From: Neckera pumila
Taxonomy: Eukaryota; Streptophyta; Bryopsida; Hypnales; Neckeraceae
Direction: 5' to 3'
Assembly (NCBI GenBank): GCA_963969595.1
Contig: OZ018408.1
Span: 44,269,022 to 44,333,021, forward strand
DNA length: 64,000 nucleotides
In this document: positions 1 to 64,000 of the stretch, piece after piece
Numbering within the stretch: the first letter of the stretch is position 1
Layout of the letters: the number at the start of each line of letters is the position of its first letter
The notes under the pieces: generated by a model
The model's database searches: none
Told to the model about the DNA's origin: nothing
Seen by the model: only the letters and a program-made list of their open reading frames with translations
Translations under genes and position numbers: made by a program

Positions 1-190
1 TTCTTTATAACTTTTGATTGGAAGACTGAAATCTCAAAAAGGTTGTTGGAGATGAAATTTAACTTAGTCTGACACCTTTTTTTAGTTCAAAGTCTTTTGA
101 AAAACGTTATTTTACTATGCCAAAACGGCCGCCAAAATTTGCTGAGCTTAGAAAATACCAAACTCTAAATGATTGTCTAAATGATCAAAT
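1..190. repeat. Partial copy of the foldback-element arm
   Basis: The first ~130 bases resemble the right arm of the foldback element near 13.8-13.9 kb: both share the phrase GGAGATGAAATTTAACTT followed by a run ending TTGAGTTCAAAG or similar and TTTTGAAA...GTTATT. It is cut by the window start, so neither its full length nor an opposite arm can be seen. Confidence 0.5.
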
Positions 191-2542
191 TTAAAAAAAG
201 TATTTTTATTGTACATAGAATTTCAACCATGGTGTTTTAATCCCTAGAGGATTAAATGGCATTATTTGGTGACATAGAAATTACGGATAGCTTGCTACCG
301 ACGGAGTTTTAACCTTTTTTTTTAAAAATTTTCACGCAATATGTGGTCAAAGAGTAGCTCAATGGGCAACTCAGGCAACAAAAAAAATCACTTTTTCAAA
401 TGTAAAGAAATCCAATTTAGTTTTTAAGATTTACATATATCTGGAAAGCTTTGAATTATTCCATTTAAATTAACAAGATGAAAATTATGAGGAGTTTTAG
501 TTTGCAGGCAAATTATGTAGAATCTTTGAAATAAATATTAAAACTGTTTAAATCATTTTTCAATATTTAAAAAAATAAAAATAAAAGCAGAAAATGTAGA
601 TTATTTATTGCAATACTACTGACAACCATTGGCATTGGAATGTTTCAATTCCATAATTAAATTCTTAATAATTTAGTATTTTAAAATTTAAATCATACTC
701 TACTTTTTTCTACTTATTATTTTATTCCAGAATGAATATAAAATATTTTTTGTTGAAAATTTATACATATATATTTTCAACTTATTTCTTCAACATACAA
801 TATGATTGCGAGTAACAAGTTGTAGAATCTACACATTTTGGTCTAAAAAGTTTGAAAGATGAAATATAATTATTTGGAAAAGTGTTGAATTTTAAAAAAA
901 AAAATCCAAGCAACATGATCTTGCATTTGCCGGTATGGTTTTTTTTTTTGAATTTTTAGATTCAACAAGATTAGTAACAAGCTAGTAAGGAATCCTACTT
1001 TAGGATTTGTTATTGAATAAATATAGATGAAGATTTAAGCCTTGCTTTGGATTTCATACTGTGAAGGAGTTTTGGGCCTATAAATCATAAATTCATTTAG
1101 AGATTAAATAGTGCCCAAATGAGGAAATCAAATTTATTTCAAAATCTTGTAATTCAAAATTGTGTATTTGTATGCCTTTGAACTTTTGTGATTCTATTAA
1201 CAATCTTGTTGAAATTATGTATAAAGAATTTCAGACCAATTAGATCTATTTGTCATGGTTGCCCAAAATTGCCCATTTGTAAAGAAATGTCCTTTTGAGA
1301 CATAATTGTTTAATTGCAACTTGAACTGGTCTAAAATTTTTAGGCACTGAATGTAATAGTAAAATACCTTTGGTAAATTTTTTACAAATGGTATTATATT
1401 CAACACATATTGCAATGGAAAGGGCTTGCTTTAAAGAAAAAAAATTGGCTTCAAGGCCATAAAAAATCTTATGAATGGGCTAAAGGAAGTCCAAAGATTT
1501 CCAAAAGATTCTCAAAAGCTTTTCAAAGATTCCCAAAAGATTCTAGATTACCTAAAATTTTGTTGATTTGATCATTGCGCTATTCAAACCAATAGAAAGA
1601 GGGTAGCCATTTGTTGGCTTCAACAAAACAATCATTACAGTGCCCCAAACAATAAGAAACAATTGATTTTTTGATGATTTGATCGTGATTTTTTTAGTAG
1701 TGAGTTCATATTTGAGGAGGCTTTTGTGTTGCTTGTAGGTGAGGTTTTTATTGACTGATTTTTCACCTAGTTTTGGTTGTATAAGGGATAGTTCTGTTCA
1801 AGCTTGGAGGAGTCTACAGAGATGGCAACAATGGAAGATGTCACAACCTTTGATGGACGAAAGAATTTATGATGATTGTGTCATGGCCTTTGATGGATGA
1901 ATGCATTGATGGATGAACTAATTCATGATAAAATGTGTACCACTAGACAAGTAGAGATTGCCTAGAAAGAGATATTTTTGGATCAGGTGGGTTTGTGCAC
2001 TAGAGGTAGACAACTCCATTTGGATGACAAGTGGACTAAACAATGCACTGGAATTAGACAGCTCTTAGATAAAGACAAGTACGTTGGAACTTGGAGTTAG
2101 ATAATTCTAAGCAAAAGATCTAAGATATGACTAGGACTTTTATTTTAGTGGATGGTTTTAACTAGAATCAAGAATAGAAAGCTAACAATAGAAAAGAAAT
2201 CTTAGTCTGTTTTAAAGACTAATAGTCTTCTATTGATAGTCTCTATTGTATAAAACAGATCTTGGAGGTGAAGAGAACTCTCTTTGGATATTGATCTCTC
2301 TCTATAGTTGGGTGGTTTGAACTCCTTGTAAAAACGTTTTTGTTAATAGGTGTATTTTGTGTTCTTATTTAGAGTTCATTGTGGTTATTTTGAAGTTTAT
2401 AGCAGAAGACCATGTTGATGGTGCACAACCAAATTACCTTCAAGTAGCAAAGCTCTTGCAAGAGTAGCTAAACAACTTTCTAGAAGGTGGGAGTGGAGAA
2501 CTTCTCGGAGAGAAGTTACGACACTTATTATATATACAATTC
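191..2542. other. AT-rich non-coding stretch with dispersed-repeat copies
   Basis: No gene is recognised. Bases about 300-830 are a diverged copy of the dispersed repeat also seen at 6.24-6.98 kb and 53.4-56.8 kb (shared phrases include TGGAAAGCTTTGAATTATTCC-like text, TATGAGGAGTTTTAGTTTG and a CAATTCCATAATTAAATTCTTA-like block). Bases about 1,390-1,560 are similar to 4,700-4,950 (AATTGGCTTCAAGGCCATAA, then repeated AAAGATT words). The short ORF within it has no protein-like character. Confidence 0.55.
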
Positions 2543-3612
2543 ATGGCCACTTTACACAAGGTTGTTCCATATGCCCTCATGGATCCCATCCTTTGGGAAA
2601 GTCTTCCGAAAGAATTGTTGGTGCTTGTCTTGGCACATTTGCTAGTGCCTGAAATCACCTACCTGCATTGTCGGCTCTTCAAGGAATGGACCATGGACAT
2701 GGAGTTCAACCGAGCATGTGTTGAAGCAAACCCCAACATGGCGGCAGTTCTTTTGTATTCATTCTTATCCAAGGAATTTTCGGTAATAATCTTTGATTTC
2801 AGCAAAAATATAAGTTTGTATGTGTATTTCTTCCGCTTGAGATATCAAGATTATTAGGATCCACATGCATTTAGTAAAAACCTAACTTATTGGAGAATGA
2901 TGGCTAGTGATGGCGGATTGGTTTGCTTTGTCTAATTTACTTACTATTATGTAGCGCTGAATCCCTTGTGCATTGTGGTGATCAATCTGTTGCCACGAGC
3001 TCAGCATGAACTCCCTCCTCTGCAACATGTATACATTGTCCAGCCCACACTGGTGCACATGAAAGTGGACTCCAAGACCAAAGCGTATAAGGTGGTTGTT
3101 ATAGGCAAACAACCAAAAGGCCGTTACATAATAGAAACATATGATTCTATTTCAAGGCAATGGAGCGTATCAGTACCATCAAGATGGGGGCGCATTTGGG
3201 ATCATCTTATGATCATTGCAATTCTTTTGGCTTAGAAACTTGGGTGGAAAGTACAATTTTATATGCATATGACACTAAACAAGGGCAACTAGAGCTCTTG
3301 GATTGTAATTTACTCTTTCAATCCGAAGGAGCATGTGTGATGCAATTTGGGCTTGTGGATGACCGAGTGTTTGTGTTGCACAAAAAGTCAAATGATGCTG
3401 GGTCAGGATCATATTTCATTACAGAGTATCAATTTCAAAACAATGCTAAGGTGTGGGCACCAGTGAAAATACACAGCCAATGGTTCTTTGGAAAGGACCA
3501 TGACAACTTCAATCTTCAAAGAATTTGTGCTTGTGAAGATGTTTTGGTAGTACAAAACAATGTTTTTGTTTGGTTTTTGAACTTTTCGACCAATGAGTGG
3601 CACAACCTTTGA
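2543..3612 (+). pseudogene. Decayed F-box / kelch-like protein gene
   Basis: The reading frame from 2543 begins with an F-box-like stretch: LWESLPKELLVLVLAHL, about residues 18-34, has the usual LP..LL..VLA.L spacing, followed by a W (FKEW). Downstream text is typical of plant F-box proteins: MASDGGLVCFV, ELPPL, SKTKAYKVVV, IETYDSISRQW and, in another frame, LYAYDTKQG. Known F-box proteins of this type are substrate receptors of SCF ubiquitin ligases. The gene is broken by an in-frame TAG at 2855-2857, an in-frame TAA at 2933-2935 and a frameshift between about 3,160 and 3,230, after which the sequence continues in a second frame to a stop at 3610-3612. The continuing protein-like text on both sides of each lesion argues against short introns being the explanation, although an intron around 2,790-2,940 cannot be fully excluded. 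The kelch assignment is looser than the F-box assignment. Confidence 0.72.
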
Positions 3613-4500
3613 AACCATTGGCTCCAATATGATTCTCTGACGTGTGTTACAAGTCGTCTTTCTTGGAACGTAATTCTATAGGGAATCGTGTACGGCTACG
3701 CAGAAGTTAATATTTGCATCAGTTTAGGCATTTGAACCAATATTCAGGAGTGTGCTTTCATTGGAGATTAGTTTAGAAGATCTAGAGAAATCACTTCACT
3801 TACTACAAGAGCCAAATTTTCTTGAGATCAAATGTTTCTCACTCGCTTTCTTGCTTGCTCCCAATTTTCTATTCGAAGCCTCCTTCAGCCCCTTGGAAGA
3901 GATGATTTTCTATGAGGGAGAAGGAGTTGCGTTCTCTCAATCAACAATTCATATGCGTGCCCATGTTGGTGACTCCGTCCAACAACCACTAGGAATAAAA
4001 ATGTGACCTATAGTTTTACATCTTTTTATTTGACAAACGGAACCAGCATCAAAATGTCAACAACACCTTATTGTGAATGTTTTGACATTTGAGTTTCTAA
4101 TTTGCTTGCCATCTCTAATGGATAAAGCTAAGTTTCTCCCAATTCTTAAATATATACGGTGATGGTTGTGGTGTGCATGTTCTTTTGGGGTTTTGCAATT
4201 TGTTGTTATAAGTGAATCCTGTAGAAGACTTAGATTTTCTTATGATTTTGGTTTATTATTATTCACAAAAGTCTTATAGTGTATAACAGTGGCTGCAAAA
4301 AATTAGCCATCTCTAGAAATAAGATCATGGTCTTTCTTGTACGTCAAAGTGCATTCTAAAACGCAAATTTTGGCTTGTCTACAAATTCTGCATTGTATTG
4401 ACCTCTGGTCATCTTATAAGCCAGCGCAAAATCTACCAACTAGACCACCTTGACCCAAAATGTTTATTTCAAAATTCAACATGCCTAATGAGTCCTCTCA
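3613..4500. other. Non-coding flank of the F-box pseudogene
   Basis: An 84-codon frame at 3752-4006 lies just downstream of the F-box pseudogene and could be its eroded 3' end, but I see no motif that supports this. Nothing else is recognised. Confidence 0.35.
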
Positions 4501-4504
4501 TCTG

Positions 4505-4950
4505 CTGTTACAGTAGAGGCACCCATTGTCGACCTAAAACCACTCCCAATCTATAGGGGTTATTGTTTCAGATCTTAGTTGGAACAAACCTAAACAAATC
4601 CAGCTCAAGCTTGGAATGTTCTTTTTTAAGGTTGGGACTAATAAGGTTATGACACATGTCCCACAATAGTGAGCAAAAAAGAAATTTTTGATGGATCGGA
4701 ATTGAAAATGTATTATATACAACAAATATTGCATTGGAAAGGCTTGCCTCAAAGAGAAAAATTGGCTTGAAACCATGCTTCAAGGCCATAAAGGTTCATT
4801 AATTATTTGGCATTAATGAGCTAACCTTGCCTTACTACAATGGAACAAAACCATTCCAAAATATTATGAATGTATGAAGGGAAGTCCAAAGATGCCAAAT
4901 AGATTCAAAAGATTTTCAAAATAGTCCAAAAAGATTTTAAAACTATTTTT
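4505..4950 (-). repeat. Copy of the GGGACATGTGTCATAA interspersed repeat
   Basis: Read on the minus strand, this segment carries GGGACATGTGTCATAA, then ATTAGTCCCAACCTT, then a CAAGC-containing spacer, then GGTCGACAATGGGTGCCTCTA. The same order occurs on the plus strand at about 16,462-16,620 and, for the first blocks, at about 31,988-32,060. It is a non-coding element of a few hundred bases in at least three copies in the window. The neighbouring 4,700-4,950 part resembles 1,390-1,560. Confidence 0.65.
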
Positions 4951-6239
4951 TGGAATTTAAACCCTTGCAAGTAGTGAAGACCAATTATCTTTTTTACTTG
5001 TTTGAAATTTGGACTGAAAGTGAATCATGAAGTATTGAAGATATGTGAAGAACCCTTCTAGGTATCCTACTGGGAATCCTACTACATTTTGTATATTCTA
5101 TAGGCTTTATCTTGGAGATATGGTCTATAAATATATTATGTTTTGTCATTATCTTTTTGAGACCTACTCCCTCCTTTGATATTGTCCATTTGCTAAATTA
5201 TACATGTTATATTTATCTACTTACATTTGTATTCAATTGTAGCAATAGTGCAATTTAAAAACTTTTTTGAAACCATCTAGTTGTTTAGAATATACATGGC
5301 AAAGAATTCTAATTTTTTAACTTTGAAAGTCTAGTTTAAATTTGAAAATGATATTCAACTGTATCATAAGATAACTATGAAAGTTGGTCTTTGACCTCTA
5401 AAAGCATTGTTTCAATAACCACAAAATCAAACTTCAATTATAAATTACTTTTAAGTGACCCCATTGTATCACTAATGTATATTGTGATATTGAAAGATTT
5501 TCTACAACTTAGGAAGCAATGATTTTTGTACCATTAAATGAAATTAGTGCAAGATTTTGAACATTTGTTTACTTTGCACAAATATTCAATATAATTTCAG
5601 GTTGATTTTACAATGCTCAATACTACAAAATTTTGAATAACAACTTGTAGTTCCTCTAAGATCTAAGGACAATTGTCCACCCAAACCTAATATTCTATCT
5701 TCTTTGCAAACACATAAGCCATTCAAGAGTGTCTTTATTGTATTTAGGCCTTGGTGATATTGTTGTGTTTTCTCTTCCATGTGTTCTCTAACATGTCTAG
5801 TCTGAATTTGTAAGGTTACAATTCAAAAAATAATTATGTGTAGGAATTTTTTGCACGTATCTAGATTGATTTAATATGTATAGGTCATTAGCTGGAAAGT
5901 CGTTGAAAATTCATCATGTTTATAGGACATAAAAACGAAAGATAGAATAAAATAGGCCTCAAAGAAAGGCAAGGAACTACCTCGCTAACCAAATAAAAAG
6001 TTAAAAAAGTCTATTTTTTTAATATTTAAACCTAAATAAAATCTAAAATTTTAAAACAAAATACTAATTCCAAACTTTCTAAAGAGATTCAACACAAAAT
6101 CACTCTAGTGATTATAACAAACATGCAAGACCAAAATGGGGCCCACTCTCGGAATAGGAAGGATTTGTTAATCTCAAGAAGGTTGGATTGGTCACCGTGG
6201 TAATCATCCTTTTGGGTATTGTGCAAATCATTTGCTTAC
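4951..6239. other. AT-rich non-coding stretch
   Basis: No gene, RNA or clear repeat structure is recognised. The small minus-strand frame near 5.6-5.8 kb has no recognisable motif. Confidence 0.5.
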
Positions 6240-6980
6240 CTCCTAAAAGACCAGCCTGATGATTTTGGCAACATAGCAATTTTTGGTAGGTACATGTGAC
6301 TAGAGATTTACATATTTTAGGCCCAAACTTTAATATAAGTTGTGGACAAGGAATATCTTTCATGTGAACAAAATTTTGTGACATTTGGAAATATGAATAA
6401 AAAATTATGGCCTGATATGTTCCTTTTTTATAAATGGGTAGTTCGTGCAGATTAAAAAAATCATTTTTTTGGAAACAAAAATTTGAAATCGGTTTTCTAG
6501 ATTTATATATATATATATGGGAAGCTTTGAATCATTCCATTTTTATCAATGAGATGAAAGGTATGAGGAGTTTGAGTTTGCGAGCAATTATGGATTCGCT
6601 ACTCTAAAATAAATTTTGAAGTCCTTTATTTTATTCATTTCTAAACATTTTTTGAAAAAAAAAAAATTATAGGATGTAGATTTTTTTATTACAACATTGC
6701 AACCATTTTTCAATTCCATGACTAAATTCTTCACAATTTTGTATTTTTGATTCTTAACAATCATTCTCTACTTCTCTACCTACTATTTTTTTCTATTACA
6801 TTGTACAATTCCAAATGAAGTGAAAATTTTCAAGCGTGTAACCAACTTGCCTTGAAGAATGAATGCAAAGAAGTACTACCATTTTTTACTTTTTTTCATT
6901 CCAATGTGACCTTATGAAGTTCAGCTACCTTGTTTTTGCAGGGCCCATAAAAAGACTTCTGCCAGTTCAAACATTAACCT
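6240..6980 (+). repeat. Copy of a dispersed AT-rich repeat family
   Basis: This segment aligns by eye with 53,445-53,800 (shared phrases: AAAGACCAGCCTGATG or AAAGGACCAACATGCG at the start, GGACAAGGAATATCTTT, GTGAATAAAAAATTA, GGCCTGATATGTT or GGCCTAATATGTT) and then with 55,580-56,060 (GGGAAGCTTTGAATCATTCC, CCAACTTGC, CAAATGTGACCTTGTGAAG or similar, TTTTTGCAGGG). It has no coding content. The combination shows one repeat unit of at least 700 bases that recurs about 47 kb away. Confidence 0.7.
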
Positions 6981-8325
6981 CTAAACGCCTCAATCCATTT
7001 TTTATTTTTGCACATTTTTTCTTATATCTATACACTTAAATATCATATATTGGAGTTTCAATAATGTGGTTGTTAAAGAAGGTTGTCTTTCTAGATTCAA
7101 GCATTACATTGGATGAATAAGAAGTTGGTTGGACTACAGAGAGCCTTGAATCCCTCTGTTCATCGTCTAGAATATGGACATCAGAGCGCTTCAAGGTTAA
7201 TATCTTCTAATGAATGCGGTGGAAATTGAAATTTTTTCCATAGCTTTTCAAACTAGAGTACTATAAGCTCCTATAGTATACCATATTTAACTACTTTTGG
7301 ACTATCAAAAGTCCAAAATTAATAAATGCACAAATCCCTAATGATGGAGGTTGTCTATTGTTCGGGGGATCTCCAAATATAATGTGGAATTTACGATTGT
7401 GTAAGGCGATGTAGTGAGTCTACTTCAAGAGCTTAGAAATTTGGTTATAGAAAGTACCATAATATCCCACAGTTTGAGGGTGAAACCTTTGTCTTAGCAT
7501 TGGAAGTAGCCGTGGATAGTTTTGGTATTCAAGAGAAGTTTATGTAAACCCCTCAAATGAATCCCGCTGGCTGTGCTAAAGTTTACATATTGGCATCGTG
7601 GAAACTCTTGATGAACATGGAACACGTGTGTCAACTTTCCTCAATACACGTATGACTCAAAGCTGGGATTTGCTAATATATTGAGTATTATAGTCAATTA
7701 ATTTCCACATTGTATAAAGGGGGAAGTCTCATCTAGATATCCCATGATGGAGTGCTAATATTGTAAGGCAAGTGGCGACATCTGCATGATCACGGAAATT
7801 AATGCCAGCAAGAATGCATCTTAGGCCATATTTCATTTTTGGCTGCATAGTGTAGATACCTAATAGTCCATATTAAAGTACTTGGCTACGTATTTTAGAA
7901 CAATTAGCAAGCAAAATCCCAGATGACCACAAGTATAAGAGATATTGAAGGAGTGATGAACAAAATGAAGAGTCATAATCATAATATTGCATTCAACTGA
8001 ATTGTCTTGCAACATTGTAAATAGTCCTGAAGAAACAAAGTGCAACAAAGGCAAGAATGAAGAAGCCAAGCAGGCCTCAGCATCAACTGAAACTATGGCA
8101 TCAATGGTTGTCATGATAGTATAGGAGTAACATCAAATAGCAGACTTCATTTCATGAATTCACAAATCCAACATATGACAGCTTCAACAATCTATTCTAA
8201 TAGTTAAACAAAGAATTTCATACAGAACCTTATACAATGAAAACAACTTTTGACAATGACAATCAGGATTGACAAGGCATCATGACATCTCACGGTACCC
8301 AGGATGACCTAGATACAATACTTGA
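6981..8325. other. Non-coding or unrecognised stretch
   Basis: Nothing convincing was found. A minus-strand frame at 7860-8114 has no recognisable motif. Base composition is a little less AT-rich than the surroundings at 7.1-7.8 kb, which may mark an old gene fragment that I cannot identify. Confidence 0.4.
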
Positions 8326-8920
8326 TCAAGGATCCGCCTCGTTGGACTTATTCAAATTTGCTAAGGCAGCCTCTCTACATTTCTTACTAATAGCCTGTGA
8401 CTTTAGATCCACTATCTTGGACCAACTAGCATACACTACAGCATTTGCATCCATCCAGATGGGGGGACAATTTTCAACAACCCATTTTCTGTACCAGCAA
8501 TTACAGTACCTCAATGCCATTGTAGTTTCTAAATTATCTGGTTGTCAATATTGTATTAAGAACTTCCCGTTGGCCACATCTCCTGCCAATTTGCATATGG
8601 TGGACATTGCTCTTCCTTGCCAAACATGACAAATATTGGGGTCTTCAGATCTGAGAAGAACCCATGAACTTGGGCGGATGTCAAGCCAAAGATTGAAGCT
8701 TTCTAGTGGTGCTTCATTTGCAAGGCCACAATAAGGTTCTGGGTCCTCCTCCTTCGGAATGACATCAAGCAGATTGATTCTCACCCTTGGGACGGGTACA
8801 TCATTATATACCACCCTCCAATCATGTTATGGCCAAAAGCTTTCTTGCAATTCAGCAGGAGACTCTGGGAGTGGTTTACTATAAGAAAACATTGGGATAG
8901 TAGCGCAAAATGTTAATGTT
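8326..8920 (-). pseudogene. Decayed gene fragment of unknown function
   Basis: One minus-strand frame reads through about 195 codons with protein-like composition, interrupted by two in-frame stops: TAA at 8827-8829 and TGA at 8545-8547. The text between and beyond them (for example PESPAELQESFWP, PSSWVLLRSEDP, CNCWYRKWVVENCPPIW) is rich in W, C and P and does not look like translated AT-rich spacer. I do not recognise the family. Both stops could be single C-to-T changes (CAA to TAA, CGA to TGA). It may be the remnant of a host gene or of a transposon cargo gene. Confidence 0.45.
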
Positions 8921-11250
8921 TGGAGAAACATGACTAAGCTAGAGAAAATTTAGCAATGGAATTGTGAATTGGGGTTGATGTTTTTGCAAATGTGCAAATG
9001 GCATAGTGAAACAGAAATATGTTGCTCAGGCCATCCATGCTTGCAAGGATATGCAAGAAAACATTCAAGCTTTTTATGCAACATCATTAAGAAGGCATCA
9101 GTGCCACATGTGCAAGTGCTTGGGATTCTCATCCCACTAACTTTTCAAAACTGACTGCGGGCAAAGGCTCAACATGGTCCACACGTACAAAAGGGCAGGT
9201 TGTTTCCTTTATTTCCAAAAAAACAGGACCTTAAAGATGAGAAACCTTCGGAATGAATGAAATGTTCATTTCAGTTCCAATTGTTGGGCACTTCAGTTCA
9301 CTTGAGAAGTTCGATGGAAGTGAAGCAAGGCACTTGGGCAGGTATAAGCGTAATAAATGATGAAATTTGGATAATACATGGAGCCGTTGAGGCCCTCGGT
9401 CTTCTATCGCAATTTTAGAATTCGCTGTAAATTCAAGTTGGTCAGTACATTTTGATATGTTCTATTTATGTGCAAACTAAACACAAATCATTTTCAAAAG
9501 GACTACACGTGTCATTACTACACTTGTTGTAAAGTTTTTTACAAAAAAATTTGGAATGGGTACACAGATCATTTATCTATTGAATGTAAAATTCTTGCAA
9601 GGGTACAAGTGTAGTCTTTTTTTAAACCAAACTTCAAAATTTTCATTCACAAGTGTTTCCAAAATCCTCGTAGTCATAAACTCAGCCTATAATTTTGTTC
9701 AAAACTTCATATTTGGAGGTTAGTGCAATTGAGTTCTTGAACAATCCTAAAATCTTCAGAGCTTCTGTAATCAAACATATAGGAATCTAAATCCTAATCT
9801 CTTCAACAACCTCATGTTCAATCTCATCGTCTCTTTCTCTTTCTTTGTCTTGTTATGATTCCTAAAATTGTACGCATATGAAAAAAAAAACATTCAGAAG
9901 TACAGATAGAGAATTAGAAAGCATTAACAACAACAATAATGAAGACCACCACAAATTCAACCACAAGTTTCAAACACACTCTAATACTACTCCCTACTCA
10001 AAATTCACGACCATGGCAATCAAGTTGGAGATTTGCATTCATGCCAGATTCACACCCATTGCACTGCAATCCAAACCATCAATATCCTCACAAATCAAGA
10101 TACAAATTTCCAAACCCTAATTCTCCCAATTCATCTACAAACACTGCATACACTGCTGCAAATTGATTCAACCTTACTTGAATAGGAAGCTAAGAAAAAA
10201 TTTGAAATACAACATCCGATTACAAAACAATCCCAAATAAGTCTAAAACCAGTTTTTTGTTACATAGACAACAAAAAATCACAAGCACCATACCAAAAAA
10301 TCATCAAGAGAAAATAACACACCTAATACAAATAAAAAAGATATCCTTCACTTCTTCGCATATGCCACTATTAATCTGTGAAACCCGATCACTTCCACGC
10401 ACTGTAGTACTGAAGAAACTAAAGGAGCCCTCAAACAATATTAAAGCAAAGTAAGAAATTCCAAAAACAAATAAGTGCAACAAATCTTTGACTCTTACTG
10501 TCCAAAATCGCACCTCCAATGTCTATAGTTGCAGTACGCCAACCTCCACCTAGATCTCTTCTGTATAGAACTCAAGGCACCCGATCTTTGAAGCGGCCAA
10601 TGTCAGGCAGCCAAATTCTCCAAGAAGCGGAAACTTCCCAATTGCTTGCCAAGATCACCAAAATTCCTCGCAGCTGCACCCGAGATCATCAAAATCCTAC
10701 CGCCAACCCTATTTCTCCATGCAATATTGAAAGTGAGACATGTTTCAAACAATGGAATGTTTATGCCTACTCTCAAATGCTTACTTCCAAATGCTGCATC
10801 AGAATGGCGTTTTCTCAAGCAAAAGATCAAAACTTTGGAGCAAAACATCAAATTTTCATGCTTACCGAATCCCCCCAAGGTCAGTATGCTACAAATGCAC
10901 TTGGATAGCTCCACAGCCCTTATCCTCCCCTTGCTTCTACTGCAATTCCACTGCTCCACCGCAGCTTCGTCGCCGCGCCAGGGGCACACAAATCCTCGTC
11001 AAAGGAGGAAGAGCGCAGGCGACAGAGCGCCAAATCCTAACCAACCTCCGTCAATTGGATGGCTGACAATTTAATTCACCCACCCCCAGATCTATGGCGC
11101 CAAGGAGGGGTTTTGATTTTTTTAATATCGATATCAAGAACTCTTGTTTTTTTCAACAAAAGAGGGAGGGAGGTAATAAAAACAACAGGAGCTGAATGCC
11201 TCTTTTTGGTACATTGTGTGTACCTTGTGCCAAATAACTTTATATTTCTA
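8921..11250. other. Non-coding stretch with a locally GC-richer block
   Basis: No gene is recognised. Bases about 10,500-11,090 are clearly more GC-rich than the neighbours and open in several frames on both strands (up to 142 codons), but the frames overlap one another and none has motifs. The block could be a promoter and 5' UTR or a captured fragment. Bases 9,880-10,170 are A- and C-rich low complexity. Confidence 0.4.
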
Positions 11251-11254
11251 TAAT

Positions 11255-11705
11255 TTATGAAAACATTGAAATTCAATATCTTTTACATTGTAGTGTAAAA
11301 GGTTGTGTTTTTGGTATATATAGAAAGCTCTATGCACAAAGGAGTGCAAGGGCTTTGTTTTGTGACATTTGGACATGCAATGTGAAAGTTATGATTTTTT
11401 TCAAAATAAAAGGAAATTCAATTCAAATTTTTTATTTAAAAAAAAATGTAACTTTTGCACCATAGGTGGGAAGGTCATGAAATTGGCATCAATAGAAAGC
11501 TCAATGTACAAAGGAGTGCAAAGGCTTTGTTTTGTGGCGTTTCAACATGCGATGTGAAAGTTATGAATTCCCCCCCCCCCCCTCCAAAAAAAATAATTTA
11601 ATTTAATTTTTGAATTCATCAAAACTTTAAAATTCAATAACTTTCACATTGTAGGCCCAAATGCTAGAAAACAAAGTCCATGCACCCCTCTTTGCAAAGA
11701 ATTTT
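11255..11705. repeat. 172-bp direct duplication plus inverted third copy and C13 run
   Basis: AGAAAGCTCTATGCACAAAG at about 11,322 recurs as AGAAAGCTCAATGTACAAAG at about 11,494, each followed by GAGTGCAA, GGCTTTGTTTTGTG and ATGTGAAAGTTATGA, a period of about 172 bases. Bases about 11,625-11,705 carry the same block in reverse complement. A 13-base C run lies at 11570-11582. The function is unknown; the arrangement resembles an eroded foldback or satellite unit. Confidence 0.65.
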
Positions 11706-12214
11706 TGAGCGCTACAAAGAACGCCGTTGGGCACCTCACGATTTGTTTAGATCTCACTGTATAAAACAAAACAAAACAGACAAAGCTTGCTTCTCAATTT
11801 AAAGTATGAATTGTAAGAGTAGAACTTGATAAGACATGACATAAGGTTAGATGTTCTAAATTTGCACTAAGGTAGTCTGCTCTAAAAGTGACCGTGTTTT
11901 AATTGCAATTCCTATCTAGAAAAGATTGACATGTTGCTTGAAATACCTTCTATTGTCAATGATGAGTTAGGTAGGCTTAAATGGTTGCTTTAAGAATGGA
12001 TGCAGGAAAGACTAGTACTATTTTGCGTCACTTGAAGTTTCAGAATTGTCATGGGCCTTAACTTTTTGGGTTTCAAGCAAAGGTACTTGAATTTTTTTTA
12101 AAGGAAGGCTACCTTGATAGTGACAAGACTTGCTATTTTTCAGAAATAAAGAAAAATAAATTATAATTAATTTTGAATTTCCCTAATTTGTTACACTTTG
12201 CAATTTATTGGTTT

Positions 12215-12680
12215 TTAGTACTGGGAAGTATCCAAAATTAGTGATCTGAAGGTGAAATTTCTAGTGTCTATTGCCATAGTAGGAAGTCATATTTCTACCA
12301 AAGGATATTTAAAAATACTTTATTTTGTATCCTCTACATGCGTGCAAACAGGGCTCCCTTGCGCGCATATTTCTGAATATTGAAGATGGTTTTAAGATCA
12401 TTCTTTTGGTGGAATTCCATCACCTTCAACTCTTTCCAAATGGACCACTTTTAGTTTCTTTAAAAATTTATTTTCCTATTTTTTAAAAATTAAAATGTGA
12501 AAGTATGTATTTTCATGAGATTTTGCACTTTCAGTCTAGTTCTTCTACTTGGAAAAACTTTCTATGCTTTTCCTTCCTGTGTACCTTCTTTTTAAAATTT
12601 TATATACTAGATATATTTTTTACATTTTTTTAAAATTGTTTTTTTAATTATATAGTATTCCTAAAAAAATATGAGTATTG
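12215..12680 (+). repeat. Direct repeat, left copy
   Basis: This ~460-base segment is repeated in the same orientation at about 15,505-15,960. Shared phrases include CATAGTAGGAAG, TTGAAGATGGTTTTA, CTCCCTTGCGC or TTCCCTTGCGC, AAATTAAAATGT and AAAGTATGTATTTTC. It is non-coding and diverged by many small changes, so this is an old duplication or two insertions of one repeat. Confidence 0.75.
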
Positions 12681-13477
12681 TGGAGAACGCTACAAAAACC
12701 AGTCGGTCTTCCTTGCAACCACCTTTAAGAGCAGACTACATTACTTCTAAAATTGCCTTCCTCCTAGACTATACACTATTTAAACATGCTACTTTCCCGT
12801 AGCATTGAATACTATACAAATAATCTTTAGTTTAGAAGGTGAGGAATTATGAACCGTATGCATTTCAACTTCAAAATTTCATAACTAATTCTACAAAAAA
12901 TATAAAACAACATGGGTTAAATGCCAATTTCACTTGTCATCAAAAATTAATTTACTAAAAAGCATTTGAAGACGTTTCATCACACACAACTCATTTTCAG
13001 GTCTTCTATGAGCGATTTTTGGACCTCCTACCTTACAAGAAATTAGTGGCCCCATACTAATTTCTCCACATTCAAAAGTACATAAATATGTATTATTGGT
13101 GTAGAAGAATGTACCACTTTTGAATTAGTTATTGCTAGAATCATAACTGAAGAACCTTTGTGTGTACAAATGGAAATCATAACATTCAATAGCATTTAAT
13201 GAGACTGCTTTTTACTCTCCGGGGTCCTCATCTACAAATTTCATCCACATTTTATTAATATAAGCTTCAACATTGAGATGATGGCAGTACATTTATGGCG
13301 CGCTTCATTTTTTTTGGCTAATCTTATGACAAAACATACAAACAACAAATAATTATAAAGATAGATGGTTTGCCAAAATCCAAAGAATCCATTTAGTAAC
13401 ATACCAATGTAATCTAACTATTTACCATCACTAACTTATTTTCAAGTGTTCTATAGAGAAAAGAAGATCTTCATGTA
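12681..13477. other. AT-rich non-coding stretch
   Basis: No gene or repeat structure is recognised here. Confidence 0.45.
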
Positions 13478-14040
13478 CACATGGGGTGGTAGGGGGTAGA
13501 ACAACCCATGTGGGATATGTAGTTTAGAACTTGTAGTTTTCCAACCGTTCATAGTTAAGTCGAAAGTAAGAATTGTACATGTTAAAACTAGAATTTTAGA
13601 CCTCATTTAGGCATAGTAGAATGACATTCTACAAAAATCTTTGAACCAAAAAAAGTTTGGAAATCAAGTTAAGTTTCATTTCCAAAAATCCGTTTGAGAT
13701 TTCAATCTTCCACTCAAAAGTTGTGGATAAGTTTCAGAGAGGATGTTTGAAAATTTAAAAAAAAAATCCTTTCCAACCCCTCTATAATATTTGTCCATAA
13801 TTTTGAGTAGAAGCTCAAAGTCTCAAACATTTTTTTGGAGATGAAATTTAACTTGATTTCCAAACTTTTTTGAGTTCAAAGTTTTTTGAAAGAAGTTATT
13901 CCACTATATCTAAATGAGGTCTAAAATCCTAGTTTTAACACAATTCCTACTTTAGACTTAACTATGAGCAGTTGAGAAATTACAAATTCTAAATTACATA
14001 TTCCACATTGTTTGTTTAACTTCCTACCACTCCATAAGTA
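13478..14040. mobile_element. Foldback (long inverted repeat) element
   Basis: Two arms of roughly 250-280 bases face each other around a short centre near 13,765-13,785. The left arm reads ATGTGGGATATGTAGTTTAG, then CATAGTTAAGTC, GTTAAAACTAG, TTTTAGACCTCATTTAG and AGTTTGGAAATCAAGTTAA; the reverse complement of the right arm contains the same words in the same order. There is no ORF. Known elements of this shape are non-autonomous foldback or MITE-like transposons, and transcripts through them would fold into a hairpin of about 250 bp. A target-site duplication was not identified, so exact ends are approximate. Confidence 0.8.
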
Positions 14041-15504
14041 TATAAAGAGTCGTATTCTAATTCCAAATCACAAAACATGAATGACTTACAAAGCAACTTG
14101 AAAGTATTCAGACATTGAAATTATTGACCTCAGTGAATTGATTGTCAATTTTATTCAAAGCTGGTATTTGTAACGTGTTTTAATTGAAAGTGTTTAAATT
14201 CCCAATAATTTGATTGAGCAGTCGCAACCTTGGCATGAAGCTGAGTTCTAACATTTCTGACACGTGGCTTTCTGCTAATTTGGGTGTGAAATATTCCATA
14301 GCATTCCATCTGCGGGAAGCCAATCTTTCTGATTGCTACTGAATGTTTTGATATTAGTACAATTATTGCTTCATTTTCATGGCTTTGAAAAAAAAATTGG
14401 AGGTAAAGCAATGTATTTGTGATTGAAGGGAGGTAATTTCACTATTCTTTTGTCACATGTTCCGTAGTAAGCTCACATGAGAACTAAAAACATTTATACA
14501 TTATAGATTGCCAAAAACTTATAATTATCATCATCAAATTATTCTGGTTCTGCCACTTATTTCAAGTGTTCCAATCTTTTTTTCACATGTCATATCTACG
14601 AAATTTATAACCAAGTGAATTGTAGCTGATCATACCAAATATGGTCAAAGCAAATCATCAAATGACTTTTGAATTTTTTTGAAATTAATTCAATTAATTA
14701 ATTTTATATGGTTCTTTATTGGCAATAACTCTAGCACTTTAGACTCATTCCTAAAAGCACAAAACAATTGAAAAGATTTGACTCAATGTATATTTGGCAT
14801 CCTGATTTCTAGGAGATTCCAAGGCATTTGTACCATCAGAACACTTCTTAAGGATCTTCTCTATGGTTGATGTGGATTTCTAGAAGTAATAGAGTTTGCA
14901 CTCAATCAAGATCGTCCCTATTTTTGGTTCCAAATGCCTTATGGAATGCATTACTTGATTTTGGGCAGGCGTCGTAGCTTTAAGCCCAACTTGGGACTCA
15001 CCAACATCCAAGCTAGGTAGCTAGTGTTTGGTCTAAGTTTGACCTCATTTGAATTCATTCTCCATCTCTAGCACATAGATATGGATCTAACATTATTTGG
15101 AGTAAGAAAGGTCCTCTTCCTTGCTTGTGTTACCAGTTGCTTGTCTCTTTGGTTTTTGCTTTGTTATCTTCATTGTCCAACCTTATGGCTTTATTTATTT
15201 ATTTATTTTTTTAATGCAATGGTTATGCCATTTACTATTTGTCCCAAAAAAAAAAAAAAAGTTGAAAAGGGTGATTGCAAGAAAGACCGGTACTGCAAAG
15301 TACTAAAACATTGTCACAAAAGGAATGTCGAAGCTTCCTTTTGCAATAACTTCTAAAGCGTGACTTGCATGAACTTGAAATTTTTATTGGAGATTCTTCT
15401 TTTGATTTTCATTATATCTCATATTTTTTAGAAAATTTTCAAAAATCATTTTGTATTTAAAAATCATTTAAACTAATATGTCAAGTTTTGAGTTTTAGGG
15501 GGTT
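14041..15504. other. Non-coding stretch
   Basis: No gene is supported. The small frames near 15.1-15.35 kb contain a poly-A tract and low-complexity text. No clear repeat is seen apart from the copy that begins at 15.5 kb. Confidence 0.45.
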
Positions 15505-15960
15505 TTACTATGTAAGGAGTCCCCAAATTTAACGATTTGGAGCTGAAAATTCTATGGTCTATTCCTATAGTAGGAAGCCATGATTCTACCAAGGGGCATT
15601 AAAAAGAATTTTACTTTATATCCTCTATGTCCATGCAAAGAGAGTTCCCTTGCGCACACAATTTTGAACATTGAAGATGGTTTTAGGATCATTTTTTTGG
15701 TGAAATCTCTTCACCATGAAGTCTCCTCAAATGGTATTTTTCAGTTTTTTTTAAAACTACTTTTCCTATTCTTTACAAATTAAAATGTCAAAGTATGTAT
15801 TTTCTTGCGATTCTGCACTTTTCTATTTCTCCTATTTAGAGAATTTTTTTTTGCTTTTCCTTCATAGGGTACCTTCTTCTTATAGGTGTATACATTTCTC
15901 ATATTTTTCATATTTTTTTAAAAATATTTTTCTATTTTTATAGTACTCCCAAAAAAATGG
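15505..15960 (+). repeat. Direct repeat, right copy
   Basis: Second copy of the ~460-base segment at 12,215-12,680, same orientation, about 3.3 kb away. Just upstream, GCAAGAAAGACCGGTACT at about 15,278 also resembles GCAGGAAAGACTAGTACT at about 12,001, so the duplicated block may have been longer originally. Confidence 0.75.
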
Positions 15961-16461
15961 CTAAAAATGGCCAGAGTGGAACAAAAGTGGAAGGTCATCC
16001 ATGCAATGGCCCAAAAGAAAGATTTGCAATGGACACCGTTGTATTATTCTTTTTTGAAGAAATGCCAAAAAATTCTTTAGTAGTATTGAATTTGGATGGC
16101 TACGAGTGTACTTGATAAAAAAATTCCCTAAAATCTATTTCTGCTAATTGGTCCTTAAAGGTTTCATTGAACCTCTGATGACACTTGATTTTGGTGTATC
16201 CCACATTGATGGGTAAAGTCCTGCTAAGGTAGAAGCACCAGTAGTCGATCATTTAAGGAATTTTAGAGCAGATTGTGTGCAGTATGAGGTGGTGGAAATT
16301 TTTCCCATCTAGGAAGATAGGAAATATGGAGATTGCAAAATTTTTAGAATTTAATTCCCAAAATTGAAATTACAGTGAATTTTGGGAGCCCAAAAGTGCA
16401 TTTCACCAATAGACAAAGTCTAGAGTCTTCCAATTCCGATTGTCAAGGATGCTCACTACTT
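15961..16461. other. Non-coding stretch
   Basis: Nothing is recognised. Confidence 0.4.
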
Positions 16462-16640
16462 CGGGACATGTGTCATAACGATATTAGTCCCAACCTTGAA
16501 AAGGACAAAAGAACAACACTCAAGCCTGATTTCCAACCTAAGGTTGGAAACAGCTCACCCTACAAGTTGGGTACTGGGCGTGGTCGACAATTGGTGCTTC
16601 TACCTTACTCTAAGGCCTTTTCTCCATCCACAAACACTGA
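16462..16640 (+). repeat. Copy of the GGGACATGTGTCATAA interspersed repeat
   Basis: Carries GGGACATGTGTCATAA, ATTAGTCCCAACCTTGAAAA, GGACAAAAGAAC, CAAGC and GGTCGACAATTGGTGCTTCTA in the same order as the copy at 4,505-4,680 read on the minus strand. The first two blocks recur at about 31,988-32,030. Non-coding. Confidence 0.65.
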
Positions 16641-17500
16641 AAACTGCACTGTCTTTACTTACTAAAAAACAATTTGGTAGTACGACATGTCAAATGTTCA
16701 CTAGTCACTAGTATCTAGATGTTCACTAGTCACTAGTATTTAAAACTTCTGATTAACCCCTAAAGTCCCAAGGCCTTTTATTCAATAAAAACCACTCAAA
16801 ATTTCTTTTTCTATAGCAAAGAGCAAATAAAAATTTTAAATGTTGTTTTTTACATATGTAACTGGAAGATCTTGTGTTATACTAGTATACAAATGTGTGG
16901 AAAGAATTTCAAAGACTTTGACCATGTTGAATGCAAAATATTTGCATTTAAAGTGAAGAAAACAAGTTTTTGGCACCTTTTGCAACTACATTTTTTGACT
17001 TTGAACCTTCTTAACTACAATTCTTTGCTCTACTCATTTTGAATTCTAATTTTATATGATGAAGAATTGAATTGAGGGTCTAGGAAAAAAAAACAAAAAA
17101 ACACACACATAGTTTTCACTCATTAACCACTGAAGGCCCAAGGCATTTTTTGAATCCAAAACCATTGAAAACTGCCATTTCTGCTACAATCACTAAAGAA
17201 ACGCTCCATTTCTTTTTTAGGAATCTAACCGTACATCTTGAACTTCACTTGTTTTAGATCATGTGGTAAGAATTTCATGAAGTTTGACCGTACAGATTCA
17301 AAGATATTAGCATTTGAAGTTGGAAAAAGAAGTTTTTTTGAACTATACCTTGCAATTTTAGATGACTTTGACGGCCATTTGTAGATTATTTTGCACTACA
17401 AACCATTGGGTTAAAAAGACTTATGTTGAAATTGAGAGTCGGGGAAAAAAAATCAGAATGTCAAAACTTGATTGTCACATATAAAAAAACTGTTAAATAG
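16641..17500. other. Non-coding stretch with repeat-family boundary phrases
   Basis: Phrases such as AACCCCTAAAGTCCCAAGGC (about 16,755) and a diverged second version near 17,130 mark ends of the dispersed family that uses AACCCCTAAAGGACC elsewhere in the window. Bases 16,698-16,740 contain a short tandem TTCACTAGTCACTAGTAT. No gene is recognised. Confidence 0.45.
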
Positions 17501-18520
17501 AAGTAGGTCCAAAAATGAATGAAATACTAAATTGTTAATAGTTCTTAGGTGGGATTAAAACACCATAATCCCAACAGTGGGATTGTTCTTGCAAACAAAC
17601 TTAACCTTTTCAAAAAAAAATTGAAAAAATTTGAAAATTGCATTAAAAAATGAATTCTATAAGTTGTTTTTTGAAGAAGATGCTTAGATTGCCCGAAAAA
17701 CAAGATTATCTATAACTTTCTCATTTTGAGTCTCAATAGAATGAATCAAAGCTTCAAATGTAGGTAAAAACATGATCTTTGAGAAGGAATTTTTTAATTT
17801 AAAATACAACTTTTTACAATTTTTTTTTCTTCCCGGCAAGTTGCTTTTTTGACTTTGGGTAGCATAACTTTTGCTCCTAGGCATCAATTGAAAATATATA
17901 TATATATTTAGAAAGCTAATGTGATTTCCTATCTTTAAAAAAAGTTTCAAAAAATCAGGCCAAAATTTCAGGTCACATGAGCCTGCCCAAAATCCCAAGT
18001 GTCCCCTGATGGGACTTTGCACCTTTAGGGGTTAAAAATTTATGTACAAGTAGGTTCAAGATTGAAGGGAAAGTTAAATTGTTAATATCTCTAAGATGCA
18101 ATTGAATTCAAGCACACTAATCTCGACAATAAGATTGTTTTATCAAGAAATCTTTACTTTGTGAAATTTTTTTTTATTGTGAAAATTGAGTTTACAAATG
18201 AATTCTATAAGTTATTTTTTAAGAAGATGCTCTAGTTGCCCAAATGTACAATCTATATGAAATAAATTTTCAAAATTAGTTATGTTAAGTCTTTTTAGGT
18301 TTTTCCTTGGTCCACCAAACTAAAACTTGGGCTTCTAGTGCCATAACTTCTGCTCCTAGGCATTGATTAAAATAAAAATCATATTTTTAGAAAGCTAATG
18401 TTTTTTTCTATCTTTGCAAATTTTTGAAAAAATCATGACAAATATTGAGATTGTTGGAGCTTGTCCAAAATCCATTTTGTCCCCCAAGGGAACAATGGGA
18501 CTTTAGGATTTAACCCATAA
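17501..18520. repeat. Tandem duplication with a ~547-bp unit
   Basis: Unit 1 starts with AAGTAGGTCC at 17,501 and unit 2 with AAGTAGGTTC at 18,048. Both contain AAATTGTTAATA, AATGAATTCTATAAGTT, AGAAGATGC, TTGCCC, a block ending GCTCCTAGGCATTGATT or similar, AGAAAGCTAATGT and a terminal GGGACTTT. The same sequence appears on the opposite strand at about 57,541-58,100, so the unit belongs to a dispersed family whose edge is AACCCCTAAAGG. Confidence 0.75.
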
Positions 18521-19411
18521 AAGACATTGCAAGCCCCACGGGCATTTTGGAAGTCAAAATCTAAATTTTCACATAGTTTTTTATTTTAAATCATTTTAAA
18601 CTTAACTATGAAAGTATAGCTCCAATAATTTATTCTTTACTCCATTAAATTTTTTCCAAAATTGTTTAAATTGTAATTCTTGTGACACATTGAAAAGAGC
18701 ACCTTGAAAGCTCAAAATATATCACTTCTTGAAATTTTTCTACTAAATTACTCTTGGTGTGAACTCAAGGAGTACATCAATTACATCTTGATGTTTGTTA
18801 CTATTATTTCCATATTTCTTGAAAATTTCATACGATTTTAAGTATTTTGTAAATACTTTGATTTTTACAAAGAAACTTCTTTAAAAAATCATATAAAAGT
18901 CAATTTGATGTTCATAATTATGGAAAAATGAGATCAAATTTTAGACATATATTACTGCATGTAGAAAATGTCAAATTTTGAATTTTATATGTTTTAATGT
19001 AGAAATCTAATGAAGTTTGAGGAACAGCAGTTTGTGGAGATTCTGAGGAGCAAGAAGTAGAATTGATGATGCCAATCCTCTAGTATGTTGTTGTTCATTA
19101 TTCACAAAGAAATGAAGTCATCATTCTTACGGAACGGATATTCCAAAACCAAGAAGGGAGCACATTATGAACAATGGATTTTCTTTTTTCAGACAATGAA
19201 TGTGGTTTTTTTCTTTTGACAATAGTGAGTATGCATTGCAATTGCACATTTGCTCTGAGTCGCAGAAAGCATTGGCGTGGTGAACTTTTTCCTTTGGCAG
19301 GCAGGTCTTTGTGGTCTTCAAGCCAAAGAGTGTAGTGCTTGACAAAGTTTTCAGATTTCCATGAAAAAAATGGAGTGCACTCTGTTCTTGATGAAAGAAT
19401 ACTTTGCTGTA
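18521..19411. other. AT-rich non-coding stretch
   Basis: No gene is recognised. A minus-strand frame of 128 codons (19098-19484) overlaps the terminal inverted repeat of the MITE that follows and is unlikely to be a gene. Confidence 0.45.
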
Positions 19412-19694
19412 AGGTAACTACACCTAAAATCGCACGGTTCCTAAAATTGCATACTGGATACTCTTGCCTAAAATGTACTCCCACTATTCATATGACTCTA
19501 TGATCGCTTTTAGGTGCACCTATTTTCAGCACTTTGAAAATTTGTAGTTTATTCACATGGTGTCCAAAAAATGCATTTTAAGAGAATCTAGAATCACCTT
19601 TTGACTACCAATGGGACTCCACAATTTTTTTTTCAATAAAATAGTGAAAACCATGCTGAATTGCTTAACTGTGCGATTTAAGGTGCAGTTACCT
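19412..19694. mobile_element. 283-bp MITE with 28-bp terminal inverted repeats and TA flanks
   Basis: The left end AGGTAACTACACCTAAAATC continues to CGCACGGTT at 19439. The reverse complement of the right end (19667-19694) differs at only three of 28 positions. The element is flanked on both sides by TA (19410-19411 and 19695-19696), the target duplication typical of Tc1/mariner-type (Stowaway-like) elements. There is no ORF inside. Superfamily assignment rests on the TA flanks only. Confidence 0.78.
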
Positions 19695-22045
19695 TAATTG
19701 CATGTTTCTTTGAGAGGTTCACGAAGTTTTGCCATGCTTGGAGCAGGTCACATGAGTGACAAACCCTATAGGGTAAATCTGAACTTGTCGTCTGGCGCCA
19801 TGGCTGGGTAAGTGAGGAAAACGATGGAACTTCAGAATGAAGGCAGATGTTGTGAGATTTGTTCTCAGAAGTAAGACTTAAAGTACAGTGTCAATAACTG
19901 TGAGTGTGCTTATGGCTTCCATGTGACAGTGTTCAAGTGCACATTCATGATCACATCCCATGTGTGCCGCAACGACGTACTTGTGAACAGAGCCCACTGA
20001 TTTTTGAGGATTTGTTTCTGCACTTGAAACAAGGAGCACGCTGGGAGATGGCCTGATGTTTTCAAGCTTTCCAATTTTGGTAAGGACTTCCAGCAAATTC
20101 TATGTCTCCTTTGCAATTCCATCAACTCATTATGAACATATGAAGGCAGATTTGAGAATGCCGTTTTTGTTCTCAAGGAATCTGAAAAGTAGAAGTTTTA
20201 GAATAATTAAAGTACTTATCAAATCAAAAATATAGTAAAAGAAGTTACTTAAAAAAAATGCAAAAATTGGAACACATAATTTGTGGTAAACATTAAGCTT
20301 CTTCTGTCAGCAGTGAACATGCAATTGCTGTCTATACAATAAGACGATTCTGTCTATGAGTGGGAAGCACTAATTTCATTCATGCAATGTGCGAGGTTTT
20401 TGGAATTAACATGACAGCGTCGCTGTAATAGGGAAAGGTATGAGCACCTGCTGGATCCATAACATGTCTTTATGTTCTCAGCTTGGTCTCTCAATGACTA
20501 ATCAAGTTTATCATGATGTGCACAGGTAATGCCATTGAGGTTGTTCAGAGGTTCAATATGGTTTTTGTGCAATGGCTGCTGCACCCCACTTTTGTCGGGA
20601 TAAACCAGGTTCGTTCTTCTTTGGCCACAAACAAACGGTTGCTCCAGTATGAAACATTAAAGGGGGAACTAAGTAGTTCCAATTCGATTACCTCAGACGA
20701 CTTTCACTGAATATGCTAATAAGCTTGTGTCATCACAGTAGAAGCGTCTGCACAACGACAATAAGAGGAATGACATTTCTTTATGCTATGTCAGGTACTA
20801 GTAATGCACAGTTACATTTTTTTGCTAGCTTCTAGAGATTCAGGACATGGTAGTGAAAACATAGACATGGACACAATTTTCTGTTTTGGGGAGTGATACA
20901 ACATCAATCATGCAGCATTGAGTGCTGGTCCCGTACTGTAAATGTAGAATAGTACGCTTCAGTAATCCTTTATGCCGTGCTTTTTTGAAAGTAAATATGT
21001 TGGCTACATGCCCTTTTTTTAAAGTGTTCTCAGGCATGTCCACTTAAATGAGGTCCAAAAAGGAAGGGAGGACATTGTTGGGGGGTCTGCAAAACAAGGT
21101 CTGCCATACTAGAGGAATGCTTTTGTTTTCTCTGGAGAAGATTGTTGTACATATCTCAGGAAGTTTTCATGTATAGTTTAGGTACATAAATTAGATTTTT
21201 ACTCAAATGACATCCTCCTTGTTCTTGTTCATTAGTCTCATTCCCAGGAAACGACGTGAGCGGAGGTCTTCACGATATCCAAATGAAGTGTTCATCGAGC
21301 GTAAGGGAATACCTGTTAGGGTTGAAGGAGGAACAGGCCTTGTAAGTTTTCAAAAGGCAAGTAAATTGTCATTGTAAAGTTTCCCAAATTCCATAAGATG
21401 GAAGGTTCAACAAGTTTTTTGAAAACTTGTGACTCAGTTGAAACCTGCTTAAAGTGACTACTCGTGTTCGGTCCTCTTAAGTTTTACTTTCTGCACTTAC
21501 TACTGTTCATAACTGAGCTCACTTTGTTTCAATTTTCATAGATCATGACCATGGCGTGGACCTAGGCACAAGATTCAGGAGGGAATTTCTTTTTCCGCAT
21601 GAATAGAGTTTTCACATTCACTGAGAAGGTCATTTCAACGGATTCCAGGGCAGGTTTATCGGTACATCAAAAGCTTGCTATCGTCAACGCCCTCAGTGAG
21701 CACATTTCCGGCAACGTATCCAGAAGGCATTTGTGACAAAGTTTGTGCCTTTCTTTTCAGTTGGAGATTAACATTCTATTATGCAATAAATCTCGATCCA
21801 CCACCATCTATGTCATGCGCAGCTGCAGTGGCTACCCTTGGAATACGCACAGTGAAAGGTCATCATGTATGAACATGATGTTACTGTAAGACGAGCAAAC
21901 ATGTTTTTTCAAATGTCCAAATCACTCTCCCCTAATTCAAACTCATGTCATGATGGACATTTCGTGTTACGTCATCCTATTTTTGTTTTTTTTGGCTTCA
22001 ATAATTTCTTTCTGTCACGAGATGTCAAGAATAATGCCGCACTAA
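19695..22045. other. Unresolved stretch with one exon-like segment
   Basis: Composition here is less AT-rich than the flanks. A plus-strand segment at about 21,234-21,341 looks like an exon: it is preceded by TTCATTAG and CATTCCCAG, ends at a GTAAGT donor, and its open frame reads PRKRRERRSSRYPNEVF and ERKGIPVRVEGGTGL. I do not recognise the protein and could not join it to other exons. A minus-strand frame at 19878-20096 also looks mildly protein-like. These may be remains of a gene. Confidence 0.35.
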
Positions 22046-22184
22046 GGGCCTCTTCACACTACAGCCGTCCAAGTCACGAGGCCGTGGGACTTTGCAATAT
22101 GATTGGTGGAATCGACGGACCCTACAATATGATTGGTGGAAACTGACAGACTCTCGACTTGACAGCCATAGTGTGAAGAGGCCC
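22046..22184. mobile_element. 139-bp PIF/Harbinger-type (Tourist-like) MITE with TAA duplication
   Basis: The ends are GGGCCTCTTCACACTA and its exact inverse TAGTGTGAAGAGGCCC, flanked directly by TAA at 22043-22045 and 22185-22187. A 3-bp TWA duplication and a GGGCC-type end are characteristic of PIF/Harbinger MITEs. The interior carries the word CAATATGATTGGTGGAA twice. It lies about 500 bases beyond the stop codon of the FtsHi5-like gene. There is no coding capacity. Confidence 0.88.
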
Positions 22185-22695
22185 TAAGCGACCTCCTATT
22201 CATTTTGATGTAATTTCTAGCATGTTTTCAGAACATCTAGACGTTCATAAAAACAACGTATTGTACAAATTATGTCGTCCACCATGTTGACAAATACGTG
22301 CCACTAAACGTCTCCTTTTCTGTGAGATGTAAATCTGAACATCTTGCAACACATCTGTAACAATTTCCTTGGCATTTCTGCTTCCAAAAAACATCGAACA
22401 CACCCAGAGCAAATAGAAAAATATTGAAAAAACCTACCTCAATAGGAGTTAAGGCATTAGACTAGAATACAAATCTTCCAAAACTTTGAAGAGCCATATA
22501 TGGAAGACTATTTGGAAGTACAAGTTATTAATTAGAGGGCTAGGCGTTAGAGTCATACTCTAGAGTGAACTCAAATTAAACTTTCAACTAAATTTTCACA
22601 TAGAGTAGGATGTGATAGAGTATCATCCTGCATTTTTGTAGTACAGTACAGTAGCCCTCACTGACCTGTCAAAGAGGCAACTATTACATTACTCA
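22185..22695. other. 3' flank of the FtsHi5-like gene
   Basis: Holds the downstream region of the minus-strand FtsHi5-like gene and therefore probably its 3' UTR and polyadenylation site. No further gene is recognised. Confidence 0.5.
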
Positions 22696-25600
22696 TCAAT
22701 TGGCCGAAGCCCCGGCGGGCAACGTTTTTGTTACACGAGTTGTGCCGTTGGTTGACATCTCCAGCCGTGAGTAGGGCACAAGCTCAAAAGGATCCACCTC
22801 AAATACTGCACCCGTTTCGGCCGTTATTCTTGCAAGGTCCTTCGTTGTAACGCAATCGTACTGAAGTAAGTGTTCAACGACAGCATGAAGTGTTTGTTGA
22901 TTCCTCTGCAGCAGCTTGCCACACCTGTCCGTGGCTATGTGGTACAACTTTTGAATCTTCTTGGCAACCTCCATCTCATGCTCGTCGCCCATGGCCAGAG
23001 AAGTTTCCGAGTTCTGTTTGGCGTAGACCAGCGGGCTGTCATCTGGCCCCCATCCATACTGCATCACCATCGTAGCTGCAATCTCCTCCGCACTCTCCAA
23101 CTCTCCCATGGATAAATTGTTATTCTCTCCAAACGGAAGAAGCAGTCGTCCTGCAATATACGGGCCAAAACTCAACACCAGGCTCTTTTCATAGTAGGAC
23201 CGTGTCATGGTACCCGTTTCTTGATACCCCGCTTCCAGCTTTTTCGTCAACTTGGTGAAAGCAATCCCCTCCCAGGACGTAGGGTCAAGCCATGCCTGGT
23301 CCAGTGTGTCAAAACTCGGAAGGAGATATGCAGTCAAAGCTCGTCCAGCCGCCCAGACTGCATGCGGGAACTTGTACTCTCGTGTCCAAATAACAGGGGG
23401 ATTCTCCAGTTCAATTCCTGGTCGCGTCTCGTTGAATACGTCCATAGTCTCTACTGCGGTTTCAAGATCTTCCTTCGTCAAACGCAGACCGAGCCAATTG
23501 ATCAGATCTTCGTTCCACTTTACCACCAGCTTCGTCTTTTTGAACCACATAGGCATGACCTGGTTGAACGTTGCTAACCACCCTGCCACGCTGGACATTT
23601 CATCGTCATCCACACTCTTATAGCTCACAGCATTTCTCTCTAAGGCTCGAGGCACACACTTCAGCTGGGCAGGTGTAAGACCTGCAGTCTTATCTGCTAC
23701 CTCAGCCCAGTCTACGAAATCCACATGCTTGAGGTCCATAGTGTCAACCGCCACCTTCCGCAGAATCTGCTCCCGTTCATTAACATTCGGCATTGGAAGC
23801 TGGATGGTTCGATCCATGCGACCTGGCCGTCGCAGAGCTTCATCAATAGCAAAAGGCCGGCTGGTCGTCGCAATGAGAACCACTCCCTCTTGCGTTTCAA
23901 AACCATCAAGCTCAACAAGGAGTTGATTGATGAGTGACTCATGATCCTGCTTCCTAGTATCAGAGGTTGCTCCCCGAACCCCTGCAAAATGATCAAAGTC
24001 GTCCATGAAAATGATCAGCGGAGAAACTTCCCGTGCGGTTTTAAAGAGCTCACGCACGTTGGATGCTCCTTGCCCCACCCAAGCTCCACCTTCAAGCTCT
24101 GCACCTTGCAGCTCCACCATGGGGACCTTCGCTTCAGCTGCAATGGCAAATGCTAGAGTTGTTTTGCCTGTCCCTGGTCCACCAACGATGAGCACCCCTC
24201 TGGGAGGTCTGGCTCCCATTTCCTTGAACACCGTCGGGTTCCGTAAGAAGCTGATGACTTCGTTGATTTCCTCTTTCACTGCATCAATGCCTGCAAAATC
24301 CTGAAGCTTAACTTGGGGATGCTTCACTCTCTTCATTTTATCGAACACATTCTTGATAGGATCGAGCTCATCCTTCTTATTTTCCCTGTTGATCTCCTTC
24401 TCCAGTTGTTCTTGTTTCTTTTCCTTCCACTGTGCTTCGTTCATGGCCAGCTTCCGAGGCGTGAAGGGAGCCAGTAGAAGTCCCCCAACAATAGTCACGA
24501 AGAAATAGAGGGGGATACCTACAACATAAGTACGGAGTGGAAGTGAAATCCACCACGCTGGAGAACCAGTACCTTCACCGTAACGCGCGTCGGTTTTCCT
24601 TTGCGCTTCCTGTTGCCATACCATAATATCAGTAGGCTCTGCTACTTCAGCCCCTTCTGGCAAGTCGAATCCGAGAGCAACACGCGCGCGGAGTGGTAAC
24701 ACTGCCTGAATTACCGGAAAACCAAACCGAACCATGATTTCCTCAAAAGTTTCAGCCAATGTCTGGAAATAATAGGGTCTAATTGTGACCAGCAGAGGAG
24801 AGTTCCATATGTCCTCCAGCACCCACCAGACGACCTTGAAGGGCAACTGAAAAAGATCCCACACGGGCCACTCTTTCAGTGGTACCCACATGAACTCAGT
24901 AGTAGTGGGAATTCCATCAACGTTCATCTTTATATACAACGAATCAAAGCCCCCTGATGCTTCAAGCTCTGCATTCATAAGTGGAATGTCTACAAGATAT
25001 TCACGGTCGTCGCCCTTAATAGTGAGATACATGACCCGCCGGTCATGACGTACACGAGCCTTGGCAACCAATTTCTTGGTGACGGCATGAGATGCAGCCA
25101 TCGGCGACATCTCCCAGCGGTCTTCCTGTTTATTGAACCAGGTCTCGGCCATCACCCTGTCTCTTGCAACCAGAATCGCTGCCTGCTTCTCCTGGACATA
25201 CTCCCGGGCTTCCTCAAGATTCTCTTGAAAATATTCCTTGGCATGTTCCTTGCTTAGGTCGCGCCAGGCCCTCGACCCCATGGCCCACTCCAAGTTGGGC
25301 ACCAACGCGTGTCTCTCTTCCTCCACTTCAGAAAGCTCCTCATCAAGTTCCATCGCTCCAAGATCAACAGGAAGTTTCACATGGCTAATGTCCGCATCTT
25401 TGTCTAAATCCAACCGATCTCTGACTAGGCTTTCGTACTGCGCTCTCAACTCGACTCCCCTTTCCTGTTCCTTCTGAATTTTATCAAGCAGCTCCTGTGT
25501 CTGGGCATCAACTTCAAATTCAGATATTTGCCTATCATCGACAACGCCAACGGCAAGGGGTAGCAGTGCTTGCTTTCGATTTGTCTCACCAGCCACTTCC

Positions 25601-26991
25601 AAGTCTTTCATAACTCTGGAAACTGTTTCAGATGTTCCATCTTCACCTGACTCCCTCTGAAGCCATCGCTGGTACACACTTTCAAATTCAGCCTTACCCT
25701 GATCTTCAATTTTGGGAAGGTCGTCAAAAACTGCACTTTCAACCCATCTTTGCCTCTCCATCATCTCCATCTCCAATTTTGACACCTTCTGCCAGAGCTC
25801 ACCAGACCGCGTCTCAGCATCTTTGACTGAAAACTCTAGAGCCTCCCTTCGCTCCCAGTTCGCATCGTCTAACTCGTCGTCTAACTTCTGTAGTTCTGAT
25901 TTAGTAGACAAGTACTCCTGCTCCATCTTCTCAGCCCTCTTCAAGATGAAGTCCCGCTCCTTTCTGAGCTCCTCGATTGTAGAATTCAGCTCCAAAATCT
26001 TCTGCCCCTGCAACTGCCGCCCACTCGCATAGGTCCCGCGCACTGACTCTTCCAGCTTCGCAAGGAAGACCGGCTTCTTCGTAGAATCTCGTGCAGCCTG
26101 TTCTCCGAAAGCTTCGAGCTCTTGGAGCTTCTGGTCAATCCCAAGGGCGAACCGTAATTGTCTCTCTCTCTCAAACTTCTTCAGCTCCTCCTGCTTTTGC
26201 AATTCCTCAATTTCAGCCTCACTCAACTCGTCACCCAGCTCCTCTACTTCAGAAGCGGCCTTTTCTGCAACAGCAGGAGCTGCAACGGCAAATCCTCTTG
26301 GCCCAAACCCTACTGCTGCAATCACCACTCCCAATGCCAATGCTTTCCCCATATTTCGAGCAAATTGAGCAATACTTGCTGTGACTACAACATGGTCACC
26401 GTGGTTCAACAAATCTCCACCATCTCTTACCTGCCTTCGATTATCGTTACAACACCTCGACTCGAGAGCACCATGAGCTCGAGAATCGCATTCTCTGGAT
26501 AAGGAACGATTGGAAAGGGAGGAACACAACGAAGACAAAGGAGTCGACGACGACGACGAAGAAGAAGCACAACCTCCAGACGTCACAGAATCCCCAAACT
26601 CGTCGCCATGCTTCCCCTGCGCTGAATTTTCACAAAATTCGCTACCAGAGGAACAGGAGATTCTTACTGAATTTCTCAACCTAATGTGAGCGGACAAACC
26701 AAGGATGCCAGCTCCAAAAGCCTTATTCCGCCACACAGGCAACCCTTCACCCATCCAATGCGCCCTTAACCTATCCCCATTGCTGTCAACTCCCACCGCA
26801 ACATTGCGCCTCTTACAAAATGGCTGACACCGGAGCTTGCATTTCCAACTGGAATCCTTGCTCTGGGAGCTTCCCCATGAGGAACCCCTGCTGGAGGTTC
26901 TCCTACAGAAGCTCCACAGCGACGACGCGGGGGCAGTGGCGGAGGGGCAGAGCACACTCATCCCTGCCGACTGTTCCACAACCCCTCCCAC
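22696..26991 (-). CDS. FTSHI5: FtsHi5-like inactive FtsH protease, chloroplastic
   Basis: A single open frame of 1,431 codons ending in TGA. The N-terminus is rich in Ser and Arg, as in chloroplast transit peptides. A hydrophobic segment lies near residues 213-238, a long Glu/Lys-rich coiled coil at about 250-440, and a second membrane segment (GIPLYFFVTIVGGLLLAPF) near 822-843. The AAA domain has Walker A GGPGTGKTT (937-945), Walker B LIIFMDDFD (D997-D998, D1000) and the second region of homology ending RRPGRMDR (about 1054-1060). Active FtsH proteases carry HEAGH in the zinc-binding helix; here the equivalent is HAVWAAGR (H1210-R1217), so the zinc site is lost. In Arabidopsis the inactive FtsHi proteins form the Ycf2-FtsHi import motor at the inner envelope. 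Length fits FTSHI5 (EMB2458, about 1,320 residues) better than shorter paralogues. The start could also be M11. The absence of introns is notable. Inactive-FtsH assignment is firm; the exact paralogue is less so. Confidence 0.88.
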   Translation of the reverse strand: MGGVVEQSAGMSVLCPSATAPASSLWSFCRRTSSRGSSWGSSQSKDSSWKCKLRCQPFCKRRNVAVGVDSNGDRLRAHWMGEGLPVWRNKAFGAGILGLSAHIRLRNSVRISCSSGSEFCENSAQGKHGDEFGDSVTSGGCASSSSSSSTPLSSLCSSLSNRSLSRECDSRAHGALESRCCNDNRRQVRDGGDLLNHGDHVVVTASIAQFARNMGKALALGVVIAAVGFGPRGFAVAAPAVAEKAASEVEELGDELSEAEIEELQKQEELKKFERERQLRFALGIDQKLQELEAFGEQAARDSTKKPVFLAKLEESVRGTYASGRQLQGQKILELNSTIEELRKERDFILKRAEKMEQEYLSTKSELQKLDDELDDANWERREALEFSVKDAETRSGELWQKVSKLEMEMMERQRWVESAVFDDLPKIEDQGKAEFESVYQRWLQRESGEDGTSETVSRVMKDLEVAGETNRKQALLPLAVGVVDDRQISEFEVDAQTQELLDKIQKEQERGVELRAQYESLVRDRLDLDKDADISHVKLPVDLGAMELDEELSEVEEERHALVPNLEWAMGSRAWRDLSKEHAKEYFQENLEEAREYVQEKQAAILVARDRVMAETWFNKQEDRWEMSPMAASHAVTKKLVAKARVRHDRRVMYLTIKGDDREYLVDIPLMNAELEASGGFDSLYIKMNVDGIPTTTEFMWVPLKEWPVWDLFQLPFKVVWWVLEDIWNSPLLVTIRPYYFQTLAETFEEIMVRFGFPVIQAVLPLRARVALGFDLPEGAEVAEPTDIMVWQQEAQRKTDARYGEGTGSPAWWISLPLRTYVVGIPLYFFVTIVGGLLLAPFTPRKLAMNEAQWKEKKQEQLEKEINRENKKDELDPIKNVFDKMKRVKHPQVKLQDFAGIDAVKEEINEVISFLRNPTVFKEMGARPPRGVLIVGGPGTGKTTLAFAIAAEAKVPMVELQGAELEGGAWVGQGASNVRELFKTAREVSPLIIFMDDFDHFAGVRGATSDTRKQDHESLINQLLVELDGFETQEGVVLIATTSRPFAIDEALRRPGRMDRTIQLPMPNVNEREQILRKVAVDTMDLKHVDFVDWAEVADKTAGLTPAQLKCVPRALERNAVSYKSVDDDEMSSVAGWLATFNQVMPMWFKKTKLVVKWNEDLINWLGLRLTKEDLETAVETMDVFNETRPGIELENPPVIWTREYKFPHAVWAAGRALTAYLLPSFDTLDQAWLDPTSWEGIAFTKLTKKLEAGYQETGTMTRSYYEKSLVLSFGPYIAGRLLLPFGENNNLSMGELESAEEIAATMVMQYGWGPDDSPLVYAKQNSETSLAMGDEHEMEVAKKIQKLYHIATDRCGKLLQRNQQTLHAVVEHLLQYDCVTTKDLARITAETGAVFEVDPFELVPYSRLEMSTNGTTRVTKTLPAGASAN

Positions 26992-27300
26992 ACCACAAGA
27001 ATAATCCTAGAACACTCAAGAGCTCATCGACGCAACCACCATTTTCAACATTTGAGCAAACATCGAGCTCTTCGCCAAAGACACAAAATTGGACACCGCA
27101 GAGAGCGTAGATCACCAAATGAAGCGCGGAGACCGTCGAAATGTGCGCAAGGAGAAGGGCTATGGACGGAAGCTCCGCAGGGGTGACATGCGGGGGGTGA
27201 GAAGTGTGGATGTGGTGGCGGAATGCTCAGCACGGAGCGAGAACGAGTGTTTGCTAAAACCCTAAAACCTGCTGTGAGGTTCCAGTTGGAAAGACCTCGT
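26992..27300 (-). promoter_or_regulatory. Upstream region of FTSHI5 with telo-box
   Basis: This GC-richer region upstream of the FTSHI5 start is the expected 5' UTR and promoter. On the plus strand it contains AAAACCCTAAAACC at about 27,257, matching the plant telo-box AAACCCTAA, a motif common near transcription starts of housekeeping, translation and organelle-related plant genes. No TATA box was identified. A short minus-strand frame here is probably part of the leader. Confidence 0.45.
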
Positions 27301-28184
27301 GCTTTGAGACTTGGCGTGCCAATGAGCGGCCTAGGATGGGGATAGGGAGACCTCGTTCGGGACCTTGACCAAGACCCGGAAGCTCATGAAAGCTCATGCC
27401 TAATGTAGGAACCAGCGATCCCAGAACTGAAATTGGGGATTAGCAGGGGCTGCTATGGCCGTGTAAAAGGGTTGCCATTTCTGCGACCTAATTTTTTTTT
27501 GGTGAAATGTGGCACCTAAAGCTGTGGAAAAAAAGGGGCAATGTTACTCCCCATTTTTTTTTGGTACTGTAAAAGTTGCGATTCTACAAACGAATGGGCA
27601 GTGCATTGATGGCTATTTTTTATTTTTTACAATTGCTGGACTTGCTAAGCCATGGAGAGAACGGTGAGAGATTGGCGATTTTTTTTTCTTGCTTTTTTTT
27701 GGATTTGCGATTTCTCCATTACTAGTGATCATTTCCAAATCTTTCCAATTCAATGTTATTTGAATTATTTTAGTCCATTAGTTATTAGAGTCATGTCATT
27801 GTTAAGGGAGTTGAACCCTTCTTGCCATATGGCAAGACTGCCCAAATGCAGTAACAATGTTCTGCACACAAACAAACAAGCCACATTAGTATTAGGTATT
27901 AGTTCCAAAAAAGTCACTTAGGCACGCCAGTTGCAGCAGACTGTTGCTCCATCTCCTAAAACCACATCATTGTTCATTTATCTTGTGCAGCCACCTCTAC
28001 CTCCGTCAAAACACACCAACACTTTTGATCACTGTTCACCACCTCCGTTGCAGCAGAACTAGCCTCCATTGCAGAAGAACTTTGTCAAGGAAACATGAGC
28101 GGGAAGGCCGGCAAAACCTCATGAAAACTAAGAAAACTAAATGCCAAGGACACTAAAAAAAGATATTGCTATGCTCCGTCTACT
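27301..28184. other. Non-coding interval between FTSHI5 and the hAT element
   Basis: No gene is recognised. It should contain the distal promoter of FTSHI5 and the 3' end of the hAT element. I could not identify a terminal inverted repeat or 8-bp duplication for the hAT. Confidence 0.4.
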
Positions 28185-31100
28185 TTAGTGATCCCCTTGC
28201 CTACCGACCTTCACAGCGCTTTTCCATGAACTAATAGCTTCCTTGTAAGGAAAGTTCTGAAGGGAAAAATACTGTTGGCCAAACATGTGCACCACAAGGG
28301 GCAAATGCTTCCCCAATCTATTTCTATGTGTGGATTTCAAGAACTTCAATATAGAGAAACAACGTTCATCCTCAACAAACCCCGGTACCATACAACACCC
28401 GATCTCAGCCAACTTGAAATATTCAGAAATTAGCTTACTCAAGTGGCGGGACTGAGAAAGTTTCCGCCACAACTTGATGACTGGATTGACATCCAAGGCT
28501 TGGCTACACGCTGCCTCACAATTTCCCTTCATGGTGGCCTTGAACAAACCTTGTTGCAGGTCCAAGTTCGCAGCGTTTGACATCTCAAGGGCGGTATGAA
28601 GGTTGCCGCCTTCATACAGAGGCTGGCCCTTATTAATAGCTCGTGCATGACAGTAGAAGCCTTTCAGAACCGTCAAGTGGTGGGCAAAGCTGGCATCGGC
28701 GCCCTCTTGCCTCCAATACTGGGGGTATATTATGCCAAAGGCATCAAGCAATTCTTGCTAAGGGAACCTACGGTCCAATTCATCACTAAGGGATTGTGCA
28801 AGATCTGCCAAAGCAGCACACAAATTCACAAATGAGTGATATGCTTTGTAGAAGAAGATCATTGCCCTCAACTCCTGCAAGTTTAGAAGAAACCAACACA
28901 TGAATAACAATAAAGCCCATGACGTGAAACACGGCGTGGACGTGGACCAGCAGAATTCGGCGATACAGTTATGTCCAGAAAATAGTAGCTGATCCTGCAA
29001 AACAGCAGCCATACAACTACGTGCAAAGACACTAGTTCATACACCTATAGGACTAAGCAATGCTTCTCATTCCTAAAAAAAACAAAACAAACCATAAGGT
29101 GGAGTCCCGTACAAAGTAAAGCTCCTGAATTGAACAGTGAACATTGAATACGTTAAAATTTAAAAAAAAAATTGAAAAGTTAAAATCGTAAGTGCCTTAG
29201 TCATCATGAATGAAACAGCAAAGCCAAAAAACTCAGGATCAAGAACTACCATTAGATGAGAAATCAGCCCTGTGGAGGGCTGCGTGTTCCCAACCTGTGA
29301 GAACTTGTGAGAACTGCTGAATTCAGGGCCGTGGCAGCTCGCTGACATGGCCGAGTGACTGTCAAGTCGGAAAAAAATAATTTTTTTTTTCTGTTTTTTT
29401 TTTCATTTCAAGAATGTAAAAAAAAATTTTTTTTTTTTTTTTTTTGAAAATTTCTTGTCGGGAATAGCCATTCCCTGAAACTGCGGAGGGGGACTAGTGT
29501 CGGGCCCGGGCCCGAAACGGCCCTCCCGACCCCCCAAAACTCATCTAATGACATACATGCAAGGCCAAAAAAAATATGGAAACCAAAAAATAAACCACCT
29601 TGCAAAGCCAAAAAAAATTTGATGCCAAATTAAAAACCAATACCTGAGAACTACCGCTCCACGGAGGACTGCACGCGATGAAAATCTTGTTGCATAACAA
29701 ATATGTGCTCCCCAATTGCGCTATCATGGCACCTCGCATAGAGCTGGTTCACGGACAGATCAAAGAACAAATGGCATATACCCGAGTCACCTGGCAATTC
29801 TTTCCACTCCATACGGAAGTCATCGCTTTGAAGATTGATAAGGTCATTGTACTTTGGAAAGTCCTCCTTGCCATAAGCTGTGGCCGTATCCAGAAACATT
29901 CGGGCTAATTCATGCTGCCAAACTTTCACAGCTTGCATGAAGTCGCACATGAAAATATCATGGCTTTGAGAAAGCTTCATGAGACTGTACACTGCATTCA
30001 CCAATGGGATGAAACACGCCAATGACAACAACATTTCAACATTAGAGAGCAAGTTAAAGTTATCACCAGCACCCGTATTACCTTTTTGACCAGGACCCCC
30101 AGTCATGTCTAAGCCCATCTTCACAAGAAGCATGCCGTATTCAGCCATGATTTGCTGCGCAAGGCTCCTCATCAAGATCCACCACGTCTCTACGTTGCAA
30201 AGCATTTTGTTCCCCTTAGTTTCCATGAGATTAGCCAGTTTAGCCAGCTCAACGTGCCGCTTGTTACTGCTACAGAAATATGAGTAAACAGACTGGAATA
30301 GTGCCTCAAGCCGAGAGACCATTGGGTACTTGGAGAGAGTCTCCATGACAAGATTGAGCATGTGGCTCACACAATTGGCTCCCAATAAGAAGGGAGCCCA
30401 TCTATCTCTAATCTACGCTGTCACACCCGATTTAGGCCCCTGAAAGGTACTCACGCCATCAACCCCGAAGCAAATTAGTTTAAAAGCAATATGTTCATGA
30501 GAAAGACCTCCTTTATTAATGAAAGCCTGCATTATCACAGTTGTTAGAGTGTCTACCGTGCCACCGTTGTTGCGACAGGACAAGTGAAGCAAGTGGGGCA
30601 TTCTTTCCCAGCTTTGCATGGCATAAACATGGACACCGACCCATGAAGTAGTATCCATTGCAGTCACCTCGTCGGCACTAATCGAAATCACCTTTGCAAA
30701 CTGTACAATTTCCTTCAACGCTGTTAGAACAGAAGCATGCAAATGCTCCGACATCTCCCAACCTGTAATCTCAGACCAATGCTTAGGTGGTAAATTCTTT
30801 ACCTTCAAGTGTTTCAACAAAAACTGTGACCTCTCATAATCACACATGGGCTGACTATAACTGAGAATCTGAAATAGAATCGAGAACTGTACTCCCTTCC
30901 GTTTGAATTCGCTATCCAAGCCCGCTGTGAGTTGTTCCGCCACGGTGCCGCAATGCTTTCTGCCTGCCCAGACTTTGCAAAGTTTCAGATGCTTGCAGTC
31001 CGCCTTCATGAAAGTGTCGCCCTTGCTCAAGTGTTGAAGTGGCACACCGTCTTCTCTACAAGTCAGCTTGCCTTTGCGCTTTTCAAGATTGTCTAATTTC

Positions 31101-31600
31101 GGGACCATGACTTTCCTCCTCCCTGTCATCGCGGTACAGCTTGCACAAACGACACCAGTGAGATTGCCAATTGAATCAAAGTCTCCCCCCACCCAAGGAA
31201 ACCTGCAGGCCCACACTTCTTGCCAACGCCGCGTGATGGTCCCCGGAGTAATCTTCTTTCTCTTACGGGATTTGTCTGCGGACACACGTTTCTTCTTCTT
31301 TCCCCCCGTAACACAGAGTTCATCGTCTGTGGCCATGGGTGACTCATGCACGGGATCAGGAAGCTCAAGGGAAAGAACCATCGCTTCCGAAGGCGGATCG
31401 TGAGGGTTTGCTTGGGAGATCAAATGCGAGAGGCGCATCTCCAAAATGTGCGTGACCTCGCACCCAACCATGTCCATTGCCAACAGAACGTCAACAGCGC
31501 TGGGATTTGGGAGCAAGTACTTACCTATCCCATTTGTATTGCGGCTCGAGCCAAAACAACGGACCTTGAAGTTCTCAGGAAGCTTTAGGCGCGGAGGCAT
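28185..31600 (-). pseudogene. Decayed hAT-superfamily transposase
   Basis: Minus-strand frame from MPPRLKLPENF (start 31600). The N-terminal part has a BED/TTF-like zinc-binding stretch (RRWQEVW, FPW, VVCASC, PKLDNLEKRKGK). The transposase core shows ISADEVTAMD and CFGVDGVSTFQG, plausible first and second catalytic Asp regions. The C-terminus carries the hAT dimerisation signature, EDERCFSILKFLK followed by RNRLG. hAT enzymes cut and paste DNA and leave 8-bp duplications. The frame is broken by TAG at 30413-30415 (GVTA*IRDRWAP) and TAG at 28758-28760 (RRFP*QELLDAFG), each with coherent protein on both sides and each explainable by CAG to TAG. A further TAG at 29651-29653 lies next to a probable intron of about 28,875-29,643 whose phases do not match exactly. 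It is a separate insertion from the large element to its right. Confidence 0.85.
29430..29535. repeat. GC-rich palindrome within the hAT intron
   Basis: The intron contains the perfect 16-bp palindrome TCGGGCCCGGGCCCGA at 29500-29515. Around it, GTCGGGAATAGCC at about 29,457 faces a right side whose reverse complement is GTCGGGAGGGCCG (ending about 29,531), suggesting a miniature element of about 75 bases. Poly-A/T tracts lie to its left. The function is unknown. Confidence 0.55.
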
Positions 31601-32474
31601 TTCGACCCTGAAGAACAACGCAAATAATCGGGAAGACCACAAAGCAAGTGACCCTAAACCACAACAGCGAACAAGTGCACCACTATTGAACTACAACAAC
31701 AAACAACTAGAGCACTATTGAACCACAGTTCCAACGCAGTTGCCTGAAAACAAAAGCGCACAAAACAGGTAATCAGCAAGAAAGTATATCAAAGACAAAT
31801 CGTTCATAAAAAACTAGCAAAAAGCACAGACCGCAACGCAGTTGAAGTTGCACCGGATATGGAGCCCTTAAATTCACCGCAAACCTGAAGAAAAAAATCC
31901 CTCCTGAGCCGCCATTGGCAATTGACAATTCCGCAGTCACAAATCCAATGCACCAACAGCTCTCTGCAACTCTGAGCAGCCACCATTTGGGACATGTGTC
32001 ATGTATTTATTAGTTCCAACCTTGAAAAGGACAAAAAAAATACATTTTAAGCTTGGTCAAAAATACATGCACCTATAGGTCAGGAATGGGTCATTGGTTG
32101 GGAATGAGTGGTTCTAACTTACCATATAAAGTGGAAGCCCCCATAACCGTTCGTTTAAGCCATGAGGAATAGGTCATAAAGCCAGTATGGAAAACAATTA
32201 AATAGAAGGGAAGGCAAATGGGAGACTGTAAAATCCACCAAAAAAATTCTCTTGAATTCTAAATAATGCCTTCAGAAATCTTGATCAAAGTGCAAAATGG
32301 AAAATTAAAGCACCGTAAACCAATGCTCAGTGGCCCCATTTCCAAACACAAATCACAGAAAATCCAAGGGCCACAAAACCACGTGACAAGTGGAGTTTGG
32401 ACACTTGATGGGTGGATTGGGGTGCAGTCAAAGGGATTGGGTTCCGAGACGTGGAGGGAAATGGATGCTCCTAC
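31601..32474. other. Interval between the hAT element and the large TIR element
   Basis: The left part should hold the upstream region of the hAT transposase. Bases about 31,988-32,060 carry GGGACATGTGTCAT, ATTAGTTCCAACCTTGAAAA and GGACAAAA, a third partial copy of the interspersed repeat seen at 4.5 and 16.5 kb. No gene is recognised. Confidence 0.5.
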
Positions 32475-32950
32475 CTGGGGAATGCTGGGATGTGAGCGGG
32501 GAGCAGCGAGCGGCGAGCGGGGAGCAAGGATTCGTGAGCTTGGAGCATAAATATTGGAAGGAAGATAGAAAAGTTTGAAAAAATGAATAGAAAAGTGGAT
32601 GAAAGTTTAAGCAAACATGGATGAAATTTGAAAGAAAATTCATGAAATTGGGTGCAAATAAAGAAAGAAATGGAGGGAAATTCTGGAAAAAAATGGATGA
32701 AATGGATTGGAAGAATTAGATGAAAAATACGGATGAAAGTGGATGAAAAATACAGATGGAAGTGGATGAAAAACATGGATGGAAAATATGGATGAAAGTT
32801 GCTTAAAAATATGGATGATAGTGGATGGAAAACATAGATGATAGTGGATGAAAAACATAGATGATAGTGGATGAAAAACATGGATGAAAGTAGATGAAAA
32901 AATATGGATGAAAGCGGATGAAAATTTTGGATGAATTATAGCATATTTTT
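32475..32950 (+). repeat. Left terminal inverted repeat with GGATGAAAGT array
   Basis: A GC-rich outer part (32,475-32,550, repeated GAGCGG/GGAGC words) is followed by about 400 bases of imperfect tandem repeat built from GGATGAAAGT, GGATGATAGT and GGATGAAAAACAT. The right end has the same two-part structure in reverse complement at 48,700-49,050. Long open frames on the minus strand here are low-complexity products of the tandem repeat, not genes. Confidence 0.8.
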
Positions 32951-33430
32951 CATCTAATTTAAAATGAAAAATACGGAATTACATGAACAATATGGATAAA
33001 CCAAGCAAGGCAAAATTACAGGGCTATACTTTTAACTTCGAGGTCTAATTTTAAATGCAATGAACAATAATTACACTCATTCAGTAAGTGTCCCCATAAT
33101 CCGCGATAATTAGTGAGTTTAGGGTTATTACATGCCAGAAACTGTAAGTGTACTCATCAAATTATGTCATGACACGTGTTGGGAAGATTTCAATTTATTA
33201 ATGATGTTTGGATATGAAGTTTAGGGGTGTGGATACCTCATTACTCATTTTGCGTTTAGGGTTTAGGGTCCTAGTAAATGCTTCTCATTTTAGGCTGATG
33301 AACGGAAATGGTTTGATTTGGAAAGCTCATTTCTGTCTTTCTCATTTGTCTTTTGGTTCTAGCGTTGATTCATTTTTTTTTTCATTGTATTCTTACAGAG
33401 TCACTTGCTGGTGGATCCGGTTTTATTGAG

Positions 33431-33841
33431 ATGTCTTCCCTTCCAAAGTCGAAGGCTGATTTGCGTGAATATCTTGCTAAAGTGGATGAGCTGGTCGAGA
33501 GGAGGAATGGGAAGCTCCCTTTCTGTGAATAAGATGAAGTGAGGGCTCTTCTATGCCGAGGAGACAGTGAGAACTTGAGTTGGACCAAGGCTGCAAATTA
33601 CCAATTCCGCCACATGGAGTATTGCACAAGCATCGACTACAAAGGCAATTTGAAGGAGTGGGTGCGGGAGCCAATGTGGTGGACAGAGGGGGAGTGGAGC
33701 GGTGGACCAATCCGTCACCGTGCATTGGGAGATTATGAAGATGACATTTGGCCCGAGGAAGGGGGATACTACACTGACGCTGGCATTGACATCTTTTTTG
33801 GGGAGATCACTTATACAGAAGGCCCGGATTCGCCTGAATGA
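33431..33841 (+). pseudogene. Small acidic protein gene with one in-frame stop
   Basis: ATG at 33431 opens a 136-codon frame ending TGA at 33839-33841, interrupted only by TAA at 33530-33532 (codon 34). Text on both sides is clearly protein-like: KADLREYLAKVDELVERR before it and SWTKAANYQFRHMEYC, EPMWWTEGEW and DYEDDIWPEEGGYY after it. A splice acceptor TTCTTACAG lies 33 bases upstream of the ATG, so there is probably a 5' leader exon. The C-terminal half is very acidic and rich in W and Y. I do not recognise the family. The stop may be CAA to TAA. It lies between the left TIR and the 3' end of the methyltransferase gene, so it is a second cargo gene; partnership with ParB or the transposase is only a guess. 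Confidence 0.55.
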
Positions 33842-34539
33842 ACACTGCGCGATGAAGTTCAATTGCAGATTTACAATCGATGATAGTATAATATACTAAT
33901 AGCAGCCATATTGATGATTTGAGTAGTCTTGCCAATGGTCAGAAGAACCTTCCGTGGAACTTGTTGGCAATGGAGGTGGACACCACTTGCTTGAGTTTGG
34001 TGAGCATTTGTCCAAATTATGTAGGGCAGACAACAATTTGTATACATTACTGTGTTTTTGTCTATTGGAATAGCACATAACTTTTGGCTGCATTCCGTGA
34101 GTTATTCCTCCGAAACAGCAATTTTGTATGAAATGAAGCAGATGTATAAGTTATACTAGTGTCATGAAGGTTCAAGGAGATTCAAACAGAAATTTGGGTC
34201 CCCCTTGTGATCCATGAGGAGACAACTTCTGGAACGTGAACCTTGGATACAATGTCTTGGTACCGAGACATGGTTTAGGGAAGACCGAAGGAAACATCAA
34301 AACGGAAATTCCGGTTCAGGGGTCAATAATAAAGGTTTAGGGTCAACAAATTAATTCCAGAATATTGAGACGACGGTGCAAAATACAGCATGCTACAAGT
34401 CATGCCCAATTTTATAAACTGCATAGTCTAGAAAAAGAGCAAGCACATCTGGAATTTGAATACTACAAAAAAACATAGTCATGGCAAGAGGATGTACCAG
34501 AAATACTAGAGTCCAGAATAGCAAATAGGGAGACGTACA
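33842..34539. other. Intergenic spacer with GTCTCGG-type palindrome
   Basis: This separates two convergent genes and holds GTCTTGGTACCGAGAC at 34254-34269, a 16-bp near-palindrome of the class that recurs elsewhere in the element. No ORF is recognised. Confidence 0.5.
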
Positions 34540-37500
34540 CTATGCTGAGCTAGAGCTACCCTCAGTTTCTGACAAATCAGAATATGTTTTGATGGCTGAA
34601 TCATTCACGAATTTGAGAACACGTGGATCTACGAAGTGGGCCCTAGAAGCTGGCTGAGGGTTATCTCTAACAAAACGACGAGCAATCTCCTCCGCATATA
34701 CGGGTAGGTGATAGAGTTTTGGGGGGCTAGGAAAGAAACTTGGATTGGCAAAAAAAGGAAGATGTGTGGACGTCTTCACTTCTTTGGGATGCCTACAAAG
34801 CCATAGAAACACATGTCAGATTTGCACAAGTTTTGTTTCTAATGGGGCCAAATAAAAGGAGCTTAAGGAGAAACTTACTTACTGAATCAAGATGTTGGTA
34901 TGATATGTTGCATTGGTACGTCCTCGTCTTCAAGCTCTATCGTGGCACTAGACACGCTTTCTAGTATAGATTGAGGAATGATAGCGGCGCGCATCCCTGG
35001 AGCAATAACAGCGTCAAAGATAGCCTTGTCCGCTTCAAATGCAAGGACATGGTGACGTGTGGCCCGGCAAGCTTGAATGCTTGATCCTGTCATCAATCAA
35101 AATAGGAATAAGCGGTCTAGCAAACCGAAAGACAATGCTCCATGTGCATATGGATGAATGTAGAATAAAATATAAAAACAGAAGTACCTGTAGCAGCTGT
35201 GCAGTCCACAATCACTGACCCCGGTTCAGAGCAGCCTTCAATAAGCATCTGCATGAATTCGCGGTCCTTCTCCCGAGGTCCCCGCCATGGTATGTTGCCA
35301 TTCATACTAACATCTTCCTTGTTTGTAAAATTCTGAAGGATGCATGACAGCGGTGGCCTACTCATTATGTACCCGTGTCCTTCTCTTCCTCACAGGAGGA
35401 CAATGCAAGATGACAAAATATCGCTTACCGTCTTAGAGGGATCCGCAGGCGATGTCAAATGCAGAAGATTCATGCACAGGTATGTATCAAGTATGCGGAA
35501 TCCATAGGACTGGCAGCATCCAAGAATCTGGCTCTTGTGAGGAAGAGAAGGACACGGGTACATGATAAGTAGGCCACCGCTGTCATGCAAGTACTCTTGC
35601 GCAAAATCGAAGGTGGGCACCAAGAAGTCCGACTTGTACTTGTTCCACTTCGGAATGGGATTTGGTGGAGCGGAAACGGTAGGGACGTGGAGCCCTTCTG
35701 GAACGTCTACAATAATCAAATCTACCGCGGCCTTGGCAATGAATTTGCCATTGAAGTAGCGGTCCTTGTCACCTGAATGTTGGAGACAATAAGAAATTTT
35801 TAGGAAGTAGATCTTAAGATGAATAAGACGAGACTAGCTCAATGAACTTGGACCATGAAAATCTATGTCAAATGACCATTAGAACATAAACAATGTTGGG
35901 ATATTATTCACAAACCATGGCTAAGAATGCAAGAACATCGGAGAAGGCCTTCTGATTACTGGAAAGATCACCCAGTGACAAGTTCAGGATACACTCGTCA
36001 ATATCGGGAATTGGATCCAGGTTGTGAACAGTCGGTGTCAAGCCATGCACCAGTCTCTCCTGGGTCAAAGAGAAGCCAGATGAAGTGTCCTTCATTTCGA
36101 CTGCACTTCTAGCCGGTTCCTGAAACGCGATCTCCGCCTTCCGCTTTGTGTTTTTCTTCTTTGCCTTCTCCTGCTCCTTCACCTGCTTCGCGGCAAGCCT
36201 CTTGTATTTTGTATCTTCGGTCTTCTTCTTTGCTTCCTCCCATTTGTCCTCCTTTTTCTTGTCAGATGCTTCCCTCCTAGCAATGCCTTGGCACGCGCCT
36301 CCGGATCTAAGTTTGCAAACTTGTCGAACTCTATCTCAACATCAGTGGATTCCTTCAATGATGTGAAGAGAGCTTCCTCTTCGGGTGGAGTAGTCCCAAA
36401 GTTACACTCCAAGTACCAGGGGCATGCTCGAAGATGTGGAGTGGTCCATTTCTGTAGCTGAGTTGTTGAGAACATGCAATCCGAGGAGGATGGGGTCAAC
36501 CATGTAGTAAGAAACGGTGGTAAGTCCCCCTTCTTGATAGCCTTCTTTGCGTACAGCTCCAATTTAAAATATCTACAAACAAAAAAATGTTAGGACCATT
36601 TCAGATTTGCGACTCATTGATTCCGAGGAAATGAAATCAAAGTGAACTTGACTTACATGGTATCGAACCGCAATGAGGTCATCCCTCCAAACAAGCAACG
36701 ATCTAACGGGTCATATTCAAAAATCCTCCGTCACAACCTAGGCCGACCAAACGAATGTCTCGGCCCTGAAACACCATCCTAAATAGATATACCCATGCAT
36801 ACCATTTACAGTGTATCCTCAAAAGAATTGTCAAAAAACCCTAAGCTAGTGTACATTGAAATAGACGACGAGGATTTGTGAAGGCAGTGCTTCTCATCAG
36901 GGAAGGCTTAAGGATTCGTCTTGGGGCCGAGAGTGGACCGCGAAGGAGATAGGTCATGCATAACAATGAGTGAAATCATATTCAATCGAAGCAATTAAAT
37001 AGTGGGACATATATATGGTGAACAATGAAGCGTAGACTATACATGTAGATCAAGCGCTTCACGGCACCAATAGCACCTCTGAAATCCTTAAAGGGCTCCG
37101 ACATCTTGTAGGCATCTGCTCCCTTAAACATGCCCGTGTACGCCAGATCCCATAGCTTCAATCTCCAATCTTCTAGGTATTCTGGTAGAGTCTGTGGATC
37201 AGTGGGAACAGCCATGTTGATTGGGATATTGTCAACGCAAATAATACTCTCAAACATCTCCGTGGCGGTTTCCTCCAACTGCACAAAGAACAATATGAGA
37301 GTTACAGATCAAGTGGAAGCAGACATGAGATTGCCAGAGCCTAGAGATGATAGTAGAGCACTGGAGATACTAATGGGAATTATGGACCGACTTACCCCTG
37401 CGTACCAACACGCCTTCACGAGGAATAGTAACAATCTGTCTTCATTAACAGGTCGAGGTGGAAATTTTTGAGCCTCCCAAGTAGGACCAGAGGCATTCAT

Positions 37501-39508
37501 CCACTTCAGCCACTTGATCTTGTATACTGGGTTGGCCACTGCTGTGGCAATCATCTGGAGCTTTTCGAGAGTTAACTCCGGAACAGCAAAGAGACTCCAG
37601 TGTCTCTCAATCTGCAATCCAATGATTGACCATATTAAGTACCAAACATCAATAAATGTGAATCAGTAGCACATCCACAAGGATAGAGTCATACCTCCTT
37701 TACAAACTCCGGACCGTGCTTTGGGTCTGCTACCGCAACAATCTTCGAAAGTTTTTGGCGATAGTTAGCAGTGGACTCCTTGATAGAGATCCTCATTGCC
37801 ATCGCAACTCCTTCAGGAGTCACCTCATCATTGGGAGTATCTTCTTTGTACTTCCGAACTGCATCATCCGTAGCAGCGGATATCTCTTGCTAGCAATGCC
37901 CACAAAACATATTATATTAAAATATGGTAAGGTCAGAAAGCAAGTCGTGATGAACATCATAACAGAAGAAGGTAAATAATATCAGTTATACCTTGAATAT
38001 GAATGAGGTGAAGACCTCTAGAGGCATGGAGTACCATTTACTTCGAGTACTCTGCTTACAGGTGAGTACTTCATCAGGATTGAGGAGCTCCATAAACTTC
38101 TCGAGCTCCATACCTCCGTACTTCTGCACTCGGTATAAGGTATGCACGAGGTTTGTCTTGATATGTGAGTTCTCTGTATGCCTGAAATTACAATGTCACA
38201 AGAAACATAGCATTCATAAATAATATGTGATTTACAATCATTAAGAAAATGCATTTCCAAATTCAATGACAGAACAGAAATCATACTTGTTGATATCGTG
38301 CATTGCTTGCATGGTTGCTCCAATGTGGTTTTTGGTATCCAGAATGATGGAATCCACGCAAATATGCCAAGCTCTCTCCGTAGGGTGAAGCCGCATGATA
38401 TAGTTCATCCAAGCCAATTGTCTGTGATTCCCATCACAGACATAAAACTTGTAGTCTACAAGGTGCTTCAATGCAGGGAGTGACTTGAGTCGCATGTTGA
38501 ATTGGTCATTCAGTGAATTCCACAGAGGTCCCCATTCCTCTTTCTCTGAGTCCGTGAACATCGCCATCTGGCCTCCTTCATCTGCAATTGAGACATAGAA
38601 CACACGCGCTCCTTCTTCGTATCCGCGACTGAATTGATTTTCGAGCAATATCAAGTCACAAGAAAGGGTAGGACAAACCATCGGCATCGGCACCAACCTA
38701 CATAGCGGAATTCGCATTCGAGACAGGTCCGAGGTGGTTAACCTCAAACTCGATATCATAGAGATCGTGTCCATTGTCTGTGATCTCCTTATGTCGTCCT
38801 CCATGTAGCTCTCGGGAACACCCGGTATATGACTCACTCCACCGTCATCCATGTCCTGATCCAAAATCATGGACGTAGTGGATTTGTCTATGTTCTGCAG
38901 TTTTACATGATTCATTGTTAGTGTATGAATCAATCAGAGTTGAAACAGGATCTCCTATATTCATTACAAGAACTCAAAATGGCGTACTAATGAATGCTAA
39001 TTACAGTGGCGGGCCATCATGGGCAAAAATATCATTTTCAATCAATGAGGAATTATATATAGACAACGCTTCATATTGCACAATTGCATGTCTCCAATAC
39101 AGCATGGTAGTGTCCACAACAAAAAATTAATACATCATCCTCGGAATCAAATCCGGATGTGACATCCGCGATGTCATATTCACATGAGCAGAAATCCTCG
39201 GATGACAATGATCCTGATAGAATCTGAACTGTCTCATTTGATCCTAAAGATGTGCAAGCCGAATTGGGGGTAGGGAGATATCCCCCTCGATGTATATTGT
39301 CAATGAATAGATGTCAGTCCCGGAGTAGGCCATTGATGTTTACCCCAGGACTATGCGCGGGAACTTCTGGTGCAATGTCAGTCGGATGATTTTGCAGCGC
39401 CTGCTCCAGTGGCACATGATTAACAATAGCGTCAGGCGCCATAGGCACCGGTGGGTCGATGGCATCTTGCGACAACGGCACTGGATGGTTGAAGGCATCT
39501 TGAGCCAT
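34540..39508 (-). pseudogene. ParB-like domain plus class-beta amino-methyltransferase, multi-exon
   Basis: I joined 13 exons with GT-AG borders: 39508-39344, 39223-39134, 38894-38287, 38181-37992, 37889-37695, 37611-37396, 37278-37043, 36725-36657, 36572-35916, 35764-35429, 35332-35188, 35086-34879 and 34792-34540. Phases agree at every junction, giving about 1,120 residues. The N-terminus has an 11-residue repeat (MAQDAFNHPVP and two relatives). A ParB-like motif YVCDGNHRQLAW lies near residue 238, a Lys/Glu-rich coiled segment near 700-750, methyltransferase motif IV DLIIVDVPEG near 829, motif I VIVDCTAATGSS near 964 and motif II HHVLAFEAD after it. Motif IV before motif I is the class-beta order of N6-adenine and N4-cytosine DNA methylases; both motifs deviate from the usual (D/N/S)PP(Y/F/W) and FxGxG. 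Two lesions are visible: a one-base shift near 36,280 and an in-frame TGA at 34887-34889. A 5' non-coding exon may lie near 42.6 kb. DNA methylation is inferred, not shown. Confidence 0.68.
35341..35589. repeat. 58-bp inverted repeat pairing a methyltransferase exon with its next intron
   Basis: Bases 35341-35398, inside the intron 35333-35428, are the reverse complement of bases 35532-35589 in the exon encoding YLHDSGGLLIMYPCPSLPHK, with three mismatches in 58. The loop is about 133 bases. In the minus-strand transcript the exon copy comes first and the antisense copy follows in the intron, ending eight bases from the acceptor. The pre-mRNA can therefore fold into a long hairpin covering the donor region. 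Confidence 0.85.
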
Positions 39509-40640
39509 AGGCAGCTGCGGGTCGATGGGGTTCACCTGAAAGTAATAATTGCACATTATACAATGCCAACATGAAACTCAACCACTGATTTGATTACTGC
39601 TACACTTTGATAGAACGATATGATGAAATTGGATTCAGTCTGGAACCAATATAACCTATCATGGTCCCAAAATCACATCCTAATAATTACAGACAAAAAG
39701 CAGGAACACAATCTCATTAGGTCAACTGATACTCAGAAACGATTTTAGGCCAACCTACGGTTCAGAATCCCGGCTTATGATTTCAAAACATGGTCTCCAG
39801 CAATCTCTCAAGATCTGGACATTGTCAAGATTTTGGCAATTTATGCTTAACCATGTAACTCAGATATGTTCTCTCGGGCCCGAGTCATCTTGGGTGCATG
39901 GCAGGGTATGCAATGAGAGGGTGCATTCAGGACTCCAAGTGTCATACATGTCTTCACTAAATAAGGATATGTTTGTTAGATCACACTATAGATTTGAGAT
40001 TCATCCGAGACTCTCAATGAATGAAATCAAAAGCATCGAGCCAGGAACACAACTCTCGGGCCCGAGATGTCTACCCCACCTTCTCGACTATGCATAAACC
40101 ATGATCATTGTCTACAGTTCCTCAGATTCCCTCCACATTTCTAGGCAATGAGACTAATAAATAACTGAGCATTAAAGCATTGTCATGAATTTTTGGCAAC
40201 CGTGACGGTATTGATAAATCCAAACTCTAATTCGTGAAGCATCCCGAATTCAAGGAATTAAGCATAGACCTAATTCCCCAAATTATACTATCAGCATCGA
40301 GATTACATTGAACTTGTATTACACTCAATATATAACATCACATGCTAACTGATCATACAAATTCATAGAGGTTCAAATTTCCTCCGATCCCGATATCAAT
40401 GGTTATCTGTAAGAGGACGCCTTACTGGTTTGGGACAAACTGGATTCCTCTGCATAGTCATGCCGACAGTATTCAATTCTCGGCACCGAGGCTTTTGCCA
40501 CCACTAGTGAGTCATGCAAACCTGGTTACTCATATTTGAAATGCATATGACCTAATTTCATAAAATTCATAAATTACTGACCAGTACGACCAATTTTGCA
40601 CTCTATCGAACAAGAATTGTGAAATCTCTGAGAACTACAT
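39509..40640. other. Spacer with two perfect CTCGGGCCCGAG palindromes
   Basis: Upstream of the methyltransferase coding exons. Perfect 12-bp palindromes CTCGGGCCCGAG occur at 39873-39884 and 40055-40066, and CTCGGCACCGAG at 40479-40490. They look like diverged leading members of the 170-bp array that follows. No gene is recognised. Confidence 0.55.
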
Positions 40641-41900
40641 GAAGTCATCTGGAATTTTTGCATAACTGCGGTATGGCAAATTAGCTCTCGACACTAAGAG
40701 CTCTGGGAGACCGAAACGGCTTTGCATGTTATGTAAAATTCAATGAAAGCACAGCTACAGGAATTCGAGGTTTCACTACTGTAATGCTTGCTAGTTTTTC
40801 TCCAAATCATATTATGAAAGTATAGCTATGCATGACCATCTCTGGGTAGACCATGTCTTGGTCCTGAAAGCTGTACAGGACCGAAGGGATTATGCATGAT
40901 AACTAATCCTCAACAAATGCACAGATACAGGAACTCAGGATTTCCTTATGATAATACTGGTTAGTCATTCTCTAACTAAAATTACGCTATCACTGCTATG
41001 CATGGCCGTTGTCGTTTGGACCATGCCTTGGTCCCGAGAGCGTTACGAGACAGAACACATTATGCATGTCATGCAATCCGAAATGAAAGCACAGATACAA
41101 GAACTTGAGATCTCCATATGATAATATTGGTTAGTCATTCCCTAACTAAAATTACGCTATCAATGCTATGCATGGCCGTTGTCATTTAGACCATGCCTCG
41201 GTCCCGAGAGCATTGCGAGACAGAACAAATTATGCATGTCATGCAATCCGAAATGAAAGCACAGAGACAGGAACTTGAGATCTCCATATGATAATACTGG
41301 TTAGTCATTCCCTAACTAAGATTATGCTATCAATGCTATGCATGGCCGTCATCGTTTAGACCATGCCTCGGTCCCGAGAGCGTCACAAGACAGAACAGAT
41401 TATGCATGTCATGCAATCCGAAATGAAAGCACAGATATAGGAACTTGAGATTTCCATATGATAATACTGGTTAGTGCTTCCCTAAATCAAATTAAGGAAT
41501 CTAAGCTATGCACGATTGTCTTTGGTTAGACCATGTCTCGGTTACAAGACCACTCCGAGAAAGAATGGACTTTGTATGATATGTAAACCTCAACAAATGC
41601 ATAGATACAATCACTCCAGAATTCTGTAGAATTTCACTGGTTAGTATTGCCTTAAATCAGATTAGGCAATCAATGCTATGCATGACCATCGCTGGGTAGA
41701 CCAAATCTCGGCCCCGAGAGCTCTACGAGACCAATAGGGTTACGCATGATATGTAATCTTCATTGTAAATACAGATACAGGAACTCGGGATTTCCTTGTT
41801 ATAGTAGTGGTTAGTCTTTCCCTAATTCAATTTAGGCAATGAAAGCTTAGCAGGACCGTCGTTGGGTAGACCATGTTTCGTTCCCGAGACGTTACTCTCA
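40641..41900 (+). repeat. 170-bp tandem satellite array
   Basis: The word CATGGCCGTT or a close relative begins at 40831, 41001, 41171, 41341, 41511, 41681 and 41851, an exact 170-base step; an older unit is visible from 40661. Each unit contains a CTCGGTCCCGAG-type near-palindrome in the same register (41197, 41367, 41537, 41707, 41877, and weaker at 40857 and 41027), then ...GAAAGCACAGATACAGGAACT and GGTTAGTCATTCCCTAA. Units at 41.0-41.45 kb are the most alike and the edges most diverged, the usual pattern of a homogenising tandem array. It lies between the divergent methyltransferase and transposase genes. Confidence 0.92.
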
Positions 41901-42199
41901 TAGAACAGAGTATACATACTCCATGAGTCGGTGGACACAAAAAATACTAATAACCTGTACTCGGGAAAAGCAGTGAAGGGACCGAGACCAAAATCTGAGT
42001 GAACTAGCCCAGGACATTTGACTGACACACCTACCATAACACAATCAATGACTACAAATATACAGACTTTGTCCAAGGTCTGAACAGATGCTCTATCAAT
42101 TTCCTTGATCCCTATTTCGCGTGAACCCGTCAAATGATATTGCAAGTGAGTGCACTCTATTACGATATGCATACTAGTGAGTCCACAAAACCCTCTCTC

Positions 42200-42970
42200 G
42201 AGACCGAGACAACACCGCAAGCGCAGAAGTCTTCGTCCGCTAGCTGAAAGAGAATGATCAGATAACCAAATCCTTAACTTTCTTCAAGGGATCCCTAGCC
42301 TAAAAGTCTCGCAATCTTGACTCGCTACCCCTAACTTATACTGCCGCTCGTTAATTGATCTCCTAAGTTGTAGCTGTGATAAACCAAATCGAAATTGTAA
42401 ATAACGATCCTCTTGTCTAATGCTTGGACTGACGCAATCCTGCTGCAAATCTCGATCCTAGTTTGGCGACCTTATGAGATCTCAGATAGCTATGAGAGAG
42501 TGAAGACATTTCAAGACCGGAGTATCACGCGAGAGACCTTAACCTTGTTCATAAGAAAACGAAGTATGCTATACCTCATTCGCAGTCGAATCCGCCTCTC
42601 TGCCAGGTGCTTCCCCTTCTCCGTCTCCAAGCTTCCCGCGGCGCGGTCAAAGATTGCGCGACATGATAAAAGTACTTGCAATGCACAAACCCGTGTTCCA
42701 AACCTCACACACCCAACGAATAAGCATGCATCAATACAAGAAAGCAACGCTTGGGAAGGTCGGCGGCGGACTACTCTCAAGCCTCGCGGCGATGTGTGCC
42801 TGTTTAGGGTTCTTGAGGGCCGTTTTCTTCAGATCTCGGAGTGGGGTTTGCGAGGGCAGTCCGGGTATACGACTTTCCGATTCTATTCCGGGTATGGAGT
42901 TCCCGCTGACGGGGTACGGTATAAGGTGACCTGGGAAATGAAGGTTACTTTTGGCATTTGAGTTTCGTTT
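42200..42970. promoter_or_regulatory. GC-rich block, possible shared promoter / leader exons
   Basis: Between the divergent methyltransferase (-) and transposase (+) genes, 42,560-42,960 is distinctly GC- and CpG-rich and open on both strands. On the minus strand a donor (GAATGAG followed by GTATAG) at about 42,575 could end a non-coding leader exon for the methyltransferase gene. The plus-strand 182-codon frame (42413-42961) has no recognised motif and may be chance. Promoter function is inference from position and composition. Confidence 0.35.
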
Positions 42971-44029
42971 TGTCTACGCTGAAGAATTGGTAATCCTTAT
43001 TTTTTTATTTCTAATTCTCGGCTGTGATTACTAATCCCCCGTATAGCTAAATTAGTTTGAGGGAGTCTTAGTGTAGAGGTACTCATGCCAATTGTGGTCA
43101 TACATTGGAGTGTACATATGTATTTAGGAGTTCGTTTGTCAAGAATTCTTGATATTTCTGAATACCTTAGAGCTATATACAACAAGAATTGACCGAAATA
43201 TGAAAAATCTTGAGTATTCTGATGTAATCTATTCAAGAGAGTCAAGAGCAAGTGCAATATCCATGAAGAATTCGACGACATATGCTATTTTTAATGGAAT
43301 GTCAGAATACTCTCTTATATATAAGAACATTAATATGGTGGAGAGCACTATGACATGTTTCAGAATTGCAGATGCTCCAAACAGTCTAACACCATTGCTA
43401 ATCTCTCCACTGGTGTCAGATTAGATATTAATAATGGGATAATACGCTATCATGTATTTATTAGGTGTCCACTATGGATCAACTGCCCTTACTTGTCTGG
43501 TTTGCGCTCAAAGGAGGGTCATTAATTATATGTAACTTGTTAGAATGCAATTATATTCAAAATCACAATCGACCGGCGGCGGTTCAACGTGTCACATATT
43601 ATACTACTAGCCCTTTCTATTGTCCATGGGCTCCGTATTGAAGCCTATCGCGACACCTTGAATATTTGTTTCACAGACCACTGACACTAACACTAACATT
43701 AGTGAATCAAATGTGCTCGTTGGGAGGCGGCGTATAATTGAGTCATACGCATAATTTTGAATTTGAAAGGGCTTGGCATTTACTTAACCATCAATGTGTA
43801 TACGGTGACTGGTCGCAAAGGTATTCCACCCAACTCTTTACCACTGATTAATCAAGTTTTATTGCCTTCTTGATTATAAACGTTTTCCTGATTGAAATGA
43901 TGAGTATCACCATGTTGTCAACTCTTCTGTGCAAATGGCTTTCATGATGTCTGCTCCCGGTTAGTTAGTCTTGTGTATTGGGTCTGTGGTTTCTGTGATG
44001 CAGTGATGTTCCTGTTTTATCTCTTCTAG
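42971..44029. other. Leader or intron region of the transposase gene
   Basis: AT-rich, with no gene. It ends with the acceptor TTATCTCTTCTAG at 44029, so it probably includes a first intron of the transposase gene. Confidence 0.45.
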
Positions 44030-44077
44030 AAGCAGTACTATATATTGTCGCGATCAGTTTCATCTGGTCCCGTTGGG

Positions 44078-47000
44078 ATGGTAGACTTTCAGGACATGGT
44101 TGTTGTCAAAGCAAATGGTGAAGGCGTACCCTGGATTTTTCGTGTAAGCCAAGATGGATTGGCATCAGTTTCGGCAGCTCGCTTGAGTCTTCGGTTTCAA
44201 TTTACAGCAAGCTCGATCCATGTTGACGAAGATGTATTTGATTGCAACTCAGGAGAACTTACGCACACCATAGGACAAGTGCCTGCTTTGGTTGGAGAGG
44301 ACATTTCTTGGAACTTGAAGCCAGGAAAATATAGAGCATATGGGGTCCCTTGCCACGAGAATGAAGCTTCTGTAGACTTACAAACACCACGTCGGTCCTC
44401 CTTGTTGTCGTCTAAGAAGCCTCCTCTGATACATGTTAAGATAGAACAAAGCCCCCCCAATGTCACTGTCCTTAGTTCTGACTCAGATACAACCTCTCCT
44501 GAACCTCTCTTGAGTACACACGCTCCCTCTCCGATGACGACATTCCCCTCGCTTACTAGCGTGAAGTCACCGGTCATTGAGTTCAAAAATGACTTAACAA
44601 GATCCGTAGCATTGATCATTCAATGCTTGAGAGGTTTAAGGAACTTGAAGGGCTGTAGGAATGTGTTGGCAAAAATTGATTATGACCAGATTTGCATTCA
44701 GAGAGTGACCGACTTGCCTCCAAGTTTTAACGGCGATCTCATATTTGAGCTACCGCCACTAGATAGTGGATCCTCTCCTTCTCATGCTCGGTAGATGATT
44801 GGGATGGATAAAAGATACGATGGCCATGTTTGGTCAAAAACCGTCATTACGAACATCACTAATCGTATGGGATTGTCGTTTCGCACTTCCGTTTGTATAG
44901 GGCATCTTAGATGCATGAACAGTAATTGCGAGTTCCTTAGTTGGGTTCACCGAATCAGAACTGTGAATGAATTGGAATGGGAAGGACTGTGCCCCACGGC
45001 ACTTGATGTTGGACAATTGCACCCTCTTGGGTCATCCTTGGTTTGCAAAATTTGTAAAGAACCTCCGAGTTGTATTGCAAGGTGTTCTGTGAGAGTATAC
45101 TATGTCATCGGCAACTGCAACATGACCCGAGCATTTGTACATTTAGGCATTCATGAGCATCCCGTAAAGTAGGGAGAATTGAGAGACATGAAGGACCTTA
45201 CTCGGTCTCTTATTGGGCAGCAGATGGAGAAGACACCGACTGCGACAAATTCTTCCATCGTCCTTGAGGCTACAAAAGAGTTGCTTGGGGACCTTCTCTT
45301 GCGTCCTGATGGGATGATGCCGAAGACAATGGACTTTACTGAGCTGGTACCAGTATTACACAAGTGCAAGTACTTCAGCTCTCCAAGTATGCGAAATGAG
45401 GTAACTTCTTTTAAGTATTTGAGGAGGTTCGGAGTCATCGACAGCATTACTAAGTTGAGGGGTTCCAGTACTTGGGCTTTTGTTCAGGAGAGCAAATTCC
45501 CTAGTCAAGGAACTGATGCTGATAAAGTATTTGTGTTTAAGATGTCCAAAGTAGGTCCGGGAAGTGGAGTGGACTTAGTAAAACGCATGCAAATGGGCGG
45601 TGACCTGGAAGATGCATGGATAATGTTTGATCATGTAAAACGTGTTATAGAGTGGACCACTATGGCGTGCCATGTCTATGATTCTTTATACTGTCGAGTT
45701 ATGACAATCGCTGTTTGCGACATGCAATCAGAAGATTGAGCAGCCCAGATTCTGTTCTAGCAAAATTTGAATTCCGTTCTTGAGAGACACAGTGTACCTC
45801 AGACTCAATTTAAGGGATTCATGGCTGACAGTGCTCAAGCAAACTGGAATGCTATGAGGATGATTTATGGATCGGGGGACATCAACGTGCCAATGGACAA
45901 TCGGGAAAGGACTTGCCTCTTTCATTGGACTCAATCGATGGAGAAGCATACCAAAGCTGAAATTCGTAGTGACCTACAAGACCAACATCGACACCTTTGC
46001 AAACAATACAAGAATGCTATTTCGCCGGAGGAATTTGAAACCCGTTACTTGGCTATCAAGGCTTGGTGGCTATCATCGGGTGCTACAACGGTAGAAGGCT
46101 TGCATCGACTCGAGTTGTGGCTCTCATTTTGGCATTTCCGATATCGGCAATGGGGCGGCTTCATGCAACTTGTAAGTGTCTTGTAAGTGTCTTCATTAGA
46201 CTAGTTCAATAGCATTTAAACTTATAATCAAATGGGAACTGTCGGGGGATAATTGAGTCATCCGCTAATATTGTTTCGTGTCCCTAAACCAGCCTATTCA
46301 TAATGCTCAGTCGGTGGTCGGAGTGATAGACAAGATAGAGTTCCATGGTCCAATTATCAGATTTCCATTTCCACGGGTTGGTGTCTAACAGAACATATGC
46401 TCAGAAATCCTTGCTTGGGTCGCTCGCCAGATGTGTTGTCTCGGGTCCGAGACTCATTTCTCGGAGGCTTTGAAAATGACTTGTAGGTCATGCTGCATTA
46501 TGTGACTTTGGTGCAATGGTTGGTAGTGGTCCTCGAATTGTCCTATTGGGGCCTATAGAATAGTAATATTTGGATTTGTCATGGCCCCTTTCTACCCTTC
46601 TTCCATGCAACTATTGTGGAGTGGTTATTTGTAAGTGTAAATGAGCATAATAAAATTCCATACCCTAAACCCCCTAACTGCATTTATGGCACTTTGTAGA
46701 ACAATTGTTTGCATGTCTCTTTCTATGATTCAGTGACACCTTTACTTTCTTTCTGTAGAATCTCAGCGAAATTGAGCTTGCAGAAATGCCGTCGTGCAAC
46801 CTAGCAGAGACGGTACACAATAAGTGGCTTCAACAATGTGGTAATCGTGGTAACGACTTGTACATAGCCATTGTTGACAACTTTGTAAGAGCTTTCATGC
46901 AAATGGTTAGGTACTACTAGTATCTAAAAGGAAACGAACCCGGGACAGGACCTGGAAAGGAAGAGCTGTTACTTCGAGTTGCTCAACGATCGGCTGTGCG

Positions 47001-48227
47001 GACCGGAAATCCAAAGGTCCTTACACAAGCTGTATCTAGCGTCTCAAGTGTTGAGGAATTTGTGAATAGAGAGCCTCCTTTGGAAGGTGAAGAAGTATTT
47101 GGATCCCAAAAGCGGAAGGCGGACATGCCATTAGGTTGCAAGCACGATTCTTATAGACCGGATAAGGTTAATTTTTCCTATCCTCGCATCCAAATAAGAT
47201 TGTACAGAGGCTCGTCAAGTGTTCCCTATTTAAATACAATTACAGAAGACTTGTCGCACAGGGAAGATGCAAACATATTGGAAGCAATGGAAGCTGAAGA
47301 GAATCTAGGACAAGAGAGAAGCAAATTGTCTTCACATGCGACAGCAATTCAAGAAAGTGACTGTGACAAAATGGAGTGGCACATAGCAAGACTTCCGAAA
47401 GCATCTGCAAACACTTGCTTTGCACTACAAGCAGTATCCAAGAAGAAGTGCATTGCCAAGATTGTCCAGAACAACGTTGCCACAGCAGCACCCACTTATA
47501 CAGGTATGATGGTCAATTACAGAAAGAATCGGAATGATAGGATGGAATTCTTCTTTTGCAATGACGACATTGAAAGGTGCGTGAAGGGAACCAAACGAAA
47601 ATGGGTGTTGTCCCGTCCTTCCATTCCTTCCATTTGGCCAGTGAAAAGGGGCACTACTCTGTCCAAAGCTGAAATTCTAGCTTTGGAAGCTGCTGGCTTT
47701 CGACTCCCACAACATGAATTGATTTCACCACGGAGACTACTTGGCGGAGAGCCAGGGATAGATTTAGTTTCTACCTAGCTTGTTCCCTCGTCCGCAGACG
47801 ACCACCCCAAAATTCGATCAGGAAAACTGATTCGCCGAAATCCGAAGGCCCCCTCCACAAAACAAGCTAACAATTGTGCCTCTGCCGTGACCTTGAATGC
47901 ACACACATCGAGTGACCATGGTACCTCACCCTGGTTTTGGCTGTGTAGTTTGTTTGAATGCAGGGGTGGAGCCACAGGCTCAGCAATATATGCTTACAAT
48001 TTCTTCGTTCCCAAACTGCAATTGCCCTTACTTCAAGGAAAATGGCAAGAAAAGCATTGGGGAAGCGAGGACAATGGGCGAATTGCAAGCATTTATATTT
48101 TGTATTCACAGTCATTTGCAATTTGCAATCTACCGATGATGTCTTCATTCATTCTTCGAGTTTTAGTTTTAATGAAGTCAAGCGAGTGCTTCTCAGCGAG
48201 ATATTGAATAACTTAGATTTGAACTAG
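44078..48227 (+). pseudogene. Decayed MULE-like transposase with SWIM finger
   Basis: Exon 44078-46171 and exon 46759-47778 join in phase across a GTAAGT...CTGTAG intron. Order of parts: a variable N-terminus; a zinc-finger-like region (VCIGHLRCMNSNC ... HLGIHEHP, a C..C/H.H pattern as in the WRKY-GCM1 class); CDMQSED with the probable first catalytic Asp; FMADSAQANWNA with the second; CLFHW, a CxxH motif that MULE transposases carry after the second Asp; KADMPLGCKHD; then a SWIM-type finger split by frameshifts (CNCPYF at 48,017 and CKH at 48,084). In-frame stops are at 44792 TAG, 45170 TAG, 45737 TGA, 45758 TAG, 46918 TAG (YY*YLKG) and 47776 TAG. The protein is coherent on both sides of each. 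MULE enzymes mobilise elements with long inverted repeats, fitting the TIRs around it. MULE membership is by motif, not by search. Confidence 0.75.
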
Positions 48228-48699
48228 ACGTGCGTTCTGCAGTGTAGGACCTCTTTATGTGATCTACTTTATTCAAAAGTTAAATAATAGTGAGACTAAA
48301 AGGGCCACTATGACCATTTCAAATAGACTAGTATTGGTATATGATACTATGTCCTCTCCTAAACCCTCATTACTTTTAATTGTATTAGAAGATCCCTTTT
48401 TTGGCATGAGGTGTTGTAGAGTTCTATTTTTCAATGTAATCCCAAATCTTTTTATGCTTCACCGTACCCTCCAAATCCTCGAAATGATTGTGTACGACTT
48501 GGTTCCGGTGATGCAAGGTGAATGCACAATCATCCTACATGGTCTAAGGACACCCTAAAACAATTGGCATATGCTCTGTAAGAAAAAGGCCATCAAATCT
48601 ATAAACCATTGGACCCTCTTCCATGTTCATTCTCTTATTTTCCTTAATATGTACTCGTCATGTTAGTTCTGCATTCATAAACCCTTCATCCTCATCCAA
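48228..48699. other. 3' flank of the transposase pseudogene
   Basis: No gene is recognised; a 99-codon frame (48259-48558) has no motif. Confidence 0.4.
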
Positions 48700-49050
48700 A
48701 TTTTATTTTCACATTTTTCATCTCATCTCAGAAATTCTTTTTCCATCTTTCTTCATCCATTTTCATCCACTGTCATCCATTGTCATCCACTATCATCCAC
48801 TATCATCCACTATCATCCATTGTCATCCACTGTCATCCACTATCATCCACTTTCATCCATTTTAGCTTACATTCATCCATTTTCATCCATCCAAATCTGT
48901 TGACTTACCTACTGTCATCCAAATATTACCCATTTGCCACATCCAATTTTTTTTCTAAAATAAAAAAATCTATGCTCACCGCTCACCAATCCCCGCTCAC
49001 CGCTCACCGCTCGCCGCTCCAAGCTCACGTCCTAGCAACGCTCGCTCCTA
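48700..49050 (-). repeat. Right terminal inverted repeat with CATCCACTAT array
   Basis: A tandem array of CATCCACTAT, CATCCACTGT and CATCCATTTT (48,741-48,895) is followed by an outer GC-rich block with repeated CCGCTCACCGCTC words (48,975-49,050). Read in reverse complement it is GAGCGG-rich text followed by GGATGATAGT repeats, the structure of the left end at 32,475-32,950. Confidence 0.8.
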
Positions 49051-51428
49051 CCTTACAAAGTTATAAGAGGTCAATTCTTTTTTGGTAAGATGATTCAACA
49101 TTTTTTCTTCAACAATATGTAATATTGATTTTGGAGATATGAATAATGAGAGCATCTTATCAAGTGGCGTTTCTAGCCACCTAGCACTTTGAGGTGTCCC
49201 TACTTTAATTGGGTTTGAAAAATGTTGAAAAAAGATGCTTTAATATAAGAGATATTTGTTATGATGAATTATCCTATTTTGGCCACAATATTTGATCCTA
49301 CGACTTAGAAGACTATGAAAATATGGATTTTTTTCCCACACACATGGAGAAATAATATACCAAGTAATAAGAAGTGAAATTGTGATGACAAATTATGAAT
49401 TAGTTATGGTTTTTTGAAGAGGTTTGTGCTAAGGGCTAGAAGTGTCTTTAGGTCACACCAATAATAAGAAATTCCATTAATGGTAACCATAATCATTTAT
49501 TATAAGTTGGACATAACAATTTTCTAAAATGATTATAGTTCTTTAATGGTACCATTTCCAATCAATACATGAGCAAGCCCATTTGGACAACCCAAAAATA
49601 TCATTGTCAAATCTCAATTGCATCTTTTATTGAAATCATGTCATATTTTTGCTTTTTACATAGGCATAATGGGCTCATTTTTAGAGGCCTCAATAGCTTG
49701 GAAGCTAACCTTAACTACTCGTGTGCCTAAAGTAGTTTGAATAGACATCTAAGCATAGATTCTATAGTTGTGAAATTGTCTTAGTTTTTGTTCACTCTTA
49801 TTGACAATTGGATGGCTATTCCAAATGCTTGTAGCATGTCTTTTTGGAACCATATGAATAAACTAATAATTTTTAAAAGCATTGATTATATGTGTACTTA
49901 AAATCAACTTTAGACTCTTGCATTGAGAGAGTGTACATTTCAAAGAAGAATCTTTATAAGTCAATTATTATAGTATAGTCAAGATTAAATGTACATATCC
50001 AGTAGTAGAAAACATTGTCCTAAACGACTTGTCCACAATGAATGTAGCAGTTGTTTTATGTCCACAATAACTACAAAGAGACTATTGCAATCATTGTGGA
50101 CAAATTATTTATAGCCTGTTTTTTACTAGTGTAGCTCCAATTATATGTCAATTCCAATTTATTTTTAGAAATTGGCATGATTATTCCTTTGAGAACAAGC
50201 CCTGTAACCACTTCAAGTCATATCACTTATTAGTTAGAAATTACTTAGATATTCATGATTTTGGACCCCCTTGTAAAATATTTTTTTTCCCTTAAATGTA
50301 TGGTATACATTGATACGGATATGGGTATACGAATACAATATATGGATATGAATATTTAGCATTGCATACAATACAACTTACAAATGCATGTACAATATGG
50401 AAGTGCAAGTATGTACTACTTTGACATATGGATATGGTATACGATATATTGATTTAATATATGGATATTGCATACAGTCGCATGTTCCATATCAATTGTT
50501 ACAACATATGCATGAAATTAAGACATAAGGACTAGAGAATAATGCGGGGGGTAATGACAATGAACAAATTTTATTTTTTTTGGAAGGATGGGGGGTAATG
50601 AGGAATAAATATAGTTTTTTATTTTAACTTTACAACTAAGTATAGTCTCATCTTAGTGTACAAAAATTTCCATTTTCATCACATGTATTGCAAAAAAGGA
50701 TACATATCCTTATAGTTGGAGACGGTCAATCCACAAAACACAATTGAATGACATTCTTTTTAGGTTTTAAGAGGAAACATCCACATTTACATTTACAAGA
50801 TTCAAATGTTTTGAATAAAAACGTATTGAATTTTAAAAAAAATTAGTCATCAAAAATGATACAAAGTTGGAAAAATGGAATAATCGTATAAGTCAGGATA
50901 CAAAAGTTGTAGCAATCTTCTAAACCATATTTATTACCATTAATAGTTTATCATGATATTGTACTTTCAAGAATGTTTTATAATTTTAAAGGTTTATAAA
51001 CTCTAAAATGCTACACATAAAATTAACATATTTTTGCATATCAATTTACATGTCATTGATTAATACAATTTATGTTGTAAATATATGCATTACTTAAATA
51101 TCAAATCATCAAATCATTTTACATATCTTGCCTTTTGTGTCTACAATTTTTATCAATTTTAATGCTGAATAATATTTTTATTTTTATTTTGTTTTAGATA
51201 GAGATGTTTGAATACAATAAACAAAACTATTAAGACTTATGTGTCATGAATATTTTGTAGAAATGGATTAGGAAATTATATTTTATTTGATATAGTTTAT
51301 TTCATTCACAAATTTTCTTCAAAAAAAATGGAAAGTTGTTGAGACCTATATTAAGGCTAAATCATCAAGGACAAAGAGTGTCGGAGGGAGTGAATTTCCA
51401 ACTTCAATCAATCAACTTGCATATCCTC
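49051..51428. other. AT-rich non-coding stretch with ATGGATATGG-type repeats
   Basis: No gene. Bases about 50,290-50,480 are an irregular repeat of ATATGGATATGG, GGTATACGAT and related words. The same cryptic repeat occurs at about 56,815-56,950, 59,770-59,830 and 60,175-60,255. Confidence 0.5.
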
Positions 51429-51649
51429 CACTACAAGAGAATGGGGTGTTTTAAGTGAGTTTTTAAGTATAGTCCTAGACATTAGATTTTAAGTAATGAC
51501 CTTTAAGGCAATTTCAACAAAATTTGACTAGAAAGATATATATTTCTAGTCAAATTTTTCTGAAAATTGCTTGAAAGGTCATTACTTAAAACTTTACGTC
51601 TAGGACTATACTTAAAAACTCACTTAAAACACCCCATTTTCTTGTAGTG
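51429..51649. mobile_element. 221-bp CACTA-type MITE
   Basis: Begins CACTACAAGAGAATGGGG and ends with the inverse CCCCATTTTCTTGTAGTG. The inverted repeat continues through GTTTTAAGTGAGTTTTTAAG and TATAGTCCTAGAC almost to the centre, so nearly the whole element is a hairpin. The CACTACAAGAAA end is the hallmark of En/Spm (CACTA) transposons. The flanking trinucleotides are CTC and GTC, so a perfect 3-bp duplication is not preserved. No ORF. Confidence 0.9.
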
Positions 51650-53444
51650 GTCTAAATCAAAATATAATGAAATCTTTTGGAAAACCTTATTTTCTATATA
51701 TAACTTTGGCCTACTTGAGATCCTACATTTGAAGACATCAAAATTTCAATCTATCCTCATCAAAAGCATTTTTAAAATTACAAAGTGAACTTCTATTTCA
51801 ACTTAGAGGACCTCCCAACCTTCAAAGGTTAAAAGAACTTTTAAATATCACTTTAAAAACTTGACTTAATATTAAATTTAAATTTAAATTAAATACGGGG
51901 TAGTTAATTGTAAAATGTGTGCAATGCTGGACCAAAAGCACAAGACGAAACTCTTTGGAGCACCAAAACTGGGGTTTGATGGAATTTGGTGTCGAATTTC
52001 TTTTGTACTACCAATATTTTTAGTTAAACCTCTGTCTCACACCCATTTACAAACACAAGACAAAACATTACAATTAATTCAAATATACATTCTTATTTGT
52101 AAATCCACTTTTTCATTTTGTTATTTAATTATTATAAAATTTATTATATTCTAATATTTTACATTTCCAAATCTTGATATTCATATATATATGGTATAAA
52201 TCATACACTAATCATTATATACAATAATGGATTTTAAAATTTAGATTATGTCATATTGCTTTTAAACTTTAAGAAGATTGAGTGAACTATTTCTACTTGT
52301 AGTCCAACTCAATGGATTTGTAATGAAATCAAAATCTAATGTATATTACAGTAATAAGTGTGTTGTTTGAAACTTTTAAATATGTAATGATGTGATCATA
52401 GCTCACAATTAAATCTAATTTTAATCTAAGTTAAAACTGATATTTTTGAAAAAAAATTACTTTAAATGTAAAAAAAATGGACATTACTTCAAGGTACCTA
52501 AGAATTTGGCATCTATCAACATATAAATTATTTCAATTATAGTAAGCAATAGGCAAAAAAATTATATTCTATTTTATAACTACTAAATCCCATTCAAATA
52601 ATTATTTAATTTGAATGAAATTCAATTGATATATTTAAATTTTAAAATATAATTTATAAATAATTTAATGTTATATTATTGTATAACTTGATATAACAAA
52701 ATGTTAACAGTTAATGTTTTATTCATTGTTCTCTTTGTGATACTAGAAGATAGGATTTTTGTTGAAATTTCTATCAACGTTGAATAAAACCAATCACAAA
52801 AAAATAAATTAGAAAAATTAAATATTCAAAATGGAAGAAACTATATAAAAATCAGTATGCTTATTTCATTCTTATAAAGTAGATAAGTATATGGTGACAA
52901 TTTGAGATAACTATTATATATGGCACTTAATCAAATAACTTATATATAGAATTATAAATTAGAATATTCATTGCATTGTAATTACAATCTGCAAGACTAA
53001 ATAGTTGTTTCGAGGACTTTATGGCTTCCTAAATAAATAGAAGAAAATGCAAATTGTTACAAATTTTATACAATAGAAAGGCACTCAATACATCAATGCT
53101 TTCACTTCCAATACTTTTCAATTCAATATGAATGCTTTCATACCTAAAATTGTGAGAATATGTCCAACAAACATATATTAAGGCCATTGATTGAATATAT
53201 ATTTAATAATATTGTCTATAAGCAACAAAAGATATCAATTTCACAAACACTTGAAGTTTGATATGAGTAATAAACATCTATTGTGTATATGTATGTTAAT
53301 ACATGTATATATTTACTTTTAAAAATCCATGTAAATAGTCCAATCTATTTTTCTCCAACATTTATTTTCATATAAGAGAATGTTTAATTTAAAAAACTAT
53401 CAATCTTCAATATTTATATCACAAATATTGTAGCCCAGAAGGTG
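51650..53444. other. Extremely AT-rich non-coding stretch
   Basis: No gene and no strong repeat structure is seen. It is among the most AT-rich parts of the window. Confidence 0.5.
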
Positions 53445-56760
<3,316 letters not shown>

Positions 56761-57540
56761 ACTTAAGGGTTTAAAAGAACTTTTCTATTCATTTTTTATA
56801 TATATCATATATCATACCCACATGTCATACGGTATCTGATGCCATTATTCATATCCATATCTTGTATCTGTCAGCCTTGCTCATGCCTGTGTGCCCATAA
56901 GCCCGTATGTGTATCCATAACAATGTATCAGCGTACATACCACATATCCGGTGGTAGTAAAAAATATATATTTTAAGGCAGAGTTTCATTTGTTTGTTTT
57001 AGATTTTTTAATATTTGGAAGGCATGCAAGTAGTCTCTTCTCAAGAGATAATCAAGCTCGCGTTGCAAGATGTCCAAAGTCCAAAGTAGAAACGCTCAGA
57101 AATCCCTTGTTGAGCAATGTATTTGTTTTCAGGGTGGAAACTGACAATAGTGAGGCAGCTGCTTTTGTAACTTTTCTAATTCATAAGAAGGGAACTTGCT
57201 TTTTAATTATGTAGGATGTGAGATTACAATTATAAAAGAAGACTTTGAGAAGAATCAACCAGTATAATTTTTATATCAATCATAATAATTTTTAGGCACT
57301 CAAAAGTCATTTTAAGAACCTATTATAAGAGATTTTTTTCAACCAAGAGGGACAAATTAGCCCCCCTAGGTTGTTTTTCAATTATTAAATTCTTTTATTT
57401 CATAATTATCTAATAAGATTCTTTTTAAAATGCCAACTATCAAACTTCATTATTGCATTCACCGCATTCAATTATTCACACTTTAAGATTTATGTATTAG
57501 TATTCATGTCCATTCACCACCTAATTAGCCTAACTACTTT
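56761..57540. other. AT-rich non-coding stretch
   Basis: Includes the ATATCC-type cryptic repeat at about 56,815-56,950. A frame at 56951-57214 has no recognised motif. Confidence 0.4.
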
Positions 57541-58440
57541 AACCCCTAAAGGACCGAAAATTGTCCCTTTGGGGGACAAATGCAATTTCAGGTTGATACC
57601 TACGGGCTGAATTTTTGTCCTAATTTTTTGAAACTTTTTTTGAAGATAGAAAAATTGATAATCTTTGCGAGAGTATAATTTTTTTTCAATTGGTGCCCCA
57701 AAACAAAAGTTATGTCCAAATATACTCGAAACAAGGGAGAGGGGGCAATGATTTTTTTCTTTTTAAAATTAATTTTTTTTTCTCATGGGCTATATCTTTG
57801 TCTACCTAAAAAGCTTTGATTGTTTCATATGGATTTGTTATGAGAAAGTTATGGACAATCTTGTTGTTTGGGCAATTAGAGCTTCTTTTTGAAAAACAAA
57901 TTATAGGATTCATTTCTAAATGCAAAAAGTTCCACATGGTTTTATTTGCTTTCTAGAACAATCTCAACATTGGAGTTTGTGCCTTTTAATTCCGCTTAAA
58001 AGATATTAATATTTTAGATTTTCCTTCTATCTTGTGTCTATTTCTACTTATTAATTTTTTAAGAATGAAAATCAATTTTTTCTGAATTTTTTTCTTTGAC
58101 TCTCAACTCAATTCTCCAATATAAAGATTTAAAGCTCAAAATCCTATAGTGCAAAACATTTAAGTTAAAAAATGTTCAAAGTTAAAAAATTTAGTCCCGC
58201 AATGTGTTGAAAAACCTGTTTTTTTCACTTAGAATGCATGTACCTTGCAATCCATGCCGTCAAAAATTTTGAATTTTTTTCCACACATTTTCATACTAGT
58301 TAGGTGTAAGATCCTATGGTTAGATGTGCAAAAAAAAAAGAATTGTCAATTTTTTTTACTCTTTGCTATAGAAATTGCAATTTTGAATGTTTTGGGCAGA
58401 AAAAAAGCTTTGGTCCTTTAATGAAGCATTCAATCAATTG
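57541..58440 (-). repeat. Dispersed repeat copy, opposite orientation to 17.5-18.5 kb
   Basis: Starts AACCCCTAAAGGACC and continues through GGGGGACAAATGCAAT, TTTTGAAACTTTTTTTGAAG, CAATTGGTGCCCC and AAAAGTTATG. The same text appears in reverse complement when the tandem unit at 17,501-18,047 is read from 18,033 leftward. Non-coding. Confidence 0.65.
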
Positions 58441-59310
58441 GCATTCAGGTTGCCTATGTATTGCAAGAATTAAAATTATTGACTACCTTTACAAAGTTGA
58501 AATGGGACAGTAATAGTATCATAGACACGGGCATAGACATTACAAACCTGAATCATATTGTCATTCTTGCAAAACTTGTTAAGTATCAAAAGGGCTTGAA
58601 ACTCTATCATAAAAAGCAATTGATAGAATTAGAATTTAATAGAAAACAATCTCACCTCCAAGATTTTAATGTTTGTTATGTTCACATACTATTAGAATTG
58701 GGCTTTTCTAGACAAGGTATTGAACTTTATTAGAAACCTCAGCCCTGGCTCCTCATTATAAGAGCTGTATAAAAAACTCTTCGAATGTTATAATAACTTA
58801 TCAAATTCTCAAAATGGACATTATAGAGGAGTTGCCACCCCGGGTACTGTATTTATTATAGACAATTATATCAGTTCAAAAGGGCCAGGGTGAACAGACT
58901 GCCCCCCTTGCTAGCCTCACCACTTCAGAAATATCTTCCACCACAACGAAGCTACTTAGTATGGTATAAGTTACTTTTAAGCGAGGAAGAGGACACAGCC
59001 ATAAATTGTCGCTCATGACTTAAATAGTTTGCATTGCAAGACTGTATTCTGCTTGCATGGCAGAGGATGCCATTGGCATTATTGACAGTTTGACACACCT
59101 GCCGAAGCTATATTGGCCATGGTGCAAACATTATTGGCAGTCCCTGGATCCGGCCACGGCAGCATCTTGCCCTTCTCAGTCTCAGTCCCATGAAAAGAAT
59201 TGAACACTTATAAGTGTTCAGCTCACTGATCAATGGAAGTCCCCAATCATGGCAAGGAAGCAACTCTCATCATTGGTCGTCTAACTTACACACTGCAAAC
59301 GAAACAAAAA
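58441..59310. other. Unrecognised stretch
   Basis: A frame at 58461-58733 and a 48-codon frame from about 59,056 (MAEDAIGIIDSLTHLPKLYW at its start) look slightly protein-like but match nothing I know. Confidence 0.3.
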
Positions 59311-59690
59311 ATAATCCTCAACATGAGCTCAACGTAACAAAACCATCAATTGATCTTCAAACAGACTCGGCCTCAAACATATTCAAACAGTTTGAAGCAA
59401 AGAAAAGGTCTAAACCGAAGCTCATAATATATTACAAGGCCAGAATGAGCCTTCAATTCTCACACTGAAGTACAAATGTATTATGTGGTCAATCATGTTA
59501 CTAGGCTGTAAGTTGAAGAGGAAATCCTCAACAAAGCTCCAAATAACAAACCATTAATTGATCTTCGACAGACCTGGCCTCAAAAACATTCAACAGACTG
59601 AAGCAAAAAAAAGGTCGAAACGGAAGCTCATATTATTACATCCAGAACGAGACTTCAATTCTTCTCACTGAAGTATAAAAGTAATTATGG
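59310..59690 (+). repeat. Tandem duplication of about 215-bp step
   Basis: CCTCAACATGAGCTC..., ATTGATCTTC, CAGACT, GGCCTCAAA, GAAGCAAA, AAAGGTC, GAAGCTCATA and TTCAATTCT occur in order at about 59,312-59,470 and again at about 59,527-59,690. The phrase GTCAATCATGTTACTAGGCTG next to it recurs at about 60,575, and a further relative of the CCTCAAACATTCAACTGA part is at about 62,325. Confidence 0.65.
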
Positions 59691-60501
59691 TTGTGTGTCT
59701 GTCCTTTGCGTGGTTCAGTGGATTCCTCTCTTTTCAGGGGATAGTCAGGTACGTATCCCTTATCTGTACCGTATGTGTACCATATCGACATCCATATGAA
59801 AGTGCGTATATATATGCGTATCCGAATCCATTTTTTTTTTTGTGAGATCGATGGTTGTGGGGGGGTTGTAATTTTTTTTCTAAAAAATCAATGGCTCTTG
59901 TTTTTTACAAGGGAGGGGGTTGTTAATTAATGGCCAAATGGCTGGTTCACTCTTTTTGGTACATTGTTAGTGAGGTTACCCAGGCAGAGGTTACCCAATT
60001 TTTTTTAAATCTTTTTTTGAAAATCCCCCAACCCCTCTGACCCCAAGTTACCCTACCCGTATTAGCCAACCCAACCCGAGTTAGCTAATATTAGTTAAGG
60101 TATCAGAGCCCCCACCTTATGTAATTTCTAGATGTAATCTGGAAACCAAATGATATGGGTTAATGCTTTCGTATTTTTGTATCCATATCCATATGTTGAT
60201 ACCCATATCCATATGTATATATGTACTTACATATAACCATATGTATGTACTATATCAGTATTTCAATCACGGCAAGGGAGAAGTTTTTTTTTTTTTTCTT
60301 CTTAAAATTAATCAACGGCAAGGGAGAAGGGGTTTCTTTTTTTTCTTAAAATTAATCAACGGTCGTGATCAACGGGAAGGGGGAAGGGGAGGAGCGTCTG
60401 TATTTGTGTTTTAGTTTCAGACATATTTCCCAAATTAAAACTTAATCAACGGTTATATAGGTGGGTTCTGCCCTGGATCAACGGCCGGAGTTTTCCCTTG
60501 A

Positions 60502-60504
<3 letters not shown>
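59691..60504. repeat. Low-complexity and short tandem repeats
   Basis: Contains ATATCC-type cryptic repeats (59,770-59,830; 60,175-60,255) and three tandem versions of a unit including ATCAACGG, GGGAGAAG and CTTAAAATTA at about 60,270-60,450. An ORF at 60163-60414 is a product of these repeats. Confidence 0.6.

Positions 60505-60537
<33 letters not shown>
60505..60537 (+). repeat. 33-base poly-G run
   Basis: An uninterrupted run of 33 G. It could form a G-quadruplex and is also a place where assembled length may be unreliable. Confidence 0.95.
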
Positions 60538-60538
<1 letters not shown>

Positions 60539-62739
60539 GGGCACCAGACCAGCATCTCCTGTCATCATAGGAGATAGTCAATCATGTTACTAGGCTGCCA
60601 ATTGAAGGGATGACAATCAATAGAAGCTTTCAATCCTTCTTGTTCCTTCTTTTGTAAGTACCATATCAATTTTGAATGTCAGGGAAACAATTGAGAAATG
60701 TTTGTGACTTTCCTGCTAATATTACTGATAACGTAGCAAATGGGCCATTCATTGATTCATCTGGATTGTACTGTATCATCATATGTTCTTAACTGTACAG
60801 GGAAAATAATTCTCAAAATTTGGTTTCCTGATTTTCGTATTTAAAATACTCCAAGTTTGAATGTGGGTATTTCATCATACGAGTCTTTAGGAAAGGTTTC
60901 TTATAACGACACTTGTCCAAAACTTTCAGACAGAAAATGTAGACATTGGGTGCGTATTTGATTAGGAGAATGTAGACCAGTGTTTTTTTTTTTCACATTT
61001 TCTAGGACGCACCAAATTCGATTTTCATTAATTCAAAATTGCTCACCAGGCAATTGTGTATTTATACCTACAGCCTTGAATACTATTCACAGTTTTCTGT
61101 GTCTGCTCAACAGCGATTTTTATATTAAAACTATAGGTTCATTTCGCGATTAAGGAGTTCAACACCCAGCTTGAATTTGCTATCCAAGATGGATTATTAC
61201 ATTGTAGACCTGAAGTTTTGGATCTATGCATCAACCATTAGGACTTTAAATCCTCATAGCTTTGCATATGGCATCCAATTAACCTCAATATTCAATATTC
61301 AATGCAGTACGTAGGTGTATAGAAACCCTCTCTCATTGATAACAGGAATATTCATTACAGTGCTTTGGTGCATTGAAACCCTCTCTCATTGATAACAGGA
61401 ACATTTGGGCAGTATAGAATGTGATTTTCAATGGAGTCTTGAAGCTAATCACATCCATAGGCATGGATGAAACATACTGGACATGGATGACAATGCATTT
61501 ATTCATCCAAATGTGCATCCATTTACCCAAAATCAAAGCAATGCTCTCCAAAGATCTTGTCAATATAAGCAATTCATCATAGTTGGAGGCAACTTCTTCT
61601 AAAATTAGTATTTTTGTAGTATTAGCGAGTGAAAATGATGAATATTAAAAAAAAATAGATTTTTTGGATGTGGTTTGTAATTTTTTCAAAGAGACTGCTC
61701 CCTAGACCACTGAACCTGTCACATAGGTAGACCCAAAACTGAAATCAACAAAAATTAATACACAAAATAGTGAAATTAGGTTGCCTTATCTCAGATAAAT
61801 TACTTCATGACTCAATGCTTCTCCACATGGAGGTGCATGCAACTCTCTAAATCAGGCCTTGAACTGGTGCACTAATCTATGCCATACAAATGACTTTGGA
61901 TTGAATGCATCATTGTATAGTAGCAATGAATATTACATAGTGTGGATTGTCAAGAAATTAGTATGAGGCAACCTAATTTCACGATTTTGTGTAGTTTAAA
62001 AATGAGAGAGAGGTATGTGTCTTTCAAATGCATTAGCAATTCAGAGTCAAACATTTCAAGGACACATTAATGAGAAGTTTAGGGATAGATTTAGTGACAA
62101 TGTAAGGTACAAGAATGGGAGAATGGATGTTTCTACCTCATTGTGAAAGGGAGAATCCATCGCCAAGTTGTGTTGCTCAAACTCACTCCCCAAACAATCC
62201 CTGCTCCCACAACCTCTCAGATTTTCCCACGGCAAACATTAAGGTCCAATCATGCCAGTACTCTTGCAATAACACAAAAACCAATCCTTCAACTGAGCTA
62301 AGGGATATCTTGCAGTCATCGCCTCAAACATTCAACTGAGGAGCTGGAGTTAAGTTTAGGGGAGGCAACCCATTCCCGACCGACGACCCATTTCCAATCA
62401 CTTCAGGAATTACAAACATGTAAGAGGATAGGTTTTTTGGTGGAAATTTTTCTCATGTGCAACAATAGTGTTTGGACCCTTCCTAGAACTTTCAAATATT
62501 TTGGTATCAAACGAAGTTGCTATGAATTAATGAATTTCAGATTTTGTAAATCCTTAAGTGATCGAGAATGGGTTGCCTCCCCTAAGTTATACTCAGTAAC
62601 TTCGAACAATCTCGGAAGCAAATTCAATTCTCTACAATTACTACCCTGGAAGCAAAATAACTGCGACCCATATGATGAAGTGTGGGAGACTTTCCTTAAG
62701 ACTGCTGGCAAGGCAGTCACGTACAGTACTGTCCAGTAA
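60538..62739. other. Non-coding stretch upstream of the DUF1218 gene
   Basis: No gene is supported. The word GAAACCCTCTCTCATTGATA occurs twice, at about 61,321 and 61,374. Small frames at 61333-61572 (minus), 62115-62339 and 62437-62739 carry no recognised motif. Confidence 0.4.
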
Positions 62740-63273
62740 TGAAACCAACGGCAGGGGGACGAAATGATGAAACCAGAAATTTGAAAGCTTTCCTGTCAGA
62801 CTTAACTTAGGAATGCTTGCAAACCCAGTTTCTGTAAGCTTAGTCTGTCGATCACTTGCCAAGTTGCCATTGCAGGCTTGCTCCTAGCTTCAAGCTGTAA
62901 GTTGCGTCAGTTTCTCCATCGTCAAGCTCCACATCGCCGTAGCGTTCTGCGTTTCTTGCATTTCACCAGGTACACCTGGTTGCTGCTCAAGTGGTTTCCT
63001 TTCTTTGCAATAGAATGTGTGAGGTTTTGCATCAAATCCAGATCTTACGTAAACTCTTGAAGCTACTTAGTAAGTATCTCCCAGCTCGAATCCTCCTGTC
63101 AATGCCAATGTCGGCGATGGCGTGGGAGCTGTAGCTAAGGCCTGCATTGTTGCTGAGTGGGCTTTCCGTGAACTCAAGCTTTGTGTTTTGTGTTTGTGTG
63201 TGTGTTTGCGTTTGCGGGAACGTTTGATAGAAGCAGTTGGCAGCCGGAGTTTGCAGCAAATAGTTTGGTCAAG
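62740..63273 (+). promoter_or_regulatory. Promoter / 5' UTR region of the DUF1218 gene
   Basis: Composition changes to a balanced, GC-richer sequence ahead of the DUF1218 start at 63274. A TGTGTTTGTGTGTGTGTTTG tract lies at about 63,190. A clear TATA box or defined element was not found. Confidence 0.4.
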
Positions 63274-64000
63274 ATGGGGTCTGCTTCTGGCTTGGTGATC
63301 GGCGTCAGCGCCGTCTTCTACCTCATCGCCTTTGGTCTTGCTCTCGGGGCAATGGCCAGGAGGAGCAAGGTGATCACGACTTTGAACATTCTCTATCCTC
63401 TGTTTTCTGCTTTTTGTTCTCCATTCTTAGATTTAATCTCGTTTTTGTTGGCGCGTGAAACTTCATGTAAACTCAGGAGATTGTGCTGTACGTTAGCGAT
63501 TTCTTCTCTTGATTCTTGGTTGTATCGATCCCTTTCTTTGTGACTCCTTCAGTCTTGCTGGAACGGTTGTAGACAGGCCTTGGTGATCTTTCAATCGACT
63601 GTATATATCGGCATCTGATGGAATGGAGGATTGGTTTGCTTTTAGGGGGACGTGACGCTAATCGACGAGGACATGGGCACCTTAAAGTGCCAGTACACAA
63701 CAGACATGGCGACAGGCCTTGCTGCCGGCGCTTTCCTATTCCTCTTGGTTGCGCAGACTTTCGTTATGGGTGTTACAAAATGTCTCTGCTGCGGGAGTAG
63801 CGCCAAGCCAGGAGGCGCTCGAGCTATCGCTGTCGTTCTATTCATCCTCTCATGGTAATCAAAACAAGCTCTAAACTGCATTTACTTGCGTTCTTTGTCC
63901 CATTGTTCTCTTGAGCTTTCGATCAATTGCTTACGGACGTTTTGATGAATGTGGTGCAGGATATGTTTCATTGTAGCCTCGGCAGCGCTCATTGCGGGTG
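63274..64000 (+). CDS. DUF1218 family four-helix membrane protein, 3' end outside window
   Basis: Three exons are visible: 63274-63369 (MGSASGLVIGVSAV...ARRSK), 63646-63854 (GDVTLIDEDMGTLKC ... LFILSW) and 63961 onward (ICFIVASAALIAG), with GT-AG introns and phases that join cleanly. The first hydrophobic helix is in exon 1, the second is the AGAFLFLLVAQTFVMGV region, then a Cys-rich loop CLCCG followed by PGGARAIAVVLFILSW, the most conserved stretch of the family, and a third helix in exon 3. Plant DUF1218 proteins are small endomembrane or plasma-membrane proteins; some (the MWL proteins of Arabidopsis) affect secondary-wall lignin. The gene looks intact as far as it can be seen. A specific role cannot be assigned, and the fourth helix and stop are beyond the window. 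Confidence 0.88.

Follow-up and report, generated by a model that had tools for sequence, protein, structure and literature searches.

Sola1-1_Ec32, from the brown alga Ectocarpus, is a giant element of 21.5 kb that encodes, on the strand opposite to its transposase, a 1104-aa protein combining ParB-like and N4/N6 DNA methyltransferase parts (PMC12477816; here, as for the other articles cited, in the sections covered). The same article cites similar transposon proteins from green and red algae, including those of Petroll 2025, and reports that broken transposase genes are frequent in such giant families, so that a ParB-methyltransferase accessory protein in a transposon is of a kind already in print. 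Such algal proteins "may bind and modify their own transposon" and, in the text covered, no target is named (PMC12477816). In prokaryotes, Bce_0392 of Bacillus cereus is a fusion of a ParB domain with an adenine methylase (PMC5512222). In Arabidopsis, the VANC proteins of VANDAL elements are paired with short motifs, often in tandem, in introns, intergenic DNA and terminal non-coding DNA (PMC5735166).

We have analysed a window of 64,000 nucleotides from Neckera pumila, in which a gene of this kind had been placed inside a plant TIR element. This location was confirmed. The element spans 32477-49043 (16,567 bp) and is bounded by TIRs with 58/73 identical positions (E 5e-13; blastn, with 32483-32555 matched on the minus strand at the right end) and by a perfect 10-bp target-site duplication. 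The duplicated 10-mer, GCTCCTACCT, has two occurrences in the whole 64-kb window and no more, one at 32467 and one at 49044, each immediately beyond a TIR. Mutator-like elements (MULE) generate duplications of 8-11 bp, a range that includes the present one. Since no MULE transposase match was obtained, though the protein is broken and possibly divergent, the element was filed only as a TIR element. DIRS-type retroelements also carry a methylase, and they were ruled out by the TIR ends and the target-site duplication. Rfam at gathering thresholds gave no match in the window.

The ParB-methyltransferase (ParB-MTase) gene, on the minus strand, stands opposite to a broken gene on the plus strand, which we call transposase-like from its place and a motif. 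The pieces of this gene and its read-through protein, which is broken and may be divergent, gave no real Pfam match (read-through up to E = 10), and a PDB sequence search returned nothing. A viral contig (L016) with the transposase motif proved to match by chance only, in a frame other than that of its phage-like ORFs. The coordinates of all features are collected in Table 1.

Table 1. Features of the element, with positions counted in the window
Feature	Position	Strand	Basis
Target-site duplication, left copy GCTCCTACCT	32467..32476	.	
Left terminal inverted repeat, GC-rich	32477..32560	+	blastn and sequence
Left subterminal array, GTGGATGA-type repeats	32640..32935	+	inverted match to right array, E 6e-18
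Small ORF, 136 codons, one in-frame stop, no Pfam match	33431..33841	+	
Palindrome, 1 mismatch	34255..34268	.	
ParB-MTase last exon	34540..34792	-	exon joins
ParB-MTase exon with in-frame TGA at 34889; motif I of the methylase, second half (GSSIQACRATRHHVLAFEAD)	34879..35086	-	
ParB-MTase exon with VIVDCTAATG (first half of motif I)	35188..35332	-	PHROG 6952 match spans junction
ParB-MTase exon with motif IV as VDLIIVDVPEG; weak acceptor	35429..35764	-	hhalign
ParB-MTase exon, frameshift near 36269, Lys/Glu-rich stretch	35916..36572	-	
ParB-MTase short exon, in-frame TGA at 36733 if that acceptor used	36657..36765	-	
ParB-MTase exon, weak donor	37038..37278	-	
ParB-MTase exon	37396..37611	-	
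ParB-MTase exon	37695..37889	-	
ParB-MTase exon	37992..38181	-	
ParB-MTase exon with ParB/Srx-like motif YVCDGNHRQLAW	38287..38894	-	motif alone; profile not significant
Putative initial coding exon starting at ATG 39508; unsettled join to next exon	39344..39508	-	
Palindrome TCTCGGNNCCGAGA, exact	40054..40067	.	
170-bp tandem array between divergent genes, each unit with a palindrome or its remnant	40677..41895	.	
Palindrome, exact, inside 170-bp array	41706..41719	.	
Other one-mismatch palindrome sites (starts)	36919, 39872, 40478, 41196, 41366, 42196		
Transposase-like gene with four in-frame stops upstream of 46186 and further putative exons reaching 47778	44030..47778	+	
Palindrome, exact, in putative transposase intron	46439..46452	.	
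Right subterminal array, inverted relative to left	48723..48889	-	
Right terminal inverted repeat	48960..49043	-	
Target-site duplication, right copy	49044..49053	.	

The gene was modelled as 11 exons from 38894 to 34540 (3158 nt), with phase kept at GT/AG sites and 10 phased introns of 83-272 nt (GT...AG). The preliminary description had counted 13 exons and 12 introns, which was not recovered, the two further 5' exons (39508-39344 and near 39243) being doubtful and without a clean join. Its proposal that minus-strand exons join in phase was upheld by the GT...AG introns, by the GC contents (0.47 in exons vs 0.37 in introns) and by the ORF statistics. The minus strand of 34500-39600 contained seven ORFs with lengths of 100 aa or more (shuffle mean 1.22, maximum 6, 300 shuffles), six of them part of the gene model and one, of 128 aa, outside it; the plus strand contained three. 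The length of the 230-aa ORF was matched by 1/300 shuffles. The donor following 37038 and the acceptor preceding 35764, both weak, were picked to hold phase; as donor following 34879, one of two adjacent GTs was picked. A single clean reading frame had been expected and was not found: the copy in the window is broken and decaying, with a frameshift near 36269 and in-frame TGA codons at 36733 and 34889 in the model, that at 36733 hinging on which acceptor is used. The motifs DGNHRQLAW, DLIIVDVPEG and DCTAATGSS were all present in the joined product, the last existing only after two exons are joined.

The claim of a methylase fold in class-beta order was supported. When the C-terminal part was compared with six phage enzymes, the hhalign probability was 97.4 (best of 200 shuffles, 7.94), the default path covering residues 130-188 and the relaxed path residues 2-194; along the latter, motif IV precedes motif I, which is the class-beta order. 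PHROGs returned matches to DNA methyltransferases (6952, E 6.1e-5; 3008, E 1.2e-4), and the Pfam N6_N4_Mtase profile, which had been proposed as a check, was matched at E 0.0043, below the family cut-off. The tblastn search matched 34 phage records with weak E values, and 19 of the 20 listed were annotated as methylase or methyltransferase, the other one being without annotation. The same search among plasmids gave no match, and a PDB sequence search with this half returned three chance-level rows only.

The class-beta catalytic motif is (D/N/S)PP(Y/F/W), from which the motif IV of the present copy departs, reading DVPE and not DPPY. Therefore, an active class-beta enzyme is not claimed for this copy: because of DVPE, catalysis may be lost and a methylation role is in doubt. 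It is quite plausible, though we would give it somewhat less than even weight, that the protein is a pseudo-methyltransferase, which would have kept the fold for DNA binding or structure and lost catalysis, and would work as a cofactor of transposition or transcription instead of an epigenetic writer. Both DVPE and the alanine that replaces the first glycine of motif I point in this direction, but they come from a single decayed copy, and other members of the family may differ.

The evidence for the ParB-like half was of another kind. The claimed motif DGNHRQLAW is present in exon 38287..38894 and fits G-x-x-R-x-x-A, which we take to be the ParB/Srx-like pattern, but the profile comparison with nine phage proteins and E. 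coli YbdM was not significant (hhalign probability 1.2, exceeded by 2/100 shuffles). This part had no match in Pfam, PHROGs or NCBIfam, and a PDB sequence search with it gave nothing. The tblastn search with the ParB exon found 11 phage records and 1 plasmid record, all with E values no better than 0.2 and none with a ParB annotation, and an AlphaFold2 model of the exon, computed without alignment, was discarded (mean pLDDT 31.5). What argues for the putative ParB identity is this one motif, together with the published precedent of the same architecture.

The 14-bp palindrome TCTCGGNNCCGAGA was first spotted by eye and tested afterwards. It was found at 10 sites with up to one mismatch and at 14 with up to two, all within the element, and at none with up to two mismatches in the other 47.4 kb of the window; 200 shuffles of the element gave means of 0.035 and 0.365 sites, respectively. 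A motif-independent scan of all 6+n+6 palindromes placed TCTCGGNNCCGAGA at the top once the arrays of the element were left out. By the gene model, the 10 best sites are all non-coding, and one of the 14 (36758) overlaps an exon start. Even without the 170-bp array, seven of the 10 remain. Within the array, conservation is only somewhat higher in the palindrome than on average (0.85 vs 0.78). The literature searched, within the articles listed and the sections covered, yielded one article on proteins of this kind (PMC12477816), and within the same limits such a palindrome beside a ParB-methyltransferase gene appears to be new for these accessory proteins.

These observations raise the possibility of self-recognition. 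The ParB-methylase protein would bind the TCTCGGNNCCGAGA sites that lie in introns, in the 3' flank and in the central stretch separating the divergent genes. Where a copy is intact and its motif IV works, the protein may also methylate them. It would thereby mark its own element. The most likely benefit would be that the element evades or controls silencing by the host, by analogy with VANC, which acts via the short repeated non-coding motifs of VANDAL. That the protein and TCTCGGNNCCGAGA form a self-recognition pair, in which a prokaryote-like binding and methylating protein and its own non-coding targets would provide an element-specific epigenetic mark or an anti-silencing switch, is put forward tentatively, as a possible but rather doubtful reading. 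A fairly plausible rival, although one to which we would give somewhat less than even weight, is that the palindrome serves the transposase or a host transcription factor and is not used by the ParB-methylase protein. The position of 7/10 best sites between the two divergent genes is what promoter sites would show; yet the remaining three lie in a ParB-MTase intron, in a putative transposase intron and beyond the ParB-MTase 3' end, and the ends of the element bear different repeats that are better placed for a transposase.

An origin by capture from the host, which would make the gene a Pack-MULE-like passenger with no role for the element, is unlikely. The many introns of the gene would suit such an origin and gene capture by plant elements is known (Pack-MULEs, PMC12477816), but the same article describes this domain pairing as a transposon accessory gene and cites similar proteins from green and red algae, and here the gene faces the transposase-like gene across a central region that both share and in which palindromes recur. 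The alternative that open frames line up merely by chance, or that the exons come from different genes, which two weak splice sites and three lesions might suggest, is already largely refuted and highly improbable, given the preserved phase at the remaining splice sites, the 0.10 gap in GC content between exons and introns, and a methylase motif that arises only across an exon junction.

As a whole, the best explanation, which we favour slightly on balance, is that a 16.6-kb TIR transposon carries the gene as an accessory, and that its product, of ~1.1 thousand residues with ParB-like and class-beta methyltransferase-fold parts, would mark the element that encodes it via the palindrome. The preliminary description had inferred a long-resident "mobile methylation or partition system". 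A long residence would fit the intron-rich gene structure. Partition was rejected, there being no sign of a separate replicon, and such a role is unlikely in a chromosomal element.

Compared with the known systems, the element resembles Sola1-1_Ec32, as far as that element is described in the text covered, in the architecture and size of the protein and in the placement of the gene on the strand opposite to the transposase-like gene, the likeness being one of description only. It differs in its green plant host, to which a neighbouring gene also points, its 10-bp target-site duplication (that of Sola elements is 4 bp), its DVPE motif IV and its repeated palindrome. Like Bce_0392, it joins a ParB domain, here putative, and a DNA methylase fold in one protein; unlike such prokaryotic proteins, which have no introns, the gene is intron-rich and its ParB part had no significant phage or plasmid match. 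No close relatives of the gene were found in the collections searched, and none were confirmed in the viral and genome contig scans. With VANC it would share a logic and not descent, namely an accessory protein encoded by the transposable element and short non-coding motifs, the VANC motif being the non-palindromic YAGTATTAY. We know of no ParB or methylase domain in VANC, and Pfam scans of the element's proteins gave no VANC-type family, for which Pfam may have no entry, so that the likeness is one of analogy only. An element-confined palindrome beside a ParB-methyltransferase gene makes "may bind and modify" directly assayable, through binding and methylation. If true, this would be a first proposed cis target for ParB-methyltransferase accessory proteins within the literature searched, and it would run parallel to VANC-type anti-silencing, independently and apparently without homology.

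The ParB-methylase gene, whose product joins a ParB-like motif to a methylase fold, was modelled as 11 in-phase exons joined at GT...AG junctions; the introns measure 83-272 nt, and GC content is 0.47 in exons (3158 nt in total) versus 0.37 in introns. The model includes a weak donor after 37038 and a weak acceptor before 35764, both picked for phase, and the donor after 34879 is a choice of two adjacent GTs. The preliminary description counted 13 minus-strand exons in phase; 11 could be joined, and two open stretches lying 5' of the model did not phase cleanly. Between 34500 and 39600 the minus strand carries seven ORFs of 100 aa or longer; dinucleotide shuffles (n = 300) averaged 1.22 and yielded at most 6. 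Six fall within the model and a 128-aa ORF lies outside it; the longest, 230 aa, was equalled in one of the 300 shuffles. The plus strand holds three ORFs of this size. The copy is broken by a frameshift and two in-frame TGA codons. A 58-bp stretch of a methylase exon has an inverted copy (95%) in the very next intron, of which it occupies 58 of 96 nt, and the transcript could form a hairpin there.

Features of the element and its surroundings (positions count from the window start)
Feature	Position	Strand	Remarks
ParB-methylase gene	38894-34540	-	11 exons
Possible 5' exon	39508	-	starts at ATG
Possible 5' exon	near 39243	-
Frameshift	near 36269	-
TGA	36733	-	in-frame status hinges on acceptor choice
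TGA	34889	-	in frame
Methylase exon stretch	35532-35589	-	58 bp
Inverted copy of that stretch	35341-35398		in intron 35428-35333
TIRs	32483-32555 and 49037-48965
Small ORF	33431-33841	+	136 codons, one in-frame stop; no Pfam match
170-bp tandem array	40677-41895
Transposase-like frame	44030-46186	+	four in-frame stops; further open stretches as far as 47778
Intronless ORF	22696-27006	-	1436 codons
Long ORFs	28185-31690	-	outside the element

The methylase part (226 residues, starting DRYFNG) matched PHROGs 6952 (E 6.1e-5) and 3008 (E 1.2e-4), both DNA methyltransferases, and five weaker PHROGs, all methyltransferase or DNA methyltransferase by name. Splicing strengthened the Pfam N6_N4_Mtase match, from E 0.26 with the unspliced exon alone to 0.0043, a match below the curated cut-off. 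In NCBIfam, a DNA methyltransferase subfamily matched at 0.011, which falls far short of its cut-off; the weak family matches also included alanine dehydrogenase families. By tblastn, 34 phage records were matched at E up to 1; among the 20 listed, 19 were annotated as methylase or methyltransferase and one was unannotated. A profile comparison with six of these phage proteins gave a probability of 97.4 over residues 130-188 (default path) or 2-194 (relaxed path), versus 7.94 for the best shuffled query (n = 200), 0.39 for the ParB exon and 26 for methylase residues 1-115 alone. The relaxed path placed VDLIIVDVPEG over the motif IV block and IVDCTAATGSS over motif I. With motif IV preceding motif I, the motif order of the predicted methylase half is class-beta, as originally described. 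Since DVPE replaces DPPY in motif IV and alanine the first glycine of motif I, methyltransferase activity of the predicted product is doubtful.

The ParB half contains DGNHRQLAW, which matches the ParB box G-x-x-R-x-x-A. Compared with ten proteins (nine phage and one from E. coli, including as an outlier a second Microcystis phage ORF annotated ParB/sulfiredoxin), the ParB exon aligned over 19 residues around DGNHR with a probability of 1.2, exceeded by 2 of 100 shuffles, and this part had no match in Pfam, PHROGs or NCBIfam. Because of these two results, the ParB-like domain initially described is kept here at the level of a motif; the published ParB plus methyltransferase architecture strengthens this reading.

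The element is bounded by TIRs that are 79% identical and by GCTCCTACCT, found on either strand of the whole window only at 32467 and 49044, which sets the element length at 16,567 bp. Repeats of the GTGGATGA type form inverted arrays just inside both ends. The TIRs and the flanking 10-bp duplication supported the earlier claim that the gene lies within a TIR element. Such a target-site duplication would suit a Mutator-like element; membership is not claimed. The long plus-strand frame is called a putative transposase from its place and a D...C-x-x-H pattern like that of MULE/hAT-type enzymes; its read-through had no Pfam match at E up to 10. It is open for >2 kb apart from its four stops, so its decay may be recent. 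The small ORF is a possible third gene. Raw CpG observed/expected, coding sequence included, was 0.67 in the element versus 0.52 and 0.46 in the flanks; strong CpG decay was therefore not seen. Outside the element, the intronless ORF has AAA and Peptidase M41 matches and lacks the HExxH motif; it is probably a plastid FtsHi-type protein and, so read, points to a green plant as the host. The neighbouring long ORFs resemble remnants of another transposase, perhaps hAT-like, with no real Pfam match.

The 14-bp palindrome TCTCGGNNCCGAGA was spotted when the repeats were read and was tested afterwards. It occurs at 10 sites with ≤1 mismatch and 14 with ≤2, all in the element and none in the remaining 47.4 kb. 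With ≤3 mismatches there were 21 sites inside and 11 outside, so that background starts at this level, the window total of 32 comparing with a shuffle mean of 8.35 and a largest value of 15 (n = 100). Shuffles of the element (n = 200) gave means of 0.035, 0.365 and 3.94 and maxima of 1, 3 and 10 at ≤1, ≤2 and ≤3 mismatches, respectively. Copies within the 170-bp array are mutually non-independent; seven of the ten best sites lie outside it. A motif-independent scan (6-base arms, spacers of 0-6, element minus its arrays) ranked TCTCGGNNCCGAGA first with seven sites, the runner-up (four) being a shifted reading of it; the top eight palindromes listed for three flanking stretches were A/T-type runs.

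All ten best sites are non-coding under the present gene model: seven lie in the region that separates the two divergent genes. Of the other three, one falls in an intron of the ParB-methylase gene, one past its 3' end and one in a putative transposase intron. At ≤2 mismatches, one of the 14 sites (36758) overlaps an exon start. Inside the array, conservation preference for the palindrome is weak (0.85 in its columns versus 0.78 on average; rank 9 among 157 array segments).

PMC12477816 describes a 21.5-kb Ectocarpus Sola1 element whose 1104-aa protein, with ParB-like and N4/N6 methyltransferase domains, is encoded opposite to the transposase. This is a close parallel to the ParB-methylase gene, which joins a ParB-like motif to a methylase fold and likewise lies on the strand opposite to a transposase-like gene. 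Based on this precedent, on the palindrome as a candidate target and on the VANC parallel, we propose that the ParB-methylase protein, known here from one broken copy, would recognise its own element by binding TCTCGGNNCCGAGA and may methylate it; the effect would be anti-silencing or regulatory. In function, the nearest parallel is VANC, the accessory proteins of VANDAL elements. These bind a short motif that occurs in VANDAL21 introns and in its intergenic and terminal non-coding DNA, and their targets are often arranged as tandem repeats (PMC5735166).
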